Shown: one piece after another, positions 1-64,000 of the stretch
Numbering within the stretch: position 1 is the stretch's first letter
Layout: every line of letters starts with the position of its first letter
DNA from: Sclerodactyla briareus
Lineage: Eukaryota > Echinodermata > Holothuroidea > Dendrochirotida > Sclerodactylidae
Direction: 5' to 3'
DNA: 64,000 nt
Assembly (NCBI GenBank): GCA_026419785.1
Contig: JAODTK010002032.1
Coordinates: forward strand, 62,001 to 126,000
The notes under the pieces: model-generated
Databases searched by the model: none
Told to the model about the DNA's origin: nothing
What the model saw: only the letters and a program-made list of their open reading frames with translations
Position numbers and translations under genes: made by a program

Positions 1-207
1 TAGGCCAGTTGGGAAGAAACGTCAGAGGTGGAATCGACGCAGCGCTATGATATGATTAATTGTATATGATTGTCAGATGTACAAATTAAGGACTCTCTAT
101 TATGCTTGTCACTGGCCGGCTAGAGAGAATATTATTCGAACATCAAAGTTTTAAGAAAATCATCTTTTATCTTTTTCTGAACCTTTTGCCCTTTCTGAAG
201 ACGTTAC

Positions 208-272
208 CTGAAGCAGAAAACCTCGGCTAGCGCCTCGGTGTTTCTCAGCTCCACGATGAAGTCATTATCGGT
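208..272 (-). CDS. Internal coding exon, unidentified gene
   Basis: A 65-nt segment read on the minus strand lies between a good acceptor (gactgtgtttag, just right of 272) and a good donor (CTTCAG|gtaacg, left of 208). Only one of three frames is open and it includes NDFIVELRNTEALAEVF. About 70% of its codons begin with a purine, as in real coding sequence. It enters in phase 0 and leaves in phase 2. I do not recognise the protein. It is probably part of a minus-strand gene that continues left of the window and may include the exon-like segments at 657-720 and 1,139-1,268. Confidence 0.5.
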
Positions 273-656
273 CTAAACACAGTCAAGACGGGCACCCTGT
301 ATTATCCCTAAGAAGAACACAGTCAAAATTCAGCACGCTAATCATTCTATTCTTGGAGAAAACTGTGTAAGTCCCCTGGGATTTTTCAAAAAAGCATATA
401 AGTATATGTTAAAAGTATATGTTTCTCACAGGGACCATCCAGGAAATGAACAATTTTGACCTCATATTATGTTTCACTATTTTCTTCAATTGTAGGTTCT
501 CATTATAGTCAATACAATAGATTACTGTCAGTCTGGGTAGGCTTAGTGACTGGAGAGGAGGACAATGAAAGAAAAGGCTGAATGGAACTTTCAATGGAAC
601 TTCAACTGTTCTATGCAAAATGAAAAATTGTAGAATGAGAGTCACACACTTCTTAC

Positions 657-720
657 CAGACATTTCCACAATGATACTGTAGCACAGGTTGGGGTAGGTA
701 GTAGTGTTGTTGAAAATAAT
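657..720 (-). CDS. Possible 64-nt exon
   Basis: On the minus strand an acceptor (gttctttaacag) and a strong donor (TGTCTG|gtaagaag) bound 64 nt. All three frames are open, so the reading frame is not decided. Entering in phase 1, as expected after the segment ending at 1,139, it would leave in phase 2. That does not fit directly onto the phase-0 exon at 208-272, so a further exon would be needed if they belong to one gene. Confidence 0.3.
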
Positions 721-1138
721 CTGTTAAAGAACATGTCCCAGCATATTGTACCAAGCATACCGAACCCCCTTCCCACTTCCCTCTGTTATGTTAATCTATT
801 TCACAAGTAGCAATGTACATACTTTTATAACTACAGTAGCAGCTCGGGCCAGTCCTGTAATGCCAGGATTACGTTTAGGAAGTGCCAAAATTTGGCTCTA
901 GAGTTCCCAGCGTAACTTTACTAGCTTTTATCACCAAAGTTTTATATTCACGCCAAGTGCAGCATTATAGGACTGTTGCCCTGCTACTGTAGTAGAAAAG
1001 GTAGGTCAGTCAAACTACAGAGTAGCCAATTACTACAATGTCTAATTTCCACAATGAACGTGAAAAGTTCATTAATAAATGCAGGATGACCCAAAATATT
1101 CGAACAAAAACAAAACAATCGAAGTAAGGATTTCTTAC

Positions 1139-1268
1139 CTTGATTGTACTCATCTTCGACAGGGACTTGTTGGTAGTCATCTTGCTCAGAGTCGCTAGAC
1201 ATCTCAGCAGCCACACCAGGAGGATCCGACTTTGTTGTAGTACTGGATGCGCGTCGTTCCTCCGACAT
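1139..1268 (-). CDS. Possible first coding exon, acidic N-terminus
   Basis: An ATG at 1,268 opens a 43-codon minus-strand frame ending at a near-perfect donor (AATCAAG|gtaagaaa). The peptide is Ser/Thr-rich, then acidic (SDSEQDDYQQVPVEDEYNQ), typical of a disordered cytoplasmic N-terminus. It leaves in phase 1. Just upstream (1,269-1,324) a second open frame runs on, so this may instead be an internal exon with a frameshift, or the end of the decayed tract at 1.4-3.0 kb. Family not recognised. Confidence 0.4.
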
Positions 1269-1399
1269 AACAGGGCCATCTCCATCATGTTCTCGTATAA
1301 TGCCTCAAGGTCTGCCTCACCCACGATGATGCGTGCACTTCAGCGCTTGTCCCCCCTTGTATCCCCGCTGACGATTGAACGATTCCCTTGGCCTTAGCT

Positions 1400-2994
1400 C
1401 GAGATAGTACGAGTCTGTGACCCCATCCTCGTACGAACCTCGATCACGGGGGGACATTGGACGGCCAGCCTGCGTGAGGTCTCAGAGGAGAGCAGTTCTC
1501 TCCTCTGCCGAGCCATTTTCACTCCAGGTCACTATCTGCGTCCCTCCCGCCATGTCCTCAGAGAAGTAAGAGTGGGTCATCGAAGGACGAGTCGGTGTAA
1601 GCCCTGATCATCCAGAATGGTCCGGTTGGTGTCTGGGAGTAATTGGGTTCAAGGCACGCTCTTGGTGGGTGGAGACCCCTGGCTGACCGGACTTGGCTAA
1701 TTTCTTCACGTTGTTCCTCCTCGTCTTTGCATTTCTTCTGAAGAAGTTGATTGAATCCTCTGCCCTTCCGTTTGGTCTGGATCTTTGTTTTGGTTCAGTT
1801 GCGGTGGGTTGATCTGCCTGGATTAGTTCTGTTAGGTCTGGGGTACTCTGATACCCCCTATGCTGTTTGTCCTTTATGACATCCTCCTTCTCCTCCTGAA
1901 GGGGCTCCTGTGTACCTCAAATGGTCAGCATCTGTGGCCTGGCCCCTCCCACGAACAGCTCAGCGAATGATCGGTCCTCCTCCATCTAGAGTCCGGGAAA
2001 CTCTCATTCTCCAAATCACGCTGGTCCTGAAATAGAGCAGGTATCACCAAGGCTGTACTTCCTACTGTCCCGGAGGGGAGCCTGGGATAAACAGTTCTTA
2101 AGTCAGATGTGATTTGTGGTTCTCTGATGAATCATGAATATAATTCTCTGCTTTATGGCCATCGTGATCATACTGGTCACCGACAAAAACCTGCTCATTA
2201 CCTTTTCGGTTAGAATCTTTCATGCGGTTAATACACCGGGCGATGAACAGGCCCCGTCGAGGTAAGGTGGGTAAATATAACTTGATCCAGGCCACACATC
2301 AGGGGAATGTCACTTCACTACTCCAATGAGGCTTGATGCAATCGTGCCGGATGGGGGAGACATCCTCCACAACCCAGATACGATGGTCATGGTTAGAGAC
2401 CAAATCACTCACCCGCTCTCACTGCTTGGGATACGACTCCCAGGGGGGTGCCTACCTCCAGACTGAGCCTCTGGACTGGGTCTCCCCTGGGCTACCAAAT
2501 GCCTTGTTTCCTGGGAACACGTGGGCGTATCCGACTGACAATCTAGTTCCCAAGGATCGTGGACCAGGGGCGTCCGATGCGGCGAGGATCGTTCCGTGGC
2601 ACAGGCCGCCACTCTTCCGGATCATGTGCCTTTCAGCACGGAGCTTGTTGATGAGATTACGGGGCTTTGGGTTGGGTGGGGCCCTTATTAGCCACCTATT
2701 ATGTTTTCTGTGGTGTGGTGTAATCTCATTGACCCCACCTCTGACACCAATTCGTGTCCAGGCTCCCACTAGCTGAGACCAACAGGGGTCAGAGGTGATT
2801 TGAGTGATCATGACTATCCGTGAAGCCGAACTTAGGGGGACTTGTAGTCCGTGCTCAGGCGTTCGTTTTGGGTGGAGGGGCTGGACCGGGACTGCCCATT
2901 CGCATTGTCGGTCTTCGGTCGCTGACAAGTCTTGCTGACGAGGTCCAGGGGGGGGAGGACCTGCCTCCCAGTTTGGACCATGATCTTTGGTCAT
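1400..2994 (-). pseudogene. Decayed minus-strand coding tract, unidentified
   Basis: This GC-rich stretch holds successive minus-strand open frames broken by stops and shifts. One 180-codon frame lies at 2,994-2,452. A frame at about 2,400-2,098 includes DHRIWVVEDVSP and IARCINRMKDSNRKGNEQ. Another at about 1,985-1,612 starts MEEDRSFAELFVGG, has one stop, and continues with a Lys/Arg-rich part (FFRRNAKTRRNNVKKLAK). The basic, Pro/Gln-rich composition would suit a gag-like or other nucleic-acid-binding element protein. I see no protease, RT or integrase motif, so the family stays open. It may be a decayed mobile-element ORF. Confidence 0.35.
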
Positions 2995-3159
2995 GTGACT
3001 GTCATGCTACCCTGGGACACCACAGCTATGTCCACAGGAATCTGTGGGGAAAAAAAAATGACAGAAAAGGCCATTTTAATGACAAATGAGAACAATCAGA
3101 CTAATCGTGACCACAAGGTTTCATTACTTGACCTCCTTTGGCGCAGCGAAACAGCAGAG

Positions 3160-4000
3160 TTCATGTACTCATCTTGGGAAATCCAGGTACCAAGTAATGA
3201 GCTCCGGCCATCCATCCAGAGAGGGTGAGTTATCTGCTAGCAAGCCAAAATTGGCGCAATATCTTATTCTCCCAAAAGTGTTTTCCAGTCACACAAAAAA
3301 ATAGGGTTTTTGTAATCCCCATAAGGAAAGCCACACTCATTTTTCAGCTCCATAAACTAAGCATTCCGGAATTATAGTGTTACGATAATTTCAGATTTTG
3401 ACTTACGGTGACCTCAAATGACCTTCCACCTGACCCTAAAACAATAGGGTACATTTAGTCATCATAAGAAACATGTACGTAGTATGAACCTCATGCTCAC
3501 AAGCCAAAAATTAGTCAAAATATAAATTCTCAACTATTTTCTGAAACTCTCACCAACAAAAAAACCCAATCTGGCCGGACAACACCAAAAAGCAATAGGG
3601 TTCTGTACTTCCTTAAGAAAGCGACACACAAAGTTCCAGCTCGATCAGATCAAGCTTTGCGACATATCAGTTTAAAAGGATGTCAATAGACTTTGACCGT
3701 CCAGATTGACGTACATATCGAATGTACTCACTATGAAGAACCAAACCTTTACAAGTTTGAGCTTCATCCATCCATGCGGGGTTGAGTGATCGAGCTAAAG
3801 CTGGAAGTGATTGAAATAATAATTTATAACTATTTTCTTTGATCAGACCAAGTATTCTGGAGTGATCATTTTCAGACTTCAACCTCTGATGACCTCAGAT
3901 GACATCTGACCTGACTCCAAAACAATGAAGATGATGGATCATTATGGGGAAACACTCACCAATTATGAGCTTGATTTCCATATAGCTAGGGTAATTATTG
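3160..4000. repeat. Dispersed repeat with TGACCT half-sites, two tandem-like copies
   Basis: Two diverged copies of one repeat follow each other (about 3,160-3,660 and 3,700-4,000). Each has a 'gagct..atccatcca' start, a middle, and an end with TGACCT hexamers followed by an 'aaaacaatagggt'-like string. Related sequence, partly inverted, recurs at 5.4, 6.2, 9.4 and 39.8-40.2 kb, so this is an interspersed family. At 3,409-3,424 two TGACCT hexamers are separated by four bases. No coding capacity is visible. Confidence 0.55.
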
Positions 4001-4123
4001 TGTTACAAGCCAGGCATCACACAGTCACATACACACATACAACCAAAGTCACACACACACATACAACCTGTGTGACCACATAGAATCTTCTGCATGACTG
4101 GTAAGGATTCCATAATGGTGCTG

Positions 4124-4369
4124 ACCGTCATTATTTATAGCAAAGCACTCAACAAAAGAGATCAACTATGCTCAGGCTTTGTTGAAAGTTGTGGGACCAG
4201 AAGCAAGTTGGGGGTTCAAAGCCACATTGGTACAATGTTTTGTGCACAAGGCTAAAAATGTGAATGTATGGGGGTCCGGATATAAAAGTTTAAGGGGTCG
4301 CAACCTTTACCCGGTCTTTGTGCCATTGATGCAAGCGAGCGGGGCTTTCGGAGAGTACGTAAAGAGGTG
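4124..4369 (+). CDS. Unidentified plus-strand ORF, possible terminal exon
   Basis: An open frame of about 80 codons ends at TGA 4,367-4,369. About 63% of codons start with a purine, and the peptide looks ordinary (AKNVNVWGSGYKS, FVPLMQASGAFGEYVKR). There is no good ATG context. A weak acceptor-like 'ctatgctcag' lies near 4,170. It could be a last coding exon or a remnant of an element. No family recognised. Confidence 0.25.
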
Positions 4370-6650
4370 AATACCAATAATGTCATGTGACTGCATGATC
4401 TCTGCAAAAAGAGCTGTGGCACTAATGTACTGAGACTAATAAGCTTTTTAAGACTCTACCATCCAGATGATGTCCTCTCTCAAGACCATATCTAATCCCA
4501 GAATATTAATCAGTGAATCTAAATAAGCAAAAACCATCGCCATTGCGATAATTGGTAAAATAGGGTTTGAATCACAATCAAGTGGTTCAAAATTGTACAT
4601 AAAAATATCCTTACTTTGATCATGTTTGAGACTGGGCGCAAAGAGGGTCTGTACTGTTTATTGACAGATGCCCACGCTTGCTCTAAGAATAATCTATTAA
4701 TAGGTACATGCATATGTATTACGTAAGTTGGTGCATGTAAGAAATGTTTGGCAGGGTTTTTTGGGGGAAGGGTGTGATGAGTAGCAATTTCTACACCATC
4801 ACCGACATCCATCCATCCATGGATAGAAGTGGCCTGCAGGATGCCGATATGACCATATAGGCATATATACCACCTACAGTATAACATGATGACTTATCTC
4901 CCGCGTTCATGATAACACAGTTGAGTAGACAACTCGCATAACCAGGGAAGTCTGTCTACACTGAACAGGAAACCCCAATGACAATGAGTTAGCAACTGTA
5001 CATTAATGTGTTCAAAATAGTAGCCAACACGGCTAATGCCTGATGCAGTTAATTGTTACAGCACACCACTAATTGCAGGGAGTAACAGGGCGACCTGGAA
5101 GGATATTGACATGGGTAAGACACAAGTAAAACTTAGACATGTGTAGGCGGGTAGAACGCCCACGTGTATATCTCGCTGTTGAGCAATCATTATTCATTAG
5201 AAAGAAGTATCTAACACCCCATAGAGAACGCCATTTGGTCAGAAACCAAGATAGCCTCACAACCAAGGTTCGTTGTATCCATGGAAATTACAAAAACGTT
5301 CACATAAATATGCAAAATTGGCCTATAATGATCCCTTTGGAATGATTTAAACTGGGTAGGAAACAAGAATGTAGCCACCTTCCACCAGTTTGTCAAATCT
5401 GACATAGTTTGAAAAATTGATAAATTGATGCAAATTTGACCTCTGATGACCTTGATTGACCTCCACATGTCTCGTCATTCAAAGATAGTCCCTACCCACC
5501 AAGTTTATGTCAAATCCGACTAACCTGAAAATTTAGCATAAATTGTGCGAATTAGTATGCCCACTGTCGAATCATCAAAGATTCACTAGGGGCGGAAATG
5601 TGATAATCCAAGCTTCATATCAATCGGATAAAGCGTTAAAGAGTTATTGAGCAAACGCCTAGAGTTTGCAGCGGCGGCGGTGGGCCTGGGACGGGGGAGG
5701 GAGGCTACACACCCCCAAACCATTAATATCCCCAGAACATTTCCAGTGTCGCTGGGGATGGGGAGTATTATCACACGGTTTTATACAAATACCTTGCCCC
5801 AAATGGAATATATCTACAAGTCTATTAGTGAACCTGCTTGGACTCCTGGTTCATGGCCAGTCCAAGCCATTGGCACACAATTGAGCCCTGAGCATGATAA
5901 TGAGCTGGAAGGAATATTTCTGATTTTGTCTTGACAATGCCAGTTTGGGAAGATTACATGTAAAGAAACTCAACTCGTATGAAGCGAAGATTTAATAATA
6001 AAAGAGATTTTAATTTGGGGCCAATCCAGTTCTCTAACAAGAAGTGCTAATGGGCTTCCATGCAGGTGGTTAGTTGCAGGTTATGTGGCGTGATGCTCTA
6101 CTTCTCATTGTGAAATGATATCTCCCTGGTTTCGTAAACTTTCAAAGTCTGTATGGGTTGAATGCCAAAATGCAGGAGTTTATTTAGTGCATGACAAGGC
6201 ATGACTACAAAATTGACACCTGGATGACCTTTGACACAAATCTATCATTGGCCAATGATTATACACACCAACCATTATGATCATTGGCTTTGTCTGTAAG
6301 AGTGGGAAACGGCTTGTCCGTTCAAATGAACTAGTTTGAATAGTGAATAGACCCTGGGACCTTTCACATTCAAATTCGTGAACCATCCGTACGGTACTAT
6401 ATACCATTGAACCATGGCATTGACAATATGACAACTTCCATGATTATCCTCAGTTCCTACCAAGACGATAAACTTTATTTCCATTGCATTGTGTATAATA
6501 ATGTCATGGCTTGGAAGGCAAGTTTACACACAACAGTTTGATTCACAACATTAAATAAACAAACAAAGTTAAAAAACGATTGACTTCTATCTTGAGAAAA
6601 AGTTTAAACATGAGTTAGAGTGGTTACCTTTTGTTTTGATTTGGCTCACT
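4370..6650. other. Non-coding interval with TGACCT repeat pieces
   Basis: No convincing exon on either strand. At 5,437-5,462 three TGACCT hexamers are spaced exactly 10 bp apart, part of the dispersed repeat family seen at 3.4 and 3.9 kb. Another piece lies near 6,205-6,240. The rest is AT-rich sequence without visible structure. Confidence 0.5.
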
Positions 6651-6659
6651 AGGTAAGAT

Positions 6660-6675
6660 GGGGGGGGGGGGGGGG
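6660..6675. repeat. Poly-G run
   Basis: Sixteen consecutive G residues directly follow 'ctaggtaagat'. This is a mononucleotide microsatellite whose length is probably uncertain in the assembly. Confidence 0.8.
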
Positions 6676-6774
6676 AATGCGGCACACGCCTGCACCGCAT
6701 CTTTAGCCAACATACAAGCCAGATATGGTACATCCTGGTCCCAGTCAGGGGCTAACATCCTATCTGTTCTGCAG

Positions 6775-6870
6775 GAGTGGAAAAATGCTCAAACATTAGA
6801 ACAAAAAATAGCTGAAATTGGACCCCTAGATGACATACTTTGTACTCTAATTACTGATCAGCTGAGGATA
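6775..6870 (+). CDS. Candidate 96-nt coding exon
   Basis: A good acceptor (ctatctgttctgcag) opens a 32-codon frame including EWKNAQTLEQKIAEIGPLDD. About two thirds of codons start with a purine. The likely donor (ATA|gtacta) is weak, so the 3' border is uncertain. Phase 0 to 0. The peptide looks helical and charged; no family recognised. It could belong to the same plus-strand gene as the segments at 8.5-9.0 kb. Confidence 0.35.
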
Positions 6871-6889
6871 GTACTAACTATCATGTCCA

Positions 6890-8520
6890 TCTGATTCAAT
6901 CTGTGAAGGAAGAAACATTTTCTCTTATAGACCCTCAATTAGGATAATTCGGCCAAAATGACTCCTGACCAAAATGACCATTGACTTAAAAGTCACCAAA
7001 TTCCTGAAACATCGGGTAGCAACTTGACCCCTGAGACACAGACCAACTTCATGATACCCAATTTACAGTAACCCATAGAGAAGCAATCAGTGTATTTCTC
7101 ACGGAATGCCAAAACTGACCCCTAGGCGACCAATGTGACCAAGGGCCTTCAAGATCCATCAAATGATGTAGGAGGAGAAACAATTGAAGAGCCAATTGTG
7201 GACAGATAGATAGATGCTGAAGAATGGAATTGTAGACCGCCACAACCACAATTACAACAGCCTAACCAAAATGTGGTGAGCTGGAGAAAGTTAAAAATGA
7301 ACAGATGATATAAAGTCAAAGATTCCAGAGTTCCTTGCGTGGGAAGAATGGAATGCCAGTGGACATTGTGCAAAATGTGCCCACAAATCCCACTGGGGTG
7401 AAACAAAACCAAAGGAAGGAAAGTACAGGCATTTTACAGTTACATACATGTAACATCTTACATCTTTTTTCCCCGGACAGGCGCGTAACCAAGAGATTTG
7501 TCTTGGGGGGGTTCGAGGTCCGAACCCAAGGGAAGTTGCGCCTCATTAAATGGCTCACCCTCCCCATTGGCAAATAATTAAATATTCTGAGGACCCTAGG
7601 GACACATGCTGCTGAAATATTTGACTAAATAATAGCGGCAAAAACCTAGCTCTCCTTAACTGCAAATCATGGGTGAAAAAAAAAAAATGGAATTTGCAAA
7701 GCTCTTCCAGGAAGTCTTGCAATCTGGAGGGAAATCTTGAAACCTGGGAGAAAGACTTTCATTTGGGGGATATCGTTTGAATTTTCCGGGAAATAAATGC
7801 TCCTTCCCGGGAAATTTCATTTTTTCCATCACTGCTGCAAAAAATCAGTTTTGTGGTTAAAATTGTATTGAATCACTGGGGTTCATGGGAGGGTTTGACC
7901 CCCAAACCTCCACACCCCACCCCTACCATTCCAGTGGGTACGCACCGCCCACGAATTATATTGTCCATCATTGAATAAACCCATACAGCTGGAATTTTGG
8001 TGGCATTGTATTGTGGAACGTTTTTCAAAAAAGCAGGGATAATTGCACTGACACACTTTGAGAACATGTATTGCTGTCATTTCGCATACAAAAACATAGA
8101 TGCTACAAAAAATTTCAACTGGGCAGTATTTCCAAATGAGGCCCAAGGTGGCAAGATGACCACCTCAACAATGACTCACCTCTCCAATTCTCTGAGGGTA
8201 TACAACTGTCTAAGATCTAGCTCAGATTAGGCCAATGACTATATCAGCTTTCCAACTTCCATACTTCTCAAAACTATCACAATGTGACTGATTTGTATAA
8301 CCAATAGTTTACAACAGTCAACGATTAGGTTATTTATACCAATTCAATGACTAAGGACCAGGACAGTCAAAAATCCATTAGCACCGAAATTTATCAACAT
8401 TGTGAGATGATCCCCACAGCAGCACAATTAAATCACTGTATATAATGCAATGTTGAGTTACAAGTGGAAAAACACCATACCAAATAATCACAGCAGTGCC
8501 TGAAGTTGTCAACTGTTATT
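6890..8520. other. Non-coding interval with repeat remnants
   Basis: There are no convincing exons. A G-run inverted repeat lies at 7,502-7,531 (CTTGGGGGGGTTCG facing CCGAACCCAAGG). Poly-A and G/C-rich strings around 7.67-7.93 kb look like remnants of the same kind of interspersed element. Confidence 0.45.
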
Positions 8521-8524
8521 TCAG

Positions 8525-8684
8525 AAGGATTTCCAAAGGTAATGATGGCACCATGAAGTACTTGATCCGTGGTAAACTTGAAGAGAACAAAACAAGATAT
8601 AGGCTGCTCACAATGGCTATCCATAACCTGGCAAAAACTCGTTTACCAGAAACATCAACACAAATGATAAGGTCTATCTTCTAA
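8525..8684 (+). CDS. Coding exon of an unidentified gene
   Basis: An acceptor (aactgttatttcag) precedes an open frame of 52 codons ending at TAA 8,682-8,684. Two thirds of codons begin with a purine. Peptide pieces: GNDGTMKYLIRGKLEENK and LLTMAIHNLAKTRLPETS. A donor-like ATAAG|gtctat at 8,671/8,672 precedes the stop. Another strong coding segment starts at 8,711, only about 40 bp later, in a different frame. Either a very short intron or an assembly indel separates them. No family recognised. Confidence 0.45.
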
Positions 8685-8710
8685 TGACAGTCCTCACTCA
8701 GTATATATAG

Positions 8711-9034
8711 CGGCAGCTAAATAGTTTGGAGGCAATCAAGTGGAACACTAAGCAGGCTATAGTACAGTACAGTCAAACAGGCTACTACGTGTACAGGAGA
8801 GATTACTTCATGAACGAGGGCGCGATAACACAAAACAATACCCCCAAAGTGCAGAAGGGACAGGCCAGGCCATCCAGGGCTAGAAATGAAGGGAAGTTGT
8901 CCATGAAGAGCAACGGCTTTGATGGCCTTCAGAATTCGAAAACTCTTACGGCATCCATGTTGCCTCAGATTTCTGCCCTGCCTGAAAACAAAACACACGC
9001 ACCGTCCTGTGACCCTGAGTATGGTACCTCTTAG
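8711..9034 (+). CDS. Terminal coding exon of an unidentified gene
   Basis: From CGG at 8,711, after 'tatatatag', a frame of about 107 codons runs to TAG at 9,034. About 62% of codons start with a purine. The first third looks structured (NTKQAIVQYSQTGYYVYRRD); the rest is Lys/Ser/Asn-rich and probably disordered, as at many C-termini. There is no ATG near the start, so I read it as the last exon of the gene that includes 8,525-8,671. Direct splicing between the two does not keep frame with any GT/AG pair I can find. Function unknown. Confidence 0.45.
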   Translation, partial: RQLNSLEAIKWNTKQAIVQYSQTGYYVYRRDYFMNEGAITQNNTPKVQKGQARPSRARNEGKLSMKSNGFDGLQNSKTLTASMLPQISALPENKTHAPSCDPEYGTS

Positions 9035-12000
9035 CTCTGCGACTCACACTGGGAAATAGTGAACCATGCAACTAGCAAAGGGCTTAGTGATACGGACTTA
9101 TCTGTAACCTATGTCCACAATAAGGCATCAGGGAAAATTGTACCAGCTCACTGGGGCCAGGTAACATACAACCAGGGATGTAGCTAGCCAAATTCTAGTG
9201 ACGGCTGAAAGGATTGAATGCGCGTGAGTGCTAGTTGCCATGACTGAGTGCTGGCTACACCAACCAAGCACCAACAAGCACCAACCAGCGTAGATACATC
9301 GGTACATCCCTGCATACAAGTTCCCCACAAATACATTTTCATACATGTTCTTCAGAATTTGCCCCGGGCATCAGAGATCCACTGACCTGACCACAAAAAC
9401 AAAGGATATGTGTAGTACGCTTCCCAGAAACTCACTACCAAGAATAAACTATATCCACCCAGACGGGGTCTGAGTTATCATGTTTACACAAAAATAAAGA
9501 CAGAAATACATAAATCCCACTAAGGGCGTGAATTACGGGGGGGGTGTCCAACACCCCCCCCCTGTGAAAATCAGAAGTCTGGCTCTATGGCGTCAAAAAG
9601 TCGGTCTCTGCTCGAGTTAGGTGAAAAATTAATGATTTTCGCCATGACCTAGTATTCTCTGTTCCCTTCGAAAAAAATAGGGGCTGGCGCACAAACTAAC
9701 CGTCGGAAAACCACGGAATTAGAATAGCGCCATCTTATTACATAAGTGGTGTTGGTCGGTGACACCACTTATTTCAGCCAGTGTGAAATTATATTTCACA
9801 AAAGGCTGTTTACGTAGCGTGGCCACTTTAGTTTTATATGTGAATAAATAAAATTTGGTCTTAATGTCAATAGGTACAAGCTGCAAATCTCGGGGAATGC
9901 TAGCGTGACACCGGTATGGACAGTTGTGGTTTTATGTTGTGACGGATAGACTAACTTAGTCCGTGTTTAAGGACGGTTAATATCTAAAAAGTCGGTGACA
10001 CAAGTGAAACTGACTTGACGCAGCAAATGAAGTTTTCCCGGTATTGAACGCGATCTTACCGACGTAGGACGAATCAAAACGTGAACGTAGCGGTTCAATC
10101 TGTGATAACAAACAAACAGACAAACGCCCTTGGTCACTAATACATCCAAAAATATGTGAAATAATAAAAAGTAGCATAGCTATCATCACACATGCAGTAG
10201 ATTACAGAACCCTTTCCTAAACTATGAAGCATCGTTATGTGAATCACAATAACCTACTATACTGCTTTAAATGCACAACAAACACAAGCCCATAATAAAT
10301 CATCAGGCATAATCACAAGTCTTGCAAACATAAAGAATGCCACTTCATGAATTACACCATAATAACCTATATGATGCTTTAATGTAAATATGACAGACAT
10401 GAGGTTTGACAGCCAGAACGCAAAACATTCTGAAAATCATAAGCATAGGCCACCGGCGTAACAAATAATTGCTCACTAAGACACAATACAATCTAATTAC
10501 TTCGATCAATGCAAACATAACAGGGACCCTCTCAAACGGGGGTCATATCTTACATCTAAATAAAACATTACAAATGGGGTCTCTCCCAAAATTTTGTAAA
10601 CCACAGAATTCGATGCTTGACGGCAGACGACGAAAATTTGCGACAAGGATGCCAGCGGTCGAATAATTCCGACAAAAATATTATAATAAACTAGATCTCT
10701 CAATTAACAATCCAGCATAGCGCCCCAATTATTAAATGACTCTGCCTCCAACAATGAATGTTTTGAGTTCCACAGACTGCAGTTTGTACAATTTGGGCAT
10801 ACGATGTGCACTCTGGAATTCCTGGTAGTGAGACAAGATAATAAAAAAAAATGAAATCGTTTTCACCTCCAATTGAATCATAATTACGACATATTCGTAC
10901 CACCTGTAAACTTCATTCAAAAAATCGATGTACAATACAGGGGCGGTGCCAGCGGGAGCAGGGCCCCCCCCCCACGTCGCGGGAGCCAGCGGAGAATCGT
11001 CGGGGAGAAAAGTAATAAAAATTAATAAAAATAGGGGCGTTGCGAACGTCTGAGGAGTGCAGGAAATTGATTTCAGCATAGGATGGACATGTGTGCCAAG
11101 TTTTCGCCCCATCGGACAATTATTAAATAGCGGTATCAGTATGGCTAATCAAGACCATGATGTGAATGCCAATTCTCCTAAGTCTTCCATGTACCCGTCC
11201 ATCATTATGTGAATTAGGTTCAAGCACTCTGAAAAACCACGTGTATAACTTCATACCAGCATACATCAATCTAGTAACAATATGATAACCCAATAGAGTG
11301 CACAGGTTATTCATGTAGTAGGTTACAGCCCGTTTTGACACACATTATCTTAACACACAGTTACTTAGTCGGTAAAAACTCTGTTGGCAGAAAAATGAAT
11401 ATTTTTTAATGGTATTCATGCTAGAATTCGTACTAGGATAGCACATTTTGCGTCTGAGGGTTTCAGGTTTTGCAAAAACTTTCCAAAGGGATGGTGGGCC
11501 CCTCCCTTAAACCCCTCCCCCAGATCAGTTAATCCAACACGATCACTAAGAAAACGAATTTGCCACTCAGATCCGGAGACCCAGAGCACCCTCCACGCGA
11601 GCCGCAATGGTGCCCCTCTGGTAAAATACCAAACAAGAAATCGGTCTCACCAAAATCTTTGTCGGTCCCTCCAAATGATTCAACAACCGCCCCCCTGGAA
11701 ATTTATGTATAGACGTCGCCCCTGATCCCACCCGGAGCCTCCAAAATCATGGAGGACATACGTAGAGTACCAAGTATGAGCTTCACTCCAGAAAGCCTCA
11801 GTCACGTTATTGTGTTTGTCCAACAAAAGTTTTCACCAAGAATTGCCCCCCCTTCCCCCATCTACATTGCACCCAGCATAGGGTTCTTGTATCTATCATC
11901 TCGTCCTATGATAATGCTCCACACAGAATTCCAACTTGTTATACATTTCCTCATGCGTCCTGCCCGCAGGTACATACCTACTCACGGGCCGTCCATTCAT

Positions 12001-13430
12001 CGCGGCGCCCGCGAGCCACCGCTGACCGCTGCCTCTTTGCCCCACCTCCTCTATTGTTTTTCCTGACAGTGGCGATAATTCTCCCCGTATGCCTGCTGTG
12101 ATCAGCCATGGTTTGGGAGAAATTGGCTTAGATTTGCTAGGTGCACATCACTGTGAACGACAACGAAGTTGAAACTACTTCAAACTGCCTTGAGTGATTT
12201 AAGTTCTCAGCAAAAATCAATGCAGATACTACAGTTAATAGATTCTAGGCCTCATTTACAGTAAATAGTCCACTTAAAAAATTCCAGTGAGGTAATTTCT
12301 GAAATTGGTACCGTTTCAGGAAAGGAAGACCATTATTTTTACCACTAGTACAGTAATTTTTGGACTACAAAAATTAATTCACATTGAATTACAGACTGGA
12401 AATGGATGCTCAAAATACAGTAGGACTACAACATGGAATCTAGCATAGATTGTACAAACCCCCCCTTAGAACTACTGAGTATACCATACTACCCCACCCG
12501 AAAAACGAATGATCATGAGTAGTGGTTGGGCCGCCAGCAATAGGGGTGTGGGGATTCCAATGTGCAACCCAACTGCAACTCACTGGTAACACTGCGTCGC
12601 TCCGTGAAATAATCTCGGTAATAACGCAAATGAATGCAAGATAACAGAGGTACTAAATATTCTGTGAAATTTCACTTAGAGCCTAAACACTGAGGGGGAC
12701 TTTATAAGAGCAATCAATATCGAGGCCATAACCTCCGCTTCCAAACGAGTTTGGTAGGAATCATTAATTGTCCCTTCTGGTTTCCTGCCCCTGCCATCGG
12801 TAGAAATGAAAAAAAAAAAAATTGTAGCGGGGGCTTTTTTTCTTTTCTCGGTTTTTTTTTCTTTCCCCCAAGTGTCAGCCCACTTTTTTATTTTTTAATA
12901 CAGCTGTTTGGTTTTGGTTTATTTTGTTGTCCTTGTGGACTTATTTTTGATACGACTGTGTATTTCAGTGCTACAGTGCTTTTTATGGCATCCTGCGTTA
13001 TTTGGAAGCATTTTTTCCTTTGGATGGATAGAAATTCCCTTGATATAAACTCTGGACATATGGGGTAAACTTTGTAATCTCCATATGTGGGGTTGTTTTC
13101 GTGTGGTAGGCACTCGCCCAATATGGTATAGGTCATGGGCCCCCTATATCCTGTAGTATTTATAGGATCAGTATATCCTTCTCCAGGTTTCATTACATTT
13201 TATTTACCCCGTACAGTTTATTATGGCTCTAGTACTCACGGAGATACAACATTAGAACATCAACATGGTTCAAAAAATGAGGCTGAGACTGGATGGCTCT
13301 GCTGTGTATGCAAAGCAAACTTCACTAGAAGACTGATAAAGTTATTGAGTGTGATTATTGCTCTAATCATTACTGCATTCCAACTGCTTGACAGCCTTCA
13401 AAAACTTATAATAATTCATTAATATCGCCA
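9035..13430. other. Gene-poor interval, repeats only
   Basis: No exon passes both splice-site and codon checks on either strand. Visible structure: a TGACCT-type repeat piece near 9,380-9,480; a G-run/C-run hairpin at 9,537-9,562; C- and G-rich strings at 10,960-10,980 and 11,490-11,720; pyrimidine tracts at 12,808-12,890. Confidence 0.45.
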
Positions 13431-14125
13431 CAGGCAAGGTGACTGCGTCGCAACGATATCAGATGGTACTCGACTGTCTCCCGCAATGCATGAGAAGGTA
13501 GAGAAAAACTTGAAAGCTGATAGGGAAATAGAATAACGATGCATCTTTCCTGGAATCCTTCGAAATAGGCTGAAGCTCCTTGAGAAATCTAATAGCTACA
13601 TACCAGCAAGAAGTGAAAGTGATTGTAAACAAGGAAGGTGAAAGCTCACAAACCGCTGACATAGGTCTAACAAAGAAGCCGGACCACATAGCGAGACTGA
13701 AATCGTGAAGGAAATGAATGATATGGAAGAAAGAAAATCATGCAGTCCTGTTCAGATACCCGAAGTTTCATCTAATGCTCTACACAAGAAGCGAGTGGCC
13801 GACATGATACGGATCGGTCAACGGTTGTCAGACTTTTGTTTGGAGTGGACAGATTTAAATGATGATGACATTGCATTGGTGACCAACTTGGAAAGAAACC
13901 TTGAGAAAGTGGAACCCGCTACTGATAGACCCATGCTTGTATCCTTCACCAGTGAGCAAACAAGAAGTCCTTTTGCAAGGATCTCTCAAAACTAAGAGAT
14001 GCAACAGGAGAACTTGGCGAGTGTTTTTTGACCATTATATGACCCCAAATGAGAGAGAGGAACTGAAAGCACTAAAGGCCACGCTCAGAAGAAGTAAAGA
14101 GCTCTCACTGGGGAAATATCGTTAA
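13430..14125 (+). pseudogene. LINE ORF1-like region
   Basis: The frames begin with EKNLKADREIE, like the coiled-coil end of LINE ORF1 proteins. They continue through an open frame at 13,705-13,995 (RPMLVSFTSEQ) and, after a shift, 13,960-14,125 (VFFDHYMTPNEREELKALK). The 'RP-LLV-F' then 'D-TP-ERE--K-L' order is the block found before the endonuclease in CR1/L2-type elements. Two frameshifts separate the parts. The stretch 14,126-14,560 is low in motifs but lies where the endonuclease N-terminus would be. Confidence 0.65.
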
Positions 14126-14559
14126 CAGAATGAGGGTCCCCCCGTGAAACAGATATATAAAGAGACTGCCAGAGCTGGAATCGACTCCAACACTGTTTAA
14201 ATCCCTGCAGGAATTGTTAACTGTTTTTTGTATCCAACCGATTGCATTATGATAAACCTGAATGAGTTTAGAGCTTAGGTCAGTAATTCCTGAACCCTCA
14301 TATAAGTTGCAGCCACCGAGTGAAACGAAGAACGCTTTCGCTATCAAATGCTCCTCAGCCACAAATTACATTAGGGAACTACGATAAATTTTGGAGTCAA
14401 TTTATATAATTAACACTGGTAGAGGCATATGTTTGTATGTTGAGGATCACTATACAAAATCCCGTTGATCTGAAAACGAGTCCGAATCCGTTTGGTGGAG
14501 CATCAAGCTATATGGGGATGACCATTTACAAGTCGGTTGCATTTATAGGAGAAGTAGTG

Positions 14560-14990
14560 GCAGTGACATGAAAAATGAGCATATCTGCTGAATTCTTGAC
14601 AGCAGAAGCCGCAAACCTTATAGTCATCTGTTAATTATTTGAGACTTCAACTTTGAGAAGATAAACTGGAATATCTGGTACACTCCTCTCCTGCTGCAAT
14701 ATGATTTTAGATTTATTGTGCATCATAGACAATACCGGATTTCAACCTATTAGGGAGCCAACCAAGCTAGAAATTGGGCCAGGAGCCGCACATATAGACA
14801 TTTGTGGTTCACAAACGAGGAGGGCATGGTTTACTACTGACTTGCACTATCTCCCCACTTGGGCAAAAGCCGACCATTCAGTTATTGTTTGTAAGTTCAA
14901 CTGCCTATATTCAGCATGTAGAACGTTGGGTAGAGCAAAATTTTTTCTACAATAGAGCAAACTTTGACGACAGGAAGAGAAGGATTTGTT
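14560..14990 (+). pseudogene. LINE endonuclease fragment (APE-like)
   Basis: At about 14,636-14,674 the frame reads II*DFNFEKINWN, the DFN block of APE-type LINE endonucleases with the usual Gly codon changed to a stop. The following open frame (14,701-14,955) has DLLCIIDNTGFQPIREPTK and a DHSVI block, the usual final motifs of this domain. The internal stop and later frameshifts make it inactive. Confidence 0.7.
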
Positions 14991-15599
14991 AAGATTAATT
15001 GGCAAGAGAGCTGAGATTTCACCGACATAACATTCAGTGGAATACATTTAAAACCTTAATTATGATGGATGTTCCGAACAGGTATTTCCCACCAAGGAGA
15101 AAGTAGATCTTCAAGCATTAAAACTGAAAGTTAGTCTAATTTTAACACCCAAAGTGGTTATCCTATGAAAGCACAGGGGTTGTCTGGAAGCGGTCTATGG
15201 AAACAAGAAAGCATAAGTACTTGGAATATTGTCCAAGTGAGGAATCAGGTCAAGACGCTCACAAGGAATGCTGTGAAGAGGAAGAGAAAGAAATAGTTGA
15301 TGAAATAAAAACGAATCCTAAGAATTTTTGGCAAGTATCGCGGTCTAAAACAAATACTTGTATTGGTGTCACAGAATCTTGAAATCGATGACAACCTGAG
15401 AATTTTACCCAGACTGATAACTGAGAAAGCTGAAAGTGTTATCATCATTCTTCTCTAGTGTGTTCACCCTGGAGAAATGCGAGGACATACCTATAATGGA
15501 ACACAGACCCCTACTATATACTATGAACAAACTTGTCATCCCGAGAAAAGAGTTACTAACTTCTTTCCAGAACTAGATAGAAGTAACTCTCGCAGCCCC

Positions 15600-17110
15600 A
15601 GATAAGAAGATTACAATCCAAGGATTCTTCATGTACTTACGCAATTAACTTGCCAAGCCTTCAACTATATTTTCGCATCAATCGTTTCGTTCTTCGGAGA
15701 TTCATTCAGAGTGGCAAGATGGATGGATTTCACCTATTTACAAAAATGATCACAGAAATTGCCACATCCTTCGGGCCGGTTGTCTTACTTTGTTCCTAGT
15801 AAAGTCTTAGAAAAATCATCATGATCACCTCGTTCACCATATGAAATTGAATAGCCTTTTTTTTCCCAAAACATTTTGGGCCTTCAATCAGCTCTGGACG
15901 GTCTACTACTTTGCAACTGCTTTCATGTAATGGATAGTGGACTCGTATTTTTGGATACTGTAGGGAGCTTAGATTGTAATTTCTGGCTTCATTAAGGCAA
16001 GCATACGTCCCACACACCATCCGTCTTTTGGTGGCCAAAAACTAGTTTGTTACGGATTATCTGAAGAAGTAGTTGACTGGACTAAATCTTTCTTACTGAA
16101 TAACATCAAAGGTGAAAAGTAGGGCAAAACTTCTCTGAATGCAAGGCCCAGTCCCAGCAGTATTCCTCAAGGCAGCGTCCCTGGGTCCAACCCTTATTGT
16201 AATTTATATAAATGACTTGCCTGACAATATTACTTCAGAGTGCTATATGTTTTGCATATGATACCTAAGCTTTTCAGAAAAACGTCACTACTGTAAATGA
16301 TAGGGAAACTCTGCACCAAGATCTACTGAAGCACAGGACTGGTCAGAGCCAACTGGCTACCTAAATTCCCACCCAGAGAAATGGTAATGTGGTTTTCTTG
16401 CTGTCATAAGTAGGAGATTACCACGCACAGATTTATCATCTTTATACTATGAATCTTAAGTATGGACTCAATGAGAACGACATTGGGTGTGATAATTGAT
16501 CGGGGAACTTGCAACTTTGAAGAACATGTTAAAGTGCGAAGATAAACAAGGCACAAGCATTATGGGATTAATTGGCCGTTCGTTTACCTTCTTGACCAGA
16601 AATCATTTTTTTTCTCATCTTGTTTAAAGCTCTTGTCAGACCCCATCTTGAATATGCCTAACACTATCTGGTACTCGCATATTAAATTGAAAAACTCATA
16701 ACACACCCATAGAAATCGTGCAGAGGAAGAGCACAACAAATTCTGGCATGCAAAGATAGAAGTTATGAAGAACGACTAAGATCTGAAGTTGCCCACTCTA
16801 GCTTATCGGCGTTTAAGGGGTGACATGATCGAGTTCTACAAGCTATTCACTGTAAATTTAGGATACGCATTACCACCGCCTCTTTTACAACACATGGTTT
16901 ATAACTCTAGAAACTAAGGGGCGCATAGCAAGAACTTTGTCGTGGACAGAGTGAATAAGAGTGTTCCGTCCGAATTTCCTTCACAATTGGAGTTAACTCC
17001 CGTGCTTGGAATGCCTACCGGAGATGTAATCTCTTCTAACCAGTCTCTCAATATTCATATTTCGAAAGGAGATTGGACAATTACTGGATGATCGGATATT
17101 TTATATAATT
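15600..17110 (+). pseudogene. LINE reverse transcriptase, broken
   Basis: RT landmarks lie in three shifting frames: a palm entry region near 15,720 ('WISPIYKND'), IPQGSV at about 16,160, and YINDLPDNI at about 16,207. The catalytic block near 16,248 reads FAYD where an active RT has F/Y-A-D-D, so the first catalytic Asp is lost. The thumb/C-terminal blocks follow (PHLEYA, RLDNYW). Confidence 0.75.
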
Positions 17111-17164
17111 TTAAAGCCAACTTGAATCTTACCAACGATTACTACGAAACAACGTGGATCTGGT

Positions 17165-17330
17165 ATAGTGGCTGACACAGGCCTCGACTTAAAAGTTGGA
17201 AGGGCAAGGCATTTTTCTGAGGGCAATGTAAGAATTGCCTTCGTTTACATTCAAATGGCAGGGCACCAAGGCACGTTAGAAGAATTTTTGAGGGCAGCAA
17301 GGAATCTGAGAAAATACAGGTCAGAGGGCA
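17165..17330 (+). repeat. GGGCA-rich repeat
   Basis: This stretch has several 'gagggca' and 'agggcaccaaggca' strings. A similar block lies at about 18,445-18,570 ('gagggcaccgagggcaat', 'gggcaccgaaggc'). They look like pieces of one low-complexity interspersed family. The plus-strand open frame across it (17,168-17,404) is most likely incidental. Confidence 0.4.
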
Positions 17331-17404
17331 CTTATGAAAATTACACAAACTTTCATTGTATACCATGTAACTCTTCTCCTCATACTGGCTATCCGCTTAG
17401 CTAA

Positions 17405-18820
17405 GCGCGCGAGCTCTAGTGGTTATTCTTGTCGGTTCGTCAACCTCGTCGACTTTGACAATGATTTTTCAACTCGTAATTAATTTACTTTAGATACCCA
17501 AATGAGATCGGTTTTTATATTTTCCATGAAAAAACAAATGTAGCTTTCTGGCATTATAATTCATTCACTCGTATCATGGTAGGACTACTGCAACATTGCA
17601 ATTTATCATGGATGTGAAAGTTTTCGTCACGCTGCGAAGGAACTCAGAGCAAGTACAATCATAATAGGATCACCCTCAACCCCCACACCGTACCTACGAC
17701 CGTACAGCGACTTCTCGTAGCGCTAGAGTTTGTACATTACTGCTGATTTTGTGGAACCGGTAGTACGGATGCCTTGGCACCGGTAATCGGTCATTGCTCT
17801 TTTGCACTATTTAAATATTCTGTCTGACCTCCTAAACACTTTGTCAGTGTCAAATTGTCTTTATTCTACCAGTGTTCACAGAGTAGCTGGAATAATCATA
17901 TAACCTCCTGTTTACCTACAAGCCTCCGACCCCCACTCTTATATACGCATGCATTTACCACGGCCTGCAGGTCTGTATTAAAAGCCTTTATTTCGCGACT
18001 AGTATATGGTTGTTGGTCCCACTGTGAGGCTAGAATCTGACCGCAACATTCAGAGCATTGTAATTTTATCCCCTGTTTAAACTACCCATAACAACACCGG
18101 CAATGCCACTGCTGCATGCGATATCGCATTGCTAGTAGCTTGAACTTTGAATGTAACATTTTTGAAGAAAATTCCCATGTGAGTCTGATCAGCAAAATAC
18201 AGTTGAACAGAATATAGTGAATGTACCTTATGTGACTTACTAAGCCTCCGCGGTGCATTCATCTGCCGTTTGATTATTATGTAATGTTTGGGCAGCGGGC
18301 CGGTCCCCCCAGGCCTGGGTTACGTTAATTATGCAGTTTATCTATTGCTTTTCTGACATGGTGTGAGACCATGACCGTTTTCATTACTGGGCTGATGATT
18401 CAACGGAAACTTTCAGAAGTTGCTGAAGGGTACTATCGCTAGTTTGCAGAGGGGGAGGGCGAGGGCACCGAGGGCAATGAGCAATTAGGGGCACGGCAGT
18501 CACTGCCGCCGATGAAGCTTGAAGTACAGGGCACACGCAATTGGCGGGCACCGAAGGCTATGCCGTCGTGGCCGTCAGTTAATTCGCGGCCTGGGCTGAC
18601 AGCCAGCGCTCAGAAGAAACCTGTGAGTACCTGTAAGTAATATGGGACAAACTCCATGAAATCATGCCATTTACAGAAAGACATCCACTATAGGAAAAGA
18701 GGACACGTACTGTGTCCGAACCTCCTTACACGCATTACCATCCAGGTATGCCCCCGAGAAGTTGCCAGAATCCGGCTTGGAGTAACACTGATTGGATTCC
18801 GACCTTCTTTTTTTCTTCAG
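17405..18820. other. Non-coding interval
   Basis: No convincing exon. It includes the second GGGCA-rich block (about 18,445-18,570). A GTGAGT at about 18,623 has no plausible coding exon in front of it. Confidence 0.4.
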
Positions 18821-18911
18821 TTTCTCGATACGGTGACAACTCCGGAGTGTACATTATCTTCACCACTCATGCATCAAACAAAGGGAATCGAGTCCTACAT
18901 TTTTGCTAGAG
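18821..18911 (+). CDS. Candidate coding exon, frame ambiguous
   Basis: A strong polypyrimidine acceptor (ttctttttttcttcag) and a consensus donor (TAGAG|gtgagc) bound 91 nt. In phase 0 it is fully open (TPECTLSSPLMHQTKGIES) and leaves in phase 1. In phase 1 it is also open (RYGDNSGVYIIFTTHASNKG) but reaches TAG just before the donor, which would make it a last coding exon. Codon composition does not decide between them. No family recognised. Confidence 0.45.
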
Positions 18912-19360
18912 GTGAGCAACTGGATCTATTCATCACCAGAATAGATATGAGGAAGCAGATTGATCTTAAAACAATGAGTTTATGACACTTTCGCCCGTTG
19001 CCTATACTTGGTACCCAATGAATACGGACCGAATACGCGAATTCAGGCATCTGTTACAAACTCGACTGAAAATGTGCAGTTTTTTTCACTGGACATTTCC
19101 AACGTAATTATGCGTATTTCACATTCATCATCATTCTTAAAACCAAAATATCCTTTCATATGCGGGGCCATCGGTGTCTCAGACAAGAGGTAGGCTAACA
19201 TTTTCATGCCCTTGTTGTTTGTAGTCCCACTGTCACTATGAGTGTCAGGTGAATGAGTAGCAACAGAGAAAAAATAAACCACCATCGCTTCCCCCACCTA
19301 CGTACTCTCCATGTACGTATGGAGCTGCGCGACACATTATCGGCCGTATGGTAATGGCAA

Positions 19361-19636
19361 GCCGTTTTTTACTTCTTATTGCTATTTGATTATATCACCG
19401 ATTATTTGATGATATCATTAATTGAATCGGTGATATCAACAATATTTGATGAGATCACCAAAATTATCTGTTGATTTTGGTGATATCATCAAATAAGTGA
19501 TGATATGATACCCCATCATTTACTGATACATCAATATTTGTGATATCATCAATATTTGGTGATATCACTTATTCAATATTGATATCATCAAATGATTGGT
19601 GATATCATTAATTAGTGAATAAAAAGTAAAACTGCT
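19361..19636. mobile_element. GATATC-palindrome MITE-like element
   Basis: A 276-bp AT-rich element has diverged terminal inverted repeats: GTTTTTTACTTCTTATT near 19,364 faces the complement of AATAAAAAGTAAAAC near 19,618. The interior is nearly all copies and reverse copies of 'ggtgatatcatcaaat', with many GATATC or GAGATC palindromes, so the whole can fold into nested hairpins. There is no coding capacity. Size and structure fit a non-autonomous DNA element; no target-site duplication was identified. Confidence 0.6.
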
Positions 19637-19639
19637 CAC

Positions 19640-22600
19640 CATCTATCCGCACTCAAATCAAATGCCCAGTGCAAATGGGAAGCTCCCATGCGATGGCATG
19701 CGATGGTCATATTCTTAATAATTTGAATGAACCTTTGAGATGAAAAATGAAGAAATTGAAAGAAAAATTATAATGAATTTCACTTTACCCGACAGTATGG
19801 TGATTCCATTATATTCTATTAAAGCCAGTTAGAGTGGAAGGGGTGGAAGGGGGAAGGGGGGGGACAGCACCACTGGTTGCAGCGAAGCTTAGCGGAACTT
19901 CAATCATGATGGTCCCTCCTCAGCTTCACGTGCACGGTGAGCCCCTGGTGGCCATTTTTCATGAGTAGGTTAAAAAGTACAATGAACTTGCGATTAAATA
20001 TAAAGGTTGGTTTAAGCGGTTTTATACTGATCCAAGCGAACTCGCATCATTATGCTAGTTCCCGCGCAGCGTAACGAGATTTTTTCAATTGGGTCTTCTC
20101 AAATATTAAATGGTGATCTCAAGATGCTATTTTCATGTAATAATTATAAAAAAACTTGAAGCATCAGTATGAATTCCACCTTTTCACTCGATTTTTTTAA
20201 TTAATCATTAATATTTACATGCTAAATGGGATTTCCCGATGGCCATTTTCAATGAATAAATGGAAAGTTAACTTTAAATTAAAATGAACTTTCACCCATA
20301 GCACCCCTATGCTCATGCGATTTTAGGCCCTATAATGCGAAGCGGCATAATTGGGTTCCGCGCCGCGTACAATGTATTAAAGTTGATCTCTTTACAGATG
20401 CCAAATGGTGAGGCCCAGATGGCCCTTTTTTATATTTCTGATTGTAAACAACTTCATACATCAGCCTAAAGATCTTTCGCAGTTCATGCGATTTTAGATT
20501 AAGTGGATGGGAACTTGAAGTGCACGCATGCACCGCGGCAGCGTAGCGCAAAATTTCAAAAAAGGATATTTGTGGGTCGCAAATGTTCTAGTCCAGCTTG
20601 ATGAGCATTAATATCGAACAAAACATATCCCATATCCCGAAAAATGTAGTCTCCACAAATATTATTTGACTAAACCTGATGTAATATTCTATTGAAAGTG
20701 ACATCCTAAACTGCATCGACTTTTTCCGGCTTTTGAACGTTCGTTTATCATTCCTGCCTACCTTGTATGGAGAATCTTATCATATTTTTTCTAACCTGTA
20801 ATTTTATGATATGCCGGATTGCCTCATCTGGCGGGCCAAGTCTCGGCCCGCGGGCCGCCATTTGGGAATCCCCGAGAGTCTATTTGTGTATGTTGGAAAA
20901 TATTTCCATGAATAGAACAAAAACAACTGACGAATTACCAGGGGATCCCGCGTGTAATTTCACAGCAACTTTGCTGCATTAGCTTGTGTTTTCTCGCCGG
21001 TACAATCTGAGCGTAATGGACCTAAAGTTGGTCGGTTTGTGGCGCTATCTATATTTGATATCAAACATCAGCGCGACTAAGGACAACTCTTCGAAGGCAC
21101 GGCAAATTGCTATCTCGATATATGTTCAGTTGAAGTGTGTGTGGAACATGCGCAACAATTATCAAGACAATTGACTATATTGTCCTACATTTTCGATTTC
21201 GAGATACCTTTCCATTTAAATTATACAACATTTTATGACAACCCCGGGCCCCCAATGGGCGCGACGCCACTGCCCCTAAACAGACACATTGATACGATTC
21301 GAGCTAGACGATAGCGCTATCGGTAAGCTTTTACACAACTTGGGAGAACCTATTACGAAAGGGTGAATATTTCATGAGATTGCAATGGGTCGAAGTTCCT
21401 GCCGGATTCTAGTGAGACATACAGTCGGTGGCAATTAAAAACCGATTTAATTAGGCAAACCGTTATCACGGCATCCGAAGCAGTGCATAATCGAGTTGAG
21501 ATCGAGAACTCGAATAGCGCGCAGGTGACCGTACTCCGGGCGGGGAGTGGGATATATACGAGAAGGGTAAAGAAACAGAACAAAAGTGAAGTGTTTACCC
21601 AGAATATTTACTGAGTCCTGCATTGTTTTTATTCAATGCCCCCAAGATGTGGAAAACTGCGGTTTCTCATAGGTATTGTATGAACTTCAATGACGTTTAG
21701 GCAACCAGATGTGGGTAATTTTAATCGATAGTATGACATGCCCACCATTTCAAATTCCCATCGCCACTACGAAAACTTGACTACGCCCTGCTCAGCTCGT
21801 AAAACTAGAGTAGGACAAGACTGGGAAGTGCCATTTTCTGGTATCTAGAGGCCTTAATTGATCCTACGCCCAAACGAATGCTGATTCTCCGCTTCGTAGG
21901 ACTGGACGAAAACAGGACGTTTGGAGCATCGCTTGAATGGCGCGCGCCCGAGACGCGGGTACTAATGATGCTGACACCTCGGCCGAGGCCCACCAATCAT
22001 CTCCCCTGACATTTCCGCCGCCAGATGGCGTCATTCACATATCGTCACTTTGCCGGTCAGATATAGCTTAAATGAGGAGGTTGCCTGGGTTGGGCTCCCC
22101 GCCAGCTCACCTGTTTACGTAAATTGCAAACTTAGGGGGGTGACAGCTGGTTTCTCGTCATTTATTGGTTTGTAATCACATTCTACATTTTTTCCCCCAA
22201 ACAAGCGCAAGTGTAACGTCTTGGTAGCGTGCGGACGGCGAATTCCTTGGAGAACCCACGCGATGGTTCTTCACTATTCCATTTTGTATGTTCACATTTA
22301 ATGACCTTTATAATTACTGACATCTGTCCTACTTTTGAACATGTCTACCACACCTAACCCCGGTGCTACAACAACATTTTGTTCCAATCGGCCCTACGGT
22401 TCGATAGAAATCCTGCCCCCTAACGATAAATGTACAAACTTACACTCACACACACATGACATAGTGATTTCTAGTTTTCTGTTCCTGAACTCATTCAGGC
22501 GAGACAAAATCCAAAAGCTCAGTGCCAATTAACACTGCTTCTCAGTATATACAGTGCATGGATTTAGAATTGTAAGCGTTATTACACAAAAATGTCAAGT

Positions 22601-23440
22601 AATACATACTCCTGGCAACATGTCAGCATATCCACATAAAGCAGAAGCAGTAATGTCCTGCCAAGTTCCATGAGTATGTTGAAATCTCTAATTGATCTCA
22701 GTCTCAAACACAATCATTTATATGGATAAATTCCATATTCAATGGGAAGTATTAATGAGACAAGAGGCTTTAAATGTACCTGACTGATGGTAAAACTGAT
22801 TTAGTCACAGTCCAGCTCCTTTCAGCACAGTGCAGTAAGAAGGACCAGAAACAGACAGTCCTTGAGCCACATTATGTGTAACAATTTCTCATTAATAACA
22901 GACCCGGACTGAAATAATATGAGAGTTGCACGGCTGTAAATTAACCTAATTTCTGAACACCACAATTCCCAAGAATGTTTTCTTATTCAACTGTGTGAGC
23001 TAACATGGACTCTTCAAGAGAAATTGTTGATTTTGCTTGATAGCTGATATCTGTCCGTCAGAAGTATTTGATAGGTCCTGGTAGCCCATGTGCATGGTGT
23101 TATAACAAAGGTTATTGTTGCACGTGTATCCGTAGATACTGATCCTGTGCTCATACACAAGTGGTGGGGAGGCTCATTAGGTGATTGCCAAATCCCAGCA
23201 CTCCACTACCTAGATAAACTGTGACTCCCTGTGTATAGCGTATTGAAGCTTATTGTGCCCCCAGTGCCAATTTCATAGCCACAGAACAATAGCGTGATGT
23301 GTTGACAGACATATCACCTTCATTCTGGAATGAAACCCACCATATAGACACACATTTCAATAGGTCACCAATGGCTTAGAAACTGGGCCGAGATGTGTTG
23401 ACAGATGAAACTACTCCTGCCTGGTCCTGTCCTGTTGTTG
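19640..23440. other. Non-coding interval, weak dispersed repeats
   Basis: Between about 19,900 and 20,560 a loose repeat recurs at irregular spacing: 'gatggccatttt', then 'gcagcgtagcg' or 'gcgaagcggcat', then an AT-rich stretch. GC-richer unique sequence lies at 21.9-22.1 kb. I see no exon with acceptable splice sites and codon bias. Confidence 0.35.
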
Positions 23441-23444
23441 TGCT

Positions 23445-23595
23445 CCCGAGAGATAAGGAGTAATTAAACAAACCCTGCAGAGACCAGGACTAATGTAAAT
23501 AAACCTCTCTCACAAGCTCATTGACTCAAAGGGTTGTGGGTGAAGACCTTATTGGGGTAATTAATTAATTGGATTTAATTAAAATGTAATCACAC
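23445..23595 (+). repeat. Interspersed repeat, copy 1
   Basis: The core AAACCTCTCTCACA-AGCTCA, preceded by 'gataaggagtaa-taa' and followed by 'ggggtaattaattaattgg', is found again in reverse orientation at about 26,728-26,830. The two are diverged members of one interspersed family in opposite orientation. Confidence 0.45.
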
Positions 23596-24141
23596 CATGC
23601 AAACAAAAATCCAATCATCCTAGCCGTGGGATGCTCATCAACCCACCAAGTTTCAACCTGATTGGTATGCTCCCATTTATTTCATTTTTCACACAGTAAT
23701 TTGTTTGGCGGCGAGGTCATCCTCACCCCCCCCCCTCCACCTACTTTGATCATGTCCCCCCACTTCTCAAGATTGATTGGACGACAGTGCCCCTCCTCCG
23801 CCGTACTTTTCACAACGTATCGACGTCCAGATAAGTGGTTACTGGTTGAGACAGTTGCAAGGGAATCACCGGTTCCCGTAAACAGAGTCTATGTCACGCC
23901 CGATCGGCAACTAAACACAAACATGCACGTTTCTAAAAACGTGAGGAAATGCTTCATATCTATAATATTTCCGAATATGTGTAGGGTAATAAATATGTCG
24001 AGAAACATCTTCCAGGCTCCTGTTCAAAACATAATTTAAATAGTGGGAGAAACAAGTTTTATCCCAATAAAAATTTATATTTTGTAAGGGGAGTGGCACT
24101 CAATCAAAGTTAAATGCAGTCTGGTGGAGTCTGGAAGTGAT

Positions 24142-24262
24142 TATTCAATAATTCAATTCATCAATTCCCCGTCCCCCCCCCCCACCCCCCACCAGTGCGG
24201 CGGAAGCCTACAAATTTAGGGGGGCGGGGACGCAGACCAAACTTTTGATGAATTGATGTGTG
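24142..24262. repeat. Hairpin element with C-run and G-run arms
   Basis: Left arm 'aattcatcaattccccgt' plus a C-run faces a G-run plus 'ggggacgc' and 'gatgaattgatg'. The loop holds 'agtgcggcggaagcc'. It resembles the other G/C-run hairpins of the window. No coding capacity. Confidence 0.5.
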
Positions 24263-24559
24263 TTACTATCTGAGCGAAGCGCCACCATTGGTTGGCGCGG
24301 AGCGCAAACGAAAATTTTGAGTTTTACAAATCTCCCAGATGGCCGGAAACGGCAACTCCTGTGCGTTGTGAGGCTAGATGTACCCATTCCTAAACTGGGG
24401 TCATGTCTGCAAAATCGTGGTCTTTCTTGTTAAGATCAAGACATAGCTATTGGACACACTGGTAAAGAAAGACACCTTGGTCGAATATGACTACGACCGA
24501 ATTGTTGAGTAGCCGGTATTGTTTGTCCCGTTTTTGCTCGGTAAAGAGCTAGGTAAGTC

Positions 24560-25380
24560 ATCGTGCAACGGGAAATAAGTGACGGCGACTTTTGCCATGA
24601 GTCAGATGAAGATGAAACTGTCCATATGGAGTGGACTCGCACCCAAAAATCCAAGGAACCATATGGGCCGGGCAACCAAATGAAATATAACGGGGGTCAC
24701 CTCCTCGTGGATTCAACATGGTCAATCCAGTTAGTTCCAAATGGCCAGATCAGGGAGTCTACCCATATATAGGCTGTGGTTCTACCGAGCGGTCGGGCCT
24801 TCACGGAGCCGATTATGCAGAGATCACCTCATATGGAGAATTTTCTTCTAGGTTGCACCCTCTTGACTTGTATTTTGTTGTTGCACCCTTGGCCGTGTTC
24901 ACTGTTTGGATTTACCCACAATCCCTGCAGATGGTCGATACCCGGCTAAAAACAAGAGCTGGAGTTTTGACTTTAAATTATCGAGCGTTTATTCCTTTCA
25001 TCATCTTAGAATCGACGTTATGGCGTCGAATGATAACCAGATTTCCAAACAGTATGGCCCAGAGGTTTCAGCGGGCTTTAGTTATTCCAATGGATCGGAT
25101 GATTACGAACTTGGGCAACGAATTTCATGTGTAATCTTTGCGCACTAAAGCTGTGAGCCGCCCACAATAATGGTTAGGCCCTATGGGGATTATTGTAAAT
25201 ATTATCAGGGGGGAAACCACAAAACCGAGGATTGTGAGTCTTTACATGCAGCTGATAACATTGAAATGGCTACAGATGAAAGTGTGACTATCGCTACATC
25301 ATACGTGCTGAAAAGACATTGGGGCTCAGCGCCTCTCGAACGTGCAAAAGAACTCCCCAGGCGAGAAGTTGTAATATGAT
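24560..25380 (+). pseudogene. Frameshifted ORF cluster, unidentified
   Basis: Four overlapping plus-strand frames follow one another. 24,563-24,751 is acidic then Gly/Asn-rich (SDEDETVHMEWTR, MKYNGGHLLVD). The next is 24,718-25,134 (GLHGADYAEITSYGEF), then 24,906-25,148 (SWSFDFKLSSVYSF, GFSYSNGSDDYELG), then 25,170-25,379 (RPYGDYCKYYQGGNHKTED). About 59% of codons in the first frame start with a purine. The likeliest reading is one decayed ORF with two or three frameshifts. I do not recognise the family and see no polymerase motif. Confidence 0.35.
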
Positions 25381-26700
25381 GTTTTGATAGGCTCACTCCC
25401 GAAGGACTGCCAGGGCCTAGTACAAACAATTCTCGATCCATATTACTCAGGTCCGCAAGGGACTGGCGGATGTTTTGGGGGGTTTCTGGAACCCCCCCCC
25501 TTTTTTCCAGTGTACAAAATAAACAGCAGTAGGCCTATTTTGTATTACCTTTTTTATATTATATCTGTGATTGAAGTTCCATTGGCTTCAATGAGTTTTC
25601 ATTGTCACTCTTTATGGCAAATTTTGATCAAAGTGAATAGGCCTAGGCTATACAAAATACATTAGACTTTTCCAAATGAAGGTGAGGGACATCGCTAATC
25701 CTACCCCCCCCCCTTCCTCCCCCCCCCCCCTCCCTCCCCCCTACTCCCCCTCCACATGGCACAAAAAAACGTCCCTTACTTCAATGGGGGAAGGAAAATC
25801 TAATGAGTTGCACACGCGTTCAATTCCTAGACAGTGATTTATACGATGCCCTGGGAAGTATGGGGAGAGCAGCCCGGCTTACAGCGAAAAAACCCTAATG
25901 CACATACACTTGTGTTCTGTGCCATATATTGAACTCGGCATTGTACAGAATTGTGGGGCCGCTGTCGTCCACAAACATGATGTTTACAACTCAAGAGGTA
26001 CATAGTTTTTTCAAGCACAGCCCGATCCGTCCGACCGCAGTCAGTGGTTGGGAGGACATGCTAAGCGGGTCTAGCATATCAAGGACTTTGGATCCCCTAC
26101 AAACAGTCCCTTGTGACGCCACTGCAGTCAAAAAATGGTAGTCGTGCCACTTGTTCTGACAACAGTATTTTGACGAATTTCAAAAATCAAAGATTAATCG
26201 TTCAGAATCTAAAAAAAAAACACATCTTCTATGGTATGATGTGTCCTTTCTCTTCAAAAAGTTCTTAGAAATTAGAATAGCACCCAGAAGAAACTGGAGG
26301 CGGAACTTGAGGAGGTATGGTAAAAAGAAGAAGAAAAAGCCGCGAGCAGAAAATAAGAACCTCCGGAGAGAACGATTAGATTAATGACCAGAAAGTATTT
26401 AACTTTGTAAGTGATTTATCCTCTTATGCTTCTTCTGTATCATACCCTTTTTGTTGTTATCGTGTAAGGGGCTAAGGGCCTCGGGTAAGATTAGCGTTCT
26501 CGAGTTTTTACCATTTCAAACCGTCTAAATAAAAATGAAACAAAAATGAAAAAATTAAAATTTCACTGCGGGTGTTGCAGTAATCGTGTCTCTCGTTTGT
26601 TTGTTCGTTATAGTCATCGGTCTGTCGGTTCTGTTCGTCACGTTCACTCATGAAACTTGGTGGGTGGGTGGGGATTGAAGCATGCCGCTGACTAGGCCGA
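25381..26700. other. Non-coding interval, C-rich low complexity
   Basis: It holds a G-run/C-run hairpin (25,477-25,500), a C-rich low-complexity block (25,700-25,755) and otherwise unremarkable sequence. No exon was accepted. Confidence 0.45.
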
Positions 26701-26727
26701 GTTAAATTTTTGTTTTGCATAGGGGAT

Positions 26728-26830
26728 TAGAATTTCATTAGATCCCATTAGTTTTCCCATTAGTGCCCCCACAGTCTTTCCCATTGAGCTTCTGTGAGAG
26801 AGGTTTGTTACTTACTCCCTATCCTATGCA
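26728..26830 (-). repeat. Interspersed repeat, copy 2 (inverted)
   Basis: The reverse complement contains AAACCTCTCTCACAGAAGCT, 'gatagggagtaagtaac' and 'cactaatgggaaaactaat'. These match the copy at 23,445-23,595 with substitutions and small indels. Confidence 0.45.
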
Positions 26831-29800
26831 GGGGCAGGCAACAGCCAGAAGGGGACTGTTCAATTTATCTGCACACACTGAGTGAAGGATAAAGGCAATG
26901 GGGGGAATAACAGCAGTTCTGTTGAAGATTTGTCATCACCTTCTCATAATGTAGGTGGCTGGATGGATTTCAGCCCGTTGTGGAACTACCTCCATGGTGG
27001 TATGAATTGAGGCATGGGGGACCAACAGGTAGTTTCAAAGTGGGTGTTTTCACGTTCACTGCACAGAGCCTATATTAGAATGGGTTTGTGTGTGGGTACC
27101 TAAAGATGGCCTGGGTACATATAGCAATAAAGTTGTGCTGCACAATATAGCAAATATGAGGGCCATGTGGTAGACATATGTTCAAAGTCATTCCAAGGTG
27201 ATTTCAGTAATGGTCAATTGATGGACAAATACAACAAATGGGTGAAATGATGAAGACTGCAAGCTCGTATTTGCCAGATGAATTTTGCCTTCTGCAGCTA
27301 GCAAGACACGTTTCGACTTGCGCCTTGTATGAGTTGCATCTTTTTCATACCTTACGAAATTGGTAATATGGTCCCTTCTAACTTTATGGATTTCGATGAC
27401 ATGTATTGAGTGTCGGTCACATCAAGTAAATTTGTTTTAACTCCCTTTGGAGAGCAACGAAAACCTATTGGTTTCAAAATGTTTCTCCTTTTTTGCATGA
27501 TTGGTTTAATAATTTAGTCTGAATAATTCACTCTATTTTTGGCTTAAAGATCTGCCGGACATGTTAGAACAAATGCGGGGCCCAATGAAATCACCCACAG
27601 ATGAAGGTTCCGCAAACGAAATAGGCAGGTATGGTTTTCTGAGGATGTGAACGATTGAGATAAAGCCACCCCCCCCATCCAAAATGTCAGATGAGCTCGA
27701 GAGTGGCATGAACTGCATGTCTGCTGCTGGCCCTCTATTTTTCAGGTTTTACACGGATATACAGAGATAGTCCAATTTTTACACGAAACCGGGTGGGTGC
27801 TGACAAAAGCTGGTCCCGAAAAACATGACCGTCTTTTTTTTCCTCTGCGAAAAAAATAGATTGCTGTTCCGATTTACACGAAACAGAATATTAGTCCATT
27901 TACAACGGAACGAAAGTCGGTCCGGGAACCAGACAGTGGATTTCAAGACCCAAGAAGGTCAATTTGTATTCTTTCACTATTTTTCCTGCTTTTCGTATTT
28001 GACGGAGAATGTGGCTACAGTTGGTTCTAAACAACCCGGTAGTCATTTCAAAGTCACTGAGTTCAATGGACATACCTAATGGTGCTTCTGTTAATGAGGT
28101 TCAAAAAGGTAATTTCTTCGAGGGTATACACGTCGTGGTTTACCCGCCTGCCCACACGTCTACTTCGGATTAGTGAATTGATAATTTATGTGTGGAATAT
28201 ATTTTCAATCTTTCCTTAGGACCACACAAACTAAGAGCGGAATCGATTTCAGTAATAATACGCTGCGTCACTAGGACTGCTGGCAAAATTGGTCCCTGAA
28301 CTGCTCACAGCCATGATTCCACTGAATACTTGGCACAGCACACCTTGACTGGCGTCATGGGGTCAGATAAAGAAGAGGATGGACCCGAAGTGTGAATGTG
28401 GATAATCGGTGCAGGGTTATGTAATCATCCCTGTCCCCGGCTGATTGATATCCATGGGGGACAGAAGGACATGAACATGTCCTTCTCCGAACGGTCCAAA
28501 GGCAATTTCTGCGCGGATATACACATCGTCAGTTTACCTATAGTCTTGTTTTGAGACGATTATTAATTTTATTCCTTCACTCGTTTGAGTGATGTCACCT
28601 TATCATTATCTGGCTGGCAAGGAAAAAAAAAATATGCACTTTGATTGACAACCACAGCTTCTGTGAATATAATCGGTTGGGAATTGTGACACTGCAGGTA
28701 CTTGCGGTCGCACCTCAGAAATGTGAAAAAGCTCACACGAAAGGAAGGCGCATATCGGGCAGAGTTGTCACCACCGTCTTAACAAAAGACTACAGATTAC
28801 CAAGCTGCACATGCCAAGTTCAGTAGTGCATGGTGAATGCTTTTGGATCTTGGCCCAATCCCATGTATAAACTTCTTAGTACTTCCTTTCATTCTGTACG
28901 TATGAAGACATGTGAACTGACCCATTTAGTCCTGAGCTACTATATGCTAATATTAACCCTTAGTGATTCATTGTGAAGTTGTTCTCTGATCTATCGAACC
29001 GCATTGTTGTAACAAGTTGTGAATTGAATCTTGCCGGTTTTGGAAAGTGCTGGTGACCTGACAAGATGACTGTATGACTATGATCCCATTGACTTGTAAG
29101 TGACTTGCTTAAATTAACTTGACTGGCACCATATTTTGGTAATATGTCTTGATTTGAACAAATTTTGGGGCCTTACAACTCAGCCTCATACCTACTTCAC
29201 CTGATATAAGTAATGAACTAAATGCCACACATAATACATTTTGACGTCACTGGTGAAATTAATTTATTTGAGCAGGAGGTAACTGACAATGCCAACATGC
29301 TTGAGATGTCTGTTTTCCAACCAGATCAGAGACAACCTTGCTCATGTAGTCAGGTATGAATCAGTATAAAATCTGATATTGGAATGCCAATAGGCCTTCC
29401 TCTTTGACTCCTATATCACAAGGGATTGATATGAGATTGTGGCATGTGGGGGCTTATCCCTTGACGCCCGCTGCAGGATTACGTACCCTCCAGTTTGTCC
29501 AAAAACCTTTGCTTTTTCTTCCAGACGTGTAACTGCTGTCCTTCCAAAAACAGCCCCATCAGCCGTCAGCGGGATGATGCGCCAGAAGCTGGGCGAATGC
29601 CGTGAAGGCCTCTTCGAAGGAAAAACAGAACAGTTAAATGCATACTGTGTCCGGTCTAACCTCTGTTAAAAAAAAATCGTGTACTTTTCTTGCAATTAGT
29701 TAGGATGACGCATAGAAGAAGGAGAAGAAACAAGGATCAACAGGCTCCTCCACTTTTTTCAAACTCTCCTACTTTTTACCTTGCCGCCTACTTCTCCACA

Positions 29801-31800
29801 TTTTTCCTGAAAATCCTACATTCTCCTACTTTTTTCTAAAGTTGCTCCATAAAAAAAATCTGAGTAATGTTTCATCATCACACATTTTCCCAGCACTAAA
29901 CACCAACCGATTTGCAATTCTCACGTCTAGTCATTGCAAGTTTACAGCCTGACCATCAGAACAGACTACAAGCCAAGCGGTCAGTCTTAGTCCGCAGTCC
30001 TCAACTTCGCTTCTCAGGGGAAGTAGTTGGCAATCAGAGGGGATGCCGGCTGTCATCGTACTAACAAAGAAGGAGAATCAGCTACCAGATGACAAACTTG
30101 TAGTGTGAATAGGAACACGAACCACAGTTCTCGGTAAATTAAACCAGGACAGACACCAACAAGAGCCCATCATAGACATGAGGAACTTCTCCCAGAAGGC
30201 AACAGGCTACCTCATCACCCATCTGCCCTTAGAAAGAGATCCTGACGGACCTGATGTCGCTCCATCCTCATCTCTTCAGTAGCATGAGAGTGGAGTCCCA
30301 GCATCCGGCGGAAATAGACAACTTGACAGATGACTGGAAAATCTACCAGGAATCCCCGAGGATGGTACAAATGCAGGGAACAATCCATCACAAGATATAC
30401 ACAAACTCCATTGACCATTACTGAGACATGTGTTTGAATCGAAAACTCTTGGCGTCCAAGCTTTATGTGATAACTTCCTAAGCTGGTCAACTGACTTCAA
30501 GGCTTTCATACCTCTATGTCTTGGCCAATGGGCAATGACCAATGAACGGAACTCCTGTTATCTAGCATCTTATCATCTTTGAGATTGTTCCAAGATCAGT
30601 CAATGACGACTGGTTCTTGAACTGCCCATGAGATGCCTATGACCTCCGCAATGATGGGGCTCATAGATTCGCCCGTAGTGCGTTATGCTGCGATTGATCG
30701 GAAGAGCGGGGAGTTGGAAACTCAACATGGGTCCAAAGAACAAAGGAAAAAGAAGCCATAGTGAGCACAGAGACACGGTACGAAAAAATCACTAACTGGT
30801 TAGAGAATAACTTCTCCACAAAAGAAAACGTGGAAGCTGTAAGGCGACTGTCTGAGCTGAGAAGCTATATGTGCGAGGCAATAAGCAACAGGAAGCCATA
30901 AAAGACAAGGACAATGGAGAATCCCTGTCCCCAAGGTCTTCTATCTGTTGCCACACAAAACTGGAACTTAATAGAGAAGGTTCAAAGGAATAGGAGAGAA
31001 AACCAGGGAATCATGAACTACCTTGTCAAGAGCCTTTGCCAGTGACCTACCTCTGCTGTCATGTTCCATGTTCCTGGCCCTGCCAATGGTTAAGTCATGT
31101 GTTTTTTTTTTTGATGTTTCTGCATGGGTATGTAACCCATGTTTAAGAGTTCCAGAGAAGTCCATAGAAAATCCCACCTGTATTGTTGCAGTGCATGTAC
31201 TCATCATTATTGGCCCATACAATTTTGTAAGTGTGTGGTGCTGGTCTTGGTTTACCACCGAAATAGTTTAAGAATTGACACTGATAGTATTGAATATAGG
31301 GGGAGTCATCAAAGTTCAGTGTCTTTCTCAGCAACTGCCTACTAACAACCTTCCCTAGTTCAGTTAGTTGCTAAGCGCAAGGGTTTACATAATGATCATG
31401 CCTAGAGTTGTGATATCTAACTGTTTACAAAGAAGCATGTGTTGACAATGTCCTGACTAATGACTGAATGAACATGTATGACATTTACTACATGATGTCA
31501 CAAGGGTATTTTCTTCCAAAAAATTGGCCAAAGAATCGAATGGTGGAATTTGATGCATAAATTTGTAGAGAATGAGGATTTATGGGGAGAACCTCTTTTG
31601 ATTAAATCTTGGAATCGAACATAAAAGGTTTTGTGGGTGACAAATGAACATATTCACACAAGATTTTCCGAGAGATTTTGCATTTCTGTGGATTGCCCTC
31701 TGTGTCACTGTTTTGAAGGAGCATGTTTTTGACAATGTTCATGACTGATGAACAGTTAATGACATTTACTACATAATTTTTTTTTCCAAAGTGACACAGG
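26831..31800. other. Gene-poor interval with weak coding-like pieces
   Basis: Nothing here passes as a confident exon. Noted pieces: a strong acceptor (tgctttttcttccag) at about 29,523 followed by a 47-codon plus-strand frame with no good donor; and a coding-like plus-strand frame at about 30,727-30,900 (ENNFSTKENVEAVRRLSEL) preceded by fragments such as AEIDNLTDDWKIYQ near 30,310, possibly a decayed gag-like or transposase gene. The rest shows no structure. Confidence 0.35.
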
Positions 31801-31803
31801 TAC

Positions 31804-31946
31804 CTACAGATCCTCTTTTGAGCACTGGCTATTGCCCTGTATAGTCCTTGGTATTCTTCGTCAGTAAGTTTCAAGCCGGCTTTGAAGTGGTATAATTTAT
31901 CTTGATCCTTGCAGTAATTGTCCAATCTCTCCTTTTGAATAACTAA
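31804..31946 (-). CDS. Coding exon of an unidentified minus-strand gene
   Basis: On the minus strand an excellent acceptor (cctctctacaaccttcag) and a usable donor (TGTAG|gtacct) bound 143 nt, phase 0 to 2. The open frame is charged and helical (QKERLDNYCKDQDK, LKLTDEEYQGLYRAIASAQK). About 62% of codons start with a purine. No family recognised. The neighbouring plus-strand exon at 32,669 means genes on both strands interleave here or lie within each other's introns. Confidence 0.5.
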
Positions 31947-32668
31947 CTGAAGGTTGTAGAGAGGAACATCACTGGAATATTCATCATGTTCTCAAACCTC
32001 AACCCAGCTATGCACAGTTTTTACATTGTATAGTTTTCAGGTTATCTGTCCTCATGTTTGACGATTCACATCGCATGTTGTGATAATAACAGAAGAATGG
32101 GAAATAAATGTGGTGATATATTGTTCTTTTCATATATGGCTTGGTTATGTCTGTGAGTACAAGGTACATGATTCTGCTGATGAATCCTGCTGGTGAGTAT
32201 CAACAGAGAACTACTTCTGAGAATCAATGAAGGTCCTACTTTGCTCTACTTTTCGATCAAAATCTACTTTCCGCCTACTTTTCGAAAATTTCCTACCTAC
32301 TTTTTTCTCCTGCTTGTTTTCATGGAGCCTGTTGCATCCTGAGAAAAAGACCTTGTGTTTGTTATCATTGTTTCATCGAGTACCGAATGAGGTCCTGTGA
32401 GCACAGTGAGCGGTATGTTCCGTTTGGGTGAAAGGCAATACTTTTTTTTTTCATAGTGAGGGGGAATTATATTTATCTGCATAGCTTTCACCGAACGCTT
32501 TACTGAAACTAATCCAATCGTAACGCATATTTCAATGTTCAAAAATATGTCACAGGCACCACAATTTATTAATAGGTTGTGTTCAATCTATTCATTCATC
32601 CATGCAACTTCTGCCTAGGTATAGTGATGATAATGCATTAGTAAACATAGTAACATTCTTTCACACAG

Positions 32669-32786
32669 GAACACTGGAAAGACTGTTTGCTGTCCTGTTG
32701 ATGTTGAGTCCGGGCGAATCAGCTTTCTGGCAACTGTGGACGACATACATGAACTTCCAGCCTTTAGCAACTTTGCTGAACGCGAG
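32669..32786 (+). CDS. Coding exon of an unidentified plus-strand gene
   Basis: A good acceptor (acattctttcacacag) opens 118 nt. The frame entering in phase 2 reads GKTVCCPVDVESGRISFLAT and continues to AFSNFAERE, with 67% purine-first codons, leaving in phase 0 at a weak donor (CGCGAG|gtccga). A second frame (phase 1) stays open to 32,867 but has only about half purine-first codons, so I prefer the first. The phase-0 exit matches a phase-0 entry at 39,473. Family unknown. Confidence 0.4.
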
Positions 32787-32979
32787 GTCCGATAACTATT
32801 TAACCTACCATAACCTGCACTGTGACACCACAACCGAAGAAAAGCTTGTCATGTTACTGTATCTGAGGTCATTTGGGTCATTATTCCTCTGCATTGATAT
32901 TCAAGTTATCAAGGTGACATTGTGTAGGGGCCTAGTTGACTGGAGTAAAACTGCTGTTAACGTGTTTGTTTTGAAGTGT

Positions 32980-33205
32980 GCTAAAAGTATGTAAATGTAT
33001 GGTAAATGATGTGACATTATGTTCGTACCATGGATACCATGGTAAAGTCTGGTAAATTCACTATGGTTTACCATATGGTAAAAACATGTCCATAGGGCCA
33101 CAATCCATGATTTACCATGGTACAGTTACTACCACTTTACCACATTTTACCATGGTAAAAGTATGGTAAAGGTGTAGTTATTTACCATGGTAAATAACTT
33201 TTAGC
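32980..33205. mobile_element. TACCATGGTA-palindrome MITE-like element
   Basis: A 226-bp element starts GCTAAAAGTAT and ends with the reverse complement ACTTTTAGC, giving terminal inverted repeats. Its interior is a succession of 'ttaccatggtaaa' palindromes and half-palindromes, several carrying the NcoI-type CCATGG core, so it can form a long imperfect hairpin. It has no coding capacity and no certain target-site duplication. The design (TIR plus a repeated short palindrome) matches the GATATC element at 19.4 kb although the sequences differ. Confidence 0.6.
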
Positions 33206-33529
33206 TGGGCAGAACAAGAAGAATGCACCCCTCATGAAAACGGAGTGTGCAAAATCAAGAGTCTATACCCGTACGAGGTGGGGTTGAGAGGCACCAATCT
33301 GTTCGAAGCCTGCGTCAAATTTACGATGCAATCCACACGCAACTGGCTTCATCTAGCGAACCTCCAGAGTATTCAACGAGAACACACCGACGAGCAATGA
33401 CTCTCTTGAACTCCATAAGTTTAATTTCGTTATGGGCTCGTCCTGACAGCGTGTGAATGAGCATAAGCCACCAGTTAAGCCAAACCATCCAGTATAGTGA
33501 CACTCCGCAATTGTGCATGCTTGGGGGCT

Positions 33530-34190
33530 GAGGAAAAATGCATCCAAGCAAATCTGCGTCGCGACAGACATGTGGCAAAAACGTCAGGGTTTAAGTATGC
33601 CATGTCATTCACTGTCGATTACTCAGGTTTGGTGTTTGATATCCCTCAATCCAAGAGTGACTCCATAACTGCCTTCAACCGAGGTCCGCTGACTGTTCCC
33701 TGATGGGGGGGCCTCGGGTTAGTGCCTCCGATTTGACAAGGCGGTGAAATCAACTGGCAAAGAATTCACGTCATTCCTGAGACAAAAAGGTATCGAACAA
33801 GAATTCTCATCTCCAGAATCACCTCATCAAATGGCAACCTCCGGAACGTACTGTACTGGCGCACCCTCTTTGAATGGTTGTGTCTCCTGTTGAAGGTCAA
33901 CTCCCTCCACAAGCACTTGTGGACCTACGCTGTGAAAACATCAGCGCACATTAGGAATCCGTGTTTCAACATAGGTAGGGAAAAACCCGTAAGAGCATCA
34001 CAGGAAATACACCGATGTGGGGAAATGGCATGTTTTAGGATCCCTAGGCTATGCTACACATACACCCGATGATGCAAATAAACTTGACTCAAAGAGCAAA
34101 CAAGGCGTATTTGTCGGGTATGACACTTACTCAAAGTCCCTACCCTGTGTCACTACCCTGATAACTGATAAAGTGCTGAAGTAAGGCTCA
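33530..34190 (+). pseudogene. Copia integrase, frameshifted
   Basis: The start of the core reads GFKYAMSFTVDYSGL, containing the first catalytic Asp (D-Y-S). After a shift comes GKEFTSFLRQKGIEQEF, the block with the catalytic Glu, then SPESPHQ. A further frame has HLWTYAVKTSAHIRN, and then LDSKSKQGVFVGYDTYSKS, the typical copia integrase C-terminal block. At least three frame changes occur. The block where the second Asp is expected (RSDNG) reads 'RFDKAVKSTGKEF', so that region is altered. Confidence 0.8.
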
Positions 34191-34196
34191 TTAAAG

Positions 34197-35030
34197 GACA
34201 ACTGCAGATGATTTATACAAGACTTGTTCAAAAGCTGGATAAAAACTGAATGCGCTAGTCCAAACCCGAGTTCTCGGACTTTCCGTTACGATTGTTTGTC
34301 TTTTTACGTTTGTGTACTGTGAAGCATGTGTATTGCAAAAGATCGAAATGATCCCTCATGCAATAATAATGATGTCATCAATTGCACAACCCTGCAAACA
34401 TTCTTCGTTTTCCATTGAAATTCAAACATTGATTTCACTTCGAAAAGCATTTAGTCTTGGGAGAGGATTGCTGTAGTGGGTTGGTAGGTGTTGATGGTTA
34501 CTTTGGTGAGGAAGCAACATAACCTTATTCAACAAAATGAATACATCAAAACCTAACATCATTTTCCTGTGTTGTCCATGTGGTTGACCCCGTTCATGCG
34601 TATTGTGCAAATGGGATTCTCCCCAAGTTCTCTCTTAATGGCCCAAACGTTGAAGGCCCATCACTCCCACTCCACGTAGGAACATCGTAGTGAAATGAGG
34701 TTTGGACCTATAGATAACCGTTTTCCATTCTCCACAATATGCCACCTCTGTTGAATCCAAGCCTGCGTTGTCCTTGCAAGACAATCTCTAAAAAACCAAT
34801 TAGCAATCAAGGAATGCAAACACCACAAGATCTTGTCAATGAAAGATGAAGTTCCTCATCGGGAACGGGCTGCGGCCCCAAGTATTAGTGACTCTGGTGG
34901 GGTATTGATGAAAGGTTAGAGGACGACTGTCAATCCTCAGCCACCAAACCTTGATGAAATAGGGGAATTGACAAAAACCAAATGACACTAGAAATTCAAA
35001 ATGAGACTGACCAGTCCAAAAGGTACCCTC
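34197..35030 (+). repeat. Copia linker segment, copy 1 of a duplicated sequence
   Basis: This about 0.8-kb segment lies between integrase and RT and is repeated, diverged, at 53,239-54,078 in the same orientation. Shared landmarks are 'gtgtattgtgaagcatg', 'attgaaattcaaacatt', 'tgtagtgggttgg', 'aaccaattagcaat' and, at the end, 'gaaattcaaaatgagact'. Here the sequence continues into RYPQRRRAPPK, the copia block just before RT, whereas the second copy stops there. Confidence 0.75.
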
Positions 35031-35089
35031 AGAGACGAAGGGCACCACCCAAATAAATATCTGGAGAACTGCAAAACTTGACTAGGAAA

Positions 35090-35890
35090 GTGATGATTCA
35101 TTGTGATAACGTCTCTACAACTTGCGTCGAGGCAATGGGCTCAGAAGCTCTGAAAACTGGAAGACTGCTCAAGGCATAAAGTCCTTCAAGGCCAGGTACG
35201 TGGCAAAAGAATACAGCCAGATGTGATAGAGGGGGTTGATTATTTTGAACATTCACTCCCACTGTGAACATGACTACTGTTCGTGCACTGACGCAAACTG
35301 CAGCGCAGCAAGACCTGATAGTGCATCAGATGGATGTCAGTTCTACCTACCTGAATGCTGATATTGATGCTGAAATTTTTGTGCGGCAGCCTGAAGGGTA
35401 TGAGGGACGTCTGAGGATGGTGAAGAACTTGTTTGGAAGTTGCAGAAGTCTCTCTATGGCCTTAAACAGTCAAACAGGAACTGGAATCAACATCTTCATG
35501 AACATTTAACAAGTTAGGGATTCCAAAGAAACCCTGCTGATCACTGCTTATATCACAGAGGTTGGGGATCAGATATCTATGTCTTAGTTTGGGTTGATGA
35601 TCTTGTCATTGCATACAGTAATGAAGCTCTCATGAGCGAGTTCAAAGACTGTATGAGAAATAAGTTTAAGATAAAGGAGCTTGATAGGACTTTCCTATTT
35701 TCCTGGGGCATTAACTTGGTGCAAGGAGAGGGAGAAATTTCAATGGACCAGAGCAAGTACATTGTGAAAATTTGGGATTGTAAACCTAGATCCACACCTT
35801 GTGAAGTGAAAGTTGGGATTCAAAGTGAGAAGGTCGACCCCAATAGGTACAGGGAAATTGTAGGTAGCTTGATATACCTAGCAACTTTTT
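35090..35890 (+). pseudogene. Copia reverse transcriptase, broken
   Basis: An open frame at 35,264-35,509 has LIVHQMDVSSTYLNADID, the copia RT block with the first catalytic Asp (MDV) and a QPEGY motif. After a shift, VWVDDLVIAYS at about 35,588 carries the catalytic Asp pair (usual YVDD with the Tyr replaced by Trp). The thumb region follows in the frame from 35,632 (FKIKELDRTFLFSWGINL). Upstream remnants (VAKEYSQ near 35,200) are also typical. Confidence 0.85.
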
Positions 35891-36545
35891 ACTAGGCCCG
35901 ATATTGCTTGGGTAGTGGGGACGCTTTCCCAGAAACCTCGCAGACCCTCAGAGGAGGATCTAGTCACAGCCAAGCATGTGTTAAGGTATTTGAAAAGGCC
36001 ACAGTTGAATACAAGGTGACATACCGAAACTTTCCGAAAGTCTCCACCGGAGTCGGCTGTCTGACTGCCTATATTGACTCTGACTGGGGGATTCAGCAGA
36101 CAGGAAGAGTACCACAGGGTATTGTTTCTACCTGAATGATGAGAGTGCCCCTATACCATGGAGGGCGAAGAGGTCAGCTACGGTTGCCCTCTATACCTGT
36201 GAGGCAGAATATGGCTTTGGGGGCAACTAACCAGGAGGCACTATATCTCCTACCGTTGTTGGGAGGTGTTTTGGGGGAAAAGCTGCAGTGTGAATGTGTA
36301 TACATAAAAAGGGGATAACCAAGGGGACCCAGTATTTCGTCAGCTGTCCTGTAGTCTGTAGACATGTAGATGTCAGATACCACTCCATTAGGGGTGTGTT
36401 GGAGGAGGGTAAAATCGATCTGCAGTACTGTCCCATTGAACAAATGGTTGCTGATCTGCTTACGAAACCAGCTACAAAAGCTAAGCTGCAGACATTCAAG
36501 AGGTTTCTGTTTGGAGGGGTTTGGTGTTATTTTATTATGAGGTGA
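35830..36545 (+). pseudogene. Copia RNase H, broken
   Basis: RYREIVGSLIYLATFY (about 35,845) opens the connection to RNase H. YIDSDW near 36,070 holds a catalytic Asp. A short frame near 36,200 preserves the Glu-containing block. The last frame (36,294-36,545) has VDVRYHSIRGVLEEGKIDL and EQMVADLLTKPATKAKLQTF, a textbook copia C-terminus. Several frame changes separate these. The stop at about 36,543 is probably near the original end of pol. Confidence 0.85.
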
Positions 36546-36550
36546 AGAAG

Positions 36551-37430
36551 GTGTCCGGAACGGACGTGCTAACTTCAACCTGCTCTACTGAGCTAAGAAA
36601 TGAAATGGTCACGGTATGGTAATTCGAAGGTGTCATGATCGGTCGGCTTGTTAGCTTTGGAACGGTGTGTGTGTGACATATGCCAAGTGAAAACTTCTGC
36701 TGTGCTCAGGAGAGGAATGAAGAGGGTCTGTTTACTGTGGAAGTCAATGAGAGGCCCTAATAGCGCATTGTAACCTACTAGTTTGTGTTGCCTTAGCAGG
36801 CAGCATACTGCATATAGACTGGTGTTCCTCCGCCAGCCCAAGTTACCCCTCAAAAAAAATAGTCCCCCAAATTTCTTTGGTGCGCACTTTAGACCAATTT
36901 CCTGATCCCTGTTAGGTCCAGTGTGCCTGCAGTGGACAGACCATATCAAAGAGTACCACATATGCCAGTTTTGGATATTTAGGGCAAATTTCTTACTATT
37001 TTCTGAATGACACTTGGATGCTGGAAAATCTGATTTTCCGACTGGCAGCCCCGGTCGGAAATAACCTAAAAAGGCGAGGCAACCCTGGCGAGAAAACTAA
37101 ACGGTGAAGGTATGTGAATTGAAAGTGCCATGACAGGTATGAATGTCAGCTTAAATATGGTGGGTGGGTCATCCCTGGGAGTATGTTTTACAGTGGAGGT
37201 GAACAAATAGGCTAGGCCTAGCTCAGCTGCCAAAAATACTATACCAGGAACCTTCCAATTAGCTATAGTATAATTAGCCCGTATTGATTGCACAAATTAA
37301 ACATGAGCAGAGTAAAGTCATGATGTGGGATGGTCCAATTCCATAGGAATGGTCATGCAGCAGTTGATCAGTTAGGTATGTAGTGTTGATACCATCATGA
37401 TGCGCCTTGTGGAGCTCGTACCGTCGGGTT
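36551..37430. other. Non-coding interval 3' of the copia element
   Basis: It may include the 3' LTR, but no matching 5' LTR was found to prove it. A minus-strand open frame at 36,593-36,961 has no supporting motif. Nothing else noted. Confidence 0.35.
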
Positions 37431-37435
37431 CTCAG

Positions 37436-37960
37436 CTAGGCTCTTCGCGATTTGTACCTTTTACCCCTCTTGTGTAGTTTGTGGTACTCACGCCTCATTT
37501 CCATTGCTTTCAGAGTGGAATTGCATCTGCTATTCTGTGAGAGCCCTAATTCTGTGAGAGCCCTAACCCGACAGCCTACCATGTGTATCGCACTGTGGTC
37601 ACGGAATCCACCATTCCGGGAGAAAGTACAGCTGTGCTTGGGATTTGTTACCCTGAATGCCCCGTTGACAGCTCCCGCCTTCCGGGTGAAGATCTCGAAC
37701 CAGGTTGACTGGAGTCCCTTGGGGGACATACTGGAGGTGAGTATACCCTCAATCAACCCTTTGTTCTCGCCAGCAATGCACAAGGAACCCTTAGCTATTC
37801 TAGGCAGAAAGGGGAAGTTGTATCTGCGCCCAGCCTTGCATACGAATGACTTGCTGGGGTCACTCTGAATGGTCTCCACTGTAGCAGCCGAGAAAGGTCC
37901 AAGCACATTGTTATACTTAGTCTGCACTTTCGCCTGATCATGGCTGTGGAATTTCTTCAC
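37436..37960 (-). CDS. Longest ORF of the window, unidentified protein with basic tail
   Basis: A 174-codon open frame on the minus strand. Typical pieces are YNNVLGPFSAATVETIQSD, RRYNFPFLPRIAKGSL, TWFEIFTRKAGAVNGAF and RDHSAIHMVGCRVRALTE. It ends in a strongly basic tail (HKLHKRGKRYKSRRA) and stop, suggesting nucleic-acid binding or a nuclear signal. A 16-bp direct repeat (ctgtgagagccctaat, 37,535-37,568) inserts a duplicated ALTELG/ALSQN-like piece. A GTGAGT donor-like site lies inside near 37,490. It may be the 3' exon or ORF of the minus-strand group extending to 39.26 kb. No family recognised; a mobile-element structural protein or an orphan host gene are both possible. Confidence 0.45.
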   Translation of the reverse strand: MKKFHSHDQAKVQTKYNNVLGPFSAATVETIQSDPSKSFVCKAGRRYNFPFLPRIAKGSLCIAGENKGLIEGILTSSMSPKGLQSTWFEIFTRKAGAVNGAFRVTNPKHSCTFSRNGGFRDHSAIHMVGCRVRALTELGLSQNSRCNSTLKAMEMRREYHKLHKRGKRYKSRRA

Positions 37961-38009
37961 GTTTTAGCTCCAACTGCAGTCGGTCCCTCGGCAAATCTCC
38001 TCTGATGCC

Positions 38010-38246
38010 TCATCCTGGTCTAGAGTTATAACTGGGACATACCTTTGGTCCATTTTCACCTTGGTTAGGGCTCGTCTCGGTGATCGGTTCAGGTGGGTCT
38101 GATCCAGCAGGTCCAACAGGAGTTACTGGTCTGCCGAAACCAATGCAACCTTTACCATCAGCATCCGTAGTCAGGAATCCGACATGCACATGGTTCTTCC
38201 CCCAGCCGTTATTTTCTGGGCACAAGCCGTCCGCCACTCTCCTCAC
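38010..38246 (-). CDS. Minus-strand ORF upstream of the 174-codon ORF
   Basis: The frame includes CPENNGWGKNHVHVGFLTTD, DGKGCIGFGRPVTPVG and a Pro/Glu/Asn-rich end, reaching a very good donor (CCAAAG|gtatgt) at about 38,043. Composition resembles the ORF at 37,436-37,960, and it probably belongs to the same gene or element, split by an intron or a frameshift. No recognisable domain. Confidence 0.35.
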   Translation of the reverse strand: MRRVADGLCPENNGWGKNHVHVGFLTTDADGKGCIGFGRPVTPVGPAGSDPPEPITETSPNQGENGPKVCPSYNSRPG

Positions 38247-38689
38247 ACTCTCTCATCTCCGAGGTGTCATGATGGGTGGTACATTTCGAGCATCCTGCAT
38301 CCCCCTGGCAGTCCACCTCCTCTGCCTGGCTCCTTAGGCATTGCTAACGAGTACAGCTTTGTTTTGTGGTGGAACCCGATGACCACTTGTCATTCGTCCA
38401 TTCTCCACACCTACACCTCTACACTTAGTGGCAGGCGCAAAGGGTGTGGTGGCCTCGAGAATTGGTGGGGGTTAATGTATTGCTCTGTCATACTCTGCGT
38501 GGATAGATGTGTCCTAGGGAGTCCCACAGTTCTCATGTAATCCAGGACTTGTTTTTTCTTCTCAGCCACATCCTCTCATTCTCCTCTTCTATTTTTTAGG
38601 TCCATATTGTTGGCAGCCCGAGGCAATCCACTCATCACAGGACCAGGTACAGACAACGCTTAAAACCTAGCGTCCCATTTACAAGAGAG

Positions 38690-39260
38690 CGGTTCTGTGC
38701 AGCGCGAGCTGAAGAGCCACTATGATGTCCGCGGGGTCCTCCCAAGTTTGGGTCATGGCTGTTTCATTTCTGAGTGCAGTGGTGACAACTCCCCAACAAA
38801 GTCACAACTGGTACAACCAAAAGACTCTTCTGCCCACTCCCCATTCCACTTTCAGTTTCTGACAGCGCTACCAGCAGGCTTTGCTTTTGGCAGCAGATTT
38901 CCAGTGCGCTACAACAGCAGTATGGTAGGCCCGGGCGAGATTGGCTGTAGACGTCTATAACCTTCAACTTGTAGCTAACCTGACCTCCGCCCTCCTCAGA
39001 GATGGGACCGTGCGAGTCACCGTCGGTCAAGAGGCCCATACCTTTTCACTCTTCGCCGGAGCAGCATTGTGGTTTTCGGCTGAGGCTGTTCATGTGGCCC
39101 TAAACAGGGGATGTTACCACTCTGTCATAGTCCTGCCTATGGACGGTGTACCTAGTGCTGGGCCCAGGGACAGACTCTGGCTCTGCTATACTGCCATTGC
39201 CGGGCTCTGTTGGCAAAGCTTCACAGGCAGCTCTGTTTGCCAGGCTGAACATGTCCCGCC
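38690..39260 (-). pseudogene. 5' part of the minus-strand ORF group
   Basis: From an ATG at about 39,258 (MFSLANRAACEALPTEPGN...) a minus-strand frame runs through STRYTVHRQDYDRVV, meets stops, then continues at 39,039-38,764 (GGGQVSYKLKVIDVYSQSR) and, after a shift, CTSCDFVGELSPLHSEM. Frame breaks suggest decay. Being co-oriented with the two ORFs downstream, it may be the start of the same unit. No family recognised. Confidence 0.3.
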
Positions 39261-39472
39261 CTCCTAGCTCTGATACCTTGGTGACCTACCATAGCCGATT
39301 AAACTAAAGACTTTGGTGTGCTTGTTTTAGGTTGGAGAAAAACCCTGCATGGGCCATGTCGCCCGGTTTCTCATGAACACCAGTCATGTGTTGTCAATGA
39401 AAATTTATTATCGTTTGTTCCATTTTGTAATCTTGGTGGCTCACTCACATTCGTGCCACAATTCCTCCTCAG

Positions 39473-39621
39473 AAACAGATAACACTGTTCATTTTCTCCT
39501 CGAAAACTGGTCCAAGCTCCTCTGCCACAATTTATTACCCAGCTCCACCACACACCCGAAGGCCCATTGGATGTTCAGGGGTGACAAAAAATGGAGGCTT
39601 CAGCTCACTCCTCCGCGAACA
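39473..39621 (+). CDS. Candidate coding exon, plus strand
   Basis: A good acceptor (gccacaattcctcctcag) and a consensus donor (GAACA|gtaagt) bound 149 nt. Two frames are open. Phase 0 reads TGPSSSATIYYPAPPHTRRP and leaves in phase 2; phase 1 reads VHFLLENWSKLLCHNLLPSS and leaves in phase 0. Phase-0 entry matches the exit of the exon at 32,669-32,786; phase-0 exit would match the entry at 46,132. Codon composition does not decide. Unidentified. Confidence 0.4.
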
Positions 39622-39779
39622 GTAAGTACGTCCGTACCAAATGAAATAATGACGGAATCTCACAGTAAATAATCTCTCAATTTTTTTCCTGCGACGAAGG
39701 AATCTATGCAGTCATGCCCGTGCGTCTGTTGTATGTGTGTGTATGTGACGCCCAGCTTGTAACAAGAAACTCTACCCCA

Positions 39780-40215
39780 CCTGGATGGATGAATCACAAT
39801 AAAAAAACAAACCCCCTTTGGTAGTTGTGTTTCCCATGATGAGTACTGACCCTATTATTTGGATCACGGCATAGTTCACCAGAAGTCAAGTCCTGAAAAC
39901 CTTGAAACACGACAAGTCAGAATGGTTTGGTTAGATCGAGTTGAAATTTGGTGTGTAGCTCCCTAATGGGGAGTACAGAACCCCATTGTTTTTGGTTCAG
40001 GTCGGGTGAATTTTGGTAAAAAATAGGAACTTTGGGGAAAAAGTCGATATTTCGGCAATTTTGGCTTGTAAACCATACCTTAGACCCCCCCTGGATGGAT
40101 GAAGCTCATACTTAGTTATGTGTGTTCCCCATGATGAGTACGTTAACCCTATTGTTATGGGGTCAAAATAGAGGTCACCAGAGTCAAAGTCGAAAATCTT
40201 GTGAAACATGATAGG
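39780..40215 (-). repeat. Dispersed repeat of the TGACCT family, two copies
   Basis: Two consecutive diverged copies, inverted relative to the 3.2-4.0 kb block, share 'cctggatggatga', 'ccccatgatgagtac' and a 'gaccctattattt' or 'aaccctattgttat' string. It ends where the LINE-like coding sequence at 40.22 kb begins. Confidence 0.55.
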
Positions 40216-42300
40216 TCCCAGAATAGTTAGATCCGATCCAGTTGAAATTTCCTGCTTCTGCTATCTCAGAAATTATTCTTATGGGAGAAACAATTCTATT
40301 CTCTACACTCTAAGATCAGGCTCTTCTTCATCACCAGCGTGGTTCGATCATCATGTACCACTGCTGTCAGGAGAAAAATTTGACTTGTTCAGCTTGTCTA
40401 TCTTCACCTTCACCTGATTCTTGTCAGGCCATGGAACTGCTCGTAATGTGTGCTCTGAGACAATCGATAAGGCAGAAAACTAGGCAGAACGACTACCTTC
40501 CGGTAGTCGTTCATGTTGGTCGCTGGCCAAATCTGGGTCCCCAGAATTTCTGGTGCTTCCAAATTCCCGCCTCTGTTGAACCCTGGTGGCTTCTTGGCCA
40601 TGATCCACCTCTAAAGCTAACACTTTTGCTGAACTATTCTCTTCCAATTCCACTGTGTATAAGATGCCTTCAATCCTCCCCATTTTTGCCAGCTTTATGA
40701 AACGATCTCTGGTAAACGTTGTTTTTAACTAACTCGTCATGATCCGCAAACACTCGATAATTTAGACAGTAAGAAGTCATCTAGTCTGATGGCTATTCCT
40801 CCTATAGTCATCCTGAAGTGGCCCCTGAAATATTTTCCCCCATCCTTAGCAAGCTTACCCTCTTGTTTTATGGGATGCTACCCTTCTGTTTGGAAACATG
40901 CCTCATTTTTGCCCATCCCTAAGAAAGGATGACCATCCGACCCCTCCACTTTACATGCCGATTGCCATCACCTCGGTTCTCTCTAAGTTTGGAACCTATA
41001 GTCAACAGCATTTTGAACTTTCTTTATTTTCACTCTCTCATCAGTGTCCACCAGTGGTGGTTTCCGGCATGGCCGTATTTACTGTACTGGTGACCTATCT
41101 TTTGTCACCACTCAGTGAGCCCAAGCCATTGAGTTTTTCAGTGAAAGTGGGCATTGCCCTTGATTCTCGAATGCCTTTGACCGTGTATGGCCATGCGGAC
41201 TCCTTACCAATTACTTCAGTTGGTTTCAGCCCCCTTCCAACTTCTTGGACCACCCTTTGACCAGCCTTTCTTACCCGGTCGCGCTATCTCTGTTCTGGTT
41301 ATGGTGACTATCTCCAAACACTTCCTATCAATGCTGTTGTTCCTCAAGGTGTGTTTTTTCTCCTACACTCTTTCTCATTTTTATCAACGATCGTCTTAGC
41401 TCTACTTCCTATAGTATTCACTCTTTGCGGATGATTCTACCCTTCACCACACTCTGTGCTTTTCTCGTCCCCAGAAGCAGAATAATTTTGTCTATAACTG
41501 TTCCATAGTTGCCAGTCAGAACAATGACTACATTTCTATTTTGAAGCTGGGGCACTGCTAATCTAGTTACATTCCACCAATCTAAAACTTAAAATTGCCG
41601 ATTCCTGTCGGCGTTTTTCTGATGCCCCGCTATTTTCATGGCTGAAAAGATCCTCCCTCAGTCTACTAGCTTAATCTCCTTGGTAGGAAAATCACAGCAC
41701 CTGTCCTGGCACTCTCATATCGGGTCTATCGCTACTACTGGCTCTAGAAGTTGGGCTTCCTATTTTGTGCAAGGAAATACTTCACCTCACAACAGCTAAT
41801 TATGCTTTACAAAGCCCAAATTCGCTGCCTAATGGAATATGGTTGCCATATTGGGGTGTAGCTTCGCCATCCTCTCTCAGTGTCCTTGATCGTATTCAGA
41901 GCAAGGCCATTCGTCTCATCAAGTGATCATCTTAATTCCTCACTTCAGCCTCGATCCCATCACAGATATGTATCATCCTCCGTCTCCTCTTACCACTACT
42001 TTTATGGTCAATGTTCTTTCTGAGCTTGGAGATGCTGTTTCATCCTTTTACTCCAGGGTACTTGCCATTACTCGCTCTTCTTCTTCCAGCAACCCATTTT
42101 GGTCGCAGCTCCCACGTCATTGTCACCGAAACCTATGCTCGCTCCTTTTTTCCTCCACACTGCGCAAGCTGCACTAGGCTTTCTCGCGGATGTCTTACAC
42201 TGCTTTCGATCTACAGCGTCTTTCTTTTGTGTCTTGTGTGGGGGTTGCCCTATTTTGTCTAGGCAATTATGGGTTCGCCATGATGAGTACTAGATGAGGA
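40216..42300 (+). mobile_element. Non-LTR retrotransposon, Jockey-like
   Basis: A possible endonuclease remnant near 40.3 kb (GSSSSPAWFDHH) is followed by a recognisable RT and C-terminal region on the plus strand. The order and blocks (PSVWKHASFLPIPKKG, VPQG, FADDSTLH, 'CLMEYG', 'RIQSKAIRLI') are those of Jockey-group elements common in arthropods and other invertebrates. Frameshifts occur throughout. A tail-like AT-rich stretch with 'gcgctatataaaat' at about 43,140 may mark the 3' end if the UTR is long. Confidence 0.75.
40590..41960 (+). pseudogene. Jockey-like reverse transcriptase, frameshifted
   Basis: ANTFAELFSSNST near 40,620 is the pre-RT block. PIPKKG at about 40,917 leads into IAITSVLSK near 40,960. 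The VPQG turn is at 41,338-41,349, and the catalytic FADD at 41,424-41,435 is intact. The frame changes at least four times, so no functional protein is possible despite preserved active-site residues. Confidence 0.75.
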
Positions 42301-43975
42301 AATTTTTAGGCACATGTCCACCCAACGATCCTCCTTGGCGAGATATAGTCAATAATCGTCCTTATGAATTTGAATTGGTCACTGATAATGAGCGTTTCTG
42401 TTGAATGCTACTACCAAAAATGGGAAGTGACACATGGAATGCTTTTAAGTTATTGCAAGTGACTATTTAAAGGGAACTCTTATCACGCAACCAGACGAGA
42501 CACGGGAGCGATCGCCTGTTTTAATCTTCTAGTGGAAGCGTTATTGGCTAAAATAATTGCATGATCGTTTGTATCCGCTGATTTTTCTTGGAAGTATATG
42601 TGGCCTTAGCCAGACCTTGAGTATCATAATATTTTATAAGGATCTGTCTTCACCTGCCACAAAAGCAGGAAGAGGAAGAAGACTTAATACAACACTTGTG
42701 TGTTCAGTGTGCCCTTGATCATTTGCAAAATTTCTCAGAAAACCGTGAGACAGATTCGTTGAAGCCCTTATGTGTTATCATGGTTGGATGAACGTGATCT
42801 GATAAGGATTTGGCCAGGACAGTCACTAATCGAGTAGGGTACTAATTAGCTTATTTTATGTAATTCATGTGTAGCCGCTCATGGCAAGATCAAGATATTT
42901 ACACCACAATAAAAAGTGTGTGGTTTGTCGTGTAGGTGAAGAACAGCAGTCACAAGAAGTCTTCAAAATGTTCTTATTTTCAAATCTAGCAATTTCAATT
43001 TCATTCATATTTAGCCGTTTCGGTTCAATCCATATGCTGTTTCTTGATGTTGACATTTAATGGCATTTCTATTACTGTTCATGTAGTGTGATATGTTATT
43101 CCGTTTTGTTCAGCGCTTGACAACTCTCGTTGGTCTGTGCGCTATATAAAATTGTTATATTATTTTATTATTTAACAAATATTTAGCATATATATGCCTG
43201 ATTTGTTTGGGTTATTGGGTTTTTACCAAACCAGGCTGAATGGTTACTGTAGTCCAGAGGAAATATAACATAATTTCAGGAGTCTTGCCTCTCTCTTGAG
43301 TAATTGGATATGTGAGTTGGTCATTGGTCAAAGGGTTCTTTGGAACCTTACCCGAAAACTCTGGTCCTATATAAAAGTGACGAGAAGGGAATGCAGGCGA
43401 AGTTAAATAAATTACTAATCTGAAATTATAATTTTATCACCATTTGCATTCGTAAGAGGTCAAAAAAAAAAACAAAATCCCCAATACCTACTGGGAGTCC
43501 AGCTGGAATTTATAGTGACGATTGGCCGGTACACAAATTAGCTGGTCCAGCCCAAAGTATTATTTGTGTGATATAGGCCGTAAGCATGTGATGGTCCGCA
43601 GTGTTTAGTTTCTTGCACTATCTTCCTCTTAATGCCGCCACAACATAGTCCACGCTAGTATAGTGGTGATGACCAAAAGCTAAAAATGCCAACACCTCAA
43701 TTCGTTGGTTTATACCAATGAACTTTCGTTTGCGAGACAACGATTAGGGGTCTATAGAAGTCGTATTTCACCGTCATTTTGGTTTTGGTTTGATCAAGAT
43801 TCATTTCACCTGTGCCTTGGCAACTTCATGATGTAACATGATATCACCTTAACTTACTGATGCCATTTGAAGGCTCTTCAGTTTAGCTCCTATTGCAACT
43901 GTTCAATACTGAAGGACGAGTTGTTGGGAATAGGTAAGCATTATTCAAGGGTTTTTTTTCTTTGGATAACTGCGA
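42301..43975. other. Non-coding interval 3' of the Jockey-like LINE
   Basis: A short open frame at about 42,294-42,398 (CPPNDPPWRDIVNNRPYEF) is the only coding-like piece. 'gcgctatataaaattgttat' at about 43,140 followed by AT-rich sequence looks like a retroposon tail. No exon accepted. Confidence 0.35.
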
Positions 43976-43979
43976 GCAA

Positions 43980-44235
43980 AGAGAATTGACCTATCAAGGA
44001 CCACAATGGCAAGGGTGCAGACTTTGTACTGCACCGTATTGTAAGCTGCCAACCTTACCAGATAATGGAAGAGGCCTGCCTCTTTGGTGGTACCTCCAGT
44101 GGGAGGGGGATAATCCACCGCAGGACGTCAAATCGCAAATTGCCTACCTCAGTTTTTTGGTATGACCCTACCGGGAATTGAACCCCGTCTCCCGGGTGGT
44201 AGGATGATGCACTACCAACTGTGCCACGTTCGGTC
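43980..44235 (-). mobile_element. tRNA-derived SINE, copy 1
   Basis: Read on the minus strand, the head has an A-box-like TGGCACAGTTGGTAGTGC and a B box GGGGTTCAATTCCCGG (44,171-44,186). A body follows with GAGGTAGGCAATTTGC, GAGGTACCACCAAAGAGGCA and GCAGTACAAAGTCTGCACCC. The same body blocks recur in three other copies in this window. It is a retroposon, not a functional tRNA gene. Confidence 0.75.
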
Positions 44236-44239
44236 TATG

Positions 44240-45215
44240 TGTATAATCTGTCTATCTCCTATATCAAGATAAATGCCATGAACAGTTCCATCATTTCCAA
44301 GAATATATGCAAACATTCATTGCACTCAAAGGAAAAAAATCATCTTACACCTTTTACTTATATGAAGGGTGAAAAATCACAATTTCTGTGTAAAACCAAG
44401 GGCTTACATTCATTTGGTTCACTCGTGACAACATGTGGACCTCAAGCATCATTGTAGATAAAACACAAAAATGGAAGTAGTTTGGAACTCCGAAGTGTGT
44501 GAATTCAGGGTATCAAACATGCGTTTCCATCTGTGCTGGTTTCAATTGAAGCAGTCTGGTACATTCATAAAAATGTGAGTTTCTTTTCGCTGATCTTTAA
44601 ATTCTCCGGGATACCCAACTGTGGACTGACTACTCATTCAATCTCATGCACATCCAACCATACTAATTATATCTAATCGACACTTGAAGTGTCCGGGATA
44701 TTATGGTTTTGGGTGTGTAGCCGCCTCCGTCCCAGGCGTCCGCCGTCGCCGAAACTCATGCCTTAGTGCTACACTCTCACTTTATCCGATTGGTCTGAAC
44801 TTGGTATAAAAGTTCGACTTCGTGAAATCTCTGATGAGTCAGAAAGTGGGCTTCACTGCAATGCTGGGGTACGCTAATGGCATAATTTACACGAAAATTT
44901 TAAGTTAGCCAGGATTTGAGCGACACTTGGTGGGTTGGCACTTAGATGATCCCGAAAAGTTGGACGGTCATTCAAGTTAATCAGAGGTCCAAATTGCATA
45001 ATTAATGTGAATGGTTTTGTAGCTGCCATGGACCTAAAAACTTGGTGATGCTAGCTAGCTAGTTCTGGTTGCCGACAAAATGGAGGTCTTTATGGGTTGT
45101 ACTTCTACCCAATGTGATTGCTAGAACGGGGATCCACACATGGGCTGTTCACCCCACCTACACAGTCTAGTTCTGTGATGGTATCAGTATAACTTTTAAT
45201 GATAATTCCATTCAT
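44240..45215. other. Non-coding interval
   Basis: No exon or repeat recognised on either strand. Confidence 0.35.
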
Positions 45216-45217
45216 AC

Positions 45218-45332
45218 CTGTAGTATTGCATTCAATCAGGGACCGGGCAACCTCCCGTCTCGTTCCAATTCCATCAGTCACTGAACAATTCGATTCATGG
45301 TTCTGTTTATATTCACACCCATAAACAGCGTA
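45218..45332 (-). CDS. Candidate Cys-containing exon, minus strand
   Basis: A minus-strand frame with 63% purine-first codons ends at a good donor (CTACAG|gtatga). The peptide reads VYGCEYKQNHESNCSVTDG and then TRREVARSLIEC, with a Cys-Ser-Val-Thr-x-Gly-x-Gly-Thr-Arg order that loosely recalls a thrombospondin type-1 repeat, but the expected Trp and Cys residues are missing, so I do not assign it. The acceptor (actcaag) is weak, so the 5' border is uncertain. Confidence 0.3.
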
Positions 45333-45636
45333 CTTGAGTGGCAATGTTCGCACCTATTTCCCGGTAGTGTGCTCTATATGGCCAGTGAAATCTTTCAGAA
45401 CTGTCAGTGTATCGTGATTAAATGACACAGTCATGACTGAAATATTTCTTGAAAACACTCTACTTACACTCATATACTGTATGGGTATTTACTTTTTCGG
45501 CGGGGAGCATTCAATGTTGAATGAGGGATGTGCCCCCATCTTGAATCAAACAAACTTGTAGAATATATGGCACCTGCATATTTAAACATAGTGACTCATA
45601 ACAAAAATGATAGGAAAGGTTTCATTCTCATCACAG

Positions 45637-45700
45637 GCAAGGCATATGAGCTGTTCACAGCTATGTCATGTGGCATTTTTGTTGAGTCAAGTCACCAAAG
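45637..45700 (+). CDS. Candidate 64-nt coding exon, plus strand
   Basis: A good acceptor (ttcattctcatcacag) and donor (CCAAAG|gtaggt) bound 64 nt. The frame entering in phase 1 reads KAYELFTAMSCGIFVESSHQ; a second frame is also open. It lies 430 bp before the exon at 46,132, but the exit phase of the preferred frame (2) does not fit that exon's entry phase (0). Unidentified. Confidence 0.35.
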
Positions 45701-46131
45701 GTAGGTTTTTGTACATGAGGATGACAATCGGTTTACCCCTGAGTATTTTTTCTCTGAAAGGTGGGGAGGGGGGAACTTACACTACAACAAAAATTTGAAA
45801 TGAACTTGCGGTTTTCTATAGCCACAAAGGAAACTGAAGAAACAAATATGGCTTCTCTCATGTACGTCTACTAGGGCATGTATGGACCAAGTGCTGTTCA
45901 TATATTTCCTGCACTTGCCACTAATGCTGTTACCATGCACCTCCCATAGGTTGAGCCTCTCCTTGGGTTGTAGAAAATATTGAAAAAACAAAACAAATTC
46001 AGATGAATAGGGGAATAGCCTCCGTTTGTGAGGAGGGGACAGAATAGAGCTTTTGCAGTCTGCAAAAATAATTGCTAAATAATTTAGGATCTTCTTCTTC
46101 CTTGGTATGTACTGCATATTTACAATTACAG

Positions 46132-46461
46132 GCAGTTATTCGGAACCTTCATGAGGTGTACATACTGGAAAAGGGCCCATCCACAGTCCACTTCCATCCT
46201 TTACCTATCAAGACAGTTTACGAGCTACTTGGCTTGCGGCAGGGTGGAATGAGGAGGAATGAAGTAACAAACTTACACGGCATTGGTCAGTATTTTGTGA
46301 TTGAATTTTTTCTCCCAGGTTACAGGTACACACCGGTACATAGGCTACACATCGACGGAGGCAACAGGGATGAGGAACTTCAATCCTCCATCGCTAGTGA
46401 AAGAAGCATTGGGGTAGCCAGCGACGAGGAGAGCCAATCGCACGGATCATGCCATGAGTAG
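46132..46461 (+). CDS. Probable terminal coding exon, plus strand
   Basis: After an acceptor (catatttacaattacag) a phase-0 frame of 109 codons ends at TAG 46,459-46,461. Pieces: NLHEVYILEKGPSTVHFHPL, KTVYELLGLRQGG, YRYTPVHRLHIDGGNRDEEL and a Ser/Glu-rich end. About 59% of codons begin with a purine. A GT...AG pair at 46,286-46,318 would remove 33 nt in frame, but that is too short for a normal intron, so I read it as exon. The acidic Ser-rich end is typical of a C-terminus. Gene not recognised. Confidence 0.45.
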   Translation, partial: AVIRNLHEVYILEKGPSTVHFHPLPIKTVYELLGLRQGGMRRNEVTNLHGIGQYFVIEFFLPGYRYTPVHRLHIDGGNRDEELQSSIASERSIGVASDEESQSHGSCHE

Positions 46462-46659
46462 GAGTGAAGACTACACCCAGGATGGCGAAAGGTGGGTACT
46501 GCATGGTGCTTCATTGATGATACCTTAGTGAGAAACAAACGAAAGGACACATAAATGGGGTTCAGATAAGGAGCCATTGCAGGAGGAATACATTGTAGTG
46601 TCGGAGTAGTCTAGTAGCGAGATATTGAAAGTGAGGCAGGGCCTCCTGGCAGTAAGCGG

Positions 46660-48150
46660 TATTAAAATCTGCAGACTTATACATGGAATAGGCAAGATTC
46701 TATGTGCTATGGTCAGCAGCGGCAGACCTTGTATATGGAAGAAAGCAATGAGTCTATGGTATGGTCAGTGCATTGCAGACCTATATATGAAATGAGGCAA
46801 TGAGTCTATGGTATGGTCAGCATGCTGCAGGCCACATACATGAAATAAGGCAATGACATTCTATTGCATGGTCAGCATCTGCGACCTATACATGGAATAA
46901 ATCATGAGTCACAAACTGTGGCAATTTTCAGCATGCTGCGGCCTCTACATGGAAGAAGCAATTAGTCCTATGCTATGGTCAGCATGCTGCAGGCCCCATA
47001 CATGGAATAAGGCAATGAGTCTAATGGCATGTTCACATGCTGCAGGCCTCATACATGAATAAGGCAATGAGTCCATGGCATGGTCAGCATGCTGCGCATG
47101 CCTCAGACCTGGAATAAGGCCAACAATCAATGACATGTTCATCATGCTGCATGCCTCATAGAGCATGTGAAGTAAACGCAATGGTAGGTCTATGGCATTT
47201 CAGCATGCTGCAGGCCTCATCCATGGAATAAGGCAATGAGTCCATGGCATGGTCAGCATGCTGGCAGACCTCCTACATGAATAATGCAAGGAGTCTAGGC
47301 ATGTTCAGCATGCTGCGACCTCATACTTTAAATCAATGCAATGAGTCGGGGGTATAGCAGCATACTGCAGGCCTGATTTATTGAATAACACAATGAGTCT
47401 ATGGTATGGTCAGCATGCTGCAGGCCACATACATGGAATAAGGCAATTAGTCTATGGTATGGTCCATTGCCTGCAAACCTTATGAATATGGAATGAGTCA
47501 TAGCATTGTTCAGCCATGCAGCAGGCCTAGACATAAATGAGGCAATAAGTCTATGGCATGTTCACATCTGCAAGCCACATACATGAATAAGGCAATGAGT
47601 CGATGGCATGTCGCATACTGCCAGCCCTCAATACATGGAATAAAGCAATGAGCTATGAATGTTCAGCATGCAGGCAGGCCTCATACCATTGAATAAGGCA
47701 ATGAGTATATGATGTTCAGCATGCTGCAGGCCCCATACATGGAATAAGGCAATGAGTCTATGCCATGTTCAGGAATGCTGCAGGCCTCATACATGGAATA
47801 CGGCAATGAGTCTATGGAATGGTCAGCATGCTGCCAGACCGCGTACATGGAATAAGGCAGTGAGTCTTGACATTGGTCAGCTGCTGCAGACTCCATACAT
47901 GGAATAAGGCAGTGAGGTCTATTGCATGGTCAGCACACTTCAGACCTCATACATGGAGTAAGGCAGTGAGTCTATGGCATGGTCAGCACCCTTCAGACCC
48001 ATACATGGATCAGGCAATGAGGTCATGAGGTCAGGCATGCGCAGGCTCATACATGGGATTAAGGCAATGAGTTATGGCATGGCTCGCATGACTGCAGACC
48101 TCATTACATGAGTAGGCAGTGAGTCTATGGCATGGTCAGCACAATCAGAT
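46660..48150. repeat. 53-bp satellite array
   Basis: About 28 head-to-tail copies of a roughly 53-bp unit. Consensus pieces, in order: 'catacatggaataaggcaa', 'tgagtctatggcatggt', 'cagcatgctgcaggcct'. The unit includes the 10-bp palindrome CAGCATGCTG. Copies differ by substitutions and many 1-2 bp indels. Minus-strand open frames inside it (periodic 'DSLPYSMY' peptides) are by-products of the repeat. Confidence 0.9.
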
Positions 48151-48614
48151 AAGGCCTGCATGGTTATTCGGTTAAAACGCGGAAGAGAAAAACTGGATGG
48201 ACAAGACCAATGATAGTTACCAATTAGGATGCGCTTGAGGCCACACTCCACTGCTGTGATTATTAAACCTTCTATGGTTACAGTACTGAGATTATAATTC
48301 TATTGTGTCCAAAGCTGGCAGTTCAACGCTGCACGAACACGGTGTGCAGAGCAATCTTTCAAAACCCTCGACGAAAATGACACATCCTACCAGCACAAAA
48401 ATTCTCAGATTTCCCCCAAACTAATCAACAATAAAATAGTGAAAGAGGAATGGAATGATCATGTTTTCGAAGAGTTTGGAGTGGGTACAGTTAAAAAATA
48501 GCATGGTGAGCATATACACTAAAACTGCTGGGGAGCATCCTTGATCAGTACGTGGTATATGATTTGAAACAAGAACGTGCCTGTACAGACATGTTTGCAG
48601 GATGATACACCACA

Positions 48615-48765
48615 TTAATGCCGTACTATTTGGGGAGGTCCTGGGGGATCTTCAAAAACATCTTCCAGGTTAGGACTGCGACAGTAGGACAATTTTTCAC
48701 TGAAGACAGAGTTGGGTGTAGTGCAAGCAAGCATTCGGCTGTCAATCAAATTTCTTCTTCGATGC
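48615..48765 (-). CDS. Ambiguous coding-like segment (either strand)
   Basis: On the minus strand an acceptor (attgcatgtttcag) precedes a frame ending at a stop at 48,615 (SPNLEDVFEDPPGPPQIV), which would be a last exon. On the plus strand an acceptor (aacatcttccag, about 48,668) precedes a frame with more purine-first codons (TATVGQFFTEDRVG) but no donor. At most one is real. Confidence 0.25.
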
Positions 48766-48899
48766 CTGAAACATGCAATTTTTCCGTTACGTGCTATCAA
48801 AAAAAAAAAAAATATTCCAGGGAAGGTGGAGACCCTAAATCTGCAGCTTCCCTCGTCCTCACCATAACCCTCAGTGCCATTTTTCGCCACTAGGTAAAA

Positions 48900-50480
48900 C
48901 TCCTTTCCCTACGTTCCTATCGCCGCCGTTGGGCGCCCCTCCCTTTATGGGCTGTAGCCAGGCAGATAATGAGTCACAGGTCCAGTGCGCTGATCCCCCA
49001 ACACTGCCATGCGTGATATACTATGAATATTCATGAAGTGCAGCGACCCACCTGAGGTAATTATCTTACAGAAGAGGCAAGCACCTTAAAATAGCCCTTG
49101 ATATAACGAGAGAGCGGCTGCCTGGGAGGTCTCTGTCTGCACAAAAATTATTGATTAGCACACAGAAGTGATGTCAATAAACTACACGCCTCGTCAGGCA
49201 TGTCGGGGATGTATGGACAGATTGCTTTGGCATTTATTTGGTAAATCTGAACATTTTCTTTTACTTCCACAGCTACAGTCAGCATAGTGACCTTGCGCCT
49301 TCGATCACATAATGTTCAGCCTCAGGAGGCCGTTTGCTAATTTGCATTTTTTACTTTCATGACCTAACTGCAGTTTCCTCCTTTCTTCCAACTTTTACTA
49401 ACTTCAATTCATCAAACATTCTATAGATACTATACGTAGTAATGCATACAATATTTCCAAAACATATATGTTTCCTTCATTTTATTATTAGATTTTCCAG
49501 CTTTGCGTTCATTACTGCTTTCATCTTTGTTTACTTCATTCCTAAGTTACAAAAGGAACCACCACATGAAAGGAATGAAAGTCACTTGTCGTTTTTGTGC
49601 CTCACCAATTTTTTCTTTCAGTAGACGTGGGTAGATTGCTATTGCGTCCCAAATTTCAGCTAGGGATGAGGGGTGGGTCTCTCTTACCATTTTAGCATAA
49701 CACTAGCGATATATGAAACTTTTTGCACGTTGAAACATTCCATTGCCTTCATTCACACCATTTTGCTACCTCCTAAGAAGGCCTAACCACAATTTCACCT
49801 TTACCTACAATGTACAGGTGTATTTTTAGGATACCATGGAAAGTGGTCGATTAAATTTGGGATAAATAAACTGCGCACTGAGAGTTTACCGGGGTTACCC
49901 ACCACCGCATGCCCCTAAAAATTATCAGCGTCTCATATTAAAAACTGGATGAACGTAAAGGCCATGTTTAGTAACAAGAATTTTGGAAGTAGTTAGACAG
50001 CTTTATGTTAGCGCTACTTTGTGTGAAATCGTCGGAGAAATTGGCGCTGTCAACAAGGCAGAGTACATAGCATGCGAATTCCGCATGTGTAGGCTAGACT
50101 ACTTTCACATACAATTATGATAGTTATTGTCTGAAACTTTTCGCAGTACCGTAAGTACATTCACATGTTGCCTATACTGTCTGGCTTATCTCACATACAA
50201 AACAACATAAAAACACAAGCCTGTATCACCATAACGACCAACACATTTGCAACTTTCGGAATAGGCATATCGTTTGTCATAAAAAAAAATCGTTTGTTAT
50301 CATTATCCTAATGTTTCCATTCAAGTTTTCGTCACAGATTACCATGCCTCAGGTCTATGTTTCCCCTTTTGAATCTCAGTAGGAGGTGGATCAAACGGTG
50401 ATTAAAAAGGAGAGGGAAAAGAGAGAAATGGAAGGAATGAATGGGAAATAAGAATGCCTATCCCGAAGACCCCTGAAATT
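48900..50480. other. Non-coding interval
   Basis: A strong acceptor (ttttcttttacttccacag) at about 49,273 is followed by a 21-codon frame to a stop (TVSIVTLRLRSHNVQPQEA...), a possible but weak last exon. Otherwise no features seen. Confidence 0.35.
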
Positions 50481-50484
50481 CGTT

Positions 50485-50910
50485 AGTTTGTCCCTACAGA
50501 CACAACAGATTCAGAATGTTCCAATTCTATCATCGCCTCAATAGCTGCCTGACTATCGAGAGACAGGATTTAGATTTTTTTTGTTTTGGAATGCCTCCTC
50601 AAACATTTCTCTTAGTCTACATGTGATAAGGCTAAGACTTTTCGCCGGGGAAACTGGAAAACGGAAGTACTCATTGTCTTAGATGGGAGTCGAGCAGAAT
50701 ACATACTCTATTCTATCTCATTTATTTATGTCACATGGACTATGCTCCCAACCCCATGCCACGTTGAGCTTCTGGCAATTACCAAATCCCGGTTGGCCAC
50801 CCGCATCCCCTCCAGATTTCTCAAACCGTGTTTTTTTGGGGGTGGGGGGGTGAGTCGACGCACTGCACCAACCTCTTCCTCAAGTTTCGACCCATCCGTA
50901 TAACACCGAA
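50485..50910 (-). pseudogene. Retroelement RNase H fragment
   Basis: On the minus strand YTDGSKLEEEVGA (50,888-50,902 codes YTDGS) is the first RNase H block with its catalytic Asp. About 340 bp further on, DSQAAIEAMI (about 50,530-50,557) is the later catalytic block. This pairing is typical of RNase H domains of R1/I/Jockey-group LINEs. Between them the frame shifts, and a G-rich run (on plus, 50,826-50,850) looks inserted. No RT was seen upstream, so this is an isolated fragment. Confidence 0.7.
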
Positions 50911-51329
50911 CTGTGCGTAGAGAGTAGATACATATATTAATAATTTTGCTTCTATCTATATGTATTTGGGAATGGTGTAAGCTGGATGTGTATCCTTTTT
51001 GCTGTCAATTTATAGACAATGGTAATTCAACATCAACATCCCCTGTTCTTCTTGAACTGGATGAGTACAAGCCCTTTTTGTTTTGGGTGTGTTTTTTGCT
51101 GCAGGGGACCTCATACATCACCCAATGAGTGACCAATGATTTCAATGTATAGATCTCAAATTTTGGGTGCCTTCACTTCTTCATTCCTGTGCTATTCTTG
51201 TCTACCATTATTCGGTTTGTCCAATTTTCTTATTAATATCAGCAGGGGATTTATTACATTACATTCATAATTGTTTCGAAGAGGGCTCCAGGAATTTATT
51301 TAGGATGCACTAATAAATTTTTGTATATT

Positions 51330-51660
51330 ATTCTGTTCAGGGCCAAACCACAGTGTAGCCTCACTCTACCGAAATCTACGACACGGTCTCCAGAGGAGAA
51401 GTCTCTACTGCTGCTCAGCAAGTAGACGTACCGCTCCGGAATAGTTCTTGGGAGACGCCTTTGCCCTGTAGGACCCACTCCCCTAGCAACCGCCGGGTCA
51501 GTGAGGACACCGGCGTGGAGCATGCGGCAGCGCCGGCGGGATCACCTCATCGCCGGCGGGAGCGCGCATGCTCCGGCGGGGTCAGCGGGCAGCGTCGGCG
51601 GAGCAGCGGCAGCGCCGTTGACAAAGCATAGAGCCCCGGCCAGGGAAGCCATCAGTGAAT
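51330..51660. other. CpG-rich patch
   Basis: An unusually GC- and CpG-rich stretch with repeated 'gccggcggg', 'cggcagcgccg' and 'catgctccggcgggg' strings, in contrast to AT-rich flanks. It may be a small CpG island/promoter or part of an element. A plus-strand frame across it is basic and Ser-rich but broken by stops. Confidence 0.4.
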
Positions 51661-51929
51661 GACTACCTGGAGGGAAGATAAATAATATCTTTCCTCTCTG
51701 AGAGACAGACTGGTCCTGAAGTCGGGGTACTGGATACAAGGACTGAAAAGAAGAGCAAAACTACAGGAGTAAGGTCGCAGGGCAATTGATACATTTCATC
51801 CTAGAAGAACCCCAGCAGTAATTAGAAGTTCTTGGTTGGCCCAAGAGGAAACAAGGAAAGTAACACTTATCCATACAATCTCTAACTGAAAGCCCCCTCT
51901 AGTAAAAAGCCCCCTCTTGTTAGGTTATA

Positions 51930-52284
51930 GTGGAAGGTGGGAAGCATACTTACTAATAACAGTGAAAAAGCAAGTGCCTTCATTAGCAGAGTGTATTGTC
52001 GGAAGTTTTTGAGGTCTTTTACCACAAAATTAGATTCCCTTCTTCAAACAATTAACCCTCAAGATAGGCCCTCCACCCTTGGTGTTTTTCTTAGTGATGG
52101 TTCGTATGGTTATCCGATCGGTGAGGGAAGAAGATCAAGTTCAAATTTACAAGTAGTGTCGAAGAGGCTACTTCCATTTAATTTGCATAAACAAAACACT
52201 GGTAACAATAAAAAAATAGGAAATCATCCAATCATTCCTCTCTCTAGCTCGAAAAGACTAACCTTGATGAAATGCGTTTTATGA
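51930..52284 (+). CDS. Unidentified ORF
   Basis: A 115-codon plus-strand frame with about 56% purine-first codons (EKASAFISRVYCRKFLRSF, GVFLSDGSYGYPIGEG) ending at TGA 52,284. There is no clear start context or splice sites and no recognised family. It could be chance. Confidence 0.2.
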
Positions 52285-52524
52285 AGGAATTTGTTGTTTC
52301 ATACTTCCCACTATCTATCTTCATTATAAACACGGCCTTTCAATTGTTTTGCAGGCCTCACTATGAGTATCACCTCTGAGCCCCCTACCTCGTAGTCTCA
52401 ATCTCATCATATCTCACTTCTTGGAATCAAAACTATCAGATCCTTTGCACCACCAAGACATCACACTCTCTTCTCGCACATGTGAAGAATCAGGGACGCT
52501 AGTGTCCGGTGAGTTGTTGTGTCC

Positions 52525-52550
52525 GGGGGGGGGGGGGGGGGAGGGGGGGG
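52525..52550. repeat. Poly-G tract behind a GTGAGT
   Basis: Seventeen G's, one A, then eight G's, starting about 15 bp after a splice-donor-like 'tccg|gtgagttg' at about 52,509. It is able to form a G-quadruplex. The number of G's is probably unreliable in the assembly. Confidence 0.7.
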
Positions 52551-52854
52551 TGCTGTGTGTTTTCTTTTTTCCAAACTTGGAAACCATTTGTGTTGGTGTT
52601 ACAGCAGTTTCCTATTACAGATGAACTATAAACGGCCAATCCGGTCCCATCAAACCATCTTGAGAGCATCGGAGAGACACGCAGAGTGTCGTACGTACCC
52701 AGCCGCACTTGGAGACTTTTTCTGTCCTGCGCTCTATAAGACTTATTATATTTTATTTATTAATTATTATTACCTATTCAAGGCTTTCAGCAAGGTTGCA
52801 GACCTCGATACCTACACTCATTGTCACTAGGTTTTGCACAAAAAAAAGCGATGT

Positions 52855-53090
52855 CTGTCTGGCATGGTAAGGCCACCCTCAACGTGGAGGTGGGATAATA
52901 ATCATTCCATACGGCAAATTGCCCACTCCTCGTTTTTCTTTTTTTTCTCCCTGCTTTCAGTTGCTCATGCTGGTTTGTGCCACAGCTAGTAGGCAACACT
53001 ATAGGTACTTGAAAGTCCTTGATTTGACCTGACCGGGATTCAAACCCCAATCGCCCAGGCTAAGCAACGTATCGCACGGCTCTACTATTA
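52855..53090 (-). mobile_element. tRNA-derived SINE, copy 2
   Basis: Minus strand: a B box GGGGTTTGAATCCCGG (53,033-53,048) in a tRNA-like head, then 'gttgcctactagctg', 'agcaactgaaagcagggag' and 'gggcaatttgccgta', matching the body of the copy at 60.4 kb ('gttgccttcttgct', 'gggagcaggga', 'ggcaatttgcc'). Confidence 0.65.
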
Positions 53091-53238
53091 TTGCAAAACT
53101 GGTGCTCGTGCAAGAACTCGCACCTGTCATATAGCTGGAATTTCCATTCGGCACAGGCGTTTTTCTCTCTTGCGATGATCCCAACATGGAGAAGGGGCGA
53201 AAACCACTATCAAATCCGATCATGTACAATCACTAAAT

Positions 53239-54078
53239 ACAACTGCAGGATGATTAAAAAACAGGTGCTAATTTATAGCTGGATCAAAACGAATGCGTCA
53301 GTCTAAAAAACCGGAAGTTCTAGACTTCCGTTACAGAGTTATGTCATTCAAAGTTTGTGTATTGTGAAGCATGAGTATTTCGCAAGATCGAATGCATCCC
53401 ATCATGCAAAGATAATCAATGTCATACTTGCACAACCCTGGTCAACATTCTTTGGTTTTGCTATTGAAATTCAAACATTAATTTTCACTTCGAACGCATT
53501 TATCTAAGGAGAGGATTGTTGTAGTGGGTTGGGTAGGTGTTGATGGTTACTAATTTAGTGTGAGAAAGTCAACAGAACTACTGCTAAATGATGACTTACT
53601 CAACAAAATGAAACACTTAAATACAATAACATAATTCCTTCCTTTTTGTCGCATGTTTGAGGTCACTGTGGTTACTGCGCAATTGGGATCCTCCCCCAAT
53701 TCTCTGCTCAATGGCCAAAACTGAAGGCCAATTAATAACTCCCATAGGAACAGCGTATTGAAATGGGGTTGGACCTTAAATACAGTTTCCATTCTCCACA
53801 AATACACTTCTGTTGTATCCAACCTGCAGTTGTCCTTCAAGACAGACAATCTCTAAAACCAATTAGCAATAAGGATGCAAACACCACATATCTTTTGCAA
53901 TGAAAGATGAAGTTTCCTCATCAGGACATTCTGTCGGCCCCAAGTATTAGTGACTCTGGTGGGGTATGATAAGGTAGGGACGACTGATCAATCCTCCTAC
54001 CAACCTTGAATGAATCAGGGGAATTGACAAAACCGCAAAATTGACCTAGAAATTCAAAATGAGACTGACCAGAAATAT
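53239..54078 (+). repeat. Second copy of the copia linker segment
   Basis: A diverged duplicate of 34,197-35,030 in the same orientation, with common landmarks along its whole length and an abrupt end after 'gaaattcaaaatgagactgaccag'. No integrase or RT coding was recognised on either side. It is either a solo fragment of the same copia family or a separate element that also sits inside the copia linker. Confidence 0.7.
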
Positions 54079-54478
54079 TATCAAGTAGCCGTGTGTATCG
54101 ATCTAGGCCTAGCCTAGTCCTAATTAGTGTGGCTAATGAATTTGTAACTGCTTTTGGTTGTTGTTGTTATAAAAGTACTGTAGCTAACGTTCAAGCTGTC
54201 GATTATTTATGCTTATTCGGCTATGATAAAAATGCAAGAGACTGTAACAGAACCAGAAGCTTACTGTGGATGAACAGCTATGAATGGAACTCAGTGGCTT
54301 CACAGGAGGGCCCACTGTCGATCTGTCCGCAGATTCCAGGATTTCCTAGGGGAAACATTGCTCTAAATGCACCTCACCACCTAGAAGTAGGACCCTAGCT
54401 CAATGACATCCACTCTAGTTTACACTCTAATTCTGTCACTCATTTCCTCATTTCCTTTGCCCCTCTTATCTAACGATT

Positions 54479-54680
54479 GGGTAGCAATTCACAGTGGCCG
54501 TCTTTGTGGTGGAGTACCTCCACCTCACATAAAAGCCGCCACAGAGGGCCATTGCCTTATATTTCCGTTTACCTGGTGAGGATCGCAGCTTGACACCAGG
54601 TGCACCAGGTCTGCATCCTTGCTGGCCTAGAAGGTTTTGACCTCTGCTTGGCAAGTATAAGCCCCAATGAAAAAAAAAAA
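54479..54680 (+). mobile_element. tRNA-derived SINE, copy 3, 5' truncated
   Basis: It lacks the tRNA head but keeps the body in order: 'gggtagcaattcacagtgg', 'aaaagccgccacagagggcc', 'ggatcgcagcttgacacc', 'ccaggtctgcatccttgctgg'. It ends with an A-rich tail (54,668-54,680). 5' truncation with an A tail suggests LINE-driven insertion. Confidence 0.7.
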
Positions 54681-55736
54681 TGTGTAGACGAGTTCAATAG
54701 CTTCCCCACCTTTTGGGGACCTGGGAGACCACATACCCCCCATTTGGTAATGCCACTGAATGAGGGGGGGTTGATAACATGGCTCAACTTCTGAGTAGAG
54801 TGTGCACAAGTTGAAGTAAGAACTTGGCGCGTGGTTTGGCTGTCTTCCTGACACCTTGAAGGACCTGATATGGCCTACATGGGACAGTGGTGGGGATTGA
54901 ATTCTTCACAAAGATGATGACCTTGCCCTCCTCCATTCAGCAGTCCTCCCCATCACTATGAGGCCTCTACTGTCTCTAGGCTCCTCAGAATATTCTTCAC
55001 CAGAAGTTTAACAGGGCAGAAGCTAACCGCAGTGCTGGCATGGGGGCATAGGGATCTGTCCTAACAATTCCCCTCCCCAAAAAATAATTCATAGAGTGAC
55101 AATCCCTCCCGAACTTCTAGAACTTTTTATTGTGACTAATGAGGGTCCCTCGATCTCTCATTTCAATTATAACCCTCACAAAATAATTCACAAAGATGGG
55201 CATTTTTTTTGTTTCCCCCCTCCCAGATTTGAAAGGATACCCGGTCAATTACCCTGGTCATAAGGACATGATTTGACCTATTTGACTTTGATATCTACTG
55301 TGATAATTAATATTCTAAGCATCTACAGACCACTCATCTTTGGACAGAAGATGCCGATGACTCTGGTCCCCAGTGAAATGATGTAGCTATATATGAAAGA
55401 ACTCCATGCTAGACCTGAATGTGTCAATAGTCTATAACATCTAGAGAGCACTCATTATCAAGGCTAATTGAGGAGTGCAGGGCTAAAGGCTGGGAAATGC
55501 AAAGTAAACTTTTTCTACAGTCAGGTCCACTCTAAGTCTACTACCGAAAATAAGAAAATACAAATAAAAAATACTGACACAGTGAACTTATTATCCTGGA
55601 TATTGAGTTCTTTCAGAATTACATTTCAAAGAGAGGAGAAAAACAAGGAAAAATATTGAAAAAAAAAAAAAATCCTCAACTTTCTACAGAATAATCGCAC
55701 TTCGTGATTTATCTACTGGTACATCTCTCTTCCCAG
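54681..55736. other. Non-coding interval
   Basis: A good acceptor-like 'aaactttttctacag' at about 55,520 is not followed by a clear exon. Otherwise nothing recognised. Confidence 0.35.
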
Positions 55737-55784
55737 GTTTACTTTGATGAGGATAATGATATCACTTCTAAGAATTGTGCAGGG
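55737..55784 (+). CDS. Exon 1 of three phase-linked exons, unidentified gene
   Basis: A 48-nt exon between an excellent acceptor (gtacatctctcttcccag) and a good donor (GCAGGG|gtgaga). Phase 0 to 0, reading VYFDEDNDITSKNCAG, with 12 of 16 codons starting with a purine. The next exon (56,894) also starts in phase 0. The peptide is acidic; family not recognised. Confidence 0.6.
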
Positions 55785-56893
55785 GTGAGATGAACTGATG
55801 TTGGATGCTATTGGAAAAAAAAACATGGTGTGAGAGTAGGAGACTGGGGAAGCCCTATCTGTTTGCAAATTACTTATAACCAACTTAGACTTGCTACATT
55901 TTGAAAGTATGGTTGAAGACTCCCCCCCCCACCACTCACACACATCTGCAGAGAACACGAAAGAGAGAAACCCCTAAAATAGTCTAAAAAAGGAAACGTG
56001 TTCGAAGAGTCGGGCTACTTTGTTGTAGTAGTGCGAAGGGTGAGGTCCAAATCCCCAATCCCCGCCTTACTTGTGGCTGCCCCTGCCCACACTTTCATGA
56101 GGCTGGCGACGCCCTGACACTTTCCGCCCAAGTAAGGGGCGACAAGAACACCGACATTGCAGTGCGTGTTAATGATTGGTAAGGCCTATTAACATTTACT
56201 TAGCCCTATACCCTATCGGTATATGCTATTCGATGGCTCAACAAATCACCGAATTTAAGTACAAATGAGGTAACTACGTGATCAGACGTATTATCCTTTT
56301 TCTCCCTCCATCCTCGGAATTTCATTAAAATGCCCAATCTTGTTTTTCCGAAGTGGTTGCAATCAGGGATGAAACACTGCCCCATACTGGTTTCGAGAGC
56401 GCGTAGCTGTTGCAACATCAATACTAGTAGTTAGTTTAGTAGGAATAAGGGTCAGGAAGGACTATCCTCAAAACGCCCCGAAGCCACAACACCCCTGGAA
56501 AGAAAACTGAACCAACACTCGAACTTAAATAATACGCCCTTGATTCCTGAAAAATAAACAAGCGGTTCTTGAACGCATTCATACTACGGGTGCTATTGCG
56601 CGAATTTGTTTAGAGCCCACCGGCTACTCGTCATGGCCCCCACTGACGTCACCATTCGAGTATCTTAGAAGAGTCCACAGAAAAGAACCAGGCACGTGAT
56701 TAAAATTATGATGCTATGGTAAAACGGTTATTTGTCCTGAGAGGAGAAGGATGGAGGTACAATTAACTAACGAGGTAAATGAGTTTGTTCCTTTATACTA
56801 TTCTGCGAATTTGTCAGTTTCTATTGGAACTCAGTTGTAAATTGATGTTTTACTTCTAAGGCCAGCTTCCTTGGAGATTTGCTCACCTAACAG

Positions 56894-57021
56894 AAGAGCT
56901 CCTTGACACTGGAGCAGGTCCCGAGCATCCTCCTGAATCATCTGCCCAACTGTGACCACTACGTCCACTACTGCGCAACACCAGACCACCCAGATATCAC
57001 TGGTACATTGATTAAAATCAA
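56894..57021 (+). CDS. Exon 2, whose 3' end is the source of a tandem array
   Basis: The acceptor 'tgctcacctaacag' opens 128 nt, phase 0 to 2, reading SSLTLEQVPSILLNHLPNCD, then HYVHYCATPDHPDITGTLIK, up to the donor ATCAA|gtgagt. The last 70 bp of this exon plus donor and early intron are repeated about ten times directly downstream. Phases match the exon before (0) and after (2). Cys/His residues are frequent in the middle, but no known zinc-binding spacing is evident. Confidence 0.55.
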
Positions 57022-57846
57022 GTGAGTAACTTACTTCGACCCCATGTTCACTTCTGTGCCAACAACAGCACCAGATCTCACTGTACATGATACACTCAAG
57101 TGGTTACACTCTACTTGACCACTCCGTCCATGACTGTGTCAAAAAACCAGCACAAGATATCAAGGCTAATTGATGACTCAAGTGAGTACACCTTTTGTTT
57201 ACTTTGACCGCTACCGGGGGGTTTTTTCCCATTACTGTGTCAACCAGCACAGATATCACTGTACATGAGAACTCAAGTGAGTACATACTTTGACCACTAC
57301 GTCCCATTACGTGTCACACAACCAGCAACCAGATATCAATGTACATTGATAAACTCAGTGAGTACCACTACTTTGACCACTACATCCACTACTATATCAT
57401 CAACCAGCACAAGATATCACTGTCCATATGACTCAAGGAAGTACCACTTACTTCGACCAACTACGTCCACTACGTGCCAAAAACCGCACCAGATATCACG
57501 TACATTGATAAACTCAAGTGAGTCCCTTACTTGACTACTCCATCACTTACTGCACCAACAACAGATCCAGATATCCACTACTACTTTGACTGATAATTCC
57601 ATACGTGCCAACACCAGACAAGATATCACTTGTACAGTGATAAACTAAAGTGAGTACACTTACTTGATGACTCAGGTCCATCTGCACCAACAACCAGCAC
57701 AGGATATCACTGTACATGATGAAGTCAAGTGAGTACACAGAATATCAATGTACATTGATAAACCAAGTGAGTACACTACTTGGACCACACGTCCACTATG
57801 TGGCAACACCAGCGCCAGATATCACTGTACATGGATAATTCAAGTA
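56950..57846. repeat. Exon-derived minisatellite, unit about 85-90 bp
   Basis: About ten head-to-tail units, each with 'gaccactacgtccactac', 'ccagatatcactgtacat' and 'ctcaagtgagtac'. The first unit coincides with the 3' end and splice donor of the exon at 56,894-57,021, so the array is an amplified exon-intron boundary. At least seven units keep a GTGAGT donor sequence. Indels of 1-5 bp are common between units. Confidence 0.8.
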
Positions 57847-57959
57847 ATATTGAACTGCACATGTTCCTGTGCTATGTATGTGTATGTGTTATTCCTTCAT
57901 CGATCCTTTCTCTCTGTTCAAAATGATCACAAACTGCTGTTCCTATTACATCCTTCAAG

Positions 57960-58028
57960 AGAGCGTGAGATACTTGATATATTGGGTGTTCATCGAGAGA
58001 GGTTAAAAAAATTGGTTCAAAGGTTCAG
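57960..58028 (+). CDS. Exon 3 of three phase-linked exons
   Basis: The acceptor 'gttcctattacatccttcaag' opens 69 nt, phase 2 to 2, reading EREILDILGVHRERLKKLVQ, to the donor TTCAG|gtaaat. It joins exon 2 in frame (AA|A gives Lys). The peptide is a charged amphipathic helix. The next exon at 58,544 does not fit in phase, so an exon in between is missing from this annotation. Confidence 0.55.
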
Positions 58029-58543
58029 GTAAATAGGTAAATTTGATTAAGACTTGTGTCATGTTTTTTAATATGAGGATTTGATTTAGCAAAACCACGA
58101 ACCTGAACAGAAAGATTCTAATAGAGGGGAAAAGTGTACACATGTAATACAGAGATGGATCGAATTGCTTCTTAATCACAAATTAGCAATTGCGGCCACT
58201 TTGATTTGCTGGGGAGAAGGGGATGGGCCCAGACAATTCTGAAGTACCAGTTTCAAAGTCAGGTCATGAAGGAGGTGGGCAGCTGGAAAGTACGGCATTG
58301 CATTGTGGAGTTATAGAAACTGAGCGAATGGAGGGTTAACTTGCTTAGATAGTCAGGCCCATGCCGTGCCAATCAGCCCGGGCACATCTTGGAGAAGGTC
58401 AACAGTGATGGGCTCTGGAGAAGTACAAGGCGCCTTCACCCAAGCATGTTTTCACATTCTTCAATTTTTGACATACGTAGTTCCGGCCATGCCTTCTTTG
58501 TCAAGTTAATAGTTGCTCTCGTTATCACTGTACTTGTGTTCAG

Positions 58544-58663
58544 ATAGGCTCTACCATGGAGGTGATCCCGAGTGGAGAGACACCCAGACTGTCAGCACCT
58601 GGACCTCATGTCATTTCCTCATGCTACATTCCAGAGAAATGGAGGACTGCCTCTCCTCTAAAG
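58544..58663 (+). CDS. Exon, possibly first coding exon with strong Kozak
   Basis: The acceptor 'tacttgtgttcag' and donor (CTAAAG|gtgaat) bound 120 nt, phase 0 to 0. It reads TMEVIPSGETPRLSAPGPHV and continues VISSCYIPEKWRTASPLK. The internal ATG at 58,556 sits in ACCATGG, an ideal Kozak context, so a second gene or transcript could start here. A shifted frame (acceptor 4 nt downstream) is also open but has fewer purine-first codons. Unidentified. Confidence 0.5.
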
Positions 58664-58931
58664 GTGAATATTCATATCTTATTTCAACTAGAAGGCGTGC
58701 AATTATATAGTGAGGGGGGGGAGGTAAGCTTCAAAAATAATCTCAAAAAATGTTATTCGTATCCTCTGTCTTTAATACCTATGGTACTTTTTTCATTTCA
58801 ACCCACATGGTCGAATCGGCTGTGTGTGATTTCCCCAAATCCGGATGCATGCTAAGAGATTTTGCTCTGTAAAAATCCGCTGCATCTGTGAAAGTGGCAT
58901 TATTTTGCGACTAATTTCCTCTGACTACAAG

Positions 58932-59003
58932 TCTGGCGGTGAGTTTGCTCTGCCCAAGGGCAGTTCAGTGATTGGGGACATGACATACCGCCGCATGAAC
59001 AGT
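58932..59003 (+). CDS. Exon, 72 nt
   Basis: The acceptor 'ctaatttcctctgactacaag' and donor (AACAGT|gtgaga) bound 72 nt, phase 0 to 0. Only one frame is open, reading SGGEFALPKGSSVIGDMTYR plus four residues. It follows the exon at 58,544-58,663 in phase. Family not recognised. Confidence 0.55.
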
Positions 59004-60430
59004 GTGAGACTCTTGTTAATCATCTCCCATGAAAATTGGGGGTATCAGTCAACAGTGTCATTTTATGCTTTTGCAAGGCCCAAATATTTCATATGGGGCA
59101 GGAGGCGATTGCTTAGCTCGGTATGATGACAGTTGAGAACAGGGCTAAATTCATTCGAATAAACTAAACACACAAAACTGGTATGGCTCTTAAAAGTTCG
59201 CTTACTCAAACTATAGTTTTTACTGAAACGTCCTGCAGTCCATTAATAGTGCACCCCGTGCGAGAGTTATATTCCAAGTTCTGTGAAAAAAGGGGTGCAT
59301 GGTGCCACCTTTGTGCCACTGCTGTAGGTGATGACCGCTCTCTTGATGGCATCAGATCTATTCAATCTATTCATACTTAAACTAAAACTGAGGAACTTCA
59401 TCATCTAATGTTCATTGCCTTCTCTCCAGCGACCTGGAGTCTGATGAAAGTTGCTGGGGTGATGGTTATGGTGGGTGAGAGGCGGTGAGTTTTTGTTATT
59501 TTTGTATGTTTCGTGTCTTCTGATTGTTGCAATCATTATGGGGGCCCCCATGGAAATGGGCCATTGTTGGCTCAATGGGTGTTACTCCTGTGACTCTATT
59601 GTTAAATCTGGCTTTTGTTCTTGTTGTTACATATTTATTGGTCAGTAGTATCACTTGGTGTTTGACGTATTGAGCACAAATAACGAAACAAACAAACAAG
59701 ATACAGAGAGAAAGCTTTTGTATAAGCCTAGTATGTGCATTGTAAATTTTCGGGCCGCCTCATAGACCCTGGATTCTCTGCAACTCCCCGCTTCAACTTA
59801 GGGGTAGTGAGGTTACAGTGAGCTCTTAATCCTGCTCTAAGAGTCTGCAGTGTGGTGTCGTTCTTGACCTTGTATTCACCAGATTGGCAATCTTATCTTA
59901 AGTGCCCGTCCGTGCCATGCCGCATTTTTCACATTGGGCGCTCCCCAGTGCTGCCCATTTCGAACTACAAACCACCCCTAGGAGTCTTTGAATGTTGTAA
60001 CTATTTCAGCGAAGAAGCTGCATCCTCCAAAAATTGGGGAGTACACAATAAAATTTGTGCACAATTAGGTTTTTTCCTATCATAGCACTTTGATAGGGTA
60101 TCCTCATCTATCTACCTCTGCAGAGACAGGGCTGTTTTTCTCTCCCGAAAACAGTTGGGTTGCGTTCAACTTTTTCATGTGAACTTCACTCAAATGTCAA
60201 ACCCTGTCAGTTACATACGTTAAAAAATTCTGTTGATGAGTTTTGAAACTGGGGTGGCCATCATAGGGGAGTGTAACAACAACTGCAAATCATTAATTTG
60301 CTCTCGAAAACTGCTATGTTAACTATAATCGCCTTAAGGTAGGGATGAACACGCTGTGGAAAAATAATGACAGGTCTTAGGCCTCCTCTTTTCCATCTGG
60401 CACAAAACAAAATACTGCCGAATGGCACAG
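59004..60430. other. Intron with weak exon candidates
   Basis: A possible exon at about 59,431-59,472 (after 'ccttctctccag', reading DLESDESCWGDGYG, donor TATG|gtgggt) and coding-like frames at 59,240-59,380 and 59,870-60,080 are noted, but none has both good borders and a compatible phase. Confidence 0.3.
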
Positions 60431-60795
60431 TTATAACAGAGTGGTTGGCACAGTGATAGAGCGTGGCCTTCCACTCGGGAGACCCGGTTTGATTCTCAGT
60501 GGGGTCATTACCACGACTCTAAAAATTGTAAACCGTTGTTGCCTTCTTGCTAGACGCTCAGCACAAAGGATGGGAGCAGGGACAACCGACGGGTAGGCAA
60601 TTTGCCATGTTGCCGTCGTGTGTGATTTTCCACACCCCCACACTAAGGTACCGCCAAAGAGGCATTGACTTAATCTGTGTATCTGTGGAGAGATTCGCAG
60701 CTGGCAAACAGGGGCAGTACCAGGTCGATCCTTGCTGGGCATTGAATAGGTTCGATTCCCTGCTCGGCTGCATACATGAAAAAATAACGCCGTGC
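60431..60795 (+). mobile_element. tRNA-derived SINE, copy 4, nearly complete
   Basis: The head has an A-box-like TTGGCACAGTGATAGAGC and a B box CCGGTTTGATTCTC (60,484-60,495 region). Its anticodon arm (GCCTTCCACTCGGGAGACCC) closely resembles tRNA-Gly. The body has 'gttgccttcttgct', 'gggagcagggacaacc', 'ggtaggcaatttgcc', 'aggtaccgccaaagaggca' and 'gcagtaccaggtcgatcc'. It ends near 'catgaaaaaataac'. This is the best copy for defining the family. Confidence 0.8.
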
Positions 60796-60940
60796 GGAGG
60801 TGTATATGATGTTGAATAGAGGCGCCTATCAGACCTCATACTATTGTCTCCATCAGAGCGTGGTCAGTTCTAGTGTAACAGCCCTTTTGAATAGTGCATT
60901 AGATATCATTTGATTGACGGTGTCTAATTTTTCTATACAG

Positions 60941-61007
60941 GCTGTTCTAGACCATTCGCAGTCAGAGGTTGACGATAATGCCAAAGAAGCTGTCGAGCTT
61001 TTACGAG
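60941..61007 (+). CDS. Exon, 67 nt
   Basis: The acceptor 'gtctaatttttctatacag' and donor (TTACGAG|gtgggt) bound 67 nt. Phase 0 to 1, reading LDHSQSEVDDNAKEAVELLR, with many acidic residues and an amphipathic helix pattern. Its phase-0 entry fits the exit of the exon at 58,932-59,003. Family not recognised. Confidence 0.5.
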
Positions 61008-61149
61008 GTGGGTGGGTGCATGGAGAATAAAATCTCATTTATTTACCCTCCAGTCCACCCACGGCTGTCGGGATCAGTTCAGTCGGTGGTTAGTGGGATG
61101 GGAACATAGTGTCATAACCAACTTTTATGAACGATATAGACACTCACCA

Positions 61150-62130
61150 TTCTCATGCCAAGTTCAACAGGGATTAGAAAACAACATCCTGTGAACCCAA
61201 TGGCTATGTAATGTCAAAAGATTAGTAAGAATCTAGACTGCAAGCTCAGCAAAGATGTTGTTTCACTGATTTTAGTGAGCCTTTGACAGGTTCCAAGCAA
61301 CTGGCTCATAAGTTTCAACATTACGGCATCTGTGGTCAAATTCTCACTTGGAAAAATTCATTTTTGAACCATCGTACCCAGCATTTCATAAATGGGGTGT
61401 GAAGTAGCTCTGGAAGTGTCTATCAGGGGTCCACAACGGTACGTATAGGTTCCATTGCGTTCCTCTATACAATTCAATGATCTTCCAACTGTTATAGCAT
61501 CCACTATCAGAATGTTTGCTGATGACTGCATAATCTACCGGACTATCAATGGAGTCAAATGACGTAACATGCTGCAGCAAGATCTGGATAATTTTTCGCA
61601 ATGGGAGTAAGCTGGCAGATCAATCTGATGCATCAAAATGCAAGGCAATGGTTGTCACCAAAAGAGGCAAGTTGTACCATTCCAATATGTAATTGACGAT
61701 ACTCGCCTTGTACTGGTGAAAGACCATCCCTATCTTGGAGTAACCATTACTTCAAAGCTCTCATGGACAACTCATATAACATATAGTTGGTTAAAGCTTA
61801 CAAGATCCTCCATCTGATCAGTAGACATCTGTATGACTGTGAGACTAAAGGGACGATGAAGACATGCCTATAAGTCTCTGGTGTCCCTGTTTGGAATATA
61901 GCTCCTCAGGTTTGGGATCCAGACAAAGCGTTGTAACATTAAAGAAGCTGGAAATGGTTCAGCGCAAAGCGGCCAGATTTGTTCCTAGGATCACCACCGG
62001 TCAAACCAGTGTCGCAGGCTCCTGCAACTTCTTGCCTGGCCATTTTGCAGGAGGGAAGGGCAATGTACGACCTCAAAGCTGTTACAGACTAAACTACGCA
62101 CAAGATCATCATAAGTGAATGACTTAACTA
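61150..62130 (+). mobile_element. Non-LTR retrotransposon RT fragment
   Basis: RT blocks in order on plus: a 'FxxGLxxNNIL'-like HGFR region near 61,165, the 'FSxAFD' block near 61,272, a damaged VPQG turn near 61,430, an intact catalytic FADD at 61,515-61,526 (FADDCIIYRT), then KDHPYLGVTIT-like residues near 61,720 and EMVQRKAARFVPR near 61,950. The style is that of CR1/L2-like LINEs. It is 5' truncated and frameshifted. A 5-bp repeat (acaag, about 62,359-62,380) downstream may be near its 3' end. Confidence 0.75.
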
Positions 62131-62384
62131 TAGGGGGGGACAGTTATTGTTAATACCAAAGTTTTCAGGTGGTCAGTTTGGCCAAGAACAATTCTAGATC
62201 GGAATGCATCTAGCCCACTATGTAGGCATTAGGGTCATGGGGTGTGTTCTGGTGATGGTGTGAATTATTATCATCATCTTCAACTCTTAACTCTTCAATT
62301 AGCGTGTGCCTGTTGTGCTGTCCTATGCAGTGATAACCACGAGTGGGGTTTGCATAGGACAAGACAAGACAAGACAAGATTAGG

Positions 62385-64000
62385 GCCTTTAGTGTTTTAT
62401 GTGGATCACAGCTTAAAGTATGCCTCACACTGTGCAAGGTTCGGGGTGAGCAATGCTTGCAGACACTTGCAGTTGGACAAGCCACACAAACTGGCAATCG
62501 TTGAGAATGCTGAGTGATTGAGCAAGCGGTGACCGCCCTACTAATCCATGTGCAGGCCGAAAAATAATAAGCCGGTAGCCCGGGGCTACTTGAGACTGCT
62601 TCGGGATGTAGGAAGTTGGTTGGAGATGCCCTTCGGGCGAGTGGTAACTCAATGAAATTGTGTTGAGTATATGCATCGGGCTAAGTCAGTATCGTGTTCG
62701 GGTCTATGATAGCATTTTCTCAGAGGCGATGGGCGAGTTGAGGTAGGGTCCATTTTTCGAGCCTCCATGATGCACACTTGAGGTAGTAACAGCAGTTAAA
62801 AATGGCCGGAATGTGTTCCATAAAACTAAAAAAAAGATAAACATTGAGGAAAGCAAAAAGGATTCTACTTTTCTCACTATTCCTCAACTCTCCTCTGGGT
62901 ACGATAGTATATTTGTCAATCACATATTATATTGAGTCTTGGGGAAGTCTAACATTATCGAACTGGTTCTAAAACTGTTGAGAATTATTGTGTCAAGAGC
63001 GGAGTCTGACTGCAATGTGCTGTCGCAGTAGCTCTGGTCAATTTGGCTTTGTTAACCACAGAATTTCCCACCTATGAAGTGCATTCATACCAAAGCTGTG
63101 CCAGAGCAATTTTAAAAATGTTGACGATAGAACTTGCCCTTAAATCTTTTAGAGACAACTATTAGTACTTGTTAGCACAAAAATCAATAAAATAGCATAG
63201 TGAATATAAAGAATATTTCCACTTCACTTTTGCTAAAATGTCATATTATGCTGACCCACTCTGAAATTAGTTCTAAAAGGGCAAGTCAGACGAAAATATT
63301 TAAATGTCATAGGATTGTGCATGGGCGGCGATCAAGGGGAAATGGGGGGACATGTCCCCCAAATAGGTTGGTGGGGGGGAAATAATATCAAAATTTATCC
63401 CCCCAATATTTTGCGAACTGTGTGAAAAAATCTATAATCATTGTACAGTATGTCCATTAACACAAAAAGTCGAACTCATATTTCTTAGTAGAGTGCTTAA
63501 ATTTATGTGGCCAAAATGCAAAAAAATCGCGTTGATCCAACGTGTATCTTACAGTGTAGGTATATAGGTATATGGCACGAGGAGGGGAATTTGGTTCAGG
63601 ACTTGATGCATGTTGCACCACCTTCTTCCCCACTCAACAATGCCGGAATCCAACGCCATTTCGAACACGCACTCAGTTTAGTCTACTTCTGATACTTACT
63701 GTCAAGATTGCTTTGCCAGCCTGATGGGCTGTTTCTAATAAAGATGAAAGCTATATGAACGAAAAACAAACAGGGAAGGGGATCGTGCACATATATGGAG
63801 GTTTCGTGAGTGGCGTATGGAAATATACAGGCGCAGAGCGGGGCGAAACAATCTGAGACAGGAGAAATTGGGACGAAAATTTGAGCGGAAACAAACTGAA
63901 AAATGACAATGTCTGTGACTGGTCAATCCTTGTAATCAAAGGCCAAAAAATGCACACATTTTCTCATGAACAGTGATGTTCAAGCAAATTTTCATCTGCG
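62385..64000. other. Gene-poor end of the window
   Basis: It contains a G-run/C-run nested hairpin at 63,339-63,407 ('gggggacatgtcccccaa', then 'gggggggaaataatatc' facing 'atttatcccccc'). No exon was accepted on either strand. Confidence 0.4.

Follow-up and report, generated by a model that had tools for sequence, protein, structure and literature searches.

A tandem array of an apparent exon end and its 5' splice site, probably a 'mirage'-type minisatellite, with an inverted duplicate on the same contig

Tandem repeats that extend over exon-intron boundaries have been named 'mirages' in the amphioxus Adh3 gene and were also described in the globin genes BflGb6 and BflGb9 (PMC3087553), and PGBD5 and troponin C were added to the amphioxus mirages (PMC3902484). 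According to the former report, splice signals are present in many, not all, repeats of the globin mirages, the repeat number differs between two haplotypes, and regular splicing seems to be unaffected by the mirages, which could nevertheless serve as cryptic sites and were proposed as a source of new introns (PMC3087553). For human duplicated genes, variable repeats at exon-intron boundaries have also been described (PMC2812944). The view of the first-pass annotation of the DNA analyzed here, namely that arrays copying an entire splice boundary are uncommon, therefore has to be softened, since such arrays are a named phenomenon in amphioxus and also occur in human gene families (PMC3087553; PMC3902484; PMC2812944).

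Here, the window, i.e., the whole stretch of 64,000 nucleotides that was analyzed, was found to contain an array of this appearance, and the following features are referred to by window position:

56,866-57,021, + strand: apparent exon of 156 nt, RhoGEF/DH-like by sequence and Pfam RhoGEF; 56,894 is the start given by an alternative acceptor
56,954-57,849, + strand: tandem array, 12 copies of a unit of ~82 bp, by wraparound alignment and Tandem Repeats Finder (TRF)
57,018-57,039, + strand: predicted RNA hairpin over the first donor, CAAGUGAGU paired with the adjacent downstream UUACUUCG; -5.0 kcal/mol, mean accessibility 0.16
57,022-57,027, + strand: first donor CAA/GTGAGT, presumed authentic 5' splice site; contains the in-frame TGA at 57,023-57,025
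57,182-57,772, + strand: seven more GTGAGT donor-like sites, at 57,182, 57,277, 57,358, 57,518, 57,650, 57,729 and 57,767
57,783-57,849, + strand: last copy; its donor position reads GTAATA, the counterpart in the duplicate array GTAAGT
57,960-58,028, + strand: proposed next exon of 69 nt, phase-compatible with the first donor and followed by GTAAAT

The copies are arranged head to tail, and their consensus unit of 82 bp comprises ~65 bp of exon-like sequence, the last three bases of which are CAA, followed by the GTGAGT donor and ~11 bp of intron. About ten repeats of the splice boundary, each with a consensus 5' splice site, had been annotated before: the copying of the boundary, i.e., apparent exon end, donor and intron start, was confirmed, the count was revised to 12, and intact GTGAGT (eight sites including the first donor) was present in eight of the 12 copies and missing from the remaining ones, or in 7/12 if the unit is cut such that one copy holds two sites. 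Nine copies are at least 66 nt long, and three are shorter or out of register. TRF, which had been suggested for determination of unit size and copy number, detected the array in several rows with a best score of 398, and arrays with a period of at least 30 were absent from all 500 shuffled versions of 56,894-57,960 in which the dinucleotides were preserved. The mean identity between copies was ~0.86 with gaps ignored, computed without copies W8 and W11 and with W10 dropped from the means. The density of strong donor-like sites on the + strand, defined by a score of at least 8 with a general position weight matrix, was 8.45 per kb in the array as compared to 0.79 per kb for the window outside the array.

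Judged by its own testable sequence features, the array appears to fit the mirage kind, and we regard it as a further case of an already published repeat type. As in amphioxus, the unit consists of exon end (of a putative exon in our case), splice site and intron start, the splice signal is carried by many, not all, copies (8/12 here; in the second array described below, seven GTGAGT and one GTAAGT among 17 copies), the 82-bp unit is similar in order of magnitude to the sizes of 10-72, 60, 108 and 150-160 bp given in the amphioxus reports, and the copy number differs between related loci. By contrast, the BflGb6 copies are reported to be 81-100% identical, as compared to ~0.86 for the present array, to which the repeats described as 'imperfect' in PGBD5 are nearer. 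Unlike the amphioxus mirages, the present array also occurs in an inverted duplicate block. The human repeats in segmental duplications are similar in that minisatellite units lie at exon boundaries and vary in copy number between duplicated genes, whereas the human repeats reported to change gene structure average 30-bp units and four copies and many of them have transcript support (PMC2812944). Intron gain by tandem genomic duplication likewise involves a duplicated segment carrying a splice signal; it differs in that an existing donor was multiplied here and no new intron is evident (PMC4974935; PMC3443670). Searches of the genome for GFP, arthropod cuticle protein (Chitin_bind_4) and mir-2 gave no match at E 0.01 or better, 60 of 59,014 candidates having been scored for mir-2, and COX1 was not found at E 0.001; these negatives say little about whether the host is a cephalochordate, the group for which the name was introduced. 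Should the host be something other than an amphioxus, the name 'mirage' would be too narrow for the phenomenon.

The 82-bp unit was found at at least two places in the 319-Mb assembly (3,171 contigs), both of them on the contig of the window (C1926). The second array consists of 17 copies in inverted orientation at C1926:18,000-19,386, and its unit consensus deviates from that of the window array at 3 of 82 positions. The arrays belong to an inverted duplicated block of 31-38 kb, in which window positions 42,605-64,000 and their continuation to C1926:135.9 kb correspond to C1926:45,445-7,545. Including the part past the window end, the arm on the window side spans 42.6-73.9 kb in window coordinates, and the aligned pieces of the two arms are 67-85% identical with many indels. 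The sequence between the arms did not show a colinear reverse match, only scattered repeats. A foldback artefact was considered for the inverted block and is not favoured, both on this account and because the arms are diverged and interrupted. Seven GTGAGT and one GTAAGT donors were counted among the 17 copies of the duplicate array, and in the last copy of either array, which continues into alignable intron sequence, GTAA takes the place of the GTGA seen in most intact copies. Moreover, copy W2 of the window and copy P8 of the duplicate array have CATGTTCAC and AGATCTCAC in common; because these variants are common to both arrays, the array probably already contained differentiated copies before the block was duplicated. 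The difference of 12 vs. 17 copies between the duplicate blocks was observed within one assembly and is not allelic. How the spliceosome settles on one of many near-equal donors is put to a natural test by arrays in which a 5' splice site is multiplied. With two related arrays of unequal length on one contig, array length and splicing could be compared within a single genome.

On its upstream side, the first copy passes without a break into an open frame with a weak match to RhoGEF, and in this respect the array does copy an apparent exon-intron boundary. The exon itself had been placed at 56,894-57,021: its end is unchanged, its start is probably 56,866 (CAG at 56,863-56,865), and its status as an exon is putative. 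The start at 56,866 may be the better one because the duplicate locus lacks an acceptor corresponding to 56,893 and has a CAG close to the equivalent of 56,865. The distance from this CAG to the TTCCTTG common to both loci is larger by one base than in the window, which would shift the phase of one locus by one base relative to the other. With the acceptor at 56,865, the window copy contains an in-frame TAA at 56,888-56,890. When the first donor is used, the apparent exon and the proposed next exon join in frame; the acceptor AG of the proposed next exon is not kept in the duplicate locus.

The peptide of the apparent exon weakly resembles the RhoGEF (DH) domain (PF00621). The unit consensus together with the next exon scored 15.2 bits (E 0.026), the same peptide extended to 56,867 with the window letters and X at the stop scored 16.8 bits (E 0.0081), a duplicate-based composite without the next exon scored 18.0 bits (E 0.0036), and the best match, of 20.0 bits (E 8e-4), was obtained with a composite having serine at the stop and phenylalanine from the duplicate locus. 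This best score is below the curated cut-off of 27.6 bits and corresponds to a domain fragment, namely profile positions 59-110 of 180. No Pfam family was matched by the consensus exon from 56,897 when the next exon was omitted, and RhoGEF was not matched by the first copy as assembled. Comparison of five frames in all limited the RhoGEF match to the predicted one (0/4 of the others), and it was seen in none of five shuffled peptides, one of which matched another family with E 0.075; unrelated families (HTH_23, SNF2) match the peptides more weakly (E 0.03-0.1). The best PDB matches were the RhoGEF proteins NET1 (E 0.37) and ARHGEF16 (E 0.76), both insignificant. A Pfam scan of the + strand from 25.5 to 64 kb and of 10 kb past the window did not reveal further RhoGEF/PH exons, and a whole-genome search with the RhoGEF profile gave no match at E 0.001, its six matches being at E 0.006 or worse and none of them at the array locus. 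Since the genome-wide search is weak on short exons, the absence of neighbouring RhoGEF exons carries little weight. Pfam matches were likewise missing on the - strand of window positions 1-10,000 and 54,001-64,000, and scans of the window with Rfam (gathering threshold) and for tRNAs were negative.

Length-variable or competing transcripts from alternative donors had been regarded as possible in the first-pass annotation. However, all seven downstream GTGAGT donors leave the same in-frame TGA, which is located inside the first donor, and since each of them is read into this stop, length-variable proteins are not expected; length-variable protein isoforms were thus rejected as the default outcome. 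Use of any downstream GTGAGT donor is instead predicted to result in truncation or nonsense-mediated decay (NMD).

The reading that we prefer, with a probability of about 0.6, is that of a 'mirage'-type minisatellite in which the end of a RhoGEF-like exon and the start of its intron were amplified and the array is removed with the intron. We propose that the last ~65 bp of the exon and ~17 bp of intron were tandemly duplicated and that slippage or unequal exchange then would have given rise to 12 copies in the window and 17 in the inverted block. We infer that the exon is expressed and that its first donor is used: the spliceosome would define the exon by the first donor together with an acceptor further upstream, at 56,865 or 56,893, and the whole array would be spliced out as part of the intron, whereas downstream donors, if used, would retain the TGA at 57,023 and lead to NMD. 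By analogy to the published mirages, the array is probably neutral for splicing.

Two points may be of interest to specialists, namely that the two arrays differ in length and that the first donor is predicted to be masked. The unit contains donor-like motifs on both strands, GTGAGT and, in reverse, GTAAGT, and because of this a hairpin can be predicted over the donor: the unit is self-complementary, CAAGUGAGU pairing with the subsequent ACUUACUU. The array RNA was predicted to fold better than all 20 shuffled versions (z -5.0). When folded in a context of 30 nt, the first donor of either array is predicted to be masked, with -5.0 and -8.2 kcal/mol and mean accessibilities of 0.16 and 0.13 in the window and duplicate array, respectively. 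Such masking (energy at most -5, accessibility at most 0.2) was matched by two of the 169 other strong donors found on both strands of 136 kb. Some internal donors are also predicted to be masked, namely 57,518 in the window and 18,502 and 18,246 in the duplicate array, while the internal donor at 57,729 is open with a predicted accessibility of 0.72. Because the hairpin was a post hoc observation, made on two first donors that are homologous to each other, it has to be taken as a lead rather than as a test. A unit bringing its own donor-masking hairpin, with the first donor masked in both arrays and some internal copies open after loss of the hairpin, might act as a length-dependent splicing brake, which we consider very improbable; if it were true, more open decoy donors would mean more transcripts ending at the TGA at 57,023. 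It is just as conceivable that the unit became prone to expansion through the hairpin.

The comparison of the two loci bears on whether the apparent exon is a live one. In hand-picked ungapped blocks, 6 of 29 exon codons differ, five of them nonsynonymously. Substitution identity was 0.84 for the exon, 0.89 for the upstream intron, 0.85 for the post-array intron and 0.86 for the proposed next exon, and including gaps the values were 0.81, 0.77, 0.78 and 0.73, respectively. No clear sign of purifying selection on the exon was thus seen in this two-locus comparison, the order of exon and upstream intron being reversed when gaps are counted, and for that reason a decayed exon is a serious rival: the array might be an ordinary non-coding minisatellite in a decayed or never-coding region, either with a donor-like motif in its unit by chance or with the apparent exon being a dead RhoGEF gene fragment, and no splicing would take place at the locus. 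We judge this unlikely, though by no means far-fetched, and the adjoining exon is possibly decayed. Besides the missing excess of conservation of exon over intron and the predominance of nonsynonymous changes, it would be in line with the TAA of the window copy, the frame breaks of the duplicate copy, the failure to find nearby RhoGEF/PH exons, and the presence in the duplicated block of a 53-bp minisatellite (~28 copies, window 46,679-48,141) without GTRAGT in its consensus. The broken frames, however, say little because an actin exon of the same assembly also changes frame, and the coincidence of acceptor, open frame, donor and RhoGEF match in one frame argues for the preferred mirage-type reading. 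Likewise, column conservation within the copies showed no selection on their exon-like part in either array (exon-like vs. intronic 0.81 vs. 0.77 in the window array and 0.87 vs. 0.90 in the duplicate array). The first copy was not upheld as the best-kept one between the arrays, as the outcome varies with the alignment: the first-copy pair ranked 3/153 by overall identity and 12/153 by substitutions, and reached 0.95, near the top, when projected on the consensus.

Decoy U1 binding by the array donors, a possible role that had been raised as a candidate, would make the array a functional set of poison donors, the copies of which compete for U1 such that stop-bearing forms rise and array length tunes expression. 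The approximately ten-fold higher density of strong donors in the array, the early stop common to every downstream GTGAGT donor, and the predicted hairpin over the first donor with at least one open internal donor (57,729, 0.72) would support this. Contrarily, preservation of the donor hexamer is not consistently above that of other parts of the unit: of 77 unit hexamers, three were kept more often than the donor in the window array and 47 in the duplicate array (W8, W10 and W11, of <66 nt, were left out of this and of the copy-pair comparisons). Because the rank is high in one array and low in the other, consistent selection keeping the internal donors is not supported. Moreover, the internal donors at 57,518, 18,502 and 18,246 are predicted to be as masked as the first donor, and published mirages are reported as not disturbing splicing (PMC3087553; PMC3902484), so that a decoy function appears decidedly improbable. 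The least probable account that we considered is an assembly artefact, in which copy number and much of the divergence would stem from an unpolished assembly of long reads and the true array would be shorter or more uniform. Indel positions indeed exceed substitutions in the window array (150 vs. 70), and frame changes are found in genes of the assembly: on contig C1260, three consecutive Pfam actin matches lie in three frames, i.e., two frame changes within ~510 bp, a third one preceding them inside the same ~510 bp was seen by eye, and the reverse transcriptase of the copia element (35.2-35.8 kb of the window) is divided between two frames. Provided that the actin and copia genes are live, this means an unpolished assembly, and errors may then account for the TAA at 56,888-56,890, for the interruptions of the frame in the duplicate exon and for part of the array indels. 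However, 76 of the 114 deleted positions of the window array are in the three short copies, and indel positions do not exceed substitutions in the duplicate array (107 vs. 126). Furthermore, two separate arrays of the same unit are present on one contig, and the W2/P8 variants CATGTTCAC and AGATCTCAC recur across the arrays, as expected of real old copies.

Additional repeats were observed on the contig. The counterpart of the 53-bp minisatellite has ~61 copies at C1926:38,272-41,493, an approximately two-fold difference in length between the blocks. In a copia-type remnant at ~34,000-35,800 of the window, one frame contains an SH3-like match, and matches to RVT_2 are divided between the two others. 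Finally, an element of ~450 bp at window positions 39,755-40,250 matches a 310-bp tandem array of six copies at C1926:15,217-17,049, and further copies of this element are located at C1926:20.6-21.0 and 36.6-38.2 kb.
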